Below, one piece after another: positions 1-64,000 of a stretch of 64,000 nt of DNA. Position 1 is the first letter of the stretch, and each line of letters begins with the position of its first letter. The DNA comes from Erysipelotrichales bacterium (lineage in GTDB: Bacteria > Bacillota_I > Bacilli_A > Erysipelotrichales > Erysipelotrichaceae), in contig CAJTIT010000002.1 of NCBI GenBank assembly GCA_910576345.1, forward strand, positions 1-64,000. The letters are read 5' to 3'. The translations under genes and the position numbers were made by a program. The notes under the pieces were generated by a model that had not been told where the DNA came from, did not search any database, and was given only the letters and a program-made list of their open reading frames with translations.

Positions 1-18
1 GGGAAACCTCGAAAAGGA

Positions 19-131
19 ACTGGTGATGATGGCGGAGCGGGTACACCTGTATCCATACCGAACACAGAAGTTAAGCGCTCCAGCGGTGACAATAGCAGGG
101 CTTGCCCCTGTCAAGATAGCTCATTGCCAGC
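19..131 (+). rRNA. rrf: 5S ribosomal RNA
   Basis: This is the 3' end of an rRNA operon. The core resembles bacterial 5S rRNA (CCGAACACAGAAGTTAAGC at about 58-76). The ends pair to form helix I: CTGGTGAT at the 5' end with ATTGCCAG at the 3' end. The ends are set by that pairing and may be off by a few bases. Bases 1-18 would be 23S-5S spacer. No tRNA gene follows. Confidence 0.93.
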
Positions 132-135
132 CTTT

Positions 136-157
136 GACCCTTTTGGGTCTTTTTTCT
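136..157 (+). terminator. Intrinsic terminator of the rRNA operon
   Basis: A GACCC/GGGTC stem with a TTTT loop is followed by a run of six T, directly after the 5S gene. Confidence 0.85.
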
Positions 158-186
158 TTGTCTGTTTAATGAAAATAAGGTATAAT
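158..186 (+). promoter_or_regulatory. Candidate sigma-A promoter for the metal exporter
   Basis: TTGTCT (158-163) and TATAAT (181-186) are separated by 17 bp. A second TATAAT lies at 261-266 without a clear -35. Either could drive the gene at 306. Confidence 0.4.
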
Positions 187-305
187 GGTAGGCGTTATTC
201 TTTATATTGATAACGATGTCATGAACAACTCATTTTGGGACAAAATAAAAATGTGAACTATATAATGGAACTGTTTCATCTGTACAGGAAGGAGGAATTG
301 GATTC

Positions 306-1148
306 ATGGTGGACATCATAGAAGATGTGTTTCATGATACATGGCTGATGCTGCCACTTTTATTCCTAGCTTATTGGATGTTGGAATACTTTGAGCGTAA
401 GGATGCATTTCATGCACAAGAAAAATTGCTTTCGTTAAAAAAATTTGGACCTTTGCTTGGCGCTTTTATAGGATTGATACCACAATGCGGTTTTTCTGTA
501 TTAGCTGCTGGTTTTTATGTGGATGGCGTAATTTCTTTAGGAACACTGATTGCCGTATTTATTTCCACCAGTGATGAAGCCATAACGATCTTATTTGCGC
601 ATCCCGAACAAGTACACATATTGCCAGTTGTTTTGGGCATTAAATGGATGATAGCACTCATCGTTGGATATGGCATCGATTTACTTTGGCATGGCCGTAC
701 CCGTCAAGATAAGTTACATCCCTATGAACTGCAATCCTGTTTTTGCGAACACCATGAACATAGCATATGGATGGATGCGCTTATACGTACATTGAAGATT
801 TTTGGATTTGTATTAATTATCAATTTCGTGCTTTCTTTCATGTTGGAGTTCATTGGTGAAGAACATATGCGTACTCTTTTGCTCAATCAGAATATGTTTC
901 AGCCTTTATTGGCGGCTCTTATAGGCTTTATACCCAACTGTGCCGCCAGTGTGATTTTGGCACAGCTTTATGTGAGCGGTATCGTATCGTTTGGTGCTTT
1001 GATCGCAGGGTTGATCACAAGTGCAGGCTTAGGTTTCATGCTGCTCATTAAAATGAATCATCGTAAAATAGAGGTTTTACAGATTTTCTTCGTCATTTTG
1101 ATTGTCGCATGGTTTTGTGGAACGATTTTACAGTTGTTGAATTCATAA
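306..1148 (+). CDS. Putative 10-TM heavy-metal exporter (ArsP_2 / 'putative manganese transporter' family)
   Basis: A 280-aa polytopic membrane protein with two similar halves. Each half has a hydrophobic segment with a G-F-I-P-N/Q-C motif: 'GLIPQCGFSV' near residue 60 and 'GFIPNCAASV' near residue 202. These Pro-Cys motifs in inverted repeats are typical of the ArsP_2 family, annotated variously as arsenic efflux or manganese transport. A central His/Cys-rich loop (CFCEHHEH, about residues 146-153) could bind metal. The start is supported by AGGAAGGAGG about 10 bp upstream. The gene stands alone after the rRNA operon and no metal-responsive element is visible. The substrate is not determined by the sequence. 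Confidence 0.75.
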   Translation: MVDIIEDVFHDTWLMLPLLFLAYWMLEYFERKDAFHAQEKLLSLKKFGPLLGAFIGLIPQCGFSVLAAGFYVDGVISLGTLIAVFISTSDEAITILFAHPEQVHILPVVLGIKWMIALIVGYGIDLLWHGRTRQDKLHPYELQSCFCEHHEHSIWMDALIRTLKIFGFVLIINFVLSFMLEFIGEEHMRTLLLNQNMFQPLLAALIGFIPNCAASVILAQLYVSGIVSFGALIAGLITSAGLGFMLLIKMNHRKIEVLQIFFVILIVAWFCGTILQLLNS

Positions 1149-1200
1149 TTGATTGAATAATTCCTTTGTTTTTTTCATTTCTTTTCCATGTATTCTAGTG

Positions 1201-1206
1201 TATAAT
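1201..1206 (+). promoter_or_regulatory. -10 element of the TPR gene
   Basis: TATAAT 24 bp before the start codon. No convincing -35 was found. Confidence 0.4.
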
Positions 1207-1229
1207 GATGAAAGAAAGCAGGTAACTAC

Positions 1230-2747
1230 ATGAGTTATAAGGATGAATTTCATAAATTAACGGAGCAACAGCGATTTGAAGATGCACGTGCATTGTTGGA
1301 AGCACATATGGCATTTGCAAATGATGATGGTTTTATATATGCGAATATGGGATGGATTTTAAATCATATCGGTCGCTGTCAGGAAGCAATCGCTTATTTA
1401 AAGAAAGGACTTTCTGCGTTTCCGCAGGATGCATGGATGATGGCGCAATTAGGGTATGCCTACAATCATACGGACCAGTTTCAAAATGCTCTGGAGTGTT
1501 TACAGAACAGTTTGTCCATGGGACATGATGAACCATGGATTCATGGAGAAATTGGCTGGGCATACCGATGGTTGAATGAACCCCAAAAAGCCATTGAATA
1601 TTTTGAAAATGCTCTTTTGGATGATCCGGATAATGAATGGATACTATCACAGGCTGCGTATACTTATTGTGATTTACAAGATAAAAAAAGTGCGGAGGAT
1701 TATTTTAAACGTATCGTGCTGTTGTCTCCCAATGATGATTCATATTATGATTTGGCAATGTTTTACAAAATGGAAAAACGTTATAAGGAAGAACTGGAAT
1801 TATTAAAGAATGTGAAAGAAGATGATTCTGGTTGGCGTTCATTTGAAATGGCAGTTGCGTATAATCGCATAGGGAATCATGAAGAAGCGATTTATTTATT
1901 GCAATCTTGTCTAGAAAAGGGTAGAGATGATACAGGAATACGTGAAGAATTGGCAGGTGCTTATCTGTCTGTGGGGGATGAAAAACAGGCAGAAGAGCAG
2001 TATCAAATTGAGATACGCTATTATGAAAGAGCTTTAGAAAAACATCCTGAAAATACACCTCAAATTTTACAGGATATGGCATGGATCGCAGAGCGTTTAC
2101 AAGATTGGGAAAAGGAATTGCTTCTTTTAAAACAGTTGTCTCAAATGGAGCCCAATGATACTTGGGTGATGTATCATCTTGCAAAAGTATATTGGAATAT
2201 GGATGAATATGAAAAAGCATTGCCGTATTTGGATGCATGTGAAAAAGAAAAGGGAAAAGAAATCGAGCCGTTATCATTGAAAACGCTGATTTTGGGGAGA
2301 TTAAATCGTTATGATGATGCTTTATCTGCACTGAATGATTTACAAAAAATGGGGCGGAACGATTGTTGGCTGTGGAATGAGATGGGCTGGGATTATAGTG
2401 AGGTAGAGCAATATCAAGATGCCATTCATTGTTATCGCAAATCCTTGCAGCTGGATGGGAAAGATCCTTGGGTAAACTCACAGTTGGCGTGGAATCTGGC
2501 TAGAATGAGGCAATATCAATCTGCATTGAAATATTTTGAAAGAGCAGTTTCTTATGGAAGAAACGATGGCTGGATTTTTGCGAACATTGGATGGATCTAT
2601 CATCATTTGGACAAGGACCAACAAGCTTTGCCCTATTTTGAGAAAGCAAAGGAGTTGGGCTATGAGGAACCATGGTTCTTGAATTTGTATCAGCAAATGC
2701 AGGATGCGCTGCATTTGTCAGAGAATACTTTAACTACGAATGAATAG
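1230..2747 (+). CDS. Tetratricopeptide repeat protein, Trp-rich TPR type
   Basis: A 505-aa soluble protein built almost entirely of about 34-residue TPR units. Most units open with a W-[IVM]-x-x-x-[LMI]-[GA]-[WY] signature (for example 'WIHGEIGWAY', 'WLWNEMGWDY', 'WIFANIGWIY') and end in A-x-x-Y-[FL]-x-x-[AS]. No signal peptide, membrane segment or catalytic domain is visible, so it is probably an intracellular scaffold or protein-protein interaction module. The SD is weak (AAGCAGG). The gene ends at the next ATG triplet, 18 bp before the proposed start of the SRAP gene, suggesting cotranscription. The specific partner is unknown. Confidence 0.8.
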   Translation: MSYKDEFHKLTEQQRFEDARALLEAHMAFANDDGFIYANMGWILNHIGRCQEAIAYLKKGLSAFPQDAWMMAQLGYAYNHTDQFQNALECLQNSLSMGHDEPWIHGEIGWAYRWLNEPQKAIEYFENALLDDPDNEWILSQAAYTYCDLQDKKSAEDYFKRIVLLSPNDDSYYDLAMFYKMEKRYKEELELLKNVKEDDSGWRSFEMAVAYNRIGNHEEAIYLLQSCLEKGRDDTGIREELAGAYLSVGDEKQAEEQYQIEIRYYERALEKHPENTPQILQDMAWIAERLQDWEKELLLLKQLSQMEPNDTWVMYHLAKVYWNMDEYEKALPYLDACEKEKGKEIEPLSLKTLILGRLNRYDDALSALNDLQKMGRNDCWLWNEMGWDYSEVEQYQDAIHCYRKSLQLDGKDPWVNSQLAWNLARMRQYQSALKYFERAVSYGRNDGWIFANIGWIYHHLDKDQQALPYFEKAKELGYEEPWFLNLYQQMQDALHLSENTLTTNE

Positions 2748-2765
2748 ATGATAGAGGTGGAAATC

Positions 2766-3311
2766 ATGTGTGGTCGATATTTTTTTCAAATGGAGCAAGA
2801 CCAAGCGGCGTTTCAACATTTGTGGGATCATTGGAATACTAATGAACTAGACACGTTTCAAGAAGGTGAGGTATTTCCAACCCAGCAGGCTTTGGTATTA
2901 TTGCCAAGCATTCCTCATGATTATTCTTTGACAGTTATGAAATGGGGAATTCATGGCTATCAAAATCGTTTGATTATCAATGCCAGATCAGAAGGGATTC
3001 AGGAAAAATATACATTTCGTCCATATATACATAATCGTTGTGTCATCGTAGCCAATGGGTTTTATGAATGGCAAAGAAATGGTCATGCAAAGACGAAATA
3101 TTATATCCAATTCGATCAAGAGCCTTTGATGTATATGGCAGGCATTTATAATAGTGAGCAAGCATTTGTAATTATCACAAAAGAAGCACAGAATGAAATG
3201 GCAAGGATTCATCATCGCATGCCGATTCTGATGAACAAATCACAAATGTTGGCTTATCTTCATCAAAAGCCGTTTCAAGAAAAGAAAGAGATCATCATTC
3301 AAGCAGTTTGA
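2766..3311 (+). CDS. SRAP domain protein (YedK/HMCES-like abasic-site crosslinker)
   Basis: A 181-aa protein of the SRAP family, which crosslinks abasic sites in single-stranded DNA through the Cys exposed after removal of Met1. An in-frame ATG exists at 2748, but ATG 2766 gives the required M-C-G-R-Y start and has AGAGGTGG at ideal distance, so 2766 is chosen. Other active-site residues are visible: Asn72 in 'NARSE', Glu101 in 'FYEW' and a His at 149/150 in 'HHRMPI'. The length is close to the E. coli homologue (about 220 aa) but slightly short. It is probably cotranscribed with the TPR gene. Confidence 0.9.
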   Translation: MCGRYFFQMEQDQAAFQHLWDHWNTNELDTFQEGEVFPTQQALVLLPSIPHDYSLTVMKWGIHGYQNRLIINARSEGIQEKYTFRPYIHNRCVIVANGFYEWQRNGHAKTKYYIQFDQEPLMYMAGIYNSEQAFVIITKEAQNEMARIHHRMPILMNKSQMLAYLHQKPFQEKKEIIIQAV

Positions 3312-3335
3312 TGATATATAAAAAAGGAGAATAAT

Positions 3336-3713
3336 ATGAAAGTAGCAGTTACCTATGAAAATGGTATGGTTTTCCAGCATTTTGGAAAGTGTCAGAATTT
3401 TTTGGTTTTGAACATAGAAAATAATGAAATCAAGGAGCGAAATTTGCTAAGCAGCGGTGGTAATGGGCATGGCGCACTAGCGCAATTATTAAAGCAGAAA
3501 GCGGTGGATGTACTCATTTGCGGTGGCATTGGTCAAGGTGCACGCAATGCTTTAAAGGGAGCACAGATACAAGTCATTGCTGGCGTTACAGGAAATGCGG
3601 ATGTCGCTGTGGACGCCTATTTAAATGGCAGCTTGAAGGATGATCCTAGAGGCGCTTGCAATCATCATCACGAAGGGGAACATCACGACTGCTCTCATGA
3701 TCATTGTCAATAA
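3336..3713 (+). CDS. NifX/NifB-like iron-molybdenum cofactor domain protein with His-rich tail
   Basis: A 125-aa protein of the Nitro_FeMo-Co family (PF02579 fold). The domain spans about residues 1-100, with the usual N-terminal 'KVAVTYE' strand and a 'CGGIGQGA' loop. The family binds FeS or Mo-Fe cofactors in nitrogenase organisms, but many non-diazotrophs carry stand-alone copies of unknown role, and no nif genes are present here. The C-terminal 20 residues are rich in His and Cys (HHHEGEHH, CSHDHC), an obvious metal-binding tail. The SD is AAAAAGGAGA. A terminator follows immediately. Confidence 0.82.
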   Translation: MKVAVTYENGMVFQHFGKCQNFLVLNIENNEIKERNLLSSGGNGHGALAQLLKQKAVDVLICGGIGQGARNALKGAQIQVIAGVTGNADVAVDAYLNGSLKDDPRGACNHHHEGEHHDCSHDHCQ

Positions 3714-3740
3714 AAGGATGCACATTGCTGCATCTTTTTA
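3712..3740 (+). terminator. Intrinsic terminator
   Basis: GATGCA/TGCATC hairpin (3717-3722, 3729-3734) followed by TTTTT, just after the stop codon at 3711-3713. Confidence 0.75.
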
Positions 3741-3823
3741 AGTTTCAAGCACTATATATTCTGTATTGAAAAACTTTTTTTCCGAACGCTTAGCTGAATG
3801 GTATGAGGATTTTTTGATTTTTT

Positions 3824-3850
3824 TTAGCAATCCTATTGCCAAAGTGCTAA
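3824..3850 (+). promoter_or_regulatory. Upstream CIRCE operator (HrcA site)
   Basis: TTAGCAATC, 9-bp spacer, AAGTGCTAA. This matches the CIRCE consensus (TTAGCACTC-N9-GAGTGCTAA) at 16 of 18 arm positions. Its spacer contains the -35 hexamer of the groES promoter. Confidence 0.8.
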
Positions 3851-3863
3851 AAATGAGTATAAT
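3836..3863 (+). promoter_or_regulatory. groESL promoter
   Basis: TTGCCA (3836-3841), 16-bp spacer, TATAAT (3858-3863). The promoter lies between and partly inside two CIRCE elements. Confidence 0.75.
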
Positions 3864-3871
3864 ATATTGTG

Positions 3872-3898
3872 TTAGCAGTTAAAACACAAGAGTGCTAA
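3872..3898 (+). promoter_or_regulatory. Downstream CIRCE operator (HrcA site)
   Basis: TTAGCAGTT, 9-bp spacer, GAGTGCTAA. The right arm is a perfect CIRCE half and the left arm has two mismatches. It covers the expected transcription start of groESL. Confidence 0.9.
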
Positions 3899-3912
3899 AG
3901 GAGGAATAACGA

Positions 3913-4173
3913 ATGTTAAGACCATTAAACAAAAATGTAATTCTGAAAAAAGAAGAAGAGGAAAAGAAGACCGCAAGCGGCATTATTTTGACCGATAGCG
4001 GAAAAGATCAGCCAAGCTATGCAACGGTAGTTGCGATTGGAAAAGAATGTGAAGCAAAGATTAAAGAAAATGACAAAGTGGTTTATAAGGAATATTCCGG
4101 CACAAAAGTCAAAGTCAACGATGAAGAATTCATTATCATCGAAGATGAGGATATTTTGGCAGTCGTAGAATAA
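3913..4173 (+). CDS. groES: Co-chaperonin GroES
   Basis: An 86-aa GroES (Hsp10), somewhat shorter than the usual 94-97 aa. It begins 'LRPLNKNVILKK', has the mobile-loop region 'KKTASGIIL' (residues about 18-26) that docks on GroEL, and ends with the typical 'EDILAVVE' strand. It caps the GroEL ring during protein folding. The SD AAAGGAGG directly follows the downstream CIRCE arm. groEL follows after 15 bp, forming the standard bicistronic operon, probably repressed by HrcA (gene not in the window). Confidence 0.97.
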   Translation: MLRPLNKNVILKKEEEEKKTASGIILTDSGKDQPSYATVVAIGKECEAKIKENDKVVYKEYSGTKVKVNDEEFIIIEDEDILAVVE

Positions 4174-4185
4174 AGGAGGAAATAG

Positions 4186-5805
<1,620 letters not shown>

Positions 5806-5810
5806 GAAAA

Positions 5811-5848
5811 TAAGTCTGTTCGTGAATGTATGATCGAGCAGACTTTTA
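5811..5848 (+). terminator. groESL terminator
   Basis: AAGTCTG/CAGACTT stem, extended by TCG/CGA pairing, followed by TTTTA. Confidence 0.75.
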
Positions 5849-5985
5849 TTATGGCATGGATACAGTTATAAATAGATAAACTATGTATAACAATTTTTTC
5901 ATTGGCTTTCATACTTCATTATAAGCAACACAGATTTGAAGATCAAATGTAGATACAATGAAAAAAAGATTAAAACCACCCTATT

Positions 5986-6541
5986 TGAAGTGCACCCCCA
6001 AATTTGGACACAAATAATGGAGGTGCATTTTTATATGTCAAAGCTAACAAGAGATCAAAAATAGAAATCTATGAAAAAAGAAAATTAGGAAAAAGCATAC
6101 AAGAATTATCAAAAGTATATCATATTAGAAAAGACAACATTAAATATTTAATTAGATTGATAGATAGACACGGTAGTCATGTGATAAAAACAACTCTTAA
6201 CATTATACAATCGGATCAAGGATGGCAATATCAAATGGAAGGCTATCACAAATTCCTATCAAAGAAAGGGAGCATACAATCAATGTCACGCAAAGTCAAC
6301 TGTTTAGATAATTCGCCGATTGAGAATTTCTTTGGAAAAATGAAATGTTTTACGGAAATGAATATACATATCAATCATTAAAAGAATTGAGGATTGCCAT
6401 GAAAGAGTACAACAAGTATTATAATACACGTAGAATTACAACCAAATTAAAAGGATTGACTCCTGCTCGATGCAAAAATCAATCCTTAGTAACTGCTTAA
6501 TCAGTTTCTTTACTATTGTCATGATAATCGGGTGCACTTCA
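5986..6541 (+). mobile_element. Internally deleted IS3-family element with intact ends
   Basis: The element has TG...CA termini. A perfect 13-bp inverted repeat (TTGAAGTGCACCC at 5985-5997 and its reverse complement at 6530-6542) includes one base outside each end. It is flanked by a 3-bp direct repeat ATT (5983-5985 and 6542-6544), matching the 3-bp target duplications of IS3 elements. Only about 556 bp remain of a normal element of roughly 1.4 kb. The left part encodes the start of OrfA and the right part the end of the DDE transposase. It sits about 15 bp from the 3' end of bcp. It cannot transpose by itself but could be moved in trans. Confidence 0.8.
6035..6500 (+). pseudogene. IS3-family (IS150-like) transposase remnant, OrfA-OrfB deletion fusion
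   Basis: The reading frame begins at ATG 6035 with an IS150-type OrfA helix-turn-helix (residues like 'SKLTRDQK'), then meets a stop. Adding one A in the A-run near 6057-6061 would restore the frame into 'IEIYEKRKLGKS', so a 1-bp deletion is likely. After about 45 codons the OrfA part jumps into the end of OrfB ('QSDQGWQYQ', carrying the second catalytic D, and 'SPIENFFGKMK', carrying the catalytic E). A second frameshift near 6346-6352 precedes the true C-terminus ('YNTRRITTKLKGL'). The first catalytic Asp and most of both genes are gone. Confidence 0.8.
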
Positions 6542-6557
6542 ATTGGTTGATGGTCAT

Positions 6558-7022
6558 CTATTCGCTAATCTGAAAATATTTTAATATTTCAGATGCATTA
6601 TTGGCAGGACTTGCTTTTTCAAAAACTTTGATGATTTGAAAGTTCTCATCAATCAAATACGTTGCACGAACGGTTCCCATATACGTTTTTCCATACATCT
6701 TCTTTTCTTTCCACACATCATATGCCTGAATTGCTTTCAACTCAGGATCAGCCAATAAAAGGAATGGCAGCTGGTGTTTTTCTTTAAACTTTTTATGCGA
6801 TGAAACACTGTCTTTGCTGATACCAATAACCACAATGCCATTTTTTTCAAACAAATGATAGGCACTGCTGAAGGCGCATGCCTGTGTTGTGCATCCGCTT
6901 GTCATATCTTTCGGATAAAAATAAAGCACGATACGCTTGCCTTTAAAATTACTGAGTGTTACGTCATTGCCGTTACTGTCAGGCAATGTAAAATCAATTG
7001 CCGGTGTTTGTTCTTTTAACAT
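6558..7022 (-). CDS. bcp: Thioredoxin-dependent peroxiredoxin, Bcp/PrxQ type
   Basis: A 154-aa atypical 2-Cys peroxiredoxin that reduces H2O2 and organic hydroperoxides with thioredoxin as reductant. It shows the Bcp motif 'YFYPKDMTSGC' with the peroxidatic Cys44 and the resolving Cys49 five residues later. The start has AGAAGGA at good distance. The gene stands alone, divergent from the LacI-type regulator. An IS remnant ends about 15 bp beyond its stop, so any original terminator may have been displaced. Confidence 0.94.
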   Translation of the reverse strand: MLKEQTPAIDFTLPDSNGNDVTLSNFKGKRIVLYFYPKDMTSGCTTQACAFSSAYHLFEKNGIVVIGISKDSVSSHKKFKEKHQLPFLLLADPELKAIQAYDVWKEKKMYGKTYMGTVRATYLIDENFQIIKVFEKASPANNASEILKYFQISE

Positions 7023-7136
7023 ATTTATCCTTCTTTCTTTTTCAAGATTATATCAAAAAAGCTATGGTATTGCCACCATCCTGCATCTTCCTTCATGCAA
7101 ATGCTTTCTCATACAACAATCATTGTTAATATGTGC

Positions 7137-7142
7137 TATAAT
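7137..7142 (+). promoter_or_regulatory. -10 element of the LacI-type regulator gene
   Basis: TATAAT 33 bp before the start codon. No -35 at standard spacing is convincing. Confidence 0.3.
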
Positions 7143-7174
7143 ATTACATCATATGCAAAGGTGGTGACAATTCC

Positions 7175-8149
7175 ATGAAACAAAAAGTAACGATTGAAGA
7201 TGTTGCCAAACATTGTGGCGTTTCTAAAAGCAGTGTGTCAAGATATTTGAATCAAGGTTATGTATCAGAAAAAAGCAAGGAAAAAATTGCCAAGGCTATA
7301 GAGGAACTTGGATTTGAACGCGATTTCTTCGCCAGCCGTTTAAAGGCAAAAAACAATCGCATGATTGGTATTATTGCCAGTCGTATCAACGAAAATGATA
7401 ATGCACATATTTTAGAAGGCATGCAGCGACAATGGAATGCATTTGACTATCAGGGAGTACTGTTGTTTAGTGATTGTGATTCAAATAAGGAAATGGAATG
7501 TCTGAAACGTTTTTATGCACAAGGTGTTGACGGTGTGATATTTTTGAATTGCGACAATCCGGAGAATGTTAAAGATTTCGTAATACAAAAGCAGATGAAA
7601 GTCTTGTTTGCGAATCATACTTGCTTGTATGCACCGTTTCTGGATGTGGAAGAACGCCGTGGCGGAGAAATATTGGGCTCCTATTGCGTCAGCCACGACA
7701 TGGAGCGCATTCTCAGTGTAATTGTGGATAAAGAAAAAGGTGCCAAGCGTGAGCGTGGTTTTCGCAAGGCCTATGAAAATGCTGCAAAGTCTTGTACGTA
7801 TGAAATGGTGGAAATTCAAAGTCCGGTGGATGCATATCAACAAGCGAAACATTGGATACATTGTGATTTTGACGTCATCATTTGTGAGAATGAAATCATT
7901 GCATTGGCAATTCTAAAATATTTTCATGAAGTTTTTGTACATGTACCACAGAATATTTCCATCATCTGTTTTGGAAATCGTGAAATTTCCAGTTTTAGTT
8001 ATCCATCCTTAACAACGATGACATGCGATTATGCAGCTTTTGGCTCAAATCTAGTGGAAGAAATGATTGCCATGATAGAAATGCGTGCACCCAAGTGGAA
8101 AGATGTTTCATGGAAATTGAGCGAAAAAGAGAGTACGCGAAGCCATTAG
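7175..8149 (+). CDS. LacI/GalR-family transcriptional regulator
   Basis: A 324-aa regulator. Residues 4-50 form the LacI DNA-binding domain ('VTIEDVAKHCGVSKSSVSRYLN', shown here only by its key residues: V-A-x-x-x-G-V-S-x-x-[ST]-V-S-R, followed by the hinge region 'FFASRLKAKNN'). The rest is a periplasmic-binding-protein-like effector domain ('IGIIASRI', 'GVDGVIFLN'). The family usually senses sugars, but no sugar genes are adjacent; the next genes are a lysine-riboswitch ABC importer. The SD is AAAGGTGG. A central-CG palindrome just after its stop (8157-8170) is a candidate operator. The effector is unknown. Confidence 0.9.
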   Translation: MKQKVTIEDVAKHCGVSKSSVSRYLNQGYVSEKSKEKIAKAIEELGFERDFFASRLKAKNNRMIGIIASRINENDNAHILEGMQRQWNAFDYQGVLLFSDCDSNKEMECLKRFYAQGVDGVIFLNCDNPENVKDFVIQKQMKVLFANHTCLYAPFLDVEERRGGEILGSYCVSHDMERILSVIVDKEKGAKRERGFRKAYENAAKSCTYEMVEIQSPVDAYQQAKHWIHCDFDVIICENEIIALAILKYFHEVFVHVPQNISIICFGNREISSFSYPSLTTMTCDYAAFGSNLVEEMIAMIEMRAPKWKDVSWKLSEKESTRSH

Positions 8150-8156
8150 CAAAAGG

Positions 8157-8170
8157 TGAAGACGCTTTCA
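8157..8170 (+). promoter_or_regulatory. cre-like / LacI-family operator candidate
   Basis: TGAAGACGCTTTCA matches the cre consensus TGWAANCGNTNWCA at all but one position and has the central CG typical of LacI/GalR operators. It lies 32 bp before the -35 of the lysine transporter promoter and 8 bp after the regulator's stop codon. Confidence 0.35.
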
Positions 8171-8201
8171 TAAAAATTTTCATAATTTTGAAAATTTTTT
8201 C

Positions 8202-8230
8202 TTGACAATTTTATTCCATCAGCGTATTAT
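8202..8230 (+). promoter_or_regulatory. Promoter of the lysine-riboswitch transcript
   Basis: TTGACA (8202-8207), 17-bp spacer, TATTAT (8225-8230). Transcription would start near 8237, just before the aptamer. Confidence 0.8.
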
Positions 8231-8243
8231 ATACACAAACAAA

Positions 8244-8456
8244 AGATCGATTAGAGGTAGCGATGTATCAGAGTATCTGGCGGAGTCGGCGGACAAAGAA
8301 ACCAGTGAAAGGTAATCATCGCCGAAAGTCTGAACAAGGCATTGTTAAGGCTTGGGTCCAGTGGAAATACTTCTGGAACTCCTTCGTGAGAAGAGGCGCT
8401 ATTGACACAACGCAAACAAATGCAAGTCGTGGAAATAGCACGGCTTTTGTTTTTTA
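8244..8456 (+). promoter_or_regulatory. Lysine riboswitch (L box) with terminator
   Basis: The leader contains the conserved lysine-aptamer blocks in order: TTAGAGGTAGCG near 8251, CAGTGAAAGG near 8303, ATCGCCGAAAG near 8319, CTTGGGTCC near 8351 and GAGGCGCTATTG near 8393. It ends with an intrinsic terminator: AGTCGTG/CACGGCT stem at 8425-8444 followed by a T-rich run to 8456. High lysine should favour termination. An open frame that runs through this region (8263-8475) is not coding. Confidence 0.9.
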
Positions 8457-8475
8457 TAGAAAAGAGGAGAATGAA

Positions 8476-9303
8476 ATGAAAAGATTAGTAAGTTTATTGG
8501 CAGTATGTTTGTTATTGGGCGCATGTGGTGGTGGAAACAGCGATGCGAAGACAGATGGTGACGCAAAAGAATCATTCGTTGTCGGAATGGAATGCAACTA
8601 CGCACCATATAATTACCAAGTAGAGAATGCAAGCAATACAAGTGTTTCCATCGGCGCTGCCGGAAATTGTGATGGTTACGATGTAATGATCGCATCAAAA
8701 ATCGCAGAAAAGCTAGGACGTACACTGGAAATCAAAAAACTGGAATGGGATGGTTTACAGCCAGCGTTGCAAAGTGGTGAAATTGATGCCATTATCGCAG
8801 GTATGACCGCAAATGATGAAAGAGAACAAGGTATTGACTTTACAACACCATATTATGATTCTGACATGGTTATGATCGTTCGTAAAGATGATGCATTGGC
8901 GAAAGCAACTTCCATTCAGGATTTCACCGGAAAGAATGTGTTGGGACAGATGAACACAAACTATGATACTGTCATTGATCAGATTAACGGTGTTAACCAT
9001 ATGACTCCAAAAGCTGGTTATCCAGAAATGATCATGGCGCTGAAAAGTGGAGAAGCAGATGCTTTGACCGCAGAAGTACCTGTTGCGGAAGGTGCAGTCG
9101 CAGCCAATCCTGAACTTACATTTGTCACATTTGCGGAAGGAAAAGGTTTTGAAATTGATAACAGTGTTTCCATTGGTTTAAAGGAAGGGTCAAGAGGAAG
9201 TGATTTCTTTAATGAAGTACAAGCAGCATTGGATGCAATTTCTCAGGATGAAAGAGTAGAAATGATGCAAAATGCGACAAACAACGCACCCGCTAATGAA
9301 TAA
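8476..9303 (+). CDS. Amino-acid ABC transporter substrate-binding lipoprotein (probably lysine)
   Basis: A 275-aa family-3 extracellular solute-binding protein (SBP_bac_3). The N-terminus is a lipoprotein signal ending L-L-L-G-A-C with Cys17 as lipidation site. The frame is open upstream to 8263, but that part is the riboswitch; ATG 8476 has AAAGAGGAG upstream. The binding-domain signatures are present: 'YAPYNY' near 40, 'EIDAIIAGM' near 100 and 'VALK/IMALKSGEADAL' in the second lobe. It captures substrate for the permease and ATPase that follow. The lysine riboswitch implies lysine (or a related basic amino acid) as substrate. Confidence 0.92.
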   Translation: MKRLVSLLAVCLLLGACGGGNSDAKTDGDAKESFVVGMECNYAPYNYQVENASNTSVSIGAAGNCDGYDVMIASKIAEKLGRTLEIKKLEWDGLQPALQSGEIDAIIAGMTANDEREQGIDFTTPYYDSDMVMIVRKDDALAKATSIQDFTGKNVLGQMNTNYDTVIDQINGVNHMTPKAGYPEMIMALKSGEADALTAEVPVAEGAVAANPELTFVTFAEGKGFEIDNSVSIGLKEGSRGSDFFNEVQAALDAISQDERVEMMQNATNNAPANE

Positions 9304-9331
9304 CTGACATCGAAAGATTGGAGAAGAAACT

Positions 9332-10087
9332 ATGAATTTTGGTAAAGTAATCGATATTTTCACCAAAAATCAATCAATTTGGATCTATGGAATTCAAATG
9401 ACGCTGTTGCTGGCGTTTGTTGGCACGCTGATTGGTTTGGTGATTGGACTGCTGCTGGGCTGCATTCGTGCCATAAAGGTGGAACCAAGAGATTCTGTAA
9501 TACTGAAAATCTTTAAGAAATGTGGTCATTATTTTGTAAATATATATGTATGGCTGTTTCGCGGTACACCTATGATGGTACAGGCAGTATTCTTCTATTA
9601 TTTGCTGAAGCCTATTCTAGATTGGGATGTTGTGACGGCAGGTATTACGATTGTTTCCATCAATACAGGCGCATATATGGCAGAAATCATCCGGTCCGGT
9701 ATTCAGGCAGTAGACAATGGTCAAATAGAGGGTGCCAGAAGTATTGGCATGACTTCTCCGCAGACGATGTTTTCGATTGTTTTGCCGCAGGCGATTAAGA
9801 ATTCATTTCCGGCAATTGGAAATGAGTTCATCGTCAATATCAAAGATAGTTCTATGCTGAATGTTATTGGATTGGTGGAATTGTTTTTCCAGACAAGAAG
9901 TGTCGCTGGATCGAATATGCTGTTTGCTGAAACTTATTTTATTACTGCTGTGATTTATTTGATATTGACGTCTGTCACGACGTTGTTATTGGGATGGGTT
10001 GAACGACGAATGAATTTACCAAAGACGACGGGACCATCTTCTTCAACCATTCCCAATATGAATAGGGAGGTTTCAGGCAATGAGTGA
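9332..10087 (+). CDS. Amino-acid ABC transporter permease (probably lysine)
   Basis: A 251-aa His/Glu/Gln-type polar amino-acid permease with about five membrane segments. The EAA loop that contacts the ATPase reads '[15 protein letters not shown]' (residues about 131-145), followed by 'VLPQA'. 'FRGTPMMVQ' near residue 73 is typical of the family. The SD is GGAGAAG. It overlaps the ATPase gene by 8 bp, indicating translational coupling. A homodimer of this subunit would form the channel. Confidence 0.93.
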
Positions 10088-10823
10088 AAATATTATTAAA
10101 ATCAATAACCTCAAAAAAAGCTTTGGAAACTTATCCGTTTTAAAGAATATTGATTTTCATGTAGATAAAGGGGAAGTAATCACGATTATCGGTTCCAGTG
10201 GAAGTGGTAAATCGACACTGCTTCGCTGTATCAACTTATTGGAAACACCGGATGACGGCGAAATTTTGTATCATGGCAAAGATATTTTAAAAGGTGAAAT
10301 CAATATCAATGTGCATCGAACGCATGTAGGTATGGTATTTCAAAGTTTCAATCTTTTCAATAATAAAAATGTATTGGAAAACTGCATGATTGGACAAGTG
10401 AAAGTTTTAAAACGCAGTAAAGAAGAAGCCAAGCAAAAAGCGCTCTATTATCTGGAAAAGGTTGGCATGTTGGAGTTTGCGAACGCTGGCAGTACACAGT
10501 TATCCGGAGGACAAAAACAAAGAGTCGCGATTGCGCGTGCCTTATGTATGGAACCGGAAGTATTATTGTTTGATGAGCCAACAAGTGCGCTTGATCCAGA
10601 AATGGTCGGTGGTATTCTGGATGTTATGAAGCAGCTTGCCAAGGAAGGTCTTACAATGATTGTGGTTACACATGAAATGGCATTTGCCAAGGACGTGTCC
10701 ACAAGAGTAATCTTCATGGACAAAGGCGTTATTGCGGAAGAAGGAACGCCTACGGAACTGTTTGATCATCCAAAACAAGAACGAACAAAAGAATTTTTGC
10801 ATCGCTATCGTACAGCCAGTTAA
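10080..10823 (+). CDS. Amino-acid ABC transporter ATP-binding protein (probably lysine)
   Basis: A 247-aa ATPase with Walker A 'GSSGSGKST' near residue 39, signature 'LSGGQKQR' near 142, Walker B 'VLLFDEP' near 162 and the switch His in 'VVTHE'. The length and motif spacing match the GlnQ/ArtP group. It is the last gene of the riboswitch-controlled operon. Its stop codon lies inside the terminator hairpin. Confidence 0.94.
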
Positions 10824-10839
10824 TAACTGGCTTTTTTTA
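10814..10839 (+). terminator. Terminator of the lysine importer operon, overlapping the stop codon
   Basis: AGCCAGTT (10814-10821), 3-nt loop, AACTGGCT (10825-10832), then seven T. The stop TAA (10821-10823) is part of the hairpin. Confidence 0.88.
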
Positions 10840-11201
10840 CTTTTAAAATATATTTCTAAGCGCTTTCACTTTCATGTAAATTAATGACAAGATATTTATA
10901 CAAATTTCAATATTTTACAAGCAATCGTTTGTTATAATGGTTTTGTAAAAATATACTAGAAAATACAGAAAGATATATCTCAATAATTTTGAATTTGTGA
11001 TTGAAATATATGTTTCTGGATATAAACAGACATTTTGTTTTTGAAACACCTGTTCAAATGTCTACAATTAGAAAGAGAGGAGGAGAAGTTATTATCATCC
11101 GGAGCGTTCACAAGGTATATCGAATAGAACTGCGAAGTAATAAAGAATAGAATAAGCTTTTATCTTTTTTAGGAAAGAGAAAATGAGAAAGGAAAAAAAT
11201 T
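10840..11201. other. Non-coding leader region of the beta-helix surface protein gene
   Basis: About 360 bp without a credible gene. It contains a cre-like site (10857-10868) and a TATAAT at 10933-10938. If that is the promoter, the mRNA has a 5' leader of about 260 nt. The A+G-rich 3' part holds 'GAGAGGAGGAG' near 11075, a strong SD-like string not followed by a start codon. No known riboswitch was recognised. Confidence 0.4.
10857..10868 (-). promoter_or_regulatory. cre-like site
   Basis: The minus strand reads TGAAAGCGCTTA, matching the core of the CcpA cre consensus, with a perfect AAGCGCTT palindrome at its centre. It lies about 65 bp upstream of the TATAAT of the next gene, consistent with carbon-source control of a surface glycan enzyme. 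Confidence 0.35.
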
Positions 11202-13721
11202 ATGAAAAAACTAGTAAAAGCATTCGTGTGTTTGATGATGGCGTTGTCATCTTTCACAATGATCTCTCTTTCTGCTCATGCACAGGAAGAGGAAATCGCA
11301 GTATTTGTAGATGCTAATTTAGGAGATGATGCGCATGCTGGTACTATGGATCAGCCGGTTCAAACACTCGCCAAAGCACAGGAATTGGTTCGATCTAAAA
11401 TAACAGGAATGGATCGTGACGTAAAGGTTTATATAAGAGGAGGTACCTATGTATTGGATACGCCGCTAACTTTTACCGCAAGCGACAGTGGACAAAATGG
11501 ACACAATGTAATCTGGAGTGCTTATCAGGATGAGGAAGTCATCATTTCCGGTGGTACATCGATTACGGGATGGACCAAAGTGGATGAGAATTTAAATATT
11601 TGGAAAGCACCTTCCAATGGTATAGACAGCCGCGATCTTTATGTAAATGGAAAAAGCGCGACACTTGCACGTGCAGAAATTGAAGCATTGGATGATACAG
11701 TTTTAAAACAGGCATTTATCAAACGAGACAATCTTCCTGAAGATTTTGCGAAAGTTGAAGAATTGGAAATCGTATTTGGACGCAAATGGAAGTGGGCAAT
11801 TCTTCGTATCGCATCGATTAAAAAATATAGTGATGATGCGGATTATGGAAATGCATTCCGTTTTCGTTTAAATGATGAATCAAAAGCAGCGTTTAAGGCA
11901 AATCTAACAGGTGCCGCAATAGAGGATGATCCAGTAGCGATGAAAGAAGGTATGTTGTATTTACAAAATGCCTACGAATTATTGGATGAGCCGGGAGAGT
12001 TTTATTTAAACAAAGAAGAAAATCAAGTCTATTATATACCTAGAGACGGCGAAGATATGAATCAAGTCGAAACTGTATTGGGAAGATTGGAGAATTTGGT
12101 TGTATTTGATGGAACTGCAGAAAATGTTGTAAAAAATATTACGCTGAAAGGATTAAATTTTAAATATAATACATTCCTTCGTGCAAACTTACCAGATGGT
12201 CTTCAAACATTCCAGGCGAGTGCAATGACCGAACCAGGTAATGAATGGAATCGTGAATGGATTCCAACAACCGGTAGTGCAGTGTATGGAGAGTATTTGG
12301 ATCATGTGCAGGTGAACGAGAGTCGTTTTGAAGCGCTTGCTTATACAGGACTTCATCTTGGTATCGCAACCAAAAATTCTTCCATTACACATAATGAATT
12401 TGAAAAATTAGGTGGTGCTGGAATTATTTTAGGCGGAACCGAGTCTGCACATCATTTCCCTACGCCAGAAGCATTGACACAAAACAATGAAATCACAGAT
12501 AACTATATCAATGACATCGCCAATACATATAAAGGATGTACGGGTATTTTGGTCGGATATACATCACAAACAAAGGTAGAATACAATACTTTGACAAATC
12601 TGCCTTATACCGGTATCAGCGTTGGATGGGGTTGGGGATATGGTGAACAAACAAGAAAAGACGAAAATCATACAGATGAATTTGTGCTTGGCGAATTCAC
12701 ACTTGGAAAAAATATCATTACCCATAATTATATCAAAGATGTTTTACTGGAGCCTGCGTTGATTGATGGCGGCGGTATTTATACATTAGGCAGACAAGAT
12801 GGTTCTGTCATGAATGATAATTATGTGGATGGTGTACATAATGAATATGGTGGTATCTATTTAGATGAAGGCACGGTTGGATATGAAATCACTAATAATG
12901 TTGTTATGAATTGCGTTCGTAATTGGTTGTACAAAGGTGACTATAATTATATTTATAATAATTATGCGACAGAAGCTCAACAGCCAAATCGTGATGAGAC
13001 GATGATGATCAAGGATGAACTGCAGTATCGTTTTGAAAATAACGACATTTGGGATGATGCGGCAGTTGCGGCAATTCGAGAAGCGGCAGGAATAAGACCA
13101 ATTCCACAGCCGGAAGAGCCAACACCAGATCAACCAGATGATCCTACTCCGGATAATCCTGGAAATGAAGATCCAACGCCTGACCAGCCAAACCAGCCTG
13201 AGGAACCAGATAAGGAATTTATCTATTCATTGAACCATCCAGAATCAAATGTTTCAATTATTGGTAAATTCCCATTGGATACGGAATTGGTTGTAGATGT
13301 ATTAGACAATGATTCTTTGCGTGCATTTATCAAAACAATCAAAGATTCAACAATTGTGAAAAAGTATAATTTTGAAAAAGTGTTTGATATTTATATGTTA
13401 AGAAATAAAGAGGCATATAAACCAGAAGGCACATTCCAAGTCAGCATCAAATTGGATGAGGAGCTTTTGAACAAGACATTGAAAGTTCTGTATATCTCTG
13501 ATGAAGGTGAAGTAATTGAAATCGCATCAACTGTGAAAGAGGGAAATATCATCTTTAGCACGGATCACAATTCGTATTATGCGATCGTAAGTGAAAAAGC
13601 CCAGAGAAGTCCTATTACCAATACAGGTACGCAGCCGTTTACGAATGGATGCATGATCGTATTGCTTATTGGTGGTATGATGATGTTATTCACAAAAAAA
13701 ATGGAGGATGTTCTTGATTAA
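11202..13721 (+). CDS. Secreted, wall-anchored right-handed parallel beta-helix protein
   Basis: An 839-aa surface protein. Residues 1-27 are a signal peptide ending 'SAHAQEE'. Residues about 30-620 form a beta-helix domain starting 'VFVDANLGDDAHAGT', with 'IRGGTYVL' and 'DLYVNGKSATLARAE', a layout seen in beta-helix glycosidases such as the GH141 group; catalytic residues were not identified. A Pro/Glu/Asp-rich linker (about 628-672) follows, then a 115-residue domain shared with the proteins at 14065 and 28115, then 'SPITNTG' and a C-terminal hydrophobic segment with a short charged tail. The NTG motif may be a variant sortase signal. It probably acts on an extracellular polysaccharide. The substrate is not known. 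Confidence 0.75.
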   Translation: MKKLVKAFVCLMMALSSFTMISLSAHAQEEEIAVFVDANLGDDAHAGTMDQPVQTLAKAQELVRSKITGMDRDVKVYIRGGTYVLDTPLTFTASDSGQNGHNVIWSAYQDEEVIISGGTSITGWTKVDENLNIWKAPSNGIDSRDLYVNGKSATLARAEIEALDDTVLKQAFIKRDNLPEDFAKVEELEIVFGRKWKWAILRIASIKKYSDDADYGNAFRFRLNDESKAAFKANLTGAAIEDDPVAMKEGMLYLQNAYELLDEPGEFYLNKEENQVYYIPRDGEDMNQVETVLGRLENLVVFDGTAENVVKNITLKGLNFKYNTFLRANLPDGLQTFQASAMTEPGNEWNREWIPTTGSAVYGEYLDHVQVNESRFEALAYTGLHLGIATKNSSITHNEFEKLGGAGIILGGTESAHHFPTPEALTQNNEITDNYINDIANTYKGCTGILVGYTSQTKVEYNTLTNLPYTGISVGWGWGYGEQTRKDENHTDEFVLGEFTLGKNIITHNYIKDVLLEPALIDGGGIYTLGRQDGSVMNDNYVDGVHNEYGGIYLDEGTVGYEITNNVVMNCVRNWLYKGDYNYIYNNYATEAQQPNRDETMMIKDELQYRFENNDIWDDAAVAAIREAAGIRPIPQPEEPTPDQPDDPTPDNPGNEDPTPDQPNQPEEPDKEFIYSLNHPESNVSIIGKFPLDTELVVDVLDNDSLRAFIKTIKDSTIVKKYNFEKVFDIYMLRNKEAYKPEGTFQVSIKLDEELLNKTLKVLYISDEGEVIEIASTVKEGNIIFSTDHNSYYAIVSEKAQRSPITNTGTQPFTNGCMIVLLIGGMMMLFTKKMEDVLD

Positions 13722-13740
13722 TTTGTAAGATGAAATAACA

Positions 13741-13788
13741 AAGAGATTTCAAATCTGATGCAGAAGTCAGAATGAGAAATCTCTTTTT
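13741..13788 (+). terminator. Terminator of the beta-helix protein gene
   Basis: AAGAGATTTC (13741-13750) pairs with GAAATCTCTT (13776-13785), followed by T residues. Confidence 0.85.
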
Positions 13789-14064
13789 TGAGGAATATTT
13801 TTGATAAATTCATAATCTATCACAACCTTTTCTTAAGAATGTGGAACTAATGAATGGAATAGTCTGTATTTTTGTAAATTCTTATGATATACTCTATATG
13901 AAAAACAATCAATTCATAAGGATGTATCTCAAAAGGTAGACATTTTTAGACAGGAGTTTTTTCATCAAAATTCCTGTTTTTTTCTATTAGAAAATTACAT
14001 TTTGTTTTCTATTTCTTTTATCTAGTTAAATCTACTTAAATAGATAAAGAAAGAGGGAATCAGA
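13789..14064. other. Non-coding region before the giant surface protein gene
   Basis: No gene is seen. The stretch holds a possible -10 (TATACT near 13889) and a second terminator-like hairpin at 13951-13983, then an AT-rich spacer and the SD AAGAGGGAA. The hairpin lies between the possible promoter and the gene, so it may attenuate the giant gene. Confidence 0.4.
13951..13983 (+). terminator. Terminator-like hairpin in the leader of the giant gene
   Basis: CAGGAGTTTT pairs with AAAATTCCTG (one G-T pair) across a 6-nt loop, followed by seven T. It ends about 80 bp before the start codon at 14065. Confidence 0.65.
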
Positions 14065-17000
14065 ATGAAACAGTTGTGGAAAAGATTGATGATTTTATTG
14101 ATTTGTTTTGTGTTTGTTTTTGTCGCATGGATTGTTTCAGATGATATTATGGATACATTATCCGCAAATACAAAAGCTGCATCTATTTATAATATAGGGG
14201 ACACCGTTGTGTTTGGAAAAGAAAGCTTCACTTATATTGGAGATGATGGTTCCAATCTTTTATTATTGGGCGAAACAAGTATAGGAGATAATAAGACATG
14301 GAATGATGCGAATACGATTGCTAATAATTATCGTAATTCATTTGGAAATATCGGTAAAACGGTTTCTGTATCTAGTTTAGCTGGAACAAGTGATTTATTG
14401 TTGGCAGGTACAACGGGAATTGATTCTTCTGGAGTAACCGTTATGGATGCATTGGATGCTTCCATACCATCACTTAATGGAAACTGGTGGTTGAAAGATT
14501 CGGATTTATCTTCCAAGAATTTGGCAAGATTTCTATCAGGGAATAATCGACGTGATGGATATCAAAGTTATCAGAAGTATTCGAATCCTATTGGTATGAC
14601 CTGTCAATCACCAACAAGCACGAGAACAGAATCAGGTACGGCTTTTACGCAAGCGTTTAATGAAGGTGGAGGTGTGATTGCGTCTTATCCTAAAACTGGA
14701 ACAATGACCATGACGATGGATATCAAAAGTGTCCCTAAGGCTTTAGGTAAGTACACAACTTCAAATTGTGCTTCAGGGACACTATTGGATTCTAGTCCTG
14801 GTATAAGCGTTGGCACAATAAGCAGAACAGCTAGTTTTTCAAGAAATTCAAGTAACAAGTTAACGATAGAAGGTGCTCCAGTACATATTTTTCCTTTTGC
14901 GATGTCGAGTAATTTAGTTGGCTTAGATTTTAAAGATTGGAGTTCAAATATTGTAACAATTGGAGCTGGACAATGTATTAATCTATGTTCATCCAGTAAT
15001 TCAAGCGGTGTTATATTGAATCCTAAGATTGATGGAACAAAAATCTGTGGTTTAAAAACTGCTAAAGATGCTGATCTTGTTGTTAAGTTAGATATATGGA
15101 GTTTAAATATTACCGCATATAATACGATTTCCTGCCCAGCCGTCTCTACGCCCGCAATGACAATGTCCACAAGACCATTGATGAAACTGCCATTGGATAA
15201 GATATTGACCTATCATAACGCAAAGCCGACCTATTCCTTATCCACCTCTATTGATGGATCTTTTCCTGTATCTGATACATCAGGAACTCGTCCTTATTTA
15301 ACCATGATGAGTGACGCAATGAATGTAAGCTTAGATTCAACCAACAATGGCGTTAAAGGAACCATCCTTTCATTGAAATATCCAACTTCTGGTACCTTGA
15401 TCGATCTTCCTTTATCTTTCTCAGGCGCAAAAGAAGGCTCAAGATATCTAGCCGCAAGCGCTACTGATATCAATGGCAATGAAGTCTATAGCGTATTGGA
15501 TATGGTCACTGCCGATAAACAAAGCATTTCGATCGATTATCAAAACTTGTTAAAAGATGGAGAAAACTCTTTTCAATTAACGTTATATGTACTTGATGAT
15601 GGAATAGGAGATACATCTTATAGAAGTACAGGTACTACCATCACAGTGCGCTTGAAAGATGAACAAACGATTGATTTTGATTCCATTAAAAACAAGGCAA
15701 CAGTGGAATATGGAAGTGATTTGGAACTTTATGCGAATTTAACCAGTGATTTGAATAAACAATCCACCAGTGATCTCGTATTCTCCATTCCAACAGATTC
15801 CAGAGGAAAATATCAAATCATCCAACAATCCTATGATAGATCGACCGGTGTAGCGAAGGTGAAGATTAGACCGCTTACCGCAAATGTGAATGCGAAGATC
15901 ACGATTTCAAAAAGTGGAGATCTGTTCTTCTTCGACGCAGAAGAAAAGACGATGAATCTGAATTTCACAAAAAGAGATCTTTATGTCCATCCTGCCATCA
16001 TAGAAGGAAAGACGGTCGGCGATATGATGCCGAAACTAACATCAGAATCAGATGGACTTGTATTCGCTGATACGATACCGGATACGTTGATACCTTATCT
16101 TGAACGTCTGTCACCACTCATTGCGGAAAGACCAGATGTGGATGGTATTATCCAAAATCCAGGCACATGGAAGCTCTTATATGATGACAGCGTATTAAAC
16201 AATCTTGGAGATTTTACCAACAAATACAATGTCATACTGGAAGACTATCGAGATGATGAACGATATGTATTTGAAGTAGATCCAAATGGTATCCCTGATG
16301 CTTGGATCGAAATGACACCGGATCCTAATAACAATGGCTGGAACAATACAGACGTAAAAGTAAAGCCAAGCAATGAAGCAATATATTTTGGATATCATTC
16401 CATCACTGACGGCAATCAAGATCCAATCAATGAACTCATCTATACGAATGAAGATAAAGGCTTCTTACCAAAAGTATCTCTTGTAGGAGACGATGGATCC
16501 AGCAATCGAAAAACATTACGAAAGGTACGCATCGATAAGACCAATCCAACGATAAACATAGAAGTGCCAAGTGGATGGTACGCAGGGACGATGAACGTAG
16601 GACTTACCATCAGTGATAACTTGAGTGGTATCGAATCCTTCACGATGACAAAAGGTGGAACTGATATCACATGTAATATCACAGGTGCTAACACATATGA
16701 ATGTCCGATCACATCGAATGGTGTATATACGATCACAGCGAAAGATATGGCAGGCAATACGACCACCATCAATCAAACGATAAGCAACATCGATGATACG
16801 AAACCAACGATCAGTGCAGTACTTGGAACACTTCACAGTGATAAACTGAAACAAGACATCGATGTGACAAGAACGGTAGGCATATCTGGCGCAACGAGTT
16901 TAAAAGTTCTGTACAAAGGAGATGGAGAAAGTGATTTCACATTCTTGGAAAATCTAAATCCATATAAAGCAGCGTTCACATATGAAGCACAAATGAATGG

Positions 17001-20000
17001 AGAATATCGATTTGAACTCACCACAGGCAGTGGAGAAGTCGTATATGCGGATGTGACCGTAACACAGATCGAACAGAATGCCCCAGTGGTAAAGATCGAA
17101 ACAAAACTGGCGAATGATCCAACCAAGAGTTATGTGGACAGTACATGGACCAATGATGACGTGATCGTAACGATAAGCAATGCGAACAAGAACTTTACCG
17201 ATCCAATCACGTTCCAATACAAAAAGGCAACGGATACAGAATGGATCGATGTCACAGAGGATGCAGGGACACAAGTAACGATCTCCACAACGACATGGAT
17301 GAAGGAAGATTATGTATTCAGAGCGTATGTAAGTGACACCGTGATGTCGTTTCCACACACATATGGTTTTTGGATCGATAAAGAGAAACCAGAAACACCA
17401 GAAATTGAAAATGCGAAAGATTATGTAGATTCGAATGCATTTTATACAGATGTCAGAATCGAAGGAGATCTGATCCAAAAAAACAGTGGGATCAAACAAA
17501 CGATGTATTATCAACTAAACAATGGTGTATGGACATCTTTGGGAAGTGATACATTCTTAGATATAACGACGACGGGAAGATATGAGATACGATTCAAATC
17601 GATCGATGAAGCAGGAAACGAAAGTGATCCAACAGATATCTATATCGTTAATTATAACGGGAATAAAAAAAGACAAGAAATCGCATTCGATATGGGTCCA
17701 GAAACCATTACCTACGGAGATACGATCACGATAAAGGCAATCTTGGATCAGCCGATTGATGAACAGGCAGATACAAATATCATATTCAGTGTCAGTGATA
17801 CCAACAAGGCAACCATCATTTCACAAGGTTATGACAAGACCACAGGAGAAGCGAGTGCCCTCATCAAAGCGATGAATGGAGATCGATACGTAGACATATT
17901 GATCAATAAGGCTGGAGATAGCGAATATCTGGATGCTAGTCAAGTGTCATATACATTGAATTTGGAAAAAGTAGCGATAGAAATAAAACCACAGATCATT
18001 ACAGGTACGATGGTGAACGACGCAATGCCAACGATCGGATCACAATGCGATGGACTGATCGAAAGTGATCAAATACCGGCAAGTGTGAAACCGACTTTGA
18101 CCGCAATGAGTGGAAGTGCAGTACATCCAGATGCGGACAATGATGGCATCATAGAAAATGCAGGTACATGGTCCATGCATTATGCGAATGATGTATTGAA
18201 CAATGAAAAAGCATTTGCGGATAAATATGATGTGACATTCATCGGCTATGATGCGGCATTACATCCGGAATATGTATTTGAAGTAGGAACAAATGGCATA
18301 CCAGACAGTTATCTCATCATCACGCCAAATCCAAATACACAAGGCTGGAACAATACCGATGTCATCATAGAATTATCCAATGATGCAAAAGCGAAAGGAT
18401 ATACGAGTATCGCATTGATCGAAAGCAATGTGGAAACAAAACAGGGAAGTCAGATCTTATTGGATCAAGAGACAGCTGGTATGTATCCAACCGTCGTATT
18501 GAAGAGCGATAGTGAGACAAGCGATCGAAAGACATTAAGAGAAGTCAAGATCGATAAAACAAAACCAACGGCCACAGTACAGATAGAAAATGATATGATA
18601 TGGACACATACCGATAAGAAAGTAAGTATAGAACCAAGTGATACATTGAGTGGCATTCAAACGATCACAGTGGAAGATCCAAGTGGAACAGCCGTAACTT
18701 TAAATCAAAAAGGGAACACATATGAATTTAGCGCAACGACAAGTGGGATCTATCAATTGACCATACGAGACAATGCGGACAATCAAACGATCATTCCAAT
18801 AAATGTAGAAAGGATCGACAAGACCCTGCCAACGATCACAGCGACCTCCAAAGGATTGAATACAGATTCCAGTATCCATGAAATCGATGTGACATATAGT
18901 GTAGGAACATCAGGCGCAAAAGCATTGGAAGTGTACTATAAGAAAAATGCAGGTGATACGTATACACTGATAGGAACATTGGATCAAACAAAGACCAGTC
19001 AGATCTATGAAGCGAAACAAAATGGATATTATAAATTCGTCATTGAAAACAATGTCAATGAGAAAGCAGAGGCAGAAATCGAAATCAATGATATCGTGAC
19101 CACAGTAGAAAAGCCAATCATCCAATTGGAAGCGAAAAAAGAAGACGGAGCTAATTATGCGTCTGGCACATGGGTCAATCAGAATGTGACGATACGACTC
19201 AAAAATACGAACACAGCTGTGAGCGATCCGATCACCTATCAATATCGAGAAAAAGGAACCGGTACATGGATCGATATGGATGATGATCATATCACCATCA
19301 AAGAAAGCGATTGGCAAAACAAAGAATATGAATTCAGAGGGACCACAGCCAATGCGGAAGGAAATGAAACGAGCATACGCATTTGTATCGATAAAGAAAA
19401 ACCGGAAGAGCCAGATATCAAAAACAAAGAACAATTCATATCGGGCATCCAGCATGCATCCCCATTAACGATCACAGGCACAATGATCCCAAAGGCAAGC
19501 GCCATCCAACAAGAGATACGATACAGTTTGGATCATGGCATCACATGGCAGACGATGGGAAACAGTGGGCTGACTTTGACAGATTCAAAAACCTATGAGA
19601 TCTTATTCAAAACAGTGGATGAAGCAGGAAATGAAAGTGATGAAACGAAGCTGTATGAGATCGACCTCAATGATGGAACGCCAAGCATCACGATCAAGTT
19701 GAATCAAGATCCGATCAAACAACTCATCAATTCTTTGACATTCGGCTTCTTCTACAAACAAACTATAGATGTGGATATCGAAGTGGAATGGTATGGCAAA
19801 GAAACAGGAGATGTTTACTATATCTTGGATGACGATCCAAAAGCGAAGATACCGCAAGATAGCGATCCAAGATGGACATCAGGGAATCATACGAGCATCG
19901 ATCCAGACAGAAAAACGATGATCTATGCGAAAGCAGTAAACAAGGATGGAAAGACAGATATCACATCATCCATGTACCATGTGGTCGCAGATGCGACACC

Positions 20001-21789
20001 ACCGACCATCACATTTGGTAAAGCATACGATACATGGACAAACGATGATACCTTACAGGTGAGCTTAAAAGACAGCTTGTCCGGAATCAAAGAAGAAACG
20101 ATCGAAGTAAAGATCGACCATAAAGACAAGATCACGACATCCTTGGCATCGGACGTACTCACATTATCCAAACTACCGGAAGGAAGCTATCAGATCCAGG
20201 TGAGCGTAAGAGATCAAAGCGGAAACGAGACAAAAGAACAAACAGAAGTGAAGATCGATAAAACAACACCGGAAATCATAGGAGTGAAAGACAAGAGCGT
20301 ATATCATCATTATTATCTGCCAAGATACATCGAAGTAAAAGATGCATTGAGCGGAGTAAAAAGCGCAGAGATCCAGAAAGATGGAAAGACAGAGCCGATC
20401 ACAAATGAGATCAAGATCAATTCGATCGGAACCTATGTGATTCAAACAAGTGATAACGCCAATAATGAGAGAAGGATCACATTCGTATTGGTGCCATTGC
20501 CAGACATAGAAACAGAAATCGATGGAAGTGATGAATCAAAGGAAATCATCGATCAGATCAAGGAAGAATATGAAGAAACAAAAGATCGATTGGATGAAAC
20601 GGAGAAAGATGACATTCTACAATGGATCGACGATGCGACAGACAAATGGAATGGATTAAGAGTGAAAGTGGTATACAATGAAGACAAGACCGCAAAAATC
20701 GAAGCGATCGGAGATGAGACGTTCCCACCAAAGATGGTACTCGTAGTAGAAGAAATCGACAAAAAAACATTACCGACATTACCAAGAGAAGCTCTAGAAG
20801 CATATGATGTCTATCTGAAGCTGGGAGATAAGATCATACAGCCAACACAAACAGTGAAAGTCTATCTTCCATATGAGAACACGCAAAATGAAACCTATCT
20901 ATATGAAGTAAATGAGAAAAACAAAGTAAAAGAGATAGATAATAAACAAGAGAATGGATACTTGATATTCGAGACCAAGACATTGGAGAAATATGCGATC
21001 AGTGATGAAACACAAAAATCCAATATAAATATCGATACCGATAAAGATGGAAAACCAGACATCAACATTGATGTGGATTGTGATGGAGAAGCAGACCTCA
21101 ATATTGACACAAATAGCGATAACAAACCTGACATCGATATCGACACGACAGGAGATGGGAAACCAAACTATAACATCGACATTGACAATGATGGAATAGC
21201 AGACATCAATATCGGACCAGTAGAATGGAAGCCAAACAAATGTCAAACGACGAGCTGTGGAAGCGAATACTGCACAAGCACCTATTACAAGCCATATCTC
21301 AATATCGATACGGACGATGATGGAAGACCGGACGTCAATTTAGACATCGACAAAGACAAATTGCCAGAACTCAATATCGATGTAGATGGAGATTTCATAC
21401 CGGATGTGAACATCGATACGACAGGAGATGGCAAAGCGGATATCAATATAGACACAAATAACGATGGCAAAGCAGAATTGAACCTGGTTCGATTAACGAA
21501 ATGGAAACCGGAAAAAAACGCAGAAACCAATGGCTTTGCATATGATACGATGGAAGGGATCGAACCAAAATACAACATAGACAGCGATGGTGATGGAAAA
21601 GCAGACAAGAACCTGGTGAAAGAGGGAGAATACAATTATTTATCAGGAAGTGACAAACTGATGAATCAAAGTGTCAACACCAGTGATGATCACAATTGGA
21701 TGAAGTGGTGGATCTTATTCATCATATCCTTTGTATCCTTTATCTTCTGCATGTATCAAGTGACACACAAGAAGGTGAAAGCATCATAA
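14065..21789 (+). CDS. Giant (2574 aa) modular surface protein with Ig-like modules and calcium-binding repeats
   Basis: A type I membrane surface protein. Residues about 7-28 are a hydrophobic signal or anchor. Residues 35-535 form a unique N-terminal region beginning 'IYNIGDTVVFG'. Residues about 540-1209 and 1212-1876 are two divergent copies of one 669-residue module made of Ig-like/bacterial surface folds ('GWNNTDV' recurs at residues 758 and 1427; both copies contain 'NGIPD' and 'IDKT' strands). A further Ig-like part and the domain shared with the neighbouring surface proteins (about 2150-2316) follow. Eleven 12-residue D-x-D-x-D-G-type repeats (about 2319-2526), like thrombospondin-3 calcium repeats, precede a C-terminal membrane segment (2546-2569) and a Lys-rich tail. 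Probably an adhesin; the ligand is unknown. The SD is AAGAGGGAA. Confidence 0.75.
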   Translation: MKQLWKRLMILLICFVFVFVAWIVSDDIMDTLSANTKAASIYNIGDTVVFGKESFTYIGDDGSNLLLLGETSIGDNKTWNDANTIANNYRNSFGNIGKTVSVSSLAGTSDLLLAGTTGIDSSGVTVMDALDASIPSLNGNWWLKDSDLSSKNLARFLSGNNRRDGYQSYQKYSNPIGMTCQSPTSTRTESGTAFTQAFNEGGGVIASYPKTGTMTMTMDIKSVPKALGKYTTSNCASGTLLDSSPGISVGTISRTASFSRNSSNKLTIEGAPVHIFPFAMSSNLVGLDFKDWSSNIVTIGAGQCINLCSSSNSSGVILNPKIDGTKICGLKTAKDADLVVKLDIWSLNITAYNTISCPAVSTPAMTMSTRPLMKLPLDKILTYHNAKPTYSLSTSIDGSFPVSDTSGTRPYLTMMSDAMNVSLDSTNNGVKGTILSLKYPTSGTLIDLPLSFSGAKEGSRYLAASATDINGNEVYSVLDMVTADKQSISIDYQNLLKDGENSFQLTLYVLDDGIGDTSYRSTGTTITVRLKDEQTIDFDSIKNKATVEYGSDLELYANLTSDLNKQSTSDLVFSIPTDSRGKYQIIQQSYDRSTGVAKVKIRPLTANVNAKITISKSGDLFFFDAEEKTMNLNFTKRDLYVHPAIIEGKTVGDMMPKLTSESDGLVFADTIPDTLIPYLERLSPLIAERPDVDGIIQNPGTWKLLYDDSVLNNLGDFTNKYNVILEDYRDDERYVFEVDPNGIPDAWIEMTPDPNNNGWNNTDVKVKPSNEAIYFGYHSITDGNQDPINELIYTNEDKGFLPKVSLVGDDGSSNRKTLRKVRIDKTNPTINIEVPSGWYAGTMNVGLTISDNLSGIESFTMTKGGTDITCNITGANTYECPITSNGVYTITAKDMAGNTTTINQTISNIDDTKPTISAVLGTLHSDKLKQDIDVTRTVGISGATSLKVLYKGDGESDFTFLENLNPYKAAFTYEAQMNGEYRFELTTGSGEVVYADVTVTQIEQNAPVVKIETKLANDPTKSYVDSTWTNDDVIVTISNANKNFTDPITFQYKKATDTEWIDVTEDAGTQVTISTTTWMKEDYVFRAYVSDTVMSFPHTYGFWIDKEKPETPEIENAKDYVDSNAFYTDVRIEGDLIQKNSGIKQTMYYQLNNGVWTSLGSDTFLDITTTGRYEIRFKSIDEAGNESDPTDIYIVNYNGNKKRQEIAFDMGPETITYGDTITIKAILDQPIDEQADTNIIFSVSDTNKATIISQGYDKTTGEASALIKAMNGDRYVDILINKAGDSEYLDASQVSYTLNLEKVAIEIKPQIITGTMVNDAMPTIGSQCDGLIESDQIPASVKPTLTAMSGSAVHPDADNDGIIENAGTWSMHYANDVLNNEKAFADKYDVTFIGYDAALHPEYVFEVGTNGIPDSYLIITPNPNTQGWNNTDVIIELSNDAKAKGYTSIALIESNVETKQGSQILLDQETAGMYPTVVLKSDSETSDRKTLREVKIDKTKPTATVQIENDMIWTHTDKKVSIEPSDTLSGIQTITVEDPSGTAVTLNQKGNTYEFSATTSGIYQLTIRDNADNQTIIPINVERIDKTLPTITATSKGLNTDSSIHEIDVTYSVGTSGAKALEVYYKKNAGDTYTLIGTLDQTKTSQIYEAKQNGYYKFVIENNVNEKAEAEIEINDIVTTVEKPIIQLEAKKEDGANYASGTWVNQNVTIRLKNTNTAVSDPITYQYREKGTGTWIDMDDDHITIKESDWQNKEYEFRGTTANAEGNETSIRICIDKEKPEEPDIKNKEQFISGIQHASPLTITGTMIPKASAIQQEIRYSLDHGITWQTMGNSGLTLTDSKTYEILFKTVDEAGNESDETKLYEIDLNDGTPSITIKLNQDPIKQLINSLTFGFFYKQTIDVDIEVEWYGKETGDVYYILDDDPKAKIPQDSDPRWTSGNHTSIDPDRKTMIYAKAVNKDGKTDITSSMYHVVADATPPTITFGKAYDTWTNDDTLQVSLKDSLSGIKEETIEVKIDHKDKITTSLASDVLTLSKLPEGSYQIQVSVRDQSGNETKEQTEVKIDKTTPEIIGVKDKSVYHHYYLPRYIEVKDALSGVKSAEIQKDGKTEPITNEIKINSIGTYVIQTSDNANNERRITFVLVPLPDIETEIDGSDESKEIIDQIKEEYEETKDRLDETEKDDILQWIDDATDKWNGLRVKVVYNEDKTAKIEAIGDETFPPKMVLVVEEIDKKTLPTLPREALEAYDVYLKLGDKIIQPTQTVKVYLPYENTQNETYLYEVNEKNKVKEIDNKQENGYLIFETKTLEKYAISDETQKSNINIDTDKDGKPDINIDVDCDGEADLNIDTNSDNKPDIDIDTTGDGKPNYNIDIDNDGIADINIGPVEWKPNKCQTTSCGSEYCTSTYYKPYLNIDTDDDGRPDVNLDIDKDKLPELNIDVDGDFIPDVNIDTTGDGKADINIDTNNDGKAELNLVRLTKWKPEKNAETNGFAYDTMEGIEPKYNIDSDGDGKADKNLVKEGEYNYLSGSDKLMNQSVNTSDDHNWMKWWILFIISFVSFIFCMYQVTHKKVKAS
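15680..17690 (+). repeat. First copy of the 669-residue tandem module in the giant protein
   Basis: Protein-level repeat. Landmarks are 'VEYGSD', 'FEVDPNGIPD', 'GWNNTDV' (codons from 16336) and 'IDEAGNESD' near the end. The boundaries are approximate. Confidence 0.7.
17700..19690 (+). repeat. Second copy of the 669-residue tandem module in the giant protein
   Basis: The landmarks match the first copy in order: 'ITYGDT', 'FEVGTNGIPD', 'GWNNTDV' (codons from 18343) and 'VDEAGNESD'. The offset of 2007 bp gives an exact 669-codon period at the GWNNTDV site. The copies are clearly diverged at protein level. Confidence 0.7.
21020..21640 (+). repeat. Eleven 12-residue calcium-binding (TSP3-like) repeats
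   Basis: The encoded units follow N-I-D-x-D-x-D-G-x-x-D, with Asp at positions 1, 3, 5 and 9 of each loop, in groups of five, five and one. The groups are separated by two W-K-P-containing linkers, the first of which carries three Cys. Confidence 0.8.
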
Positions 21790-21874
21790 TCTGAAATCTT
21801 ACAGATGCACAATCTAAAAACTGAAACTAAAAGAGGCGAATAGCCCAATGTCAGTAAGTAAAAAAGTTATAAAT

Positions 21875-21915
21875 AATAGAAGGTAAATCAGAAATAAGAA
21901 TTACCTTCTATTTTT
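21875..21915 (+). terminator. Terminator of the giant surface protein gene
   Basis: A perfect 12-bp stem, AATAGAAGGTAA (21875-21886) with TTACCTTCTATT (21901-21912), ending in a T-run. Confidence 0.88.
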
Positions 21916-22083
21916 CACGTAAAAACATTATAAAAACCGAAGTTAAAAGCTACAAGATTTCATAATATAAAAATGGTATTGACATTGACAAAGCGTCTTT
22001 TTTTGCACATCTACCCAATATCACTAGGCATACATACATGCAAAATACAAAGATGACCATACAGTAGCCTAGGGGGTGAGAAT

Positions 22084-24135
22084 ATCGCTACAGGATATTT
22101 ACAGGTTCAGACATCCATTGGCAATGAAGCGTATGCACTTCGCCATGCGATGGTCAGAATCTTTAAAGTAACCAATGAAGAAGTGGTATTTGAAGATTTT
22201 TTTATGACGAACGAGGAAGGTAAGACTGAATACATTCCTCTCTATGCACCTGCACGCTCCTTAAGTCTGAATGAGACAAATACGGAGCGGCCTTATGAAA
22301 CCTACAACGTACAAGTACGTGCCAATGGTTTTGAAATGCAGGAAGTAATCGGAGTTCAAGTTTTCGCAGGTGAATACAGTGTATTAAACATTGAACTCAT
22401 ACCGACAAGACTTCAACGAAGTTCTCAGCGTAATATCAATGTAATACCGGATCACCATCTGCTTACCAATGAAGGGGGAAACAACATTGGTCAAACACCG
22501 CCTAACACCAACGCGCGCATTTTGACACAAATTGTGATTCCAACCAATATCACCGTGCATTTGGGACGCCCGGATCGATCCGCGGAAAACGTCACCGTGC
22601 CGTTTCTCTACTATCTGAAAAACGTTGCAAGTTCAGAAATCTATCCAACATGGCCCTATGAAGCCTTAAAAGCTAATATTTGGGCACAAATGAGTTTGGT
22701 TTTAAATCGAATCTACACAGAATGGTATCCTTCCAAAGGGTATGATTTTGATATCACCAACTCCACCGCCTTTGACCAAGCATTTGTGAAAAACCGCAAT
22801 ATATATGACAATATTGCAAATGTTGTCGATGAAGTATTTGGCGAATATATTCAAAAAAGTAATTTTCAGGAGCCATATTATGCGGAATACTGCGATGGAC
22901 GAGTAGCACAATGTCCGGGACTCAAACAATGGGGAACGCTGGATCTTGCCAATCGCGGATATAGTGCCATTAGAATTCTGCGCTATTACTATGGCAATGA
23001 TATTGAAATCAGAGAAACCAACAATATCCAGGATATCAAATCATCCTATCCGGGAACACCACTGCGTGTAGGTTCCACCGGTCAACAAGTTGCACAGATA
23101 CAGGAACAGTTGAATGCGATCGCGATCAATTATCCCAATATTACACCGATTTTTCCGGTCAATGGAGAGTTTGGTCAGTCAACCGAAGAAGCAGTCAGAG
23201 TGTTCCAGCGACAGTTCAACCTTGGCGTAGATGGGGTCGTAGGGAAAGCCACATGGTACAAAATCAGTTTTGTTTATGCGGCAGTCAGAAAGCTGGCAGA
23301 ACTGAAATCCATTGGACAAATTCAAAATCTGTACAGCGGAGAATGGCCAGGCGTTGTACTGCGCAATGGATCAAAAGGCGTTGAAGTACAGCTTGTTCAA
23401 TATTACCTGTCCGCCATATCGGTTTTCTATGATGAGATACCGGATGTATCGATCGATGGAAGATTTGGCAGACAACTGGAACAGGCTGTTGTGTCCTTTC
23501 AGAAGCGCTTCGGATTGATTCAGGACGGTGTGATTGGTCAAGCAACTTGGAACCGCATTTTTGAAGTTTACACATCATTGGATCAAGAAATCGTGCCGCC
23601 AAACACACCTGCGCCTTATCCGGGAAGACCGCTTCAACAAGGATCAAGCGGCGATAATGTTGTCGTTATTCAAAATGCGCTCAACACCGTTTCTTCCCAA
23701 TTCAATGTCATACCGGTTGTCGTAGTAGATGGCATATTCGGCAGTGGTACACGTGCGGCAGTCATTGCGTTCCAGCGTCAGTTTGACTTGCTGGCAGATG
23801 GCATCGTTGGATCTGCCACTTGGGATTTACTGCTGAGAACTGCCAATGATATTGATGAAGGAGATGGACCAAGCAGTTCACTTCCGACTTTTCCAGGCAC
23901 TTTGCTTCGTCTAGGAAGCAGAGGCAACGATGTACAGTTGATGCAACAGCGATTAAAATCCATTTCTATCTATTATCCATCGATTCCTGATTTGAATGCA
24001 GACGGTATATTTGGACCTGCCACAGAAGCAAGCGTCATTGCATTTCAGCGACTGATGGGTATTCCCTCTGATGGTATCATTGGGCAACAGACATGGAATT
24101 TAATCAATCAAACCTTTCAGGAACTGATGCTTTAA
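22084..24135 (+). CDS. SpoIID-like protein with four peptidoglycan-binding repeats; apparent ATC start
   Basis: A 683-aa protein if read from ATC 22084. Residues about 1-105 form a CarboxypepD-regulatory-like beta domain, and about 140-310 resemble a SpoIID/LytB domain ('YEALKANIWAQ', 'AQCPGLKQWGTL', 'RILRYYYG'). Four PG_binding_1 repeats follow from about 325 to the end, each with 'PG.xLxxGSxGxxV' and 'DGxFG...A[VI]xxFQ...DGxxGxxTW'. The first ATG (22150) has no SD and would cut the first beta strands. A strong SD (GGGGGTG, 22072-22078) instead precedes ATC-GCT-ACA-GGA, where relatives have M-A-T-G. It may bind or remodel wall or spore peptidoglycan. No signal peptide is visible, which suits a spore-coat or cortex protein made in the mother cell (inference). 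Confidence 0.72.
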   Translation: MATGYLQVQTSIGNEAYALRHAMVRIFKVTNEEVVFEDFFMTNEEGKTEYIPLYAPARSLSLNETNTERPYETYNVQVRANGFEMQEVIGVQVFAGEYSVLNIELIPTRLQRSSQRNINVIPDHHLLTNEGGNNIGQTPPNTNARILTQIVIPTNITVHLGRPDRSAENVTVPFLYYLKNVASSEIYPTWPYEALKANIWAQMSLVLNRIYTEWYPSKGYDFDITNSTAFDQAFVKNRNIYDNIANVVDEVFGEYIQKSNFQEPYYAEYCDGRVAQCPGLKQWGTLDLANRGYSAIRILRYYYGNDIEIRETNNIQDIKSSYPGTPLRVGSTGQQVAQIQEQLNAIAINYPNITPIFPVNGEFGQSTEEAVRVFQRQFNLGVDGVVGKATWYKISFVYAAVRKLAELKSIGQIQNLYSGEWPGVVLRNGSKGVEVQLVQYYLSAISVFYDEIPDVSIDGRFGRQLEQAVVSFQKRFGLIQDGVIGQATWNRIFEVYTSLDQEIVPPNTPAPYPGRPLQQGSSGDNVVVIQNALNTVSSQFNVIPVVVVDGIFGSGTRAAVIAFQRQFDLLADGIVGSATWDLLLRTANDIDEGDGPSSSLPTFPGTLLRLGSRGNDVQLMQQRLKSISIYYPSIPDLNADGIFGPATEASVIAFQRLMGIPSDGIIGQQTWNLINQTFQELML

Positions 24136-24141
24136 TACACA

Positions 24142-24166
24142 GGCGTATGATAAAATACGCCTTTTC
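24142..24166 (+). terminator. Intrinsic terminator
   Basis: GGCGTAT (24142-24148) pairs with ATACGCC (24155-24161), followed by TTTT. Confidence 0.8.
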
Positions 24167-24215
24167 GCTACACATTTTTTACAGAATCAAACTAGTAAAT
24201 AAGCGCAAATTTTTA

Positions 24216-24244
24216 TTCCATAGAACCACAAAATAAGGTATAAT
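24216..24244 (+). promoter_or_regulatory. recG operon promoter
   Basis: TTCCAT, 17-bp spacer, TATAAT (24239-24244), ending 30 bp before the recG start. Confidence 0.5.
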
Positions 24245-24274
24245 ATTGCTTAGAAACGCTAGAAAGGAACCATC

Positions 24275-26278
24275 ATGGAATTAAAGTCAATTCGCATTTC
24301 AGAAAAGAAGCAGACTGTTTTAGCAAATATGGACATCCATAGTGTGGAAGATCTCCTAAAACACTATCCTTTTCGCTATGAAATGATTGAACAGATACCG
24401 TTCAAAGACTGGAAACGCGATACAAAGATCGCGGTGCAAGGTATCATTATAACCAAAGCCCACCTCATACGTCTTGGCGGAAAACGTTCCATGACAAAGT
24501 TTCGCATTTCAACAGATGAGGGAGAATTTGACGTATCGCTTTTTAACCGCCCCTGGATTTCACAATTTAAAATGAATGCGATGATTACCGTTATAGGAAG
24601 ATATGACGGCAAAGGAAAAATTACCGCCATGCAGTATAATTTTAAACCTTTGAAAGAACAGTTGGGATTGGAACCTGTCTATAATGTTAAAGAAGGCATT
24701 ACCCAAAAAGATATACGAGCCATGATATCCAAAGCATGGCAGGTAATTGGATTAGATATACAAGATTTTATTCCCGAAGAATATCGTGATACATATCGTC
24801 TGATCACACGCAGAGAAGCTATTTATTTTATCCACCATCCAAGAGACAAGGAAAGCGTAAAACAGGCACTTCGCCATTTGAAATACGAAGAATTCTTTCG
24901 TTTTCAGCTGACGATGCAGGCAATGAAAGCAAATGAAACAAAAGAAGTTCAAGGTCGCTCGAAACATTTTCATATAGAAGATGTATGGGAACTTCAACAT
25001 GCGCTGTCCTTTCAGCTGACTAACGATCAAAAAACAGCTGTGGAGGATATACTAAAAGATTTGTCTAATGAAAAAATCATGTATCGCATGTTACAGGGTG
25101 ATGTTGGATGCGGCAAGACGCTGGTCGCCGCATTTGGCATGTATGCGTGCATTTTATCACATAAGCAGGCAGCGCTCATGGCGCCGACAGAAATATTGGC
25201 AAAACAACATGCGGACAGTTTAAAAACATTGTTTAAAGATTTTGAGGTTCGTGTCGATGTTTTGTATTCATCATTGAAGACGAATGAAAAAAACGATGTG
25301 CTACAGCGTTTGAAAAACAATGAAATTGATATATTGGTAGGCACTCATGCCTTATTTCAAGAAGATGTGAAATTCCATGATCTTGGCATGGTGGTCGCGG
25401 ATGAGCAGCACCGATTTGGAGTTGGACAAAGGAGAAAATTAATTGAAAAAGGCGATAAAGTTGATTTTCTTTTGATGAGCGCAACACCGATACCGCGTAC
25501 CTTGGCATTGTCGCTGTATGGTGATATGGATGTATCCACAATACAAGAACTGCCAAAAGGAAGAATGTCAATCACGACGAAACTGATTCGATCTTCTTCT
25601 ATGGCATCCGTATTGCCCGAAATTCTTCGTTTGATCGATGAAGGAAATCAGTGTTACGTCGTTTGTCCCGCCATTGAAAAAAATGAAGAAACGAATGTAA
25701 AAAATGTAACAGAAATCTATGAAGGCATGAAAGCAACACTTGGTAAAAAATATACGTTGGGTTTACTTCATGGAAAAATGAATACGCAGGAAAAAGATCA
25801 GGTGATGGAGACATTCAAAAAGCAGGAAACGCAGATTCTTGTATCTACAACGGTGATTGAAGTAGGCGTTGATGTGCCTTCTGCCAATATTATGGTCATT
25901 TACGATGCGCATCGCTTTGGTCTTTCACAGATCCACCAACTTCGCGGTAGAGTCGGCAGAGGAACTCAAAAAGGTTGGTGTTATCTGTTGAGTCCCACCA
26001 AAGAAGAAGACAGTATTCGGCGCTTGAAAATCTTAGAACAAATCAGCGACGGATTTGAAATTTCCAAAGCGGATTTGGCGTTAAGAGGTCCCGGTGATAT
26101 ACTGGGCACAAGACAAAGCGGCATCCCCGGTTTTATTTTGGGCGATGTAATTCAAGATGCCAATATTTTGGAAGTTGCTCGAGATGATGCGCATCATGTC
26201 TTAACGCATTTACAAGACTATCCAACATGCGAGCGCTATTTGCGTGAACAAATTTCTAATGGCGCGTATGTAGATTAA
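24275..26278 (+). CDS. recG: ATP-dependent DNA helicase RecG
   Basis: A 667-aa superfamily 2 helicase that regresses stalled replication forks and processes Holliday junctions. The N-terminal wedge/OB domain (about 1-230) is followed by the helicase core: Walker A 'GDVGCGKT' near 275, box II 'DEQHRFG' near 378 (the DEQH form typical of RecG), 'MSATPIPRT' near 405 and motif VI 'QLRGRVGRG' near 560. The length is typical. The SD is AAAGGA. It heads an apparent operon with rnc and dut. Confidence 0.97.
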   Translation: MELKSIRISEKKQTVLANMDIHSVEDLLKHYPFRYEMIEQIPFKDWKRDTKIAVQGIIITKAHLIRLGGKRSMTKFRISTDEGEFDVSLFNRPWISQFKMNAMITVIGRYDGKGKITAMQYNFKPLKEQLGLEPVYNVKEGITQKDIRAMISKAWQVIGLDIQDFIPEEYRDTYRLITRREAIYFIHHPRDKESVKQALRHLKYEEFFRFQLTMQAMKANETKEVQGRSKHFHIEDVWELQHALSFQLTNDQKTAVEDILKDLSNEKIMYRMLQGDVGCGKTLVAAFGMYACILSHKQAALMAPTEILAKQHADSLKTLFKDFEVRVDVLYSSLKTNEKNDVLQRLKNNEIDILVGTHALFQEDVKFHDLGMVVADEQHRFGVGQRRKLIEKGDKVDFLLMSATPIPRTLALSLYGDMDVSTIQELPKGRMSITTKLIRSSSMASVLPEILRLIDEGNQCYVVCPAIEKNEETNVKNVTEIYEGMKATLGKKYTLGLLHGKMNTQEKDQVMETFKKQETQILVSTTVIEVGVDVPSANIMVIYDAHRFGLSQIHQLRGRVGRGTQKGWCYLLSPTKEEDSIRRLKILEQISDGFEISKADLALRGPGDILGTRQSGIPGFILGDVIQDANILEVARDDAHHVLTHLQDYPTCERYLREQISNGAYVD

Positions 26279-26301
26279 ACAGTTTAGAAAAGAGTGATGT
26301 T

Positions 26302-26985
26302 ATGGAGACAATTTATGAATGGTTGGAAGGACAGGGAATCAAGTATGAAAATAAACAGCTATATAGAGAAGCGATGACCCATTCCTCTTATGCCAATGAA
26401 CATTATAATGTCAGAAGAAACAATGAACGTTTAGAATTTATGGGGGATGCGGTATTGCAGCTGTGGTCAAGCAAAAAGCTGTTTTCCATCCGACCGCTAT
26501 TAAATGAAGGCAGAATGACAACGTTAAGAGCGCAGTTGGTCTGTGAAGAGGCACTGGCCAGCTATAATCGACAACTGGGACTTTGGCGGTTTTTATTACT
26601 TGGTGCCGGAGAAGAAAAAAACGGCGGGCGACAAAGAGATTCCATATTGGCAGATATGTTTGAAGCGCTACTCGGCGCATTGTATCTGGATCAGGGCATG
26701 TATGCGATCGATATTATTTTAGAACAAGTTTTAACACCGGCGATCACAGCGCCAAAAAGCAATGCGCTCGTCGATTATAAAACACGTCTACAAGAAGCAG
26801 TGCAGGCTGATACAAGACAAACGGTACATTATCATACGGTACGCATGGAAGGTCCAAGCAACTGTCCGGAGTTTGAAGTCAATGTTCTTTTAGACAACAT
26901 TGTTTTGGGAACCGGTATTGGCACCAGCAAAAAGCGCGCAGAACAAGCGGCTGCCAAAGATGCATTAGAGAAAATGGCAAAATAG
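26302..26985 (+). CDS. rnc: Ribonuclease III
   Basis: A 227-aa double-strand RNA endonuclease. The catalytic motif 'NERLEFMGDAVL' (near residue 34) supplies Glu and Asp ligands for Mg2+, and 'DMFEALLGALYLD' (near 117) supplies the second acidic pair. The C-terminal dsRNA-binding domain begins near residue 153 and ends 'KKRAEQAAAKDAL'. It processes rRNA precursors and structured mRNAs. It lies 23 bp after recG and 8 bp before dut. Confidence 0.97.
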   Translation: METIYEWLEGQGIKYENKQLYREAMTHSSYANEHYNVRRNNERLEFMGDAVLQLWSSKKLFSIRPLLNEGRMTTLRAQLVCEEALASYNRQLGLWRFLLLGAGEEKNGGRQRDSILADMFEALLGALYLDQGMYAIDIILEQVLTPAITAPKSNALVDYKTRLQEAVQADTRQTVHYHTVRMEGPSNCPEFEVNVLLDNIVLGTGIGTSKKRAEQAAAKDALEKMAK

Positions 26986-26993
26986 GAGGACAT

Positions 26994-27500
26994 ATGGAAG
27001 ATATCATTTATTGGGCAAAAGTAAAAGAACAGGCTGTTCTACCTCAAAAACGTGATGAAGATGCAGGATATGATGTGTACGCATGTTTTGAAGAAGATTA
27101 CCGCATCATTGCGCCGCATAGCGTTTGTATGGTGCCCCTCGGTATCGCATCAGCGTTTCCTAGTGATTATGTGGTACTGTTAAAAGAACGAGGATCTACC
27201 GGGGTTAAAAATATGGCACAGCGCTCTGGCGTGATCGACAGTGGTTTTCGTGGTGAATATATGTGTCCAATCTCTAATTTGAATGATCAAGTGAATCTGG
27301 CAATCATTAAATCACATGTGGATCCCAATGAATTGCCACCTTCTCCTTATCCCTATATTTGTTATCCCTATGAGAAGGCAGTTGCACAAGCAATTATTTT
27401 AAGACTTCCAAAGCTGACATCAAAAGAGGTTTCCTATCAAATGCTATTAACGATGAAGTCACAGCGCATGCAGGGGAAATTGGGAAGCAGCGGTAAGTAA
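26994..27500 (+). CDS. dut: dUTP diphosphatase
   Basis: A 168-aa trimeric-type dUTPase, which converts dUTP to dUMP and keeps uracil out of DNA. The five motifs are present: 'DAGYDV' (1), 'KERGSTGVK' (2), 'GVIDSGFRGEY' (3, with the catalytic Asp), 'AQAIILRLP' (4) and a degenerate motif 5, 'GKLGSSGK', in place of the usual G-F-G-S-T-G. The SD is AGGAGG. It is the last gene of the recG-rnc-dut group. Confidence 0.88.
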   Translation: MEDIIYWAKVKEQAVLPQKRDEDAGYDVYACFEEDYRIIAPHSVCMVPLGIASAFPSDYVVLLKERGSTGVKNMAQRSGVIDSGFRGEYMCPISNLNDQVNLAIIKSHVDPNELPPSPYPYICYPYEKAVAQAIILRLPKLTSKEVSYQMLLTMKSQRMQGKLGSSGK

Positions 27501-27537
27501 CACAATCAATATTTCATCGATTGTTCAAATTGTTGAC

Positions 27538-27568
27538 AAAGTGGTACTTTAAAAAGAGTATCACTTTT
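27538..27568 (+). terminator. Terminator of the recG-rnc-dut operon
   Basis: AAAGTGGTACT (27538-27548) pairs with AGTATCACTTT (27557-27567, one G-T pair), then T-rich sequence. Confidence 0.65.
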
Positions 27569-28114
27569 CATTTGCTTCATAAATTTAAAAATGTTGAAAT
27601 CTTTCGCTTTATAATGCATTCAGAAGAAGTTTCCAATCTCATCATGCCATTCTTTTTAGATGTTGATACGCAAAGAACATCAGCGTTTGATGCTTGTTTC
27701 TTTCTAGCCTTATTCACTTGTATATCTCATGTTAAATGATTTGGAAAAGAATTCGTAAGGCAGACAGCTTAGATAAGTACGAATCCAAAGAAAAATAAGC
27801 TTAAAAACAACTTTCTTTGAAATTGATAAAGCATTGTATACCGAACGGCATATATGAAGATGTTAGTGATAATTAAAGTTGTTCTATTGAATTGTAAACC
27901 GCTTGCACATTTATTCTCTTCCCCATCCGATGTTCTCAATCTTATAGAAATAAAAGAAAAGTAAAGTTATGTACAGAAAATAACAGTTCAATTTTTTACA
28001 AGAAAAAACAAAAATTTGTTAAGATTTTTTTGTTATAATCATGATGAGGAAAGTTCAATATGCAAGCATGTTTGTTACATCCAATAAGCAGATTGGATTG
28101 AGAGGAGGATCGAC
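27569..28114. other. Intergenic stretch before the GH89 gene
   Basis: About 545 bp without a supportable gene. It contains only a short low-quality open frame. A TATAAT at 28034-28039, about 75 bp before the GH89 start, is the likely -10, with no clear -35. No riboswitch or repeat was recognised. Confidence 0.4.
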
Positions 28115-31100
28115 ATGAAAAGGATATTGAAAACATTTTTAACGATGATGATGACGCTAAGTACAATACTTGGCGGTATTCACCTGGAAGCGGTATTTGC
28201 ACAAACAAGGGATGGAGAATATACGGTTAGCGAAGACGCTTATGTGGATAGTCAAAATGGGAACGCAGTGAAAAGCTATGAAAATATTACGAAAGCACAT
28301 GGCGCTCAATATGAAGGAAAAAATTATAAGGTTTTAAATACCAAAAGCTATCCAAATGGAAGACAACTCATGAGTGTTATGAAATTAACGCTACCAACAA
28401 AAGAAGAAATCGCAGCGAATCATTATGACACCTATGAATTTGTATTCCATGTATTTAAAAATGCAGATTTCAAAAAGGGACCGCAGACATATCATTTTTA
28501 TTACATGAGTGATGTCTCTTGGAGCGAATCTGCCCTCACATGGAATAATAAACCGACATCGATCGCAAATCCATCCACAGAACAAGTTCTGTTTGATTTC
28601 ACCATTGCGGCTGATAAAGAATATGAATTTCTAAGCGATGCGGAAAAAACGATTCGCATCAATGTCACAGATAAAATAAAGAATCTTATTGACAACGATG
28701 TAAAGGAAATCACGATTTTTACCGCAGGACAAGATAGAAAAGATACGTCGCTGATGATACACAGTAAAGAGAGCGCAGATGGATCCTATGCACCGAAACT
28801 TATCGCATCGAACAATGATGAAAATACGCTGCGCTTACAAGAACTTGTGGATATTTGTGCAACGATTGGTGCCGAACATTATACAAGTGAAAGCTATCAA
28901 GTCCTACAAACTCAACTTGGCGTCGCAAGAGATGCACTGACAAGCGGTGATGCCAATCAAATTGCCCAGGCGTATGATGCATTGGTTTATGCAAAAGCAG
29001 GATTAAGCGCACAGTTTGCCATACAGGCAGATGCATTCGTGCGAAGTGATAGAGCAGGTACGGTATATAACTTTGAAAATATTACAAAGGATCATGGTGC
29101 ACAGTATGTAGGTAAAAACTATAAAGTCATCAATTCCAAACGATATGCAAATAACAATGAAATTATCGGTCTGATGAAATTTCAAGTGCCAAGTGCAGAA
29201 TGGATGGAAAAGAATGATTTAGACAGCTATTTCTTAGAATTCAATATTTTCAAAAATCCAGGATTCAACAATGGAGATCAGACTTATCATTTCTATTACA
29301 CAAATGATGTGGCTTGGGATGAAACAACCGTCAACTGGAATAACAGACCCACATCCATTCAGCATGATGGAGAACATGTATTATGTGACTTTACCATCAA
29401 ACAAGGTGATGAATATGAAACGAAAACAGATTCCCAAAAACATATAAAATTGGATATTAGTGAAAAAATCAAAGAAATTGCGGATGCAGGTTTATCTGAA
29501 ATCACTGTGTTTGTTGTCGCTGACAAAGGAATGGACACATCACTGATGCTTCACAGTAAAGAAAGTGGAGATGGAAGTTTGGGCGCATTCATTTCTGCGG
29601 TCAATCTGAATTATACGCAGAAATTAACGCAGTTAATCGCAGAATGTAAAGCATTGGATGAAAGTGCTTATGCCACAGAAGGCATGGATGCCTTAAAAGC
29701 AGTATTGAGCGATGCAGAAGCACTGGGAAGTGATGCGAGCGGATTAGATAGACATATCCTATATAATCGTTTATTTGCCGCAAAAGAAGCTCTTGTTTCC
29801 ATTGCGGATCCATCGGATCCAGCGAATATTGCTTATCAAAAACCAACAAGAACCAATCTATCCAAAACCCAAAGTAAAAATGTTACAGACGGAAATCTGA
29901 ATACATATTGGCAGGCACAGTTTTATCCATCTTATGTCGATATTGATTTGATGGATACGTATGACCTAACTGGTATGAAAATATTCACACCAACCGGTAA
30001 AAAAGTAAACTATACGATATATGGCAGTAATGATGGAACTACCTATGATCGTCTTTATCAAAAACGTGATTTAAGTCCAATGGATGAAAGTGGAGATGCG
30101 ATTCATTTTGATACAACGCAATCATATCGTATTGTTCGTGTATATATGGAATATACGCAGGATGAAAATAGCGCCTTCCTTTCTGAAGTGAGAGTATATG
30201 GGACACCAACACAAACCAATACAGATGCTCTGAAAGAAGGTACACTGGAAGAGATACTTAACGTTACTTCCTTTGAAGATAGTGCATATGCGGGTGCGAT
30301 TTCTGCACAGGAAACAATCGATAATGTGTATGGCATTATTGAACGTACGATTGGCGCACAATATAAAGATTGGTTCAGTTTTGAACTGGTAAATGACAAT
30401 GATGATCAAGATTGGTATGAAATCAGCGATGCCAATGGTAAAATCCATATCAAAGGAAACGAAGGATTATCTTTGACGACAGGATTGAATTACTATTATA
30501 AAAACTATTTGAATGTGCATATTTCAGAACAGACAAAACAAGTATCTATGCCACAATCGATTGTCAAAGTAAATAAAACGATTCGTAAAGAAACGCCATA
30601 TCAAGTACGTTATGCGTTCAACTACTGTACGTTGAGTTACACGTTTGCGTTCTTTGGACAAGAGGAATGGCAAAGAGAAAATGACTGGTTGGCGCTAAAT
30701 GGTGTGAATGTGGTATTGGATCTGGCTGGTCAAGAAGCGACATGGATCAAATTCCTCATGAATTTTGGTTATTCCTATGATGATGCGAAAGATTGGCTCA
30801 GTGGTCCTGCATATTATGCATGGCAATTTATGGATAATATGGAAGTATTCGGTGGACCAGTACCAGATGGTTATGTAAAAGATCGTTTAGAATTGGCACG
30901 TTCCACACAGCGTTGGAAACGTTCTTTGGGGATGCAGACGGTTTTACAAGGATATGCCGGTATGGTTCCGACAAATTTCAACGAATATCAAAAAGATGTG
31001 CAAACAATTGCACAAGGCGCATGGAACGGCTTTACACGTCCAAGTATGATCGCGACCGATTCTGCAACCTATGATGAATATGCACGGCTATTCTACCAGG

Positions 31101-34100
31101 CACAAGAATTTGTATATGGAGCCACAAGTGATTACTATGCGGTGGATCCATTCCATGAAGGAGGAAAACGTCCAGCTGGATTGAGCGATGCGACTATTTC
31201 GAATGAAGTGTTGAATTCCATGTTGGAATATGACAAAGACGCTGTATGGATCGTACAAGGATGGCAAAGTAACCCAACCAATGATCTTTTAAAAGGAATG
31301 GGTGATCGAAGAATTGATCATGTACTCGTGATTGATCTTATCAAATATCCGATTGCTTCTTGGACGAAATACAATAAAACAAAATATGATAGTACTACAT
31401 TAGATGCGAAAGAGTTCAATGGTACGAGCTGGGCATGGGGACTGCTTGCGAATTTTGGTGGCAATCCATCCATGCATGGACAAATGGAAGTGATGGTCAA
31501 TGATATATTGCAGGCGCAAAAGACAAGTGAACATATGGTTGGTCTTGGTATCATTTCCGAAGCGCAGTATGACAATCCGGTGATGTATGATTTGATTTTT
31601 GATCTTGCATGGGCGGATGAAAATTTCAATTTGGATACATGGCTACAAGGCTATATCAACCGCCGCTATGGTGGCACTTCTGAGAATGCACGTATGGCTT
31701 GGAATATAATGAAAAATGCAAACTATGATCATGGTGTGCGTTTTACCAATGAATTGTTTGGAATGAAATCAAAAACACCACAAGATTATGGCAAACAAAG
31801 CATTCCATATGGTGCAGAAAATCTAGAAAGTGCTTTGCGCTTATTGCTAGAAGATTTTGATAAATTTAAAGACAGCGAATGCTACTTATACGACATCACA
31901 GAAATCATGCGTCAACATGTCAGCAACTATTCTGTATTAAAATACAATGAAGTGTTGGATGCAAGAACAGGCGATCGTGTCGATGAATTCAAACAGTTAA
32001 AAGATGAATTCCTCAATGCATTTGACGTATTAAATGAAGTCGCATCCACGCAACAGGAACAACTGGGTGGAGAATGGATTGGAAAGGCAACCGATCGTGC
32101 AAGCGCATATGATGATTTTGCGACAGATTCCTTTGAAATGGGTGCCAAGGCATTGATCACTTCCTGGGGATCTCGTAGTTCGCATGGTGGCTTGAAGGAT
32201 TATGGTTGGCGCAATTATGAAGGTATCTTCCAAGATTTGAACACAAGCATTTGGAGTGAATACTTGAACCGAGTTGCCACAAATCTAGAAAATGGTGCAT
32301 CCATTTCCGCTGGAAACAAATCAAAAAATGATTATTTCCATGTGTATTGGCAATGGAACTTGTCGAAACAAAATTATACGCGTACAGCGAAAGATTCTGC
32401 GGCAGAAATCAAGTCAATCGCCGATCGTGTTTTGGATGAATGCGCCATTAGCGGTGAATTGGATCAAAATATTGGCAATATCGCAATGCCAGGATTTGCC
32501 CATGCTTCACCTGCCAATGACAATATCAATGCCGTGAATGATGGTGATGCAGATACAGTGGTAGCCATCAAAGGAGATCAAGCAGAAGTTGTTATTGACC
32601 TCATTGGAGAATTCCAATTATCGAAACTCAATATCGCATCCACAACAGAAAGCTGTGGATATCGTGTATTCATTAGTAATGATAACAGCACATGGACAAA
32701 AGTAGGTGAAAAGAAGAGTGGCAATGAGGAAGAAACAGGGATCAACTATCCTTTGGATTTCCCGATAGCACGTTATGTTAAAGTTGTGGCAGATTGTACC
32801 GATAAAGAATTGCAGTTAAAGGAAATTCGTGCGTATGGAGAACGTATCCTTCCTACATTGGATCAGTTGAACATTTTGATCGATTATGCAGAAACACTTC
32901 AAACAGACAATGCATCTCAAGATAAGTTGAAACTGTTTGAAACCGCCTTGAAAGACGCTAAGACATCCTATGGCAATGATGCGAATCCGGATGAAGCAGG
33001 TACCGTTTACTGGGCATTGTATGATGCGATCGTCGCCCTTGATCTGAAAACAATGCCGAATATCGCACTCAATAAGACGGTGACTGCCCACAATGATCCT
33101 GCTGGAAATTCAGCACGTTTGACAGATGACAGCTTGGATACGTATTGGGATGCTGGAAGATTAAGTCCTCCAGGAAAACCATATGAAGATGCGATAACAC
33201 CAGGGTGGGCGATCATTGATTTGGAACATGTGTATGAAATCGCGCAGATCCAGATCATGTTTGGAAAAGATATTTGGCATCATTATGAATTGGAAGTTAG
33301 TGAAGATAATCAAACATGGACCAAAATAGGGGAGAAAAAGACGAACACACGACCAGGTAATGAAGATGAATATGCATTTGATGATGTCAAAGCACGCTAT
33401 ATCAAACTAATCTTGACGGATGTTCAACTGGAATCTGGTGGAAAGCGAAACTCTGTGTTCGTTAAAGAATTGATTGTAAAAGGCACACGTTACGTTGTGA
33501 AAAAAGCAGAGCTTCAGAAAGTGATCCAAGAGGCAAACGCTTATGAAGAAACAATGTACACGGAAAACAGTTGGAATGCGCTACAAACATCGATAGCGAA
33601 CGCAAATCAGTTGTTGGAAAATGAAGATGCGACACAAAATGAGGTAGACGACGCCTGCGTTGCATTACAAAATGCTATCAAACAATTGGCATATAAAGCA
33701 GCGGATTATTCAGCTGTCGATGAAGCATTGAAACAAGCCAATGCGCTGCATAAAAATGACTATGTGGATTTTAGCCCTGTAGAAAAAGCAGTGACGGCAG
33801 TGATTAGAGATAAGCTCATCAATGAACAGGATATCGTAGATGGTATGGCACAGGCGATATTGGATGCAATCGCAGGTTTAAAGAAAAAAACACAGCCTGC
33901 AGATTTAGAAGCCTTAAAAGAAGCAATCGAAAAGGCAAATCAGTTGGATAAGGATCTCTATACGCAAACCAGTTGGAATGCATGCAAGCAGTCACTGGAA
34001 GCGGCAGAAGCATTGCTCAAAAAGGATGTCATATCACAAGAAGATGCAAAACAATGCACGGAAAAGCTGTTAAAGGCCATAGAGGCATTGGAATTGTACA

Positions 34101-34669
34101 ATGATGATCGTACGATACAGGAAGGCAATGTCAGTGTCAGTGGAAAATTGGATGCGGATGTTCAATTAAGCGCTGTGAGTTTGTATGAGAATGATACAGC
34201 GTTACTCGATAAACTACAGTCGCTAACAAATCAGTATGATGCAACCTACTTTAAGGATAAAGCAATCATGGATGTTTATGAAATCAAGTTGTTGAAAAAC
34301 AATCAAGTGTATTTGTTTGATGAACCACTGCTAGTGAAAATCAAACTGCGCCCAGAATGGTTTGGAAAACATCCACAAGTGATTTACATCAAAGAGGATG
34401 GAACATTTGAAGAAGTACGTTCGGTAGTTGTAGATGGATATATATGTTTTAAAGTGGAACATTTCTCCTATTATGGTATTGTAGGAGATAAGGTGAAAGA
34501 TGTGGAACAGCCAACAATAAAACCGCAGCTTCCTCATAAGGATCCTTCCATTATATCTGGTGTGAATACAGGTATCACAGATGTGTTTGGACCGTATATG
34601 ATCCTATTGATCGTTATGGGTGCCTTCATGTACTGGATGAGGAAACGATGTATTCGTACATGGAAATAA
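28115..34669 (+). CDS. Giant surface alpha-N-acetylglucosaminidase (GH89) with accessory modules
   Basis: A 2184-aa secreted enzyme. Order: signal peptide (1-30); two DNRLRE-type modules (about 30-232 and 303-495), each followed by a FIVAR-like helical segment; an F5/8-type (CBM32-like) domain (568-697); the GH89 N-terminal and catalytic domains (about 715-1430); two more F5/8-type domains (about 1452-1578 and 1648-1792); several FIVAR segments (1795-1999); the tail domain shared with the proteins at 11202 and 14065 (2002-2125); 'SGVNTG'; and a C-terminal membrane anchor. Candidate catalytic Glu residues lie in 'DPFHEGG' (about 1014) and 'IISEAQ' (about 1149), at the positions expected from NAGLU/CpGH89. 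The family removes terminal alpha-linked GlcNAc from mucin or heparan-type glycans. The SD is GAGAGGAGG. Confidence 0.88.
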   Translation: MKRILKTFLTMMMTLSTILGGIHLEAVFAQTRDGEYTVSEDAYVDSQNGNAVKSYENITKAHGAQYEGKNYKVLNTKSYPNGRQLMSVMKLTLPTKEEIAANHYDTYEFVFHVFKNADFKKGPQTYHFYYMSDVSWSESALTWNNKPTSIANPSTEQVLFDFTIAADKEYEFLSDAEKTIRINVTDKIKNLIDNDVKEITIFTAGQDRKDTSLMIHSKESADGSYAPKLIASNNDENTLRLQELVDICATIGAEHYTSESYQVLQTQLGVARDALTSGDANQIAQAYDALVYAKAGLSAQFAIQADAFVRSDRAGTVYNFENITKDHGAQYVGKNYKVINSKRYANNNEIIGLMKFQVPSAEWMEKNDLDSYFLEFNIFKNPGFNNGDQTYHFYYTNDVAWDETTVNWNNRPTSIQHDGEHVLCDFTIKQGDEYETKTDSQKHIKLDISEKIKEIADAGLSEITVFVVADKGMDTSLMLHSKESGDGSLGAFISAVNLNYTQKLTQLIAECKALDESAYATEGMDALKAVLSDAEALGSDASGLDRHILYNRLFAAKEALVSIADPSDPANIAYQKPTRTNLSKTQSKNVTDGNLNTYWQAQFYPSYVDIDLMDTYDLTGMKIFTPTGKKVNYTIYGSNDGTTYDRLYQKRDLSPMDESGDAIHFDTTQSYRIVRVYMEYTQDENSAFLSEVRVYGTPTQTNTDALKEGTLEEILNVTSFEDSAYAGAISAQETIDNVYGIIERTIGAQYKDWFSFELVNDNDDQDWYEISDANGKIHIKGNEGLSLTTGLNYYYKNYLNVHISEQTKQVSMPQSIVKVNKTIRKETPYQVRYAFNYCTLSYTFAFFGQEEWQRENDWLALNGVNVVLDLAGQEATWIKFLMNFGYSYDDAKDWLSGPAYYAWQFMDNMEVFGGPVPDGYVKDRLELARSTQRWKRSLGMQTVLQGYAGMVPTNFNEYQKDVQTIAQGAWNGFTRPSMIATDSATYDEYARLFYQAQEFVYGATSDYYAVDPFHEGGKRPAGLSDATISNEVLNSMLEYDKDAVWIVQGWQSNPTNDLLKGMGDRRIDHVLVIDLIKYPIASWTKYNKTKYDSTTLDAKEFNGTSWAWGLLANFGGNPSMHGQMEVMVNDILQAQKTSEHMVGLGIISEAQYDNPVMYDLIFDLAWADENFNLDTWLQGYINRRYGGTSENARMAWNIMKNANYDHGVRFTNELFGMKSKTPQDYGKQSIPYGAENLESALRLLLEDFDKFKDSECYLYDITEIMRQHVSNYSVLKYNEVLDARTGDRVDEFKQLKDEFLNAFDVLNEVASTQQEQLGGEWIGKATDRASAYDDFATDSFEMGAKALITSWGSRSSHGGLKDYGWRNYEGIFQDLNTSIWSEYLNRVATNLENGASISAGNKSKNDYFHVYWQWNLSKQNYTRTAKDSAAEIKSIADRVLDECAISGELDQNIGNIAMPGFAHASPANDNINAVNDGDADTVVAIKGDQAEVVIDLIGEFQLSKLNIASTTESCGYRVFISNDNSTWTKVGEKKSGNEEETGINYPLDFPIARYVKVVADCTDKELQLKEIRAYGERILPTLDQLNILIDYAETLQTDNASQDKLKLFETALKDAKTSYGNDANPDEAGTVYWALYDAIVALDLKTMPNIALNKTVTAHNDPAGNSARLTDDSLDTYWDAGRLSPPGKPYEDAITPGWAIIDLEHVYEIAQIQIMFGKDIWHHYELEVSEDNQTWTKIGEKKTNTRPGNEDEYAFDDVKARYIKLILTDVQLESGGKRNSVFVKELIVKGTRYVVKKAELQKVIQEANAYEETMYTENSWNALQTSIANANQLLENEDATQNEVDDACVALQNAIKQLAYKAADYSAVDEALKQANALHKNDYVDFSPVEKAVTAVIRDKLINEQDIVDGMAQAILDAIAGLKKKTQPADLEALKEAIEKANQLDKDLYTQTSWNACKQSLEAAEALLKKDVISQEDAKQCTEKLLKAIEALELYNDDRTIQEGNVSVSGKLDADVQLSAVSLYENDTALLDKLQSLTNQYDATYFKDKAIMDVYEIKLLKNNQVYLFDEPLLVKIKLRPEWFGKHPQVIYIKEDGTFEEVRSVVVDGYICFKVEHFSYYGIVGDKVKDVEQPTIKPQLPHKDPSIISGVNTGITDVFGPYMILLIVMGAFMYWMRKRCIRTWK

Positions 34670-34702
34670 ACATATATCGTATGATTAAACAAGAATGAAA
34701 TG

Positions 34703-34750
34703 AAAGCAAGCCTGTATAGATGTTTCCTTTATGGGCTTGCCTTTTCTTTT
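34703..34750 (+). terminator. Terminator of the GH89 gene
   Basis: GCAAGCC (34706-34712) pairs with GGCTTGC (34734-34740), followed by a T-rich tail. Confidence 0.65.
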
Positions 34751-34798
34751 GTTCGTGCATCTTATTCCAGATGGAATTCATATTCGGTAAGAAAACCA

Positions 34799-34826
34799 TT
34801 GACAGTTTTTGGAAATATGATATGAT
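34799..34826 (+). promoter_or_regulatory. Promoter of the yybP-ykoY riboswitch transcript
   Basis: TTGACA (34799-34804), 16-bp spacer, TATGAT (34821-34826). The start site would be near 34833, at the first base of the aptamer. Confidence 0.8.
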
Positions 34827-34831
34827 AAAGA

Positions 34832-34958
34832 CCTATAAGGGAGTAGTTTGCGCAATGATATGTGCGTGGTTAAGCCAACAACCGAAATTTATTTCTGGTT
34901 TTAACCTTAAAGAACGAGACTTATGCCATACTAGGCATGAGAATCGTTCTATTTTTTT
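34832..34958 (+). promoter_or_regulatory. yybP-ykoY (manganese) riboswitch with terminator
   Basis: Both conserved halves are present: ATAAGGGAGTAG (34835-34846) and AACGAGACTTATG (about 34913-34925). ATAAG and CTTAT pair as P1. The 3' half also forms a terminator stem: AGAACGA...ATGCC with GGCAT...TCGTTCT, then seven T (34911-34958). In known members Mn2+ stabilises the aptamer and turns expression on. The frame open through this region from 34720 is therefore not coding. Confidence 0.9.
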
Positions 34959-34971
34959 GGAAAGGATGAAA

Positions 34972-35931
34972 ATGATGATTTATCTTGCTTATTTGATTTT
35001 AGCGTTTTTGGTTGTCATATTGGCAGTACGTCTGTCATATTATGTAGATGTTTTAGATCGAAAGACGAATTTATCAGGCGCATTTATTGGGGGGGTGTTA
35101 TTAGCTGCGGTAACTTCACTTCCGGAGCTGTTCACTGCTTTGACTGCCGTGTTGTCACTCGATCGTCCACAGCTTGTGCAAGGAGATATTCTAGGCAGTA
35201 ATGTGTTCAATCTTTGTGTGGTTGGCACATTGACTTTATTGTTTCATAAAAGCTATCAAAATGCTCGATTAAGCAATTCGCATAAAAAAACGCTGTGGTA
35301 TGGATTGGTGATGTATATTCTAACCTTTATGGCGATCATTGCTCCTATTGAAATTTCTTTGGGATTCATCAACGTCAATTTGATGACTTTGTTGATATTG
35401 ATCGTATATGGCATCAATGTAATGTTTATGAAAAGCGACACATCCGCTGAAAGTGAAAATGAAGATAACTGCAGCTTGTCTTTATCACAAGTCATATTAA
35501 GATTTTGCGTGCTGAGTGTATTGCTTGTTGGGGTCAGTATTTTATTGACGCATGTTACCGATCAAATATCTGCATCACTTCATTTGGGATCAACGGTTGC
35601 CGGTGCCATCTTCTTGGGCATTGCTACATCGCTTCCGGAGCTTTCCGCATCTTATAATTTGGTGCGCATCCACAATTTCAACGCATCTTTTGGAAACATT
35701 GTCGGCAGTAACTTGTTCAATTTCACAATACTATGCTTTGCTGATATTCTTTATACCAAAGGCGGTATATATCTAAGAGAAAATCAAGTATTCAATCTTT
35801 TGATCTTTGGCGCTTTTTCCAGTGTGTTGACTTTATTGTTGATTCGTTTTAAAAAACAGAAACTAGTGGTGTTTCTTTGCGGCGCACTGATTTTGGCTTC
35901 ATATGTATTGAGCATTGTCTTGTCGATGTAA
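34972..35931 (+). CDS. CaCA-family cation antiporter, probably a Mn2+ (or Ca2+) exporter
   Basis: A 319-aa membrane protein of the YrbG-like Na+/Ca2+ exchanger family with about ten TM segments. The two alpha-repeats are clear: 'AAVTSLPELFTAL' with 'GDILGSNVFNL' (about residues 38-80), and 'GIATSLPELSAS' with 'GNIVGSNLFNF' (about 216-255). Start candidates are ATG 34966, 34972 and 34975; 34972 has AAAGG at best spacing. A longer upstream frame is excluded because it crosses a promoter and riboswitch. The family is annotated as a calcium/sodium antiporter, but Mn2+ riboswitch control argues for manganese efflux. Confidence 0.85.
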   Translation: MMIYLAYLILAFLVVILAVRLSYYVDVLDRKTNLSGAFIGGVLLAAVTSLPELFTALTAVLSLDRPQLVQGDILGSNVFNLCVVGTLTLLFHKSYQNARLSNSHKKTLWYGLVMYILTFMAIIAPIEISLGFINVNLMTLLILIVYGINVMFMKSDTSAESENEDNCSLSLSQVILRFCVLSVLLVGVSILLTHVTDQISASLHLGSTVAGAIFLGIATSLPELSASYNLVRIHNFNASFGNIVGSNLFNFTILCFADILYTKGGIYLRENQVFNLLIFGAFSSVLTLLLIRFKKQKLVVFLCGALILASYVLSIVLSM

Positions 35932-35945
35932 AAGGAGATTTGAAT

Positions 35946-36755
35946 ATGAGACAAGTGAAAGCAGTTATGTGTGATTGCGATGGAACATTGTTAAATGAGA
36001 AACAAATCGTTAGTGACCGAACCAAAACGGCAATACGAAATTTAAGAGAAAAGGGAATTTTGTTTGGATTATGCACCGGCAGAGAATGTGAAAGCGTAAA
36101 ACAACTGCTTCCCATATGGGGAATCGAACATATGGTGGATGCGATCGTGGGCACAGGCGGCGCAGAAATCTATGATTTCAAACTGGACAAGACGATTCGC
36201 CAGTTTCCGTTAGAACCGGACGTGTTAAAGATGATAATACGCCATTATCAAGATATGGATGTGAATTTTGCGATCCCTGATCATGGTATATTATATGTGC
36301 CAAAAGAAGATACGCTGATACAAAATATTTCAAAAATGGATCGTGTTCCGTATCGAGTTGTCAATTACGATACGTACTTGACAGAGCCCAAAAGTAAATT
36401 GATGATCATATGTGATCCTGCAAGGATGGATCAAGTCGCAAAACGAAGTCGTTCTTTACAAAGCGATCAATTTCAATTTACATCTTTGATCACCACAAGC
36501 AGACTATATGAATATATGGATCCGCATATTTCTAAAGCGTTTGGTCTACAAACATTGATGGAATTGCATGGCATTCCAATGGAAGAACTGTGCACCTTTG
36601 GTGATGCGGATAATGATTATGATATGACTGTGGCAGCCGGTATCGGCGTGGTAATGGCCAATGGCAGTGAACGCACGAAACAAGCAGCGGACTATCTAAC
36701 GGAAGACAATCAGAATGATGGAGTTGCCGCGTTCATAGAAAAACATCTGCTTTGA
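35946..36755 (+). CDS. Cof-type HAD-IIB phosphatase
   Basis: A 269-aa haloacid dehalogenase-like hydrolase of the Cof subfamily. Motif I 'DCDGTLLN' (nucleophile Asp near residue 9), motif II Thr/Ser in 'CTGRE', and motif IV 'FGDADNDYDM' with Mg2+-binding Asp residues (near 220) are all present, with a type IIB cap between. These enzymes dephosphorylate sugar phosphates, FMN or PLP-type compounds; the substrate cannot be told. ATG 35946 has AAAAGGAG at good distance. It follows the exporter after 14 bp and may be cotranscribed with it. Confidence 0.9.
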   Translation: MRQVKAVMCDCDGTLLNEKQIVSDRTKTAIRNLREKGILFGLCTGRECESVKQLLPIWGIEHMVDAIVGTGGAEIYDFKLDKTIRQFPLEPDVLKMIIRHYQDMDVNFAIPDHGILYVPKEDTLIQNISKMDRVPYRVVNYDTYLTEPKSKLMIICDPARMDQVAKRSRSLQSDQFQFTSLITTSRLYEYMDPHISKAFGLQTLMELHGIPMEELCTFGDADNDYDMTVAAGIGVVMANGSERTKQAADYLTEDNQNDGVAAFIEKHLL

Positions 36756-36795
36756 TTTTAAAAATATGTGAAAAGATGGTAATTGATGAATGTGA

Positions 36796-36823
36796 TTGAC
36801 ATTCAAATGAATATGATTATAAT
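36796..36823 (+). promoter_or_regulatory. Promoter of the MarR-ABC exporter operon
   Basis: TTGACA (36796-36801), 16-bp spacer, TATAAT (36818-36823). It is followed by a large palindrome at the start site. Confidence 0.85.
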
Positions 36824-36834
36824 GTTTAAGTAAT

Positions 36835-36861
36835 TTAATAATTAAGCAGCTTAATTATTAA
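36835..36861 (+). promoter_or_regulatory. 27-bp perfect palindrome, candidate MarR operator
   Basis: Arms TTAATAATTAAG and CTTAATTATTAA (12 bp, perfect) flank CAG. It begins about 11 bp after the -10 box, covering the start of the transcript, a classic position for repression by the MarR protein encoded next. Confidence 0.75.
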
Positions 36862-36880
36862 AAAGAGAGATGGTGTAGAA

Positions 36881-37354
36881 ATGGCGGATACAGAAAAGGC
36901 TAAGCAAATCGCCCATTTGTTTTTTATCACTAACAAAAGCATGAAAGCGGGAAATCTTCGTAATTTTCATGATCATCATATGCGTAAACGCGATGTATGG
37001 ATGTTGGGAACAATTTTGGGATACATCAAGGAACATCATGTAGAAATGATGAAGATGAGTGAAATCTCTACGTATTTCCATATAACACCGGCGGCTGTAT
37101 CACAAATGATCAAAGAGTATGAAAGAAAAGGATGGGTAGAGCGGATTATTTTGGATCAAGACAGACGCAGTGTGTACTTAAAAGTAACAGACAGCGGCGA
37201 GAAAATGTTAAAACAGAACGAAGAAGCAGCGATGAAAGATCTTATAGATTTTCTGGAATTTATCGGTGATGAAGACAGCGATGCCTTGATTCGCATATTG
37301 GAAAAGGCTGCATCATTTCACTGGAAGAAACAAGAAAGGAGTTTGGATCAATGA
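36881..37354 (+). CDS. MarR-family transcriptional regulator
   Basis: A 157-aa winged-helix regulator. The helix-turn-helix lies near residues 60-85 ('MSEISTYFHITPAAVSQMI', key residues only) and the wing at 'ILDQDRRSVYLKVT' (near 91). MarR dimers usually repress an adjacent exporter and release DNA on binding a drug or phenolic ligand. Here it overlaps the first ABC exporter gene by 4 bp (ATGA), and the palindrome at 36835-36861 is the obvious autoregulatory operator. The SD is GAGAGATGG (weak). Confidence 0.92.
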   Translation: MADTEKAKQIAHLFFITNKSMKAGNLRNFHDHHMRKRDVWMLGTILGYIKEHHVEMMKMSEISTYFHITPAAVSQMIKEYERKGWVERIILDQDRRSVYLKVTDSGEKMLKQNEEAAMKDLIDFLEFIGDEDSDALIRILEKAASFHWKKQERSLDQ

Positions 37355-39606
37355 CAAAATTGATGATACGATATTTAAAACCATTTACTTGGTCCGTTGT
37401 GGCAATTATTGCATTGTTATTTGTACAGGCGCAGACAGAATTGGCTTTGCCAGATTATATGTCAGAAATTGTAAATAACGGTATTCAAACCGGTGGTATA
37501 ACCAGTTCATTACCAGAAGCGATTCGTGCAAGCGAATACGAAAAAGTCAAGATTTTTATGGATGAAGATGGAATCACGAGGATGGATGATGCTTATCAGT
37601 TGGTAACAAAAGAGAATGCGACAATGGAGCAAGTGGAATCCTATCCTGCATTGTCGAATGAAGATGTGTATTTGTTACAGGCAGAAGATACAGACGCATT
37701 GGCACAAGATATGGCGATTCCACAGCTTTTGGTAATGAGTTTGGATGGTATCGCAAGTGGAGAGACATCTACACTGGATGAAAACAGTGAAGAAGTGAAG
37801 AAAATTCAGAAAATGATGGCACAGCTTCCTAAAGGCATGGATATATTTGATGGAATGCGTATGATGCCAAAAACAGAAATCCAAAAGATGAAAGACGACA
37901 TGGGAAATCAGCTGCGCTCCATGGGAGATTCTACACTGAATACCGCCGCAACGGCATTTGTAAAAGCAGAGTACCAAGCGATTGGAATGGATACGGATGC
38001 GATTCAAACCAATTATATATTGGAAAGCGGCTTGAAAATGCTGGGAATGTCTTTATTAAGCGCAATATGCGCAATATTTGTCGGACTACTCGCAAGTCGC
38101 TTATCAGCCGGCATTGGTTTGAGAATGCGTGGCGATGTATTTAAGAAAGTGGAAAGTTTTACAAGTGCAGAATTCAATCGGTTTTCCACAGCTTCTTTGA
38201 TTACCCGCAATACGAATGATATTCAACAAGTACAGATGGTCATTGTAATGTTCATTCGCATCGTTTTGTATGCGCCAATCATCGGTATCGGAGCCTTGTT
38301 AAAGGTGCTGGATTCCAATGTGTCCATGACATGGATCATCGCATTGGTTCTGACGGTAATTTTAGGTTTGATTTTTACCATCTTTATTGTGGTTATGCCG
38401 AAGTTTAAAGTTATTCAGAAACTGATTGACCGCTTAAATCTTGTGATGCGTGAATTCTTGGATGGTATGTCGGTCATTCGTGCGTTCAATACGCAGAAGT
38501 ACGAAGAAAAAAAATTCGACAATGCCAATCAGGAAATCACGAAAACCAACTTGTTTGTCAACCGCGCAATGGCAGCGATGATGCCATGTATGATGTTTGT
38601 TATGAATGGCGTTGCTTTGTTAATTATCTGGGTTGGTGGAAAACAGATGGATGTCGGATCGATGCAGATTGGCGATATCATGGCTTTCATTCAATATACG
38701 ATGCAGATCATTATGGCATTCTTAATGATTTCGATGGTTGCAATTATGATTCCGCGTGCTGCGGTTGCCGGTGTGCGTGTCAAAGAAGTGCTGGATTGTG
38801 AAGTTTCAATACAGGATCCATCAAAACCAAAGGCATTTGATGAAACCAAAAAAGGCTATGTTGTATTTGACCATGTTTCCTTTGCCTATCCCGGCGCAGA
38901 AGAAGATGTTTTACATGATATTTCCTTTACGGCTAAACCGGGACAAACCACTGCCTTTATCGGAAGTACCGGCAGTGGTAAATCCACATTGATTAATTTG
39001 GTTCCGCGCTTCTATGATGTGAGCGATGGTCATGTATCTGTCGATGGCGTGGATGTGCGCGATGTTTCCCAAAAGGATCTGCGTGAGCGTATTGGTTACG
39101 TTCCACAAAAAGGCGTGCTGTTCTCCGGTACGATTGCGAGTAATCTTCGCTATGCGAAAGAAGATGCAAGTGATGAGGAATTGAAAGAGGCCAGCCGTAT
39201 TGCACAAGCGTTGGAATTTATCGAAACAAAACCAGAACAATATGAAACAGCGATTTCTCAAGGTGGTACGAATGTATCCGGTGGTCAAAAACAACGCTTG
39301 TCGATTGCCAGAGCTTTGGTAAAGCAGCCGGAAATCTTTATCTTTGACGATTCTTTCAGCGCATTGGACTTCAAAACAGATGCAAAATTACGTAAAGAAC
39401 TCAATCAGTTATGCGAAAAAACAAAAGCTACCGTGCTTGTCGTTGCACAGCGTATTTCTTCCATCATGCATGCGGATCAGATCATTGTATTGGATCAAGG
39501 ACATGTAAAAGGAATCGGTACCCATGAGGAATTAATGAAATCATGTGTTGTTTATCAGGAAATCGCATATTCACAGCTATCAAAGGAGGAATTAGAACAT
39601 GAGTAG
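37351..39606 (+). CDS. Heterodimeric ABC exporter, subunit A (with large extracellular insertion)
   Basis: A 751-aa half-transporter: membrane domain then ATPase domain. It is about 150-170 aa longer than usual because some 180 hydrophilic, Met/Asp/Glu-rich residues (about 45-225) sit between the first and second TM helices, outside the cell. The NBD has Walker A 'GSTGSGKST', signature 'VSGGQKQR' and Walker B 'IFIFDDSFSALD', where Asp replaces the catalytic Glu. This is the mark of the degenerate site in heterodimers such as LmrCD, BmrCD and TM287/288. It overlaps its partner gene by 8 bp. Probably multidrug or peptide/lipid efflux, controlled by the MarR repressor. Confidence 0.9.
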   Translation: MTKLMIRYLKPFTWSVVAIIALLFVQAQTELALPDYMSEIVNNGIQTGGITSSLPEAIRASEYEKVKIFMDEDGITRMDDAYQLVTKENATMEQVESYPALSNEDVYLLQAEDTDALAQDMAIPQLLVMSLDGIASGETSTLDENSEEVKKIQKMMAQLPKGMDIFDGMRMMPKTEIQKMKDDMGNQLRSMGDSTLNTAATAFVKAEYQAIGMDTDAIQTNYILESGLKMLGMSLLSAICAIFVGLLASRLSAGIGLRMRGDVFKKVESFTSAEFNRFSTASLITRNTNDIQQVQMVIVMFIRIVLYAPIIGIGALLKVLDSNVSMTWIIALVLTVILGLIFTIFIVVMPKFKVIQKLIDRLNLVMREFLDGMSVIRAFNTQKYEEKKFDNANQEITKTNLFVNRAMAAMMPCMMFVMNGVALLIIWVGGKQMDVGSMQIGDIMAFIQYTMQIIMAFLMISMVAIMIPRAAVAGVRVKEVLDCEVSIQDPSKPKAFDETKKGYVVFDHVSFAYPGAEEDVLHDISFTAKPGQTTAFIGSTGSGKSTLINLVPRFYDVSDGHVSVDGVDVRDVSQKDLRERIGYVPQKGVLFSGTIASNLRYAKEDASDEELKEASRIAQALEFIETKPEQYETAISQGGTNVSGGQKQRLSIARALVKQPEIFIFDDSFSALDFKTDAKLRKELNQLCEKTKATVLVVAQRISSIMHADQIIVLDQGHVKGIGTHEELMKSCVVYQEIAYSQLSKEELEHE

Positions 39607-41452
39607 ATCAAATTCACGTCCTCCAAAACGTATGGGACATGGCCCAATGATGGGCGCCACAGAAAAAGCGAAGAATTTCAAAGGAACGATGCGGCAACTT
39701 ATTGCTTATATGCGTCCTTATTATGTAAAAATCAGTTTGGCGATGTTGTTTGCGGTCGCAGGTACGATTTTTATGATTGTAGGTCCAAAGATTTTAGGAA
39801 AAGCAACTACGGCGTTGGCACAGGGATTTATGGAAAAAGTAACCGGTGTCGGCGGTATTGATTTTGATTATATTCTATCCATTATTCTGTTTTTGCTTGG
39901 ATTGTATGTGTTAAGCGGCCTTTTCTCTTTTGTGCAGCAGTATGTGATGAGCGGTGTTACCCAGCGTACTGCTTATGATTTGCGGAAAAAAATTGCGAAA
40001 AAAATTGATCGTATGCCATTTAAATACTTCGATACCAATTCACATGGCGATGTATTATCCAGGGTAACGAATGATATTGATACGTTGGCGCAGTCGCTAA
40101 ACCAAAGCTTGAATACGTTGATCACCAGTATTGTAAATATCATTGGTTTTACCGTCATGATGTTATCGATTAGCTGGCAGATGACACTGGTCGCATTCGT
40201 TACGGTGCCATTATCCGTTGTATTTGTATCAACGATTGTAAAAAAATCACAGAAATATTTTGTTTCTCAACAAAAGTTTTTGGGAGAAGTCAATGGACAT
40301 ATTGAAGAAATGTATGGCGGGCATACCGTGATGAAGGCGTTCAATGGTGAAGAACGCAGTGTGGAAGTGTTTGAAAAACACAATCATAAACTATATCATG
40401 TTGGATGGAAATCACAGTTTCTGTCTGGATTGATGCAGCCAATCATTGGATTTGTTGGCAATATTGGTTATGTATTTGTATGTATTTTAGGTGGATGGCT
40501 GGCCATACAAGGAACGATTGAAATTGGCGACATACAAGCATTCATTCAATATGTAAGAAACTTTAATCAGCCGATTACGCAGATGGCACAGGTTATGAAT
40601 ATGCTACAGTCCACAGCTGCCGCTGCGGAGCGCGTGTTTGAATTCTTACAAGAAGAGGAAGAATTGCCGGAAACCGAAAATCCGGTTGAAATCTACGATG
40701 AAAATGGAAACTGTCGCATTGAAGGACAAGTTACGTTTGAGAATGTGCGTTTTGGTTATGATCCAAACAAGATAATCATCCATGATTTTTCCATGTATAT
40801 CAAGCCGGGCAAAAAGATAGCGATCGTTGGTCCAACCGGTGCAGGTAAAACCACAATTGTGAAATTGCTGATGCGCTTTTATGAATTGAACAGCGGTACC
40901 ATTTATATCGATGGCATCAAAACAACGGAAATGCGCCGTGCAGATCTTCGTTCGCTGTTTGGCATGGTATTACAAGATGCTTGGCTGTTTCATGGCTCTA
41001 TCATCGATAATCTTCGTTATGGTAAGCTGGATGCTACGGATGAAGAAGTTATGAAGGCTGCGGATGCAGCGTATGTAGATCATTTTATCCGTACACTGGA
41101 TCATGGCTATCAAACGGAAATCAATGAGGATTCCAATAATATATCGCAAGGACAAAAACAGCTGTTAACGATTGCTAGAGCCTTTTTGGCAGATCCGAAA
41201 ATCTTGATTTTGGATGAAGCGACTTCTTCTGTGGATACGCGTACAGAAGTGTTGATTCAAAAGGGCATGCAGAAATTGATGGAAAATCGTACCAGCTTTG
41301 TCATAGCGCATCGTCTTTCTACGATACGTGATGCGGATTTGATTTTGGTTATGAAAGATGGCGATATTGTAGAGGCAGGTAACCACGATGAATTGATGCA
41401 GGAACAAGGCTTTTATACCCAACTGTACAATTCGCAGTTTGAAGAAGCATAA
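39599..41452 (+). CDS. Heterodimeric ABC exporter, subunit B (catalytic)
   Basis: A 617-aa half-transporter of standard length. The NBD has Walker A 'GPTGAGKTT', Walker B 'ILILDEATSSVD' with the normal catalytic Glu, and a weakened signature 'ISQGQKQ'. The weak signature here and the missing Glu in subunit A belong to the same composite site, so the pair fits the asymmetric exporter model with one active ATP site. The N-terminus is rich in Arg, Pro and Met before TM1. Translation is coupled to subunit A by an 8-bp overlap. Confidence 0.93.
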   Translation: MSRSNSRPPKRMGHGPMMGATEKAKNFKGTMRQLIAYMRPYYVKISLAMLFAVAGTIFMIVGPKILGKATTALAQGFMEKVTGVGGIDFDYILSIILFLLGLYVLSGLFSFVQQYVMSGVTQRTAYDLRKKIAKKIDRMPFKYFDTNSHGDVLSRVTNDIDTLAQSLNQSLNTLITSIVNIIGFTVMMLSISWQMTLVAFVTVPLSVVFVSTIVKKSQKYFVSQQKFLGEVNGHIEEMYGGHTVMKAFNGEERSVEVFEKHNHKLYHVGWKSQFLSGLMQPIIGFVGNIGYVFVCILGGWLAIQGTIEIGDIQAFIQYVRNFNQPITQMAQVMNMLQSTAAAAERVFEFLQEEEELPETENPVEIYDENGNCRIEGQVTFENVRFGYDPNKIIIHDFSMYIKPGKKIAIVGPTGAGKTTIVKLLMRFYELNSGTIYIDGIKTTEMRRADLRSLFGMVLQDAWLFHGSIIDNLRYGKLDATDEEVMKAADAAYVDHFIRTLDHGYQTEINEDSNNISQGQKQLLTIARAFLADPKILILDEATSSVDTRTEVLIQKGMQKLMENRTSFVIAHRLSTIRDADLILVMKDGDIVEAGNHDELMQEQGFYTQLYNSQFEEA

Positions 41453-41506
41453 ATTCATAAGACATATGTGTACTCAAACAGTTTTCTGTGTTAGTAGAGG
41501 TATAAT

Positions 41507-41543
41507 AGCTGGGGAGCGGTGTAGTAGCGCTCCTCAGCTTTTC
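41507..41543 (+). terminator. Terminator of the MarR-ABC operon
   Basis: AGCTGGGGAGCG pairs with CGCTCCTCAGCT (12 bp, one G-T pair), followed by TTTT. A TATAAT-like string directly precedes it. Confidence 0.8.
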
Positions 41544-42067
41544 GTATGTTGATACATATTGTTTCAAAAGCTGAAATAGTTTGTTGAGTAAGAATGTGTT
41601 ATAGTCTGTAGTTTTGTTCATTTTTTATCAAATGGTTTTCAAGCGATTGCTAAAGCTTATAACAATGCTTATACATTGAAATGGATGAGATAAAGCTACT
41701 AAGGCATTTGAGCATCTTTTTTGAATTTGCAAATCAATTTTCTTATTTGATTCAGTTCTTAGTAAGATATTGTTTGTCCGGAAAATATATAGTGTGGTTC
41801 ATAAAACATTTCTATAAGTTATCACTTGTTAAATACTGTGCGCTATCAAAGACAGCGAGTGCTTAACCTGTTGGTTCAATTTCATAAGCCGGGGCTATTA
41901 AGAATGAATTATTAGGTGATGACAAGCTTATTGCCTTGGCTGAGAGAAACTATAATATGACAGTAAAAAAGCTGGAAACAAGCGACATTTTCGTAACTCT
42001 ACCGTTGGTAGGTGTTTGTTTTATCTGCCCATAGTATAATAATAAGCGAAAGAGAGGAACTTGAAAT
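41544..42067. other. Intergenic stretch with decayed coding sequence before the HTH-ATPase gene
   Basis: About 520 bp with no intact gene. From 41888 to 42034 one frame is open and reads like protein, but it lacks a start codon. TATAAT at 42035-42040 is the likely -10 of the next gene. The rest shows nothing recognisable. Confidence 0.4.
41888..42034 (+). pseudogene. Possible 3' remnant of a lost gene
   Basis: A 48-codon frame without a usable start reads 'ELLGDDKLIALAERNYN' and 'VKKLETSDIF' before a stop. Its amino-acid composition looks protein-like (helix-forming, charged). I do not recognise the family. It could be the tail of a regulator or mobile-element gene deleted when the neighbouring segment was inserted. 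Confidence 0.3.
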
Positions 42068-43144
42068 ATGGATCAAAAGAAGATTGGTAGTTTTATCGCC
42101 GCCCGCAGAAAAGACAAAGCCATGACCCAAAGTCAACTTGCTGAAAAATTGGGGATTACAGACAAAGCAATCTCAAAATGGGAAACAGGAAAATCTATGC
42201 CTGATTTATCCCTGTTTAATCCTCTGTGTAAGTTACTTCATATCACTTTGAACGAGTTACTTTTAGGAGAATTTATATCGGACAAAGACTTAAAAGAGAA
42301 ATCAAATCAAGTATTGTATGATGTGGTGAAAAACTGGCTAGGCAAAGATCAGTGGACAATCAAAACAGATACTCATAATCCAACGGTTCTAAAGTTAAGG
42401 AATATTAGAAAAGTATATGAAACTGAAAGCACTTCAACTGTGGCAGTCAAAGATGTTAGTTTTGAAATAACAAAAGGAAGTTTTGTTGGTATCATGGGTG
42501 CGTCTGGTTCAGGAAAAACAACTTTGCTTAATATGATTGCAACCATTGACAGCGCCACCAGTGGACAGATAGAAATTGATGGACAAAATATCATGGACCT
42601 ATCAGAAAATGATTTAGCAACTTTTCGACGAGAGCATTTAGGGTTTGTATTTCAGGAATACAATTTAATAGATACTTTAACGATCTATGAAAATATTGCG
42701 TTGGCATTGACAATGAAGCAAATACCAAAAGAGTCGGTAAAACAAAAAATCATTGATTGGGCAGAAAGATTAGATATTTCTGATATTTTAAATAAGTTTC
42801 CATATGAAATTTCAGGTGGACAACGGCAAAGATGTGCTTGTGTGAGAGCGATTATTACAAGCCCTAGCCTTATTCTTGCAGACGAGCCGACCGGAGCTTT
42901 GGACAGCCACTCCGCAAGACAGTTATTGGAAACCTTTGTTATGTTCTCTCAAAAATATTCCGCTACAATTTTGATGGTTACACATGATGCCTTATCTGCC
43001 TGCTATTGCGACAGGATTTTGTTCATGCAAGACGGTGAGTTTAAGGTTGCATTGGAACGGGGACATGAGAACAAGCAAGAGTTTTTTACTAGAATTTTGG
43101 ACACCCTAGTCAAAATAACAGGAGGGAGTCGTTATGTATCTTAA
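42068..43144 (+). CDS. XRE helix-turn-helix fused to a BceA/MacB-type ABC ATPase
   Basis: A 358-aa fusion. Residues about 1-65 are an XRE/Cro HTH ('MTQSQLAEKLGITDKAISKWE', key residues Q-x-x-L-A-x-x-x-G-[IV]-[ST]-x-x-x-[IV]-[ST]-x-W-E). After a linker, residues about 105-335 are an ABC ATPase with Walker A 'GASGSGKTT', signature 'ISGGQRQR', Walker B 'LILADEPTGALD' and switch 'VTHD'. The ATPase type is that of BceA/MacB antimicrobial-peptide exporters. The same chain could therefore bind DNA and drive the permease encoded next (10-bp overlap). The SD is AGAGAGGAA. The surrounding non-coding debris suggests horizontal acquisition. Confidence 0.88.
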   Translation: MDQKKIGSFIAARRKDKAMTQSQLAEKLGITDKAISKWETGKSMPDLSLFNPLCKLLHITLNELLLGEFISDKDLKEKSNQVLYDVVKNWLGKDQWTIKTDTHNPTVLKLRNIRKVYETESTSTVAVKDVSFEITKGSFVGIMGASGSGKTTLLNMIATIDSATSGQIEIDGQNIMDLSENDLATFRREHLGFVFQEYNLIDTLTIYENIALALTMKQIPKESVKQKIIDWAERLDISDILNKFPYEISGGQRQRCACVRAIITSPSLILADEPTGALDSHSARQLLETFVMFSQKYSATILMVTHDALSACYCDRILFMQDGEFKVALERGHENKQEFFTRILDTLVKITGGSRYVS

Positions 43145-44465
43145 ATTAGCGTTACGAAATGCAAAGCGCTCAATACTTGATTATATCCTTTATATATTAT
43201 CAATGGTTCTGCTTACATCTATCATCTTTTTTTCCACCAGTATCGCAAATTGGGGAAACATGCAAGCTGGCTTTCAAACAATGGCCCTACCTCTGTTGAT
43301 TGTGGTAATCATGGGCATGTTAGCAAACTATATCAATGTTTTTATCGTCAAGCAAAGAGCAAAAGAGTTTGCTATTTATACGTTGTTAGGAATGAGAAAA
43401 GATATACTGTCTTGGGTGTTTCTAAGCGAATTACTAGTCATAGGATCGATATGTTTCATCTTTGGTGTAGCTTTAGGTGTTGCTGTATTTTGCGCTTTTT
43501 GCTATACGATATTGCAAGGGGTTGGGCATTTATTCATGTTCCAAATAATTTTGCAAAGCATTTTACAGACGTTTGCTTACTTTTGTTGTGTTGAACTATT
43601 GTCCATATTTTTTATGAAACAAAAAATATATAAATTGCAGATTGCAGAGCTTATGAGTGAAAAGCGACGCAATCAACCGCTTGGAGTACATAAGAAAACC
43701 TTTTGGGGCTGTATATTTATTATCAATTTTTTCATCTATGTAAGCTTATTGTTTGCAATTTCTTTTATGCCGGATGAGATAATGTCGATCTCCATCTCAT
43801 TCATTTCGTTACCGATGCTACTTTGCGTCTTTTCATTTTATAAGTGGTTATATGCTTTTATTGCCTTTTTACGGCTGTCACAAGTAAATACACTGTACCA
43901 AGGTAATCGACTGTACCAAATCGCTGAAATTACTGCAGGATCAAAGTCAAGCGCAATTATGAACACGATCTTTTGTGTTTGTTTGATTTTTTCAGCATTT
44001 TCCTTTACATGTGGAATGCTACTGATTAACACGCATGTTCATGTCTTTGAACAAGCCAAACAACAATGGATGGGATTTTTGCAAATTTGTATTTGTATTC
44101 TATTCATGATTATTTATTTTTCCACCGTATCGTTGATGCAGATTGTTCAATCAAAAAAAGAGGCTCCAAATGTCCGTATATTGTTTCAAATGGGAAAAAC
44201 TCGATCCCAACTAAAATCTTTGCTTTATTATCAGACACTTATAAGGCTGTTTCTTCCAACGCTGATGGCCTTTGTAGTGCTTTTACCGGCAACGCCCTTT
44301 ATTAACTATAAACTAAATTTGATATTTTTTGCTTCTTCGTCTTTGCATAATCTAACAGCGAAGGCTATCGGAGTTTTTATAATTTGCTTTTTCATTCTAT
44401 ATGTATGCTATTTTTGTATAATATGTATGATAAACATACGCTATATCCGATATCATATGAAATAA
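43134..44465 (+). CDS. FtsX/BceB-like ABC permease lacking the extracellular sensor domain
   Basis: A 443-aa permease with about ten predicted TM helices and FtsX-like regions. BceB proteins are normally about 620-670 aa with a roughly 200-residue extracellular domain between TM7 and TM8. Here TM7 ('TIFCVCLIFSAFSF') and TM8 ('FLQICICILFMIIYF') are joined by only about 20 residues. It partners the HTH-ATPase encoded upstream, with overlapping genes. BceAB-type systems remove peptide antibiotics from lipid II-cycle targets; without the external domain the target and sensing mode are open. No BceRS two-component genes are adjacent. Confidence 0.85.
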   Translation: MYLKLALRNAKRSILDYILYILSMVLLTSIIFFSTSIANWGNMQAGFQTMALPLLIVVIMGMLANYINVFIVKQRAKEFAIYTLLGMRKDILSWVFLSELLVIGSICFIFGVALGVAVFCAFCYTILQGVGHLFMFQIILQSILQTFAYFCCVELLSIFFMKQKIYKLQIAELMSEKRRNQPLGVHKKTFWGCIFIINFFIYVSLLFAISFMPDEIMSISISFISLPMLLCVFSFYKWLYAFIAFLRLSQVNTLYQGNRLYQIAEITAGSKSSAIMNTIFCVCLIFSAFSFTCGMLLINTHVHVFEQAKQQWMGFLQICICILFMIIYFSTVSLMQIVQSKKEAPNVRILFQMGKTRSQLKSLLYYQTLIRLFLPTLMAFVVLLPATPFINYKLNLIFFASSSLHNLTAKAIGVFIICFFILYVCYFCIICMINIRYIRYHMK

Positions 44466-44703
44466 TCATTTTAAAATGTTGCCGCATGAGGATAAGTTCA
44501 AAAGCATAAAAAAATAATGGGTGTCAAAGTTATAATAAGATTTATTTCGAGTGTGTCCGCCACAACAAGACATTTGACTCCTTGGATGCGGATAATGGAA
44601 ATGTATTTCGTTAGCCTACCCAAGATTCCCCCGGATGAGTTTTTAACACTCAAGGGTAACAGGAGTATTTCATATGTTTTTTGCTTAAATTGGATAATTC
44701 TGG
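44466..44703. other. Intergenic stretch with no recognised content
   Basis: About 240 bp between the permease and the feo promoter. Short open frames occur on both strands but none has an SD or recognisable product. Confidence 0.35.
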
Positions 44704-44732
44704 TTGACAAATAAGTTAGCTAGTGCTAATAT
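44704..44732 (+). promoter_or_regulatory. feo operon promoter
   Basis: TTGACA (44704-44709), 17-bp spacer, TAATAT (44727-44732). The first operator-like palindrome overlaps the -10. Confidence 0.85.
44716..44729 (+). promoter_or_regulatory. Metal-regulator operator, copy 1
   Basis: TTAGC-TAGT-GCTAA, a perfect 5-bp inverted repeat overlapping the -10 of the feo promoter. It resembles sites of DtxR/MntR-family metal repressors (inference). Confidence 0.65.
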
Positions 44733-44741
44733 ATGAAAGGA

Positions 44742-44757
44742 GTTAGTATATGCTAAC
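44742..44757 (+). promoter_or_regulatory. Metal-regulator operator, copy 2
   Basis: GTTAG-TATATG-CTAAC. Its centre is 27 bp after that of copy 1. It spans an ATG at 44750 that has an SD of its own, but 44777 is the better start for feoA. Confidence 0.6.
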
Positions 44758-44776
44758 AAGAAAGGAGATAAATACG

Positions 44777-45007
44777 ATGACTTTAGCCATGGCAGAGATG
44801 CATACTTGTTTTACCATTTACAAGATCAATGGAAAAGACGCAATGCGATCACGACTTGCCAACCTTGGATTTGTAGAAGGTGTTGATATTTGGGTTGTGA
44901 ATGAGAATAACTCGCATTTGATTGTTCATGTCAAGGATACACGAATCGCATTAGACCAATCGCTGGCAAATCGCATCGTGGTTCAAAGAAAGGAGAAAGA
45001 TACATGA
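44777..45007 (+). CDS. feoA: FeoA-family protein, first copy
   Basis: A 76-aa SH3-like FeoA domain protein that modulates the ferrous-iron transporter FeoB. It shows the family pattern 'RLANLGFVEGVDI' (residues about 26-38) and a C-terminal 'RIALDQSLANRIVV' strand. ATG 44777 with AAAGGAGAT upstream is preferred over ATG 44750, which lies inside an operator palindrome. It overlaps the second feoA by 4 bp. Confidence 0.88.
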   Translation: MTLAMAEMHTCFTIYKINGKDAMRSRLANLGFVEGVDIWVVNENNSHLIVHVKDTRIALDQSLANRIVVQRKEKDT

Positions 45008-45222
45008 CATTAAATGAAGTAGAGATTGGTAAAACAGTTACCATTACGAAAATTCAGGCAGCTTCTGCCGTAAAAAAGAAATTAATGGATATGGGATTAA
45101 CCAAACATACGCCGTTACGTATTCAAAAGATAGCGCCGCTGGGAGATCCCATCCATATCCATGTAAGAGGTTATGATTTATCGATTCGTAAACAAGATGC
45201 GGCATGTATAGAAGTAGTGTAA
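45004..45222 (+). CDS. feoA: FeoA-family protein, second copy
   Basis: A 72-aa FeoA with clearer family motifs than the first copy: 'KLMDMGLTKHTPLRI' (about 24-38), 'APLGDPIHIHVRGYDLSIR' key residues G-D-P-x-x-[IV]-x-x-x-G-[YF]-x-[LI]-[SA]-[LI]-R. Tandem feoA genes before feoB are common in Firmicutes. Translation is coupled to the first copy (ATGA). Confidence 0.92.
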   Translation: MTLNEVEIGKTVTITKIQAASAVKKKLMDMGLTKHTPLRIQKIAPLGDPIHIHVRGYDLSIRKQDAACIEVV

Positions 45223-45240
45223 TTTTTTTTGTAAATTGAG

Positions 45241-45254
45241 TTAGCATAAGCTAA
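45241..45254 (+). promoter_or_regulatory. Metal-regulator operator, copy 3 (internal, before feoB)
   Basis: TTAGC-ATAA-GCTAA in the 52-bp gap between the second feoA and feoB. Same arms as copy 1. Confidence 0.6.
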
Positions 45255-45274
45255 TAAAAAGAAAGGATGATAGG

Positions 45275-47428
45275 ATGAAAATAGCTTTGGCAGGTAATCC
45301 CAATTGTGGAAAAACAACGTTGTTTAATGCACTTACGGGAAGTAACCAGCATGTAGGAAACTGGCCAGGTGTAACGGTCGAAAAAAAAGAAGGCAAATTA
45401 AAAGGAAATCATGAAATTACCGTAGTGGATCTACCAGGTATTTATTCTTTATCTCCATATTCCTTGGATGAGCGCGTAGCTAGAAATTATCTGATGCAAA
45501 AGCGTCCTGATTTGATTGTCAATTTGGTAGATGCGTCTAATTTAGAGCGCAACTTGTATTTAACATCACAGCTGACGGAAATGGGAATTCCGGTTGTAAT
45601 CGCTTTGAATATGATGGATGTGGTGCAGGCAAACGGTGCAGTGATTCATATTGATGTGTTATCAAAACAACTCGGATGTCCGCTTGTCGCAATTTCCGCA
45701 TTGAAAAATGAAGGAATCGATCAACTGATTCATCAGATTCAGATGACGTTAACAGAGAAAAAAACATGTGTCGGTAGCTGGAAATATGAAAGTGAAATCG
45801 AATCGGCGCTGATGCAGATTCAAAATCTTTTGAAAGATCAAGTGGCTGAGGAAACACGTTTCTGGTATGCGTTGAAATGTTTGGAACAAGATGAAAGCGT
45901 ATTGTCTTCACTTTCTTTGGATGCGAAGAAAGTGAATGAAATTAATCATATACGAAAAGAATTGGAAAAAACATATGACGATGATGTAGAAAGCATTATG
46001 TCCAATGCTCGTTATGAAATGATCAGTGGATGGATGAAAACCACATATAAAAAAGGGAAACAGAAAATGAGCAGAAGCGATCGCATAGATCGTATTGTGA
46101 CCAATCGATGGCTGGCACTTCCTATCTTTGCGCTTGTTATGATTCTTGTTTATTATGTTTCTGTCACAACGGTGGGAGCTTTTGTGACAGATTGGACGAA
46201 TGATGTTTTATTCGGCGAAATCATTCCACCGGTTATTGAAGATTTTCTGAATACGATTGGCTGTGCAGAATGGATGTCTTCTTTGATTTTGGATGGTATT
46301 GTGGGCGGTGTCGGTGCCGTACTTGGTTTTGTGCCGCAAATGTTGGTGCTGTTCTTGTTTTTGGCTTTGTTGGAAGATATTGGCTATATGTCAAGAATCG
46401 CATTTATTTTGGATCGTGTATTTAGAAAATTCGGATTGAGCGGAAAATCATTCATACCAATGTTGATTGGAACAGGGTGTGGTGTTCCCGGTATTATGGC
46501 AAGCCGCACGATTGAGAATGAATATGATCGCCGTATGACGATTATGACCACGACTTTTATTCCTTGTAGCGCCAAACTGCCAATTATTGCGTTGATTGCC
46601 GGTGCGCTGTTTCAAGGCGCATGGTGGGTAAGCCCGCTATCTTATTTTATTGGTGTATTCGCCATCATTATCTCTGGCATCATTTTGAAAAAAACAAGTT
46701 TGTTTATGGGAGATCCATCGCCATTCATTATGGAACTTCCTCCTTATCATATGCCAAAAGCAGGCAATATTCTTAGAAGCGTGTGGGAGCGTGGATTCAG
46801 TTTTATTCGTAAGGCCGGAACTATTATCCTCTTGTCTGCGATTGTTATTTGGTTCTTATCGCGGTTTGGTATTGTGGATGGGGCATTTGTGATGTTGGAA
46901 GAGGAGGCGTTGTCACAAAGTTTTCTGGCAGTGGTCGGATCTTGGATTGCGCCATTGTTTGCGCCTTTGGGATGGGGATTTTGGGAAGGTGGCGTCGCTG
47001 CCATTACAGGTCTTGTCGCAAAGGAAAATGTGGTCACAACGTTTGGCATTTTGTTTGGGTTTGCGGATGTCGCAGAAGATGGCGCTGAAATCTGGGGCGT
47101 ATTATCTGCGTCATTCACAAGCGCAGCCGCATTCTCATTCCTTGTCTTCAATTTATTGTGCGCACCTTGCTTTGCGGCGATTGGCGCTATAAAAAGAGAG
47201 ATGAATCATACAAAATGGACATTATTTGCGATCACATATCAATGCGTTTTTGCTTATGCAATTTCCTTTATGATTTATCAGTTCTGGATATGCATTGAGA
47301 CAGGCACATTTGGTGTATTTACGATACTGGCAGTTCTTGTATTCCTGTTATTCCTATATGGATTGTTTCGTAAACCAAGCGGTGTTTCTAGGAAAGGAAA
47401 AGTCATATGGCAACCTTCTTCCTGTTGA
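45275..47428 (+). CDS. feoB: Ferrous iron transporter FeoB
   Basis: A 717-aa Fe2+ importer. The N-terminal G domain has G1 'GNPNCGKTT', G3 'DLPG' and G4 'NMMD' near residue 112. A helical insertion follows, then the membrane domain with the two 'gate' regions, each containing a conserved Cys ('GTGCGVPGIM' and 'FIPCSAKLPI'). The SD is AAAGGATGA. The three TTAGC-type palindromes upstream suggest repression by a metal-sensing DtxR/MntR-like regulator. Confidence 0.97.
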   Translation: MKIALAGNPNCGKTTLFNALTGSNQHVGNWPGVTVEKKEGKLKGNHEITVVDLPGIYSLSPYSLDERVARNYLMQKRPDLIVNLVDASNLERNLYLTSQLTEMGIPVVIALNMMDVVQANGAVIHIDVLSKQLGCPLVAISALKNEGIDQLIHQIQMTLTEKKTCVGSWKYESEIESALMQIQNLLKDQVAEETRFWYALKCLEQDESVLSSLSLDAKKVNEINHIRKELEKTYDDDVESIMSNARYEMISGWMKTTYKKGKQKMSRSDRIDRIVTNRWLALPIFALVMILVYYVSVTTVGAFVTDWTNDVLFGEIIPPVIEDFLNTIGCAEWMSSLILDGIVGGVGAVLGFVPQMLVLFLFLALLEDIGYMSRIAFILDRVFRKFGLSGKSFIPMLIGTGCGVPGIMASRTIENEYDRRMTIMTTTFIPCSAKLPIIALIAGALFQGAWWVSPLSYFIGVFAIIISGIILKKTSLFMGDPSPFIMELPPYHMPKAGNILRSVWERGFSFIRKAGTIILLSAIVIWFLSRFGIVDGAFVMLEEEALSQSFLAVVGSWIAPLFAPLGWGFWEGGVAAITGLVAKENVVTTFGILFGFADVAEDGAEIWGVLSASFTSAAAFSFLVFNLLCAPCFAAIGAIKREMNHTKWTLFAITYQCVFAYAISFMIYQFWICIETGTFGVFTILAVLVFLLFLYGLFRKPSGVSRKGKVIWQPSSC

Positions 47429-47568
47429 TCATTCTTATTGGAATTTTGTATCTTGCTATTCATTCGCTTTTGAAACAGAAAAATAGCTGTGGCGGCGCTT
47501 GTACATCATGTCATGCTTGTCACAAAGGCAGTGATCTTTATCAGGCTTATCATCATGATCATTCTTAA
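47407..47568 (+). CDS. FeoB-associated Cys-rich membrane protein
   Basis: A 53-aa protein: one N-terminal TM helix (residues about 3-22), a short basic stretch, then 'SCGGACTSCHACH' with four Cys (28, 32, 35, 38) and a His-rich end. This is the pattern of the small FeoB-associated Cys-rich family, found beside feoB in Firmicutes and possibly involved in iron handling. It overlaps the end of feoB by 22 bp in another frame. Confidence 0.88.
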   Translation: MATFFLLIILIGILYLAIHSLLKQKNSCGGACTSCHACHKGSDLYQAYHHDHS

Positions 47569-47572
47569 ATGT

Positions 47573-47616
47573 AAAGCGGCAGTACGATTGACAGATTGTG
47601 CTGCTGCTTTGCTTTA
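47573..47616 (+). terminator. Terminator of the feo operon
   Basis: AAAGCGGCAG (47573-47582) pairs with CTGCTGCTTT (47601-47610). The T tail is short. Confidence 0.55.
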
Positions 47617-47800
47617 TCTAGAAATCTTCTGAAACGTCTGTAGAAATGAAACACCATTTGCATGAAAGTCGTCGGTTTTATAAAGTCGTCAACATTGATA
47701 AAAATATACAGTAGCTGATGGTCAAAGGTATATAAATGATGTATAATCATATTTATAAAAATCTCAAAGTTGATGAAAATATAAAATGGAGGGATTTCAG

Positions 47801-49051
47801 ATGGAGATTAAAAGAGATCGTTATTTAAACCAATTGATTTCAAAAAGGCACAATTCACTGATCAAAATTATCACCGGATCAAGAAAAACCGGAAAATCAT
47901 ACCTTTTGTTTCATCTATATAAACAGTATTTATTAGAAGACGGTGTGGAATCTTCACATATTATTGAAATTGCATTGGATGATAAAAAAAATAAAGATAA
48001 AAGAGATCCCGATCAATGTATTGACTATGTCTATGATCAAATGAAGGATGAAGATATGTATTATCTTTTTATTGATGAAATACAATTCTTGCAAGAATTT
48101 GAAGATGTAATGAGTACTTTTTTACATATGAAGCATTTAGATGTATATATAACAGGGAGTCAAATGTTTTTATCATCCGATATTATTACAGAATTTATAG
48201 AAAGCGGAGATGAAATACATGTATATCCGCTTAGCTTTTACGAATTTTTTCAATTTCATGATGGCTGCACATGGGATGACGCATATACCGCGTTTTGTTT
48301 ATATGGGGGATTTCCATATGTTTCTTTATTAGAAAAAGACGAAGATAAAGAGATTTACTTGAAACGGTTGTTTTCACAGACATATATGAAAAATGTTTTA
48401 GAAAGAAATAAGATAAAGGATGGCATACAGTTAGAAACTTTGATAGATGTGATAGCTTCATCGATCGGATTGCTAATAAATCCTAGAAGACTATCAAATA
48501 CATTCAAAAGTATAGCGAATTTAAAAATTAGCGAGCCAACGATTAAACAATATCTACAGTATTTAGAAGAGGCATCTTTGGTGGAAAAAGTAATGCGTTA
48601 TGACATAAAAGCAAAAAGATATATCCGTACGCCTTATAAATATTACTTTTCAGATTTGGGCTTAAGAAATGCACGATTGAACTTTTGTCTGAAAGAAGAA
48701 ACGCATATTATGGAAAATATCATTTTTAATGAATTGCGATGTCGCGGATACAGTGTGGATGTTGGCGTTTGTGAATTGCTGGAAAAGAAAGACGAAAGTT
48801 ATACAAGAAAGCAAACAGAAGTGAATTTTGTGGCAAACAGAGACAGTAAACGATATTATATACAGGCAGTTTATGCGCTGCACGCTGAAGCAATAAAAGC
48901 GCAAGAAGAATGCTCTTTGTTTCAAATCGATGATCATTTCAAAAAGATCATTGTAGTAAAGGATAATGTTCCCGTTACAAGAGATAACAACGGTATCACG
49001 ATCATAGGATTAAAAGATTTTTTATTGGATCAAAATAGTCTGGATTTATGA
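47801..49051 (+). CDS. AAA ATPase with DUF4143 domain
   Basis: A 416-aa protein. The N-terminal AAA_14-like ATPase has Walker A 'GSRKTGKS' (near 26) and Walker B 'YYLFIDEIQ' (near 86), with sensor-like 'YITGSQ'. The C-terminal DUF4143 has a winged-helix part and a restriction-nuclease-like fold region ('FSDLGLRNARL', 'TEVNFVANRD'). The family is very common in gut bacteria, often as single accessory genes, and its function is unknown. ATG 47801 with GGAGGG is preferred over ATG 47786. It converges with the leu operon. Confidence 0.85.
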   Translation: MEIKRDRYLNQLISKRHNSLIKIITGSRKTGKSYLLFHLYKQYLLEDGVESSHIIEIALDDKKNKDKRDPDQCIDYVYDQMKDEDMYYLFIDEIQFLQEFEDVMSTFLHMKHLDVYITGSQMFLSSDIITEFIESGDEIHVYPLSFYEFFQFHDGCTWDDAYTAFCLYGGFPYVSLLEKDEDKEIYLKRLFSQTYMKNVLERNKIKDGIQLETLIDVIASSIGLLINPRRLSNTFKSIANLKISEPTIKQYLQYLEEASLVEKVMRYDIKAKRYIRTPYKYYFSDLGLRNARLNFCLKEETHIMENIIFNELRCRGYSVDVGVCELLEKKDESYTRKQTEVNFVANRDSKRYYIQAVYALHAEAIKAQEECSLFQIDDHFKKIIVVKDNVPVTRDNNGITIIGLKDFLLDQNSLDL

Positions 49052-49156
49052 TAAGATTTTTGAAAAAATGATATGTTTGATGTAGAGTTATGGAGCGTTT
49101 GTTTGTTATGTTGATGCGCTATATATGATATAGTTAATGACGTTAATTGAAAACAT

Positions 49157-49183
49157 AAAAAGTTAGGCGATGCCTAACTTTTT
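49157..49183. terminator. Bidirectional terminator between the AAA ATPase gene and the leu operon
   Basis: AAAAGTTAGGC and GCCTAACTTTT flank a 3-nt loop, with A-run on one side and T-run on the other, so it can stop transcription from both directions. Confidence 0.85.
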
Positions 49184-50255
49184 ACTTCATGTTTTTAATG
49201 ATTTGGTCGCCCATTTCTGAACAGCTTAATTGTTTCATGCCTTCTTCCATAATATCGATACAACGATATCCTTGTGACAGCGTTTCATGAACTGCCGATA
49301 CGATCGCATCGCTTTCTTTTGATAAATCAAAGCTGTATTTTAACATCATTGCCGCAGCCAATATGGTGCCGATTGGATTGGCGATGTTTTTGCCGGCGAT
49401 GTCCGGCGCAGAGCCGTGAATGGGTTCATACATGCCAACGCTGCTTTCTCCTAAAGAAGCACTTGGTATCAAGCCAATGGATCCAGTGATCATACTGGCT
49501 TCATCACTTAGAATATCGCCAAACATATTTTCGGTTACGACAACATCGAATTGTGATGGGTCTTTGACAATCTGCATGGCACAATTATCTACCAACATAT
49601 CACTAACTTCCACATCCGGATATTCACTTGCTACTTCATGGACGATTTTACGCCATAATCGGGAAGTATCCAAAACATTCGCCTTGTCCACAGAAATCAC
49701 ACGGGATTTGCGCTTTCTTGCGGTTTCAAATGCGGTGTGTGCAATGCGGCGTATCTCATGTTCACGATACATCATTTGATCGCATGCGACCAGTTCGCCA
49801 TTTTCTTCTATCGTTGTTTTTTCGCCGAAATAAACGCCGCTAATGAGTTCACGTACGACCATGAAGTCAATGCCGCGATCCACGATATCTTTACGCAAAG
49901 GTGAAGTGTGCGCAAGCTGTGGCAAAATCGTTGCCGGACGAAGGTTTGCGTATAATCCCATACCTTTACGAATGCCCAATAATGCTTTCTCTGGGCGGAT
50001 AGAAGGATCGACCTGATCCCACTTTGGTCCTCCCACAGCGCCAAGCAGTACACTGTCGGAGTTGACACAGGCATCTAAAGCTTCTTCTGTTAAAGATGTT
50101 CCATAGGCATCAATGGCACAGCCACCTGCCAGAATTTCTTTGTAGATCCATGTATGATCGTATTGTTCAGCGATCGCATCCAAAACTTTCATGGCTTCTG
50201 TTACGATTTCTGGTCCAATGCCATCTCCTTTGATAATGGTAATATGTTTTTCCAT
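49182..50255 (-). CDS. leuB: 3-isopropylmalate dehydrogenase
   Basis: A 357-aa NAD-dependent enzyme that oxidises and decarboxylates 3-isopropylmalate to 2-ketoisocaproate, the third step of leucine synthesis. It shows 'GDGIGPEI' near residue 9, 'GAVGGPKWD' near 73, and the metal/substrate motif 'NMFGDILSDE' near 240. Its start lies 3 bp after leuD. The order leuA-leuC-leuD-leuB matches many Firmicutes operons. Confidence 0.97.
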   Translation of the reverse strand: MEKHITIIKGDGIGPEIVTEAMKVLDAIAEQYDHTWIYKEILAGGCAIDAYGTSLTEEALDACVNSDSVLLGAVGGPKWDQVDPSIRPEKALLGIRKGMGLYANLRPATILPQLAHTSPLRKDIVDRGIDFMVVRELISGVYFGEKTTIEENGELVACDQMMYREHEIRRIAHTAFETARKRKSRVISVDKANVLDTSRLWRKIVHEVASEYPDVEVSDMLVDNCAMQIVKDPSQFDVVVTENMFGDILSDEASMITGSIGLIPSASLGESSVGMYEPIHGSAPDIAGKNIANPIGTILAAAMMLKYSFDLSKESDAIVSAVHETLSQGYRCIDIMEEGMKQLSCSEMGDQIIKNMK

Positions 50256-50258
50256 ATA

Positions 50259-50750
50259 TTATTTCACTCCTTTGGCGATGCTTTTTAACAATCCGCCTTG
50301 TTCCATCATTTCCTTGATGAAGTCAGGAAATGGTTCTGCCTGATACGTTTCATTTTTGGTGCGATTGTATATCTTGCCTAAATCAAAATCAATTTCTATT
50401 TCATCGTGATCGTCAATACGATTTCCTGCTTCTTCACATTCTAGAATAGGAAGTCCGATATTGATCGCATTGCGATAGAAAATGCGCGCAAAACTTTTGG
50501 CAATGACACAATCAATACCACTGGCTTTGATCGCAATCGGCGCATGTTCTCTGGAAGAACCACACCCGAAATTATCGCCAGCTACCATAATATCACCTTG
50601 TTTTACTTTTGTGTGAAATGTTTCGTCGATATCACACATACAATGACTTGCGAGTTCTTTTTCGTCGCTTGTATTCAAATAGCGTGCAGGAATGATGACA
50701 TCCGTATCGACGTTATCTCCATATTTATGAACGATTCCATGTGCATTCAT
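50259..50750 (-). CDS. leuD: 3-isopropylmalate dehydratase small subunit
   Basis: A 163-aa subunit of isopropylmalate isomerase. It has '[14 protein letters not shown]' near residue 13 and the signature '[11 protein letters not shown]' near 58. The start at 50750 has AAAGGAGG upstream; a longer frame to 50780 is not needed. It works with LeuC to convert 2- to 3-isopropylmalate. Confidence 0.96.
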
Positions 50751-50752
50751 GA

Positions 50753-52012
50753 TTACATTCCTCCTTTTCCGGCAATGCATCCGGCGATTGCGCTATACGC
50801 TGCGGTTGCCGGAGATGCCAAATAGATTTCTGATGTGATATGTCCCATACGTCCAACAAAATTACGATTGGTGGTTGCGACACATCGTTCATTCTCTGCA
50901 AGTATGCCCATATATCCGCCTAAACAAGGCCCGCAGGTCGGAGTGGAAACAATACAGCCGGCATCTAGGAAAATATCGATATAGCCAAGTCGTATGCATT
51001 CTTTGTAAATGCTTTGTGTTGCTGGAATAATAATGGTGCGTACATCTTTTGCGACATGTTTTCCTTTTAAAATCTCTGCCGCAATGCGCATATCACTAAT
51101 ACGTCCATTTGTACAAGAACCAATCACAACTTGATCTATAGCGATTTTTTCTTTGATTTCGTCGATTGTTTTTGTGTTTTCCGGTAAATGTGGAAAGGAT
51201 ACGGTTGGTTTGATTTGTGATAGATCCAGTTCCATGATCGTTTCATAGGCATCTTTGTCCGGTGTATAGATTTGATAAGGACGTTTCACACGATCTTTCA
51301 TATAGGCAACGGTAATATCATCGACTTCAAAAATACCATTTTTTGCGCCAGCTTCGATTGCCATATTTGCGATGGTCAAACGATCATCCATGGTAAGAGA
51401 AGAAAGTCCTTCACCACCAAATTCCATGGATTTGTACAATGCGCCGTCAACGCCAATTTTACCAATGATATGCAAAATCACATCTTTTCCACTGACGCCT
51501 TCCTTTAAAGCGTTTTTCAGTTCAAAACGAATGGCAGATGGTACTTTGAACCAACAAGTTCCTTTTGCCATGCCGGCTGCCATATCGCTGCTTCCAACAC
51601 CGGTGGAAAATGCGCCAAGCGCTCCATAGGTACATGTATGTGAATCAGCCCCAATGATGCATTCACCACTGGCAACCAAACCTTTTTCTGGCAACAATGC
51701 ATGTTCAATGCCCATTTCTCCAACATCGTAAAAATGATCAATGTCAAATCCTCTTGCAAAAGTACGGCATGTTTTACATTGTTGAGCTGCCTTAATATCT
51801 TTGTTTGGCGCAAAATGATCCATGACCATCGCAATTTTTGTTTTATCAAATACGGATGCGAAGGCGTGTTTTTCAAATTCTTTGATAGCGACAGGGGATG
51901 TGATATCATTACCCAATACCAAATCTAGTTTTGCGTCAATCAGTTGACCTGCCTTTACTTCATTCAAACCAGCATGTGCAGCCAGTATTTTTTGTGTCAT
52001 TGTCATTCCCAT
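50753..52012 (-). CDS. leuC: 3-isopropylmalate dehydratase large subunit
   Basis: A 419-aa aconitase-family subunit carrying the [4Fe-4S] cluster. The cluster Cys residues are in 'IGSCTNGR' and '[10 protein letters not shown]'. '[13 protein letters not shown]' is also typical. The start is set at ATG 52012, with AAAGGAG about 10 bp away; two further ATG codons follow within four residues. The leuC start lies 5 bp after the leuA stop. Confidence 0.96.
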
Positions 52013-52017
52013 AAGGA

Positions 52018-53694
52018 TTAAACTCCTTTCTCTTTTTGTGTGATGGCGCGATTCAAGGCGCTGCACAAAGCACGTAAGGATGCGGCGATAATATCATCAT
52101 GAATGCCAACACCCCATTGTTCGATTCCCTGACAATCCAAAATCTTTACATATGCGACTGCTTTGGAAGTGGATCCGGAACTTAATGCATGTTCACTGTA
52201 ATCCTGAATTTCAAAGGAACGATCCAAGTTTTTGCGCAATGCATTCGCTGCGGCATCCAAACGACCATTTCCATCACCGCTGATTTCTAGTTCAGATCCA
52301 TTGTATTGAATATGAAGATCGGCATGAAGATGATCGCTGCGTTTGAAGTGATAGTCGATTAAAGCAATCGGACAATCCACGTTCATATATTCTTTTTCAA
52401 ACAAATCATAGATTTCATTTGGTAATAATTCCTTATGCGCATGATCGCTGATCGATTTCATATAATAGCCGACGCTTTCACGCATTTCCGGTGGCAAAAT
52501 GATTCCATAGCTTTCTTCCAATACATAATTGACCCCACCTTTTCCGGATTGAGAATTGATACGAATCACATCTGTTTCATAGATGCGACCAACGTCTTTT
52601 GGATCAATGGGGAGGTATGGTACATCCCAAATATCTTTTTTGTGCTCTTCACGATAATGCATACCTTTTGCGATAGCGTCTTGATGAGAACCACTGAATG
52701 CCGCAAAGACAAGTTTGCCGGCATATGGCTGACGCATTGAAACGCTCATACGTGTATTTTGTTCATAAACTTCAACGACATGCGGCATTTCATGGAAATC
52801 CAGTTTTGGGTCGATACCCATCGCATACAAGTTCATTGCGAGTGTGATGATATCCACATTGCCGGTTCGCTCACCGTTGCCAAACAGCGTACCTTCAATG
52901 CGGTCAGCTCCTGCCAACAATCCCATTTCACTATCCGCAACACCACAGCCACGATCATTGTGTGGATGTAGGGAAACAATAATCGAATCACGACGATTCA
53001 TATGTTTGCACATATATTCGATTTGTGATGCATATACATGAGGCATGGACATTTCCACAGTGACAGGCAAATTGATAATAACTTTTTTATCTGGCGTCGG
53101 TTGCCATACATCAATGACTGCATTGCATACTTCTAGTGCATATTCAACCTCGGTACCGGTAAAACTTTCCGGTGAATACTCAAACATATAATCAGCGCCG
53201 CATTCTTCACTTAGCTGTTTCAACAGTTTTGCGCCATCCACAGCGATTTGTTTGATTTCTTCTTTTGACTTATGGAACACTTGTTCTCTTTGTGCAAGAC
53301 TGGTGGAATTGTAGACATGCACAATCGCATGTTTACAGCCTTTGAGTGCTTCAAACGTCTTGCGGATAATATGATCGCGTGCCTGTGTCAGTACCTGTAC
53401 GGTAACATCGTCAGGAATCAGATCTTCTTCAATCAGTTTTCTTAAAAATGCGTATTCTGTTTCGCTTGCGGCAGGGAATCCAACTTCAATTTCTTTGAAT
53501 CCGATTTCCACCAATAATTGAAAGAAGCGAACTTTTTCTTCTAAGCTCATGGGAACAATCAAACTTTGATTTCCATCACGCAAATCAACGCTGCACCATA
53601 ACGGCGCTTTTTCCACATATTCTTTTTTCGTCCATTCCAGACATTCTTCCGGAGGCATAAAATAGCCTCTGCGATACTTTTGGTAACCTTCCAT
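52018..53694 (-). CDS. leuA: 2-isopropylmalate synthase
   Basis: A 558-aa enzyme that condenses acetyl-CoA with 2-ketoisovalerate, the committed step to leucine. The metal site is visible in 'DLRDGNQS' and 'HPHNDRG', and 'NGERTGN' follows. The length and N-terminus ('[14 protein letters not shown]') match the long LeuA type 2 (Mycobacterium/yeast-like) form with a C-terminal regulatory domain that binds leucine. ATG 53694 is preferred to 53700, since GGAGGAGG abuts the latter. It is controlled by the T-box upstream. Confidence 0.95.
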
Positions 53695-53700
53695 ATTCAT

Positions 53701-53981
53701 CCTCCTCCAATGAAATAAAAAAAGCTTTCCTCTCCTAAGAGACGAAAGCTGAACTTATCACTCACGCGGTACCACTCTTTTTGACAAAATGTCCACTCAT
53801 TTCATGAAATATCATGAACCGTTTGATAACGAAAGCGGTGTTCCGATATGGACTACTATATTGTTTCGCCCATACAACTAGCAAAGGAGTAGATAGTATG
53901 ACTGCACTGTTTCTCACCAACCAACAGATCTCTGAAGTTCGTCAAGTACTATCCTGTTTTGCATCCAGCGTTTTTATGATT
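53701..53981 (-). promoter_or_regulatory. Leucine T-box riboswitch
   Basis: On the minus strand the leader shows a stem I with the conserved 'GGTTGGTGAGAAACAG' loop region, paired base GATAGTA/TACTATC, and the T-box AGAGTGGTACCGCG (complement of 53765-53778). The terminator AGCTTTCG...GAAAGCT with a run of T lies at 53717-53750. Near the end of stem I, 'ATCTACTCC' contains overlapping Leu codons CUA and CUC; I could not fix the specifier exactly. Uncharged tRNA-Leu should turn on leuACDB. Confidence 0.92.
53717..53750 (-). terminator. T-box-controlled terminator
   Basis: The minus strand forms an AGCTTTC/GAAAGCT stem around a TCTCTTAGGAGAG-like inner stem, followed by seven T. Confidence 0.85.
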
Positions 53982-53987
53982 GTTAAT

Positions 53988-54016
53988 AGAATACAGGTAT
54001 TTTACAAAAAAGTCAA
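53988..54016 (-). promoter_or_regulatory. leuACDB promoter
   Basis: On the minus strand, TTGACT (54011-54016), 17-bp spacer, TATTCT (53988-53993). Confidence 0.8.
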
Positions 54017-54386
54017 CAGATATGCGATAAAAAACTGTTTTCGTAAATTGAAAAGTTACTTTTTACAGCCGACAAGAAAATGCCATGTCAATTCACATAG
54101 CTTTTCATTTCGTCCATTGTACAATAATTATCATAAGTGCCCTCGTCATGAGATGTTGGATATTCATCCCATATCGATTTCCTGTTACTAGCTAACTTTT
54201 TATGATTGTATAGGGCAGTCTTGTCCTTATACCTCATTTATTGTTTCAAAGTTTACTTGTATATCATGAATACAAGAAGTGCTTTTTATAGGAAAAGGCT
54301 GTTTTATATTGTTTCATTTGAATAATTCCATTCATTTATGTCTAAAATGTAGAGGATATTCATAAGATAAGGATGAGGTTGATATA
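54017..54386. other. Intergenic region between the leu promoter and dacF
   Basis: About 370 bp upstream of both divergent genes. No gene, palindrome or known regulatory RNA was recognised apart from the dacF SD (AAGGATGAGG). Confidence 0.4.
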
Positions 54387-55568
54387 ATGAAAAAGTTGAT
54401 TTGTGTATTACTCGCATGCATGACACTGATTCCGGCATTTTCTTTCCCCATTCAAGCAGAAGAAACCAATGCGCAAGAAAATAGCACAATGGATTTGGCA
54501 ACCAATGCAAAAGCAGCATATTTAATGGAATATACAAGCGGAAAGGTCATTTTTGCTAAAAATGAACATGCGAAACTTTATCCCGCATCCATGACCAAAA
54601 TGATGGGACTGTTGTTAATCTATGAAGAACTCCATAAAGATAAACTAAAATGGGACGATATGGTCTCTACAAGTGAGCACGCTGCTAGTATGGGAGGCTC
54701 TCAAGTATTTTTGGAAGTCAATGAGACAATGAGCGTCAAAGATATGATCAAAAGCATCTGTATTGCGTCCGCCAATGATGCTATGGTTGTTATGGCCGAA
54801 AAAATCGGTGGAACGCATGAAGGATTTGTGAAAAAAATGAATGAGAAGGCAAAGGAATTGGGATGCAAAAACACACATTTTGTGAATGCGACCGGACTTC
54901 ATGACCCTGAACATTATACAAGTGCTTATGACATGGGACTTATTGCGCAGGCCTTGATTAAAGAAGGTGGAGATGAATTGTTGGAAATTACCAGTACGTA
55001 TGATGCGTATATTCGAGAAACAAGCGAGAATAAATTCTGGCTGGTCAATACCAATAAACTGTTGAAACAATATCCCGGAGTGGATGGTTTAAAGACTGGA
55101 TTTACGCAAGAAGCTATGTCTTGTATTACCGTGACAGCGAAGAAGAATGATTTGCGCTTGATCGCGGTGGTCATGGGGGAACCGAGTTCTAAACAACGCA
55201 ATGCGGAAATCAAAACGATGCTGGACTATGGCTTTTCTCAGTTTGAACAAGGACTATTGATTCCGGCCAATACAGTTGTAGAAACAAAAACGATGGACAA
55301 TACAAAACCCAATCAGATCGAGTTGATCACAAGCAATGACTTGACTTACGTATATGAAAAAGGCACTCAACCAAAAGAAAAATCAAGAACGGTGGAAATC
55401 AGTAAAAAAGATCTGCCTTATAAACCAGGTGAAGTGATTGGGCATATAACTGTAGAAATGGATGATGGCTTTATCATCGAAGGTGATTTAAGTGTCAAAC
55501 AGGAAATACATGCGCTTGATTATCTGGACATTTTTATGAAAAGTATGAAAGACTTCTTCGTCTCATAA
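54387..55568 (+). CDS. dacF: D-alanyl-D-alanine carboxypeptidase (DacF/PBP5 type)
   Basis: A 393-aa penicillin-binding protein that trims the terminal D-Ala from peptidoglycan stems. The signal peptide (1-24) ends 'PIQAEE'. Active-site motifs: S68-M-T-K71, S128-A-N130 and 'LKTG' near residue 231. A PBP5 C-terminal beta domain and a short amphipathic tail follow. As in Bacillus, dacF lies directly upstream of spoIIAA, but a strong terminator separates them here. A role in sporulation is likely by context only. Confidence 0.92.
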   Translation: MKKLICVLLACMTLIPAFSFPIQAEETNAQENSTMDLATNAKAAYLMEYTSGKVIFAKNEHAKLYPASMTKMMGLLLIYEELHKDKLKWDDMVSTSEHAASMGGSQVFLEVNETMSVKDMIKSICIASANDAMVVMAEKIGGTHEGFVKKMNEKAKELGCKNTHFVNATGLHDPEHYTSAYDMGLIAQALIKEGGDELLEITSTYDAYIRETSENKFWLVNTNKLLKQYPGVDGLKTGFTQEAMSCITVTAKKNDLRLIAVVMGEPSSKQRNAEIKTMLDYGFSQFEQGLLIPANTVVETKTMDNTKPNQIELITSNDLTYVYEKGTQPKEKSRTVEISKKDLPYKPGEVIGHITVEMDDGFIIEGDLSVKQEIHALDYLDIFMKSMKDFFVS

Positions 55569-55664
55569 CGCATCTGACAAAATCCTACAGTAAGTAATGA
55601 TTTCATTTTCCAAACATAAGATTACCAATAATTGAAAGCTGTTGTAAGTATCAGTAAAAAGATC

Positions 55665-55710
55665 GACAGAAAATCATTTCCTAAACGATTTGATTTTCTG
55701 TCTTTTTTTT
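55665..55710 (+). terminator. dacF terminator
   Basis: GACAGAAAATCA (55665-55676) pairs perfectly with TGATTTTCTGTC (55691-55702), followed by eight T. Confidence 0.9.
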
Positions 55711-55716
55711 ATATGC

Positions 55717-55725
55717 TTTGTCGAA
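55717..55725 (+). promoter_or_regulatory. Spo0A box (0A box) before spoIIAA
   Basis: TTTGTCGAA contains the full core TGTCGAA of the Spo0A-binding site. It is 61 bp before the spoIIAA start, as expected for direct control of the spoIIA operon by Spo0A~P. I could not assign a sigma-H or sigma-A promoter beside it with confidence. Confidence 0.65.
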
Positions 55726-55785
55726 ATCTTCAAGGTTGTCTTCTTAAAATGCTAAGATGATGACAGTGGAAAGGAATGGTATGAA

Positions 55786-56103
55786 ATGAAATATCAGATG
55801 ATCGCTGATACATTGTATTTTTATTTTTATGGTGATTTTGACAATCTGAAAATTTGTAATCTGAAACAGATTTGTATCGATCTGATTGAAAATTATGAAC
55901 CGGCTGTCGTAAAGATGGATTTTGAAGAAGTGAGTTTTATAGACAGCACCGGTATCGGTTTCGTGTTGGCACGTTATAAGCAGCTAAAGAAGATGGGGAG
56001 CGAACTGATCATTTGCAACTTATCAAGAACCAATCAGACGCTGTTTCATATGTCCGGTGTTTTTCAGATCATTGCTTATGAAAGGAATGGAGTGAAATTA
56101 TGA
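55786..56103 (+). CDS. spoIIAA: Anti-sigma F factor antagonist SpoIIAA
   Basis: A 105-aa STAS-domain protein that frees sigma F from SpoIIAB in the forespore. The phosphorylation site is Ser54 in 'FIDSTGIG'. SpoIIAB phosphorylates it and SpoIIE (not in the window) reactivates it. The gene overlaps spoIIAB by 4 bp. Its presence with the next two genes is strong evidence of a sporulation lineage. Confidence 0.95.
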   Translation: MKYQMIADTLYFYFYGDFDNLKICNLKQICIDLIENYEPAVVKMDFEEVSFIDSTGIGFVLARYKQLKKMGSELIICNLSRTNQTLFHMSGVFQIIAYERNGVKL

Positions 56104-56543
56104 ATGAAATGACCATGCGGTTTTTAAGCAGATTGGAGAATGAATCTTTTGCACGTACCAGTATTGTGGCGTTTTTAATGCCGCTTAATCCCAGTGTCGA
56201 AGAAGTAATGGAAATCAAGACAATGGTCGCAGAAGCGCTGACAAATGCAATGATTCATGGCTATGAAGGCAAAGGTGACGGATGGATTGATGTAAGTGTT
56301 TCTTATGATGAGACCCATACGATAGATATCACCATACAAGACCAAGGATGTGGTATTGAAAATATTGCGTTGGCAATGCAGCCGCTGTATACGACGAAAC
56401 AGCACTTAGAGCGTTCCGGTATGGGAATGACCATTATGAGTTCCTTTGCGGATGATTTTCATGTTGAAAGCAGTTTGGGGAACGGATGTATCGTGCGCTT
56501 GCGCAAGCAGCTACATGAACAAACAGAAAACGCTCTCCAATGA
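56100..56543 (+). CDS. spoIIAB: Anti-sigma F factor / kinase SpoIIAB
   Basis: A 147-aa GHKL-fold kinase that binds sigma F and phosphorylates SpoIIAA. The N box 'EALTNAMIHGYEG' (near 42), G1 box 'DQGCGIEN' (near 81) and G2 'SGMGMTIM' (near 105) form the ATP site. It overlaps sigF by 29 bp. Confidence 0.95.
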   Translation: MNEMTMRFLSRLENESFARTSIVAFLMPLNPSVEEVMEIKTMVAEALTNAMIHGYEGKGDGWIDVSVSYDETHTIDITIQDQGCGIENIALAMQPLYTTKQHLERSGMGMTIMSSFADDFHVESSLGNGCIVRLRKQLHEQTENALQ

Positions 56544-57246
56544 GGAGTTGATCGCACAAATTCAGCAGGGAGACGAAACAGCGAAAGAGCTGTTTGTATC
56601 CAATAATACACCGCTGATCTATGCGATCATCAAACGCTTTCACAAACAGCGGGGAATGAATGAGGATCTGTTTCAAATCGGATGTATTGGTTTGATGAAG
56701 GCTTTGAACAATTTTGATTTATCCTATCAAGTGAAGTTTTCTACATATGCGGTGCCCATTATCATGGGAGAAATCAAGCGATTTTTTCGCGATGACGGCA
56801 GTATGCGCATTTCCAGATCGCTGAAAGAAGGATATCTTGCCATGAGCAAGGCTAAAGAAGCGCTTGTGCAGACATTGGGAAGAGAACCAACCTATCAGGA
56901 AATCGCCAATGAACTTCAAATGGATGTTCATGATGTGATTTTGGCGTTTGAAGCCAATCAATTCGTGTATTCCCTTGATGAGACGATTTATGAGAATGAT
57001 GGCTCTCCGATTCATTTAGAGGATAAGGTGTGTGAACAAAAACAGCGTGACGTTGTCATGGAATTGGCACTTCATAAGGAAATGGATCATTTGGAAGAAA
57101 GAGAGCGATTGTTGTTGTACTATCGCTATGAAAAAAACATGAAACAAGAAGAAATAGCGCAGAAGTTACATGTATCACAAGTACAAGTGTCCAGAATGGA
57201 AAAGAAGATATTGAATAAGTTAAAAGAGCGTCTTATCGAAGGATAG
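56515..57246 (+). CDS. sigF: RNA polymerase sporulation sigma factor F
   Basis: A 243-aa sigma-70-family factor for early forespore genes. Region 2 contains 'NEDLFQIGCIGLMKALNNFD' (key residues D-L-x-Q-x-G-x-x-G-[LM]), with 'YAVPIIMGEIKRFFRDDG' (sporulation-sigma type) following. Region 4 HTH is 'KQEEIAQKLHVSQVQVSRME'. The start at 56515 lies inside spoIIAB in another frame; a frame open to 56446 is not needed. No good SD is seen, so translation is probably coupled to spoIIAB. Confidence 0.95.
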   Translation: MNKQKTLSNEELIAQIQQGDETAKELFVSNNTPLIYAIIKRFHKQRGMNEDLFQIGCIGLMKALNNFDLSYQVKFSTYAVPIIMGEIKRFFRDDGSMRISRSLKEGYLAMSKAKEALVQTLGREPTYQEIANELQMDVHDVILAFEANQFVYSLDETIYENDGSPIHLEDKVCEQKQRDVVMELALHKEMDHLEERERLLLYYRYEKNMKQEEIAQKLHVSQVQVSRMEKKILNKLKERLIEG

Positions 57247-57256
57247 GGCGTTTTTA
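57227..57256 (+). terminator. spoIIA operon terminator
   Basis: GCGTCTTATC pairs with GATAGGGCGT (G-T pairs allowed) across GAAG, followed by TTTTTA. It overlaps the sigF stop codon. Confidence 0.75.
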
Positions 57257-57516
57257 TAGTATACGGATGTAAAGGATTTTTATAGAGTATCGTATTGATT
57301 GATCATAAGTTTGAAATCACAATTTCTTATTTCATAGGTGTTGTTATATGAAACGTTGTTCAAGGAAGGATTTAAGAAGAATGTTAAGGCAAAAAGGAAG
57401 ACTTATAATCATTGGGTGTTTAGGTGAAATAAGTTGACATAAACACAAAAAAACAGCGTAATATTGAATCACACTGTTCATATCAATTTGCATATTCAAA
57501 AAATTTAGCAACAATG

Positions 57517-58014
57517 TCAGTTTAATAGTTCCACTTCATTCAACTGTAATTTGGTTGTGATCTTGCGATGACGATTGGTGGAACATACAAAGTTCAAATT
57601 GGTAGCGGTATTCAAATCGTGACGCTGCGGAAAAGCAAAATAAATATATCCGGATGTTCCCCCATATGCAGAAATCGGAATGGGAAACGTTTCATTATAA
57701 AATTCTTTGTAATTGATCAGTTGATCATTCTGTTTGAACGTCGTGCGATGCACAACGATTGGATTTTTAAACGCATAGAAACTTTTATCTGCGTGTTTGA
57801 AAGAGATGTCAGTGATCGCGATTGGTCTTGCAGATTTGCTTGTGAATGTGACATACAACAACAAGGATGTATTGGTCAAACGATAACCGGTCACATTGAT
57901 TTTGACTTTTACTTTATGCGTAACCAAATAATAGATTGCACAAAAGATGGTTCCCAGAGAGCCGAAAATCGCTAGTGCCATAGTTATATTTTCACGAGTA
58001 AAATACTCCAACAT
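57517..58014 (-). CDS. Uncharacterised membrane-anchored protein
   Basis: A 165-aa protein I do not recognise. One TM helix (about residues 10-31) follows a short N-terminus. The rest is predicted beta-rich, with alternating hydrophobic strands ('KVKINVTGYRLTNTSLLLYVTF', key feature only: alternation) and the segment 'GGTSGYIYFAFP' near 118. A good SD (AGAGGTGA) and a TATAAT (complement of 58032-58037) support expression as a single gene. It lies 49 bp downstream of the M20 gene, on the same strand. Confidence 0.6.
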   Translation of the reverse strand: MLEYFTRENITMALAIFGSLGTIFCAIYYLVTHKVKVKINVTGYRLTNTSLLLYVTFTSKSARPIAITDISFKHADKSFYAFKNPIVVHRTTFKQNDQLINYKEFYNETFPIPISAYGGTSGYIYFAFPQRHDLNTATNLNFVCSTNRHRKITTKLQLNEVELLN

Positions 58015-58063
58015 GAAATCACCTCTGTATGATTATACCATAGATGATAGTTGAAAGGTAATA

Positions 58064-59191
58064 TTATTGACACAATCCGGAAGAAATTTTAGAGAATTCT
58101 TCTAAATTGACAGTCAATAATTGTCGATACGTATTTACAATTTTGACTAGAATGGTGTCATCAAATTGAAAATGAGCGCTGTGTAAGGGTGGCGTATCAC
58201 CTAATCCAAGATAGAAAAAAACACTGGGGCATATGGATGCGTAATAGGAAAAATCTTCACTTAACAGATTCGCATGTTTTAAAAGATGTAGTTGATCAAG
58301 GTGTTTTACACAAATCTCAACTAAATCAGGATCATTGATCAAAGGTGGATAGCCTTCGTTCATATGCACTTCAATGTCACATCCGCTTTCTAAACGAGCT
58401 TCATTGACCGCATCATCGATCATTTGTTTCAGAAGTTCAAAAACAGTATCATCCAGTGTCCTTAACGTACCAAGCAATAAACTTTGATTACTGATCGCAT
58501 TGCGTGCTGTACCGCTTTGGAATTGGCCGAATTTCAATACATGCGTTTGTGGTACGGATCGCTCTTTTTTATATAGGTTATATAGTAAGGAAACCGCACA
58601 TGCAAGTGCATCTTTGCCTTTGTTTTTTTCTGCGATATGACGTGTTTCTCCATGAATGGTAACGGTAACTTCAGCGGAGCGCGCCATCATAGGACCTGCT
58701 TTTGTGGCAATTTGTCCTTTTTTTAGTTTTGGCCATACATGGAAACCGAATACGGCGATTGTGCGGCATCGTTGTAAGATACCACTTTTTACAATTTCAA
58801 GTGCGCCGCCTGTTGTTTCTTCCGCTGGCTGAAAGATAAGCATTACATTGTGTTCGCATGATTTCAATTCATGAAGTTCTTGCGCAAAAGATAATAGAGC
58901 GGCCATATGTGCATCATGACCACATGCATGCATACGACCCGTATGCTTGGATGCATAAGATATATGGTTGCACTCTTCTATAGGCAGCGCATCCATATCG
59001 CTTCGAAACGCCAACGTTGTTTTTTTACCAAAGGAAAAAAATGCGCATAAAGCACAAGGCGCCGGTTCTATGATTTCACACTTTAATGGGTGAAGTATGG
59101 ATAAGATGTAGTCTTTTGTTTCTGGCAAATCATGCGAAAGTTCTGGTATCTGATGAAGGATGCGGCGATGTTTTATAAGGTTGTTTTTCAA
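58064..59191 (-). CDS. M20 amidohydrolase, probably N-acetyldiaminopimelate deacetylase
   Basis: A 375-aa member of the M20D group (N-acyl-L-amino acid amidohydrolases). The N-terminal 'RRILHQIPELSHD' motif, metal ligands in 'MHACGHDAHMAAL' (His-x-His type, about 98-110), the catalytic Glu pair in 'PAEETTGGA' (about 132-140) and 'EDFSYYA' near 325 are visible. The start is TTG at 59191 with GAAAGAAG upstream; no in-frame ATG is near. It is divergent from dapF-dapB-dapH, whose acetylase branch needs exactly this deacetylase, so that role is inferred. Other amidohydrolase substrates remain possible. Confidence 0.78.
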   Translation of the reverse strand: MKNNLIKHRRILHQIPELSHDLPETKDYILSILHPLKCEIIEPAPCALCAFFSFGKKTTLAFRSDMDALPIEECNHISYASKHTGRMHACGHDAHMAALLSFAQELHELKSCEHNVMLIFQPAEETTGGALEIVKSGILQRCRTIAVFGFHVWPKLKKGQIATKAGPMMARSAEVTVTIHGETRHIAEKNKGKDALACAVSLLYNLYKKERSVPQTHVLKFGQFQSGTARNAISNQSLLLGTLRTLDDTVFELLKQMIDDAVNEARLESGCDIEVHMNEGYPPLINDPDLVEICVKHLDQLHLLKHANLLSEDFSYYASICPSVFFYLGLGDTPPLHSAHFQFDDTILVKIVNTYRQLLTVNLEEFSKISSGLCQ

Positions 59192-59291
59192 TGTTTCATC
59201 TTCTTTCTTTTCAGTTTATGATGATTTATCTGTTATCATGCATATAGAATCTTATAATCGCATAAAAATAGTAGATAGATGGGAGATTTAT

Positions 59292-60173
59292 ATGAACGAT
59301 AATGCTTATGATGCAATAGCCGTATCTAAATATCATGGCTGTGGGAATGATTTTTTGATTTCGAAAGATCAATCTTTTACAAAAACACAAAAGCAATCAC
59401 TCGTAAAAAAATTGTGCGATCGACATATCGGTATTGGCGCAGATGGTTTTCTGTTTGTGCTTGAAAAACCTTTGCGCATGGAATATTTTAATTGTGATGG
59501 TTCTACTGCCCCGATGTGTGGCAATGGCATGCGCTGTTTTGCACGGTATGTATATGAAAAACGGATTGTGCATTCGACAACATTTGACGTCCTATGCGGC
59601 GCAAAAAAGTATCACATTGATATAGAATCCATTGATCCGTTTCTTATAAAGGTTGATATGGGAAAGGTGTCTTTTTCTCATGCATTGCTTCATATTGAGG
59701 AAGATATTTGGCAAAAGGAAATCATTGTCCAAAATCAGTGCTTTCTGATTGATACGTTGTTTCTGGGCACCATTCATACAGTTATGATGATAAAGGACAA
59801 ACAAACGGATTTTGAAACATTGGGCAGAGAAATACATCAGTTGCCTTTGTTTCATGAAAAAACAAATGTGAATTTTGTCATGATTGAGGATCGCTCTCAT
59901 ATTTGGGTAAGAACGTATGAGCGTGGTGTTGGCATGACGCTTGCTTGTGGGAGTGGTTCTTGTGCTGCCGCCTATGTTGCGTTTCGTCATGGGTGCATCG
60001 AGCCTTTTGTTCATGTGCACATGCCAAAAGGAGAATTGTGTATCCGGATTCAAGAAGATGGTCATATTATCATGCATGGATCTGCCAAGAAAATCATGGA
60101 AGGCATGGCATTTTGGGATGATGAACAAACAGGAATGTGGAAACAGCCTGTGTCATATAATGATAAGGAGTAG
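59292..60173 (+). CDS. dapF: Diaminopimelate epimerase
   Basis: A 293-aa PLP-independent epimerase converting L,L- to meso-diaminopimelate. The two catalytic Cys are in 'MCGNGMRCF' (Cys76) and 'ACGSGSCAAA' (near 220). The N-terminal 'KYHGCGNDF' motif is also typical. The start at 59292 has GGGAGAT; the frame is open further up but overlaps the divergent M20 gene. It leads dapF-dapB-dapH. Confidence 0.95.
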   Translation: MNDNAYDAIAVSKYHGCGNDFLISKDQSFTKTQKQSLVKKLCDRHIGIGADGFLFVLEKPLRMEYFNCDGSTAPMCGNGMRCFARYVYEKRIVHSTTFDVLCGAKKYHIDIESIDPFLIKVDMGKVSFSHALLHIEEDIWQKEIIVQNQCFLIDTLFLGTIHTVMMIKDKQTDFETLGREIHQLPLFHEKTNVNFVMIEDRSHIWVRTYERGVGMTLACGSGSCAAAYVAFRHGCIEPFVHVHMPKGELCIRIQEDGHIIMHGSAKKIMEGMAFWDDEQTGMWKQPVSYNDKE

Positions 60174-60192
60174 AAAGAAGCTGTAAACCGTT

Positions 60193-60915
60193 ATGATAAA
60201 AGTCGTACTTTGCGGATATGGACAAATGGGAAAACTGCTTCATGCCGCCATTTCTAAGCGATGTGATATGGAAACTGTGATGATTGTGGATTCAACCAAT
60301 GTAAAAGAACTCTATTTGCGTTGTCCAAAAGTGGATCTGATCATCGATTTTTCCCATCCTTATATGTTGTCTTTGATGCAGGATTATGTAAAAACAAGCG
60401 GCTGTGCACTTTTGAGCGGCACTACCGGATATGATGGCGATCAGTTACATGTTTTAAAACAGCTGTCCCATCAAACACGTGTGATGTATTCGGCCAATTA
60501 TTCCCTCGGCATCGCTGTTTTGTTACAGGCGGTAAAAAACATCACACCTATTTTGAAAAATACATTTGATATGGAAATTGTGGAGTTACATCATCGCCAT
60601 AAACAAGATGCGCCCAGTGGTACGGCGTTATCAATCAAAGAGGCTATGGATCCGCATCATCAATACTCATCGGTTTATGGTAGATATGCGCTCAATGAAA
60701 GCCGAGAAAAAGAGATTGGCATACATGCGGTTCGTGGTGGGAACGCTGCCGGAGAACATCATGTGCTTTATCTAGGTGATGATGAAACACTGGAATTGAA
60801 ACATACCGCAAACAGCCGCAATATATTCGTACAAGGTGCCCTCACTTGTGCGAAATGGCTGATGAAACAGCCCAACGGTTATTACACGATGGAACAAATG
60901 ATCAAAGGAGAATGA
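60193..60915 (+). CDS. dapB: 4-hydroxy-tetrahydrodipicolinate reductase
   Basis: A 240-aa NAD(P)H-dependent reductase of the DAP/lysine pathway. It has the Rossmann start 'VVLCGYGQMGK', 'LSGTTGYD' near 74, and the catalytic signature 'ELHHRHKQDAPSGTA' near 130-144. The length is typical for the short form. The stop codon TGA lies 2 bp before the dapH start. Confidence 0.95.
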   Translation: MIKVVLCGYGQMGKLLHAAISKRCDMETVMIVDSTNVKELYLRCPKVDLIIDFSHPYMLSLMQDYVKTSGCALLSGTTGYDGDQLHVLKQLSHQTRVMYSANYSLGIAVLLQAVKNITPILKNTFDMEIVELHHRHKQDAPSGTALSIKEAMDPHHQYSSVYGRYALNESREKEIGIHAVRGGNAAGEHHVLYLGDDETLELKHTANSRNIFVQGALTCAKWLMKQPNGYYTMEQMIKGE

Positions 60916-60917
60916 AA

Positions 60918-61610
60918 ATGGACGCAGAAACATTGACAGCCATGATCAGCGACGCAAAAAAATGCACGCAAGTAAAAGTATATCTGAAATGCAGACAGAA
61001 ACTAGAATTCCCTAATGCATTTCAATTCGGAGATCATGACCAAATCATTATCGGCGATTATAAACTGATTGTGCCAATATTATCCAGACATAAAGATGAT
61101 ATTGAACAAATGCATATAGAAACAATGTGTGTGAATTCTGCCATTCCGTTAAAAGACACCAAATATCTTCATGCGCGCATTGAACCAGGTGCCATCATAC
61201 GTGATTATGTAGAAATCAAAGATCGCGCCGTTATCATGATGGGCGCCATTATCAATATTGGCGCTTCGATCGGGTATGACACGATGATTGACATGGGGGC
61301 AGTATTGGGAGGGCGTGCAATTGTAAAGGATCGCTGTCATATTGGCGCCAATGCAGTTTTGTCAGGCGTAATTGAACCACCCAGTGCCAAGCCGGTGATC
61401 ATTGAAGATGATGTGATGATTGGTGCCAATGCGGTCATATTGGAAGGCGTCCATGTGCATAAAGGCGCTGTGGTCGCCGCAGGTGCCGTTGTCACACAAG
61501 ATGTAGCTGAAAATACATTGGTGGCCGGTGTACCGGCCAAAATCATCAAGCAAAGAGATGAAAAAACTACGAAAAAAACGACACAGGTAAAAGCATTGCG
61601 ACAATTATAA
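60918..61610 (+). CDS. dapH: Tetrahydrodipicolinate N-acetyltransferase
   Basis: A 230-aa left-handed beta-helix acyltransferase of the acetylase DAP branch (YkuQ/DapH). The hexapeptide repeats run from about residue 90 to 210, with 'MMGAIINIGASIGYDTMIDMG' near its start and 'VVAAGAVVTQDV' near its end. It acetylates tetrahydrodipicolinate before transamination and deacetylation. ATG 60918 has AAAGGAG at 7 bp. The aminotransferase of the branch (PatA-like) is not in the window. Confidence 0.93.
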   Translation: MDAETLTAMISDAKKCTQVKVYLKCRQKLEFPNAFQFGDHDQIIIGDYKLIVPILSRHKDDIEQMHIETMCVNSAIPLKDTKYLHARIEPGAIIRDYVEIKDRAVIMMGAIINIGASIGYDTMIDMGAVLGGRAIVKDRCHIGANAVLSGVIEPPSAKPVIIEDDVMIGANAVILEGVHVHKGAVVAAGAVVTQDVAENTLVAGVPAKIIKQRDEKTTKKTTQVKALRQL

Positions 61611-61639
61611 TGCATCCTTTCAACAAAATATAAGCACAC

Positions 61640-61673
61640 AATACAGATCATGTTCCTTTATCTGTATTTTTTT
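61640..61673 (+). terminator. dap operon terminator
   Basis: AATACAGAT (61640-61648) pairs with ATCTGTATT (61660-61668), followed by T residues. Confidence 0.85.
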
Positions 61674-61771
61674 GTCACAACAAGTTTCTACAATGGAAAA
61701 TCTGTTGAAGATGAAATGAATTTGCAAGAAAAAAAAGTAATTTTTTTCTATACAAATAACAATAAAAACGA

Positions 61772-61777
61772 TATAAT
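61772..61777 (+). promoter_or_regulatory. -10 element of the mraZ promoter
   Basis: TATAAT directly before the first MraZ box. The -35 is weak. Confidence 0.55.
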
Positions 61778-61812
61778 AGTGGTGGAAAGTAGCATAAAGT
61801 GGTGGAAAGTGG
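61778..61812 (+). promoter_or_regulatory. MraZ-binding boxes
   Basis: Four AGTGG-type units start at 61778, 61788, 61798 and 61808 at an exact 10-bp period (the second reads AGTAG). Three are preceded by A-rich sequence, matching the AAAGTGG-type MraZ box. They cover the transcription start and the leader up to the SD, fitting autorepression by MraZ. Confidence 0.8.
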
Positions 61813-61823
61813 AGGTGCCGGAC

Positions 61824-62255
61824 ATGTTCATGGGAGAATACGCACATAACATTGATAAAAAAGGGCGTATCATCATTCCGGCAAAATTCCGGGAAGAACT
61901 GGGCATGAAAATCATCATTACACGAGGATTGGACGGATGTTTGAACGCTTATACGAGTGAACAGTGGGAAATCATCTATGCACAGCTGTTAAAACTGCCA
62001 TCCACGAAAAAAGATGCACGTATGTTTGTTAGAATGATGACAAGCAAAGCGGCAGAATGCGAAATCGATTCACAAGGGAGAGTGCTGTTGCCATCGACGC
62101 TCATTTCCTTAGCTAACATACAAAAAGAATGCCGCATCATCGGTGCTGCCAATCATATCGAGATTTGGGCGAAAGAACAGTGGGAAACGATGGATAACGA
62201 AGCAAACGAAAGCTTTGAAGAAATCGCTGAAAACTTGACGGAATTTATTCTATGA
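61824..62255 (+). CDS. mraZ: Transcriptional regulator MraZ
   Basis: A 143-aa AbrB-like DNA-binding protein that controls the division and cell-wall (dcw) cluster. Two family motifs are present: 'DKKGRIIIPAKFR' near residue 10 and 'DSQGRVLLPS' near 81. The start at 61824 has GGAGGTG at 6 bp; the frame is open to 61650 but passes through the promoter. It overlaps rsmH by 4 bp. Confidence 0.96.
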   Translation: MFMGEYAHNIDKKGRIIIPAKFREELGMKIIITRGLDGCLNAYTSEQWEIIYAQLLKLPSTKKDARMFVRMMTSKAAECEIDSQGRVLLPSTLISLANIQKECRIIGAANHIEIWAKEQWETMDNEANESFEEIAENLTEFIL

Positions 62256-63184
62256 AACATATCAGCGTATTATTAAAGGAAAGTGTAGATGCGCTTCATT
62301 TAAAAGAGAGCGGCATTTATGTAGATGGCACGCTTGGACGTGGCGGACACAGCCAAGCGATATTACATCGGATTCCCAATGGACATTTATATGCATTTGA
62401 TCGTGATCAAAGCGCAATAGAGGAATCAAAACAGCGACTATCGGACATTGGTAAGAATGTAACGTTGATTCATGCCAATTTCTCAACGATGAGGGAGGAA
62501 CTGAAAAAACGTGGCGTTACGAAAGTAGATGGCATTTTATTGGATCTGGGTGTTTCTTCACCGCAATTCGATGAAGCAGATCGTGGCTTTTCTTATCGTT
62601 TTGATGCGCCACTGGATATGAGAATGGATCGCACGCAGACAAAAACCGCATATGAGATCGTCAATACATGGGATGCTAAAGACTTGGTGAACGTATTGCA
62701 TCGTTATGGTGAAGAATCTTTCGCAAAATTGATTGTGAAACAAATTGTGAGCGCACGAGAAAAACAGCCGATTGAAACGACATTGCAATTGGTTGACATC
62801 ATACGAAGCGCCTTGCCGGAAAAAATCTTACATAAAAAAGGGCATCCGGCAAAAAAGACGTTTCAAGCCATTCGTATCGCAGTCAATGATGAACTGGAAG
62901 AATTACATACGGCATTAAAACAAGGGTTGGATTTATTACATCCAGGGGGCAGATTCTGCGTGATTTCTTTTCATTCTTTGGAAGATCGCATGGTAAAGGA
63001 AGCCTTTAAACAGGTAAGCATGCCACCTCAATTGGATAAGCGACTTCCTATCATGCCTATTGATTTGCCCAAAGCAGATTATCGGCTCGTTTATAAAAAA
63101 CCAATAACGGCAAGTGAAACAGAATTGATATATAACAATCGTTCGCATTCAGCGAAACTAAGAGTAATAGAAAGGATTTCGTAA
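62252..63184 (+). CDS. rsmH: 16S rRNA (cytosine-1402-N4) methyltransferase RsmH
   Basis: A 310-aa SAM-dependent methyltransferase (MraW). The SAM motif 'YVDGTLGRGGHS' (near residue 23), 'LDLGVSSPQFD' (near 97) and 'RGFSYRFDAPLDMRMD' (key residues R-G-F-S and D-M-R-M-D) are conserved. The C-terminus ends 'NRSHSAKLRV'. It modifies the ribosomal decoding site. Confidence 0.97.
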   Translation: MKHISVLLKESVDALHLKESGIYVDGTLGRGGHSQAILHRIPNGHLYAFDRDQSAIEESKQRLSDIGKNVTLIHANFSTMREELKKRGVTKVDGILLDLGVSSPQFDEADRGFSYRFDAPLDMRMDRTQTKTAYEIVNTWDAKDLVNVLHRYGEESFAKLIVKQIVSAREKQPIETTLQLVDIIRSALPEKILHKKGHPAKKTFQAIRIAVNDELEELHTALKQGLDLLHPGGRFCVISFHSLEDRMVKEAFKQVSMPPQLDKRLPIMPIDLPKADYRLVYKKPITASETELIYNNRSHSAKLRVIERIS

Positions 63185-63187
63185 ACA

Positions 63188-63484
63188 ATGGCAAAAATTA
63201 TTAGAAAAAAACGCAAATTAAGAATACAAGCATTGATATCGTTGTTTTTCTTTTTTTCCTTTATTTTTTATCTATGTGCCATGACAGGACTGAAATCCTA
63301 TAATGTCACATTGGCAAAAAAAGTAGAGACGAAACAAGAACATCTTGCAGATGTTCAAGAAAAAGTAACCACATTGGAAGCGATAATCAAAGAACTTTCC
63401 AATTATGAGGCTATTGCCAAAATTGCAGAAAAAGATGGTATGCGCGCAATACAGTCCAATGTGAAATTATTGAATGGAGAATAA
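63188..63484 (+). CDS. ftsL: FtsL-like cell division protein
   Basis: A 98-aa bitopic protein with a basic N-terminus (residues 1-15), one TM helix (about 17-35) and an extracellular coiled coil ('LADVQEKVTTLEAIIKEL'). Size, topology and position between rsmH and a PBP gene identify it as FtsL, which links to FtsB/DivIC in the divisome. Sequence conservation in this family is low, so context carries much of the call. Confidence 0.85.
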   Translation: MAKIIRKKRKLRIQALISLFFFFSFIFYLCAMTGLKSYNVTLAKKVETKQEHLADVQEKVTTLEAIIKELSNYEAIAKIAEKDGMRAIQSNVKLLNGE

Positions 63485-63543
63485 AAAGATGATGGATAGG
63501 GAACCTAAGGTTTCCCTTTTTCGACAGAAAAGAGGTAAAAAAC

Positions 63544-64000
63544 ATGAATCCAAAACGTGCCAATCGAACGTTGAATCAAATTCTCATCATCTGTATCGTT
63601 GTCGCAAGTCTTGTGGTCATGAATATTTTATATACGATGATTACGAAAGCGCATTTTCGTAGCGGCATCGGTGTGATGCCATACAGTAGTTCCGCTGATA
63701 AGACACGCTCCATAACAGCGAATCGCGGCTATATCTATGATCGCAATCAAGAAATCATTGCACAGGATATTGATACATATACGATTTATGCGATTTTGGA
63801 TACTTCTCATACCGGCATCGGTGATGTGCCGGCCTATGTTATGGATGTCAAAACTACGGTACAGAAACTCGCGCCCATTTTGAATATGAGCGAAGATGAA
63901 ATGACAAATTATTTTGAAACAGCTTTGGCTGCCAATATGTATCAGACAGAGTTTGGATTAAAGGGTAAAAATTTATCAGTGACGCAAAAGGAAGCCATTG
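63544..64000 (+). CDS. Penicillin-binding protein (FtsI/PBP2B-like), 5' part only
   Basis: The first 152 codons are present; the gene runs off the window. It starts 'MNPKRANRTLNQ' after AAAGAGG, has one TM helix (about 13-32), and then 'ITANRGYIYDRNQEIIA' (near 56), the R-G-x-[IV]-x-D-R-N motif of class B PBP dimerisation domains. The transpeptidase domain lies outside the window. Position after ftsL identifies it as the division transpeptidase or the paired SpoVD-like protein. Confidence 0.9.
   Translation, partial: MNPKRANRTLNQILIICIVVASLVVMNILYTMITKAHFRSGIGVMPYSSSADKTRSITANRGYIYDRNQEIIAQDIDTYTIYAILDTSHTGIGDVPAYVMDVKTTVQKLAPILNMSEDEMTNYFETALAANMYQTEFGLKGKNLSVTQKEAI

Follow-up and report, generated by a model that had tools for sequence, protein, structure and literature searches.

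The HTH-ABC fusion and its permease

Within the window (the whole stretch of DNA analyzed, 64,000 nucleotides), two overlapping ORFs lie on the forward (+) strand. The first encodes an HTH-ABC fusion of 358 aa, an XRE HTH joined to a BceA-type ATPase (42068..43144), and the second encodes a BceB-type permease of 443 aa with ten TM helices and no extracellular domain (ECD), as judged by its ORF, Pfam match, and fold (43134..44465); the two reading frames share 11 bp. This confirmed the sequence-only reading, which had described an HTH and an ATPase in one chain overlapping a permease. Upstream of the fusion, on the same strand, are a probable ribosome binding site (gaaagagagg, 42048..42057) and the −10 box TATAAT of promoter P1 (42035..42040), whose −35 position is taken by the right arm of a candidate operator, AACTCTACC-GTT-GGTAGGTGTTTGTTTT (41995..42022), with the core palindrome CTACCGTTGGTAG (41999–42011). 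Further 5′, the sequence contains a promoter-like element, P2 (TTATTG-N17-TATAAT, 41928..41956), which is confined to some sub-lineages. All these features fall within a transferable unit (41916..44489, +), at whose ends blastn homology to the unit of loci L046 and L047 begins and stops; the genes outside are unrelated. In the window, the genes 3′ of the permease are FeoA/FeoB, and a separately encoded ECD downstream was therefore ruled out. Two very large ORFs were observed 5′ of the module, at 14065–21789 (2574 aa) and 28115–34669 (2184 aa).

The Pfam search assigned fusion residues 10–64 to HTH_3 (1.1e-12, above the cut-off) and residues 127–275 to ABC_tran (8.2e-34). The chain was divided into an XRE HTH (residues ~3–66), a helix (72–91), a linker (~92–105), and the BceA-type ATPase (106–350), and the AlphaFold2 model showed a confident chain of HTH, helix, and ATPase (pLDDT 87.5). 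In the profile search against solved sequences, the ATPase matched BceA best (3.5e-93), followed by PsdA; of the earlier label "BceA/MacB-type," the BceA part held and the MacB part did not, as the MacB match was far weaker. The catalytic motifs are all intact in the sequence, and in 28 fusions, the Walker A/B, signature, Q loop, and H loop motifs were conserved, with the core ATPase motif residues invariant. TM helices in one chain with the HTH, as in BcrR, were not found in the fusion, which was modeled as HTH, helix, linker, and soluble ABC ATPase; its membrane partner is the separate permease. PADLOC returned generic HTH or ATPase similarities, and membership in a defense system was rejected on this basis. 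Elsewhere in the same genome, locus L138 (contig C32, 1497–2315) encodes a 272-aa XRE regulator whose C-terminal part is hydrophobic (TM-like), whereas the fusion has the ABC ATPase there. The first 85 residues of this regulator are 55% identical to the HTH and following helix of the fusion, and regulators of this type are the likely source family of the domain. A relative of L138 was also observed just 5′ of the module in L166.

FtsX was the only Pfam match of the permease (4.4e-9), and its closest solved sequences were BceB (4.3e-15) and also PsdB. The AlphaFold2 model of the permease (pLDDT 78.6) contains ten long helices and was superimposed on BceB (7tch_A) with a Z of 30.6 and 423/443 residues aligned. 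An ECD of 200–250 residues between TM7 and TM8 is a hallmark of the BceAB family (PMC12484072). In the model, the gap between these helices, the site of the BceB external domain, consists of residues 299–306 only, in agreement with the earlier claim of ten TM helices and a missing extracellular domain of ~200 residues, and the TM7–TM8 loop was short in 30/30 aligned permeases. The ECD is thus dispensable in a conserved lineage. After the short loop, where the external domain would sit, lies a QxWMGFLQ motif (permease residues 310–317, window 44061–44084) that is near-invariant across most of the family and is possibly a functional replacement of the external domain or a ligand contact.

In sequence and fold, the nearest solved relatives of the module are the BceA-type ATPase and ten-TM BceB-type permease of BceAB-type transporters with BceRS, such as BceAB-RS of Bacillus subtilis, PsdAB, and SaNsrFP. 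BceAB-type systems have the 200–250-residue ECD and most, although not all, of their operons carry BceRS, whereas the module has neither; conversely, the HTH on the ATPase, a palindrome of its own, and the mobile cassette distinguish the module from them. No BceRS-like kinase or regulator was found in window 37001–50000, consistent with the sequence-only reading, and a hidden BceRS nearby was rejected. In the operon, a BceRS pair was present in 0/34 module loci (the divergent OmpR-type pair of L124 is unrelated, and the pairs of L046 and L051 are distant). The HTH-less BceA genes adjoined ECD-bearing BceB genes, with BceRS also there in 6/7 loci examined, and five close Lachnospiraceae operons with HTH-less BceA contained a response regulator, a histidine kinase, and a BceB of 665–743 residues. 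Of the two BceAB copies in the genome of the window, one has a kinase, a regulator, and a 667-residue BceB, and the other has a 668-residue BceB and no adjacent kinase pair. The fusion, ECD loss, operator, and BceRS absence co-occurred, with the exception of L070 and L073, in which the ECD is lost, yet both the HTH and the palindrome are missing.

Distribution and mobility of the cassette

Scanning 84,980 species genomes yielded 28 full-length relatives, mainly from Lachnospiraceae and including Holdemania, Anaerocolumna, Blautia, and an Enterococcus. A complete fusion was present in 24 of the 28, and the remaining four were L054 (ended by the contig), the HTH-less pair L070 and L073, and L060, in which the HTH is lost. 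The search of 397 Lachnospiraceae genomes gave nine full-length fusions, eight of them new, and with this strict threshold kept, a 392-genome sample across the phylum of the window gave no fusion besides that of the window. In total, 33 complete fusions were collected, window included, mainly from Lachnospiraceae. The pairing that the sequence-only reading took for a module held across this family: all 33 adjoin an ECD-less permease of ~435–450 residues, with an 11-bp overlap in nearly all loci, and fusions scattered without paired permeases were not seen. The Enterococcus permease is frameshifted. With 33 complete homologues sharing the architecture, a chance fusion or frameshift artefact was rejected. 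Among 194 relatives, the short permease was found in just two others, both from one other genus of the family and both also carrying the fusion, and the six congeners lacked it.

The unit measures ~2.6 kb, and its homology to the nearest relatives begins ~150 bp 5′ of the fusion and stops soon after the permease. L046 and L048 share 2,688 bp at 94% with no similarity around it, and flanking genes differed among nearly all loci, the exceptions with common flanks being Holdemania and a few close pairs. In some relatives, a terminator-like hairpin closes the unit; the copy in the window stops earlier. In the trees of both proteins, the window clustered among sequences from Lachnospiraceae and apart from Holdemania, a member of its own family, and its unit was therefore probably acquired horizontally. 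As judged from these comparisons, the two-gene cassette is autonomous and travels between gut bacteria. The candidate operator, the autonomous mobile cassette, and the probable horizontal origin all go beyond the sequence-only reading.

No clean empty site was obtained in the congeners, which retain feoA-feoA-feoB with different genes 5′ of them, and inspection by eye of the cassette ends in three pairs revealed no terminal repeats or target duplications. The annotated phage and plasmid collections contained no match to at least 80% of the fusion and, in both, nothing beyond distant BceB-like permeases, and carriage by phage or plasmid was rejected. In L094 (IMGVR_UViG_3300035424_000194, 11055–13349), a prophage-like element encoding a 478-aa serine recombinase lies directly against the HTH-ABC gene, which is severed directly after Walker B (ADEPTGA), suggesting that the attachment site of the element lies within a conserved transporter ATPase gene. 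In L129 (1–760), the operator is intact, but of the fusion only the first ~35 codons are left, the remainder being replaced by other DNA.

The palindrome upstream of the fusion

The palindrome AACTCTACC-N3-GGTAGGTGTTCATTTT was present 5′ of all 33 complete fusions and four truncated copies. In most loci, it lies 12–13 bp 5′ of the −10 box, and its usual distance from the start codon is 69–92 bp. The copy in L072 is degraded with an intact core, and in L049, both innermost positions have changed jointly (CTACT-N3-AGTAG). The core has a single occurrence in the 2.83 Mb genome of the window (G000), the genome that also encodes the L138 regulator. With one mismatch allowed, the 20-mer was found in 22/26 module genomes, once in 21 and twice in one, but in neither of the HTH-less genomes, and its reversed control gave two matches. 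A homology-blind palindrome scan of the 397 Lachnospiraceae genomes returned seven exact matches, all of them 5′ of an HTH-ABC gene or, once, its remnant, and the sole match in 2.9 million viral contigs lay 5′ of a fusion that a prophage-like element interrupts. Fusions that were missed by the palindrome pattern and found via protein similarity also had the site, with 1–4 mismatches.

At the level of sequence, there was strong comparative support for a dedicated palindrome of the kind that an XRE regulator would bind. The promoter of its own module is very probably the target of the HTH, via this dedicated candidate operator, and the earlier proposal of a DNA-binding HTH serving its own promoter was supported by a dedicated palindrome that accompanies all complete fusions at about one per genome. 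P1 has the consensus TATAAT without a good −35, the right operator arm being there instead. TTGxxx-N17-TATAAT at the P2 position was found in L046, L048, L053, L049, and L051 and was not universal. Nine loci carry a second full-length site 18–20 bp upstream (approximately four helical turns center to center), which in some loci overlaps a −10-like hexamer (TATACT or TACTAT) belonging to an upstream promoter.

Proposed autoregulation and alternative explanations

The best overall explanation, which we regard as fairly likely, is a BceAB-derived mobile cassette whose ATPase subunit doubles as the transcription factor for the operon. The only DNA-binding domain of the unit and a dedicated palindrome travel together into different hosts, which is best read as self-regulation, and the ATPase is most likely its own transcription factor. 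A dimer of the fusion would bind the palindrome, which occupies the −35 position of the promoter of the fusion, and would repress this promoter until the transporter is needed. DNA binding by the fusion is very likely, and its effect is likely to be repression rather than activation, since the site overlies the −35 position and L060, whose HTH is deleted, retains intact reading frames; activation could still occur because the −35 is weak. In L060 (431–1207), a single metagenome-assembled locus, exactly the HTH and linker are lost in frame with the first six codons kept (MDQKKI joined to VLRI), and the operator and the intact ABC and permease ORFs are retained. The HTH loss may be recent, and the locus offers a natural test of HTH function. 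It is somewhat likely that the transporter handles a cell-envelope-active peptide or lipid.

BceA and BceB assemble at 2:1, and ATP drives closure of the NBDs (PMC10314905). Because BceAB has two ATPases per permease, the assembled transporter would carry two HTH domains, fitting the two-fold operator, and DNA binding might then change when ATP closes the ATPase pair or when the ATPases assemble with the permease. Such gating by nucleotide or assembly state, which the 2:1 stoichiometry alone makes plausible, is proposed tentatively. More doubtful is the idea that the two HTHs of one assembled transporter sense the transport cycle and relay it directly to the two-fold operator, which would make the 2.6-kb cassette a one-component flux sensor. 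Contact with DNA would demand that membrane-bound ATPases reach the DNA or that an unassembled soluble pool is the regulatory form, and assembly-dependent titration is the main alternative to direct coupling of the promoter to the transport cycle.

The standard example of flux sensing, in which a kinase reads the work of the transporter, is provided by Bce modules, and with five chains and phospho-steps in between, their coupling is difficult to take apart. In the module, which has no kinase, regulator, or external domain, the sole possible link is one linker from ATPase to HTH plus a defined 28-bp site, and the question of whether transporter activity directly sets transcription can thus be addressed with a single protein, a single DNA, and a reporter. 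In MalK–MalT, a transport ATPase feeds back on the transcription of its own system, as proposed for the fusion, but MalK is without an HTH and acts on a separate regulator protein. BcrR-BcrAB, the bacitracin transporter system of Enterococcus faecalis, likewise has a one-component regulator without an obvious extracellular domain driving a transporter operon; however, BcrR is a separate transmembrane regulator, whereas in the module the ATPase itself carries the HTH, and BcrAB is from another family of transporters. No earlier description of HTH-ABC fusions was found in a literature search of limited scope. If the proposed self-regulation holds, a self-regulating transporter cassette is spreading among gut Firmicutes.

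The HTH could merely set the expression level without sensing. Under such plain autorepression or dosage control, free, unassembled HTH-ABC would repress its operon so that transporter levels stay low and in stoichiometric balance with the permease, and the ATPase cycle would sense no signal. This would suit a mobile cassette arriving in new hosts, and an autonomous cassette with its own operator in unrelated hosts, an ATPase translated first with the permease overlapping, and the lack of a sensor domain or kinase are all consistent with it. We nevertheless consider it rather unlikely, as it leaves unexplained both the joining of the HTH to an ATPase whose catalytic motifs are fully conserved, instead of separate encoding, and the fact that the missing part is the kinase-based circuit.

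Less likely again is an activator that recruits RNA polymerase at the poor −35, with positive feedback as in BceRS or BcrR, whose circuits are activating. The consensus TATAAT without a good −35, the right operator arm fixed 12–13 bp before the −10, and the second upstream site in nine loci fit this role; however, L060 without the HTH still has intact ABC and permease ORFs, and a second site over the −10-like TATACT or TACTAT in some loci suits repression.

The pattern scan scored 41998–42012 as terminator-like (a stem-loop and then a T-rich stretch), and some lineages have a P2-like promoter upstream, as expected if the palindrome were an RNA hairpin (an attenuator or terminator-like leader) transcribed from an upstream promoter and the HTH acted elsewhere or not at all. 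We consider this very improbable: the stem positions are essentially invariant without covariation, the would-be unpaired positions are equally invariant, and the leader had no match in Rfam, which together favor a DNA operator over an RNA leader. Moreover, the −10 box follows the palindrome at near-fixed spacing, P2 is lineage specific, and the site is missing in the HTH-less L070 and L073. Least probable of all is a vestigial or structural HTH appended to an ordinary BceAB-like transporter, for although L070 and L073 are HTH-less and L060 is a secondary loss, the core recognition-helix residues (K33, A34, S36, K37, W38, and E39) are invariant in 28/28 diverse fusions, and the HTH and palindrome track together.

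In L059, the palindrome lies 196 bp upstream with an insertion in between. Repeated copies of TTGACACAGAAGGACATTGTGTCAA (L059 3770–3890) are inserted there between the operator and the start codon and are possibly a new promoter or operator.
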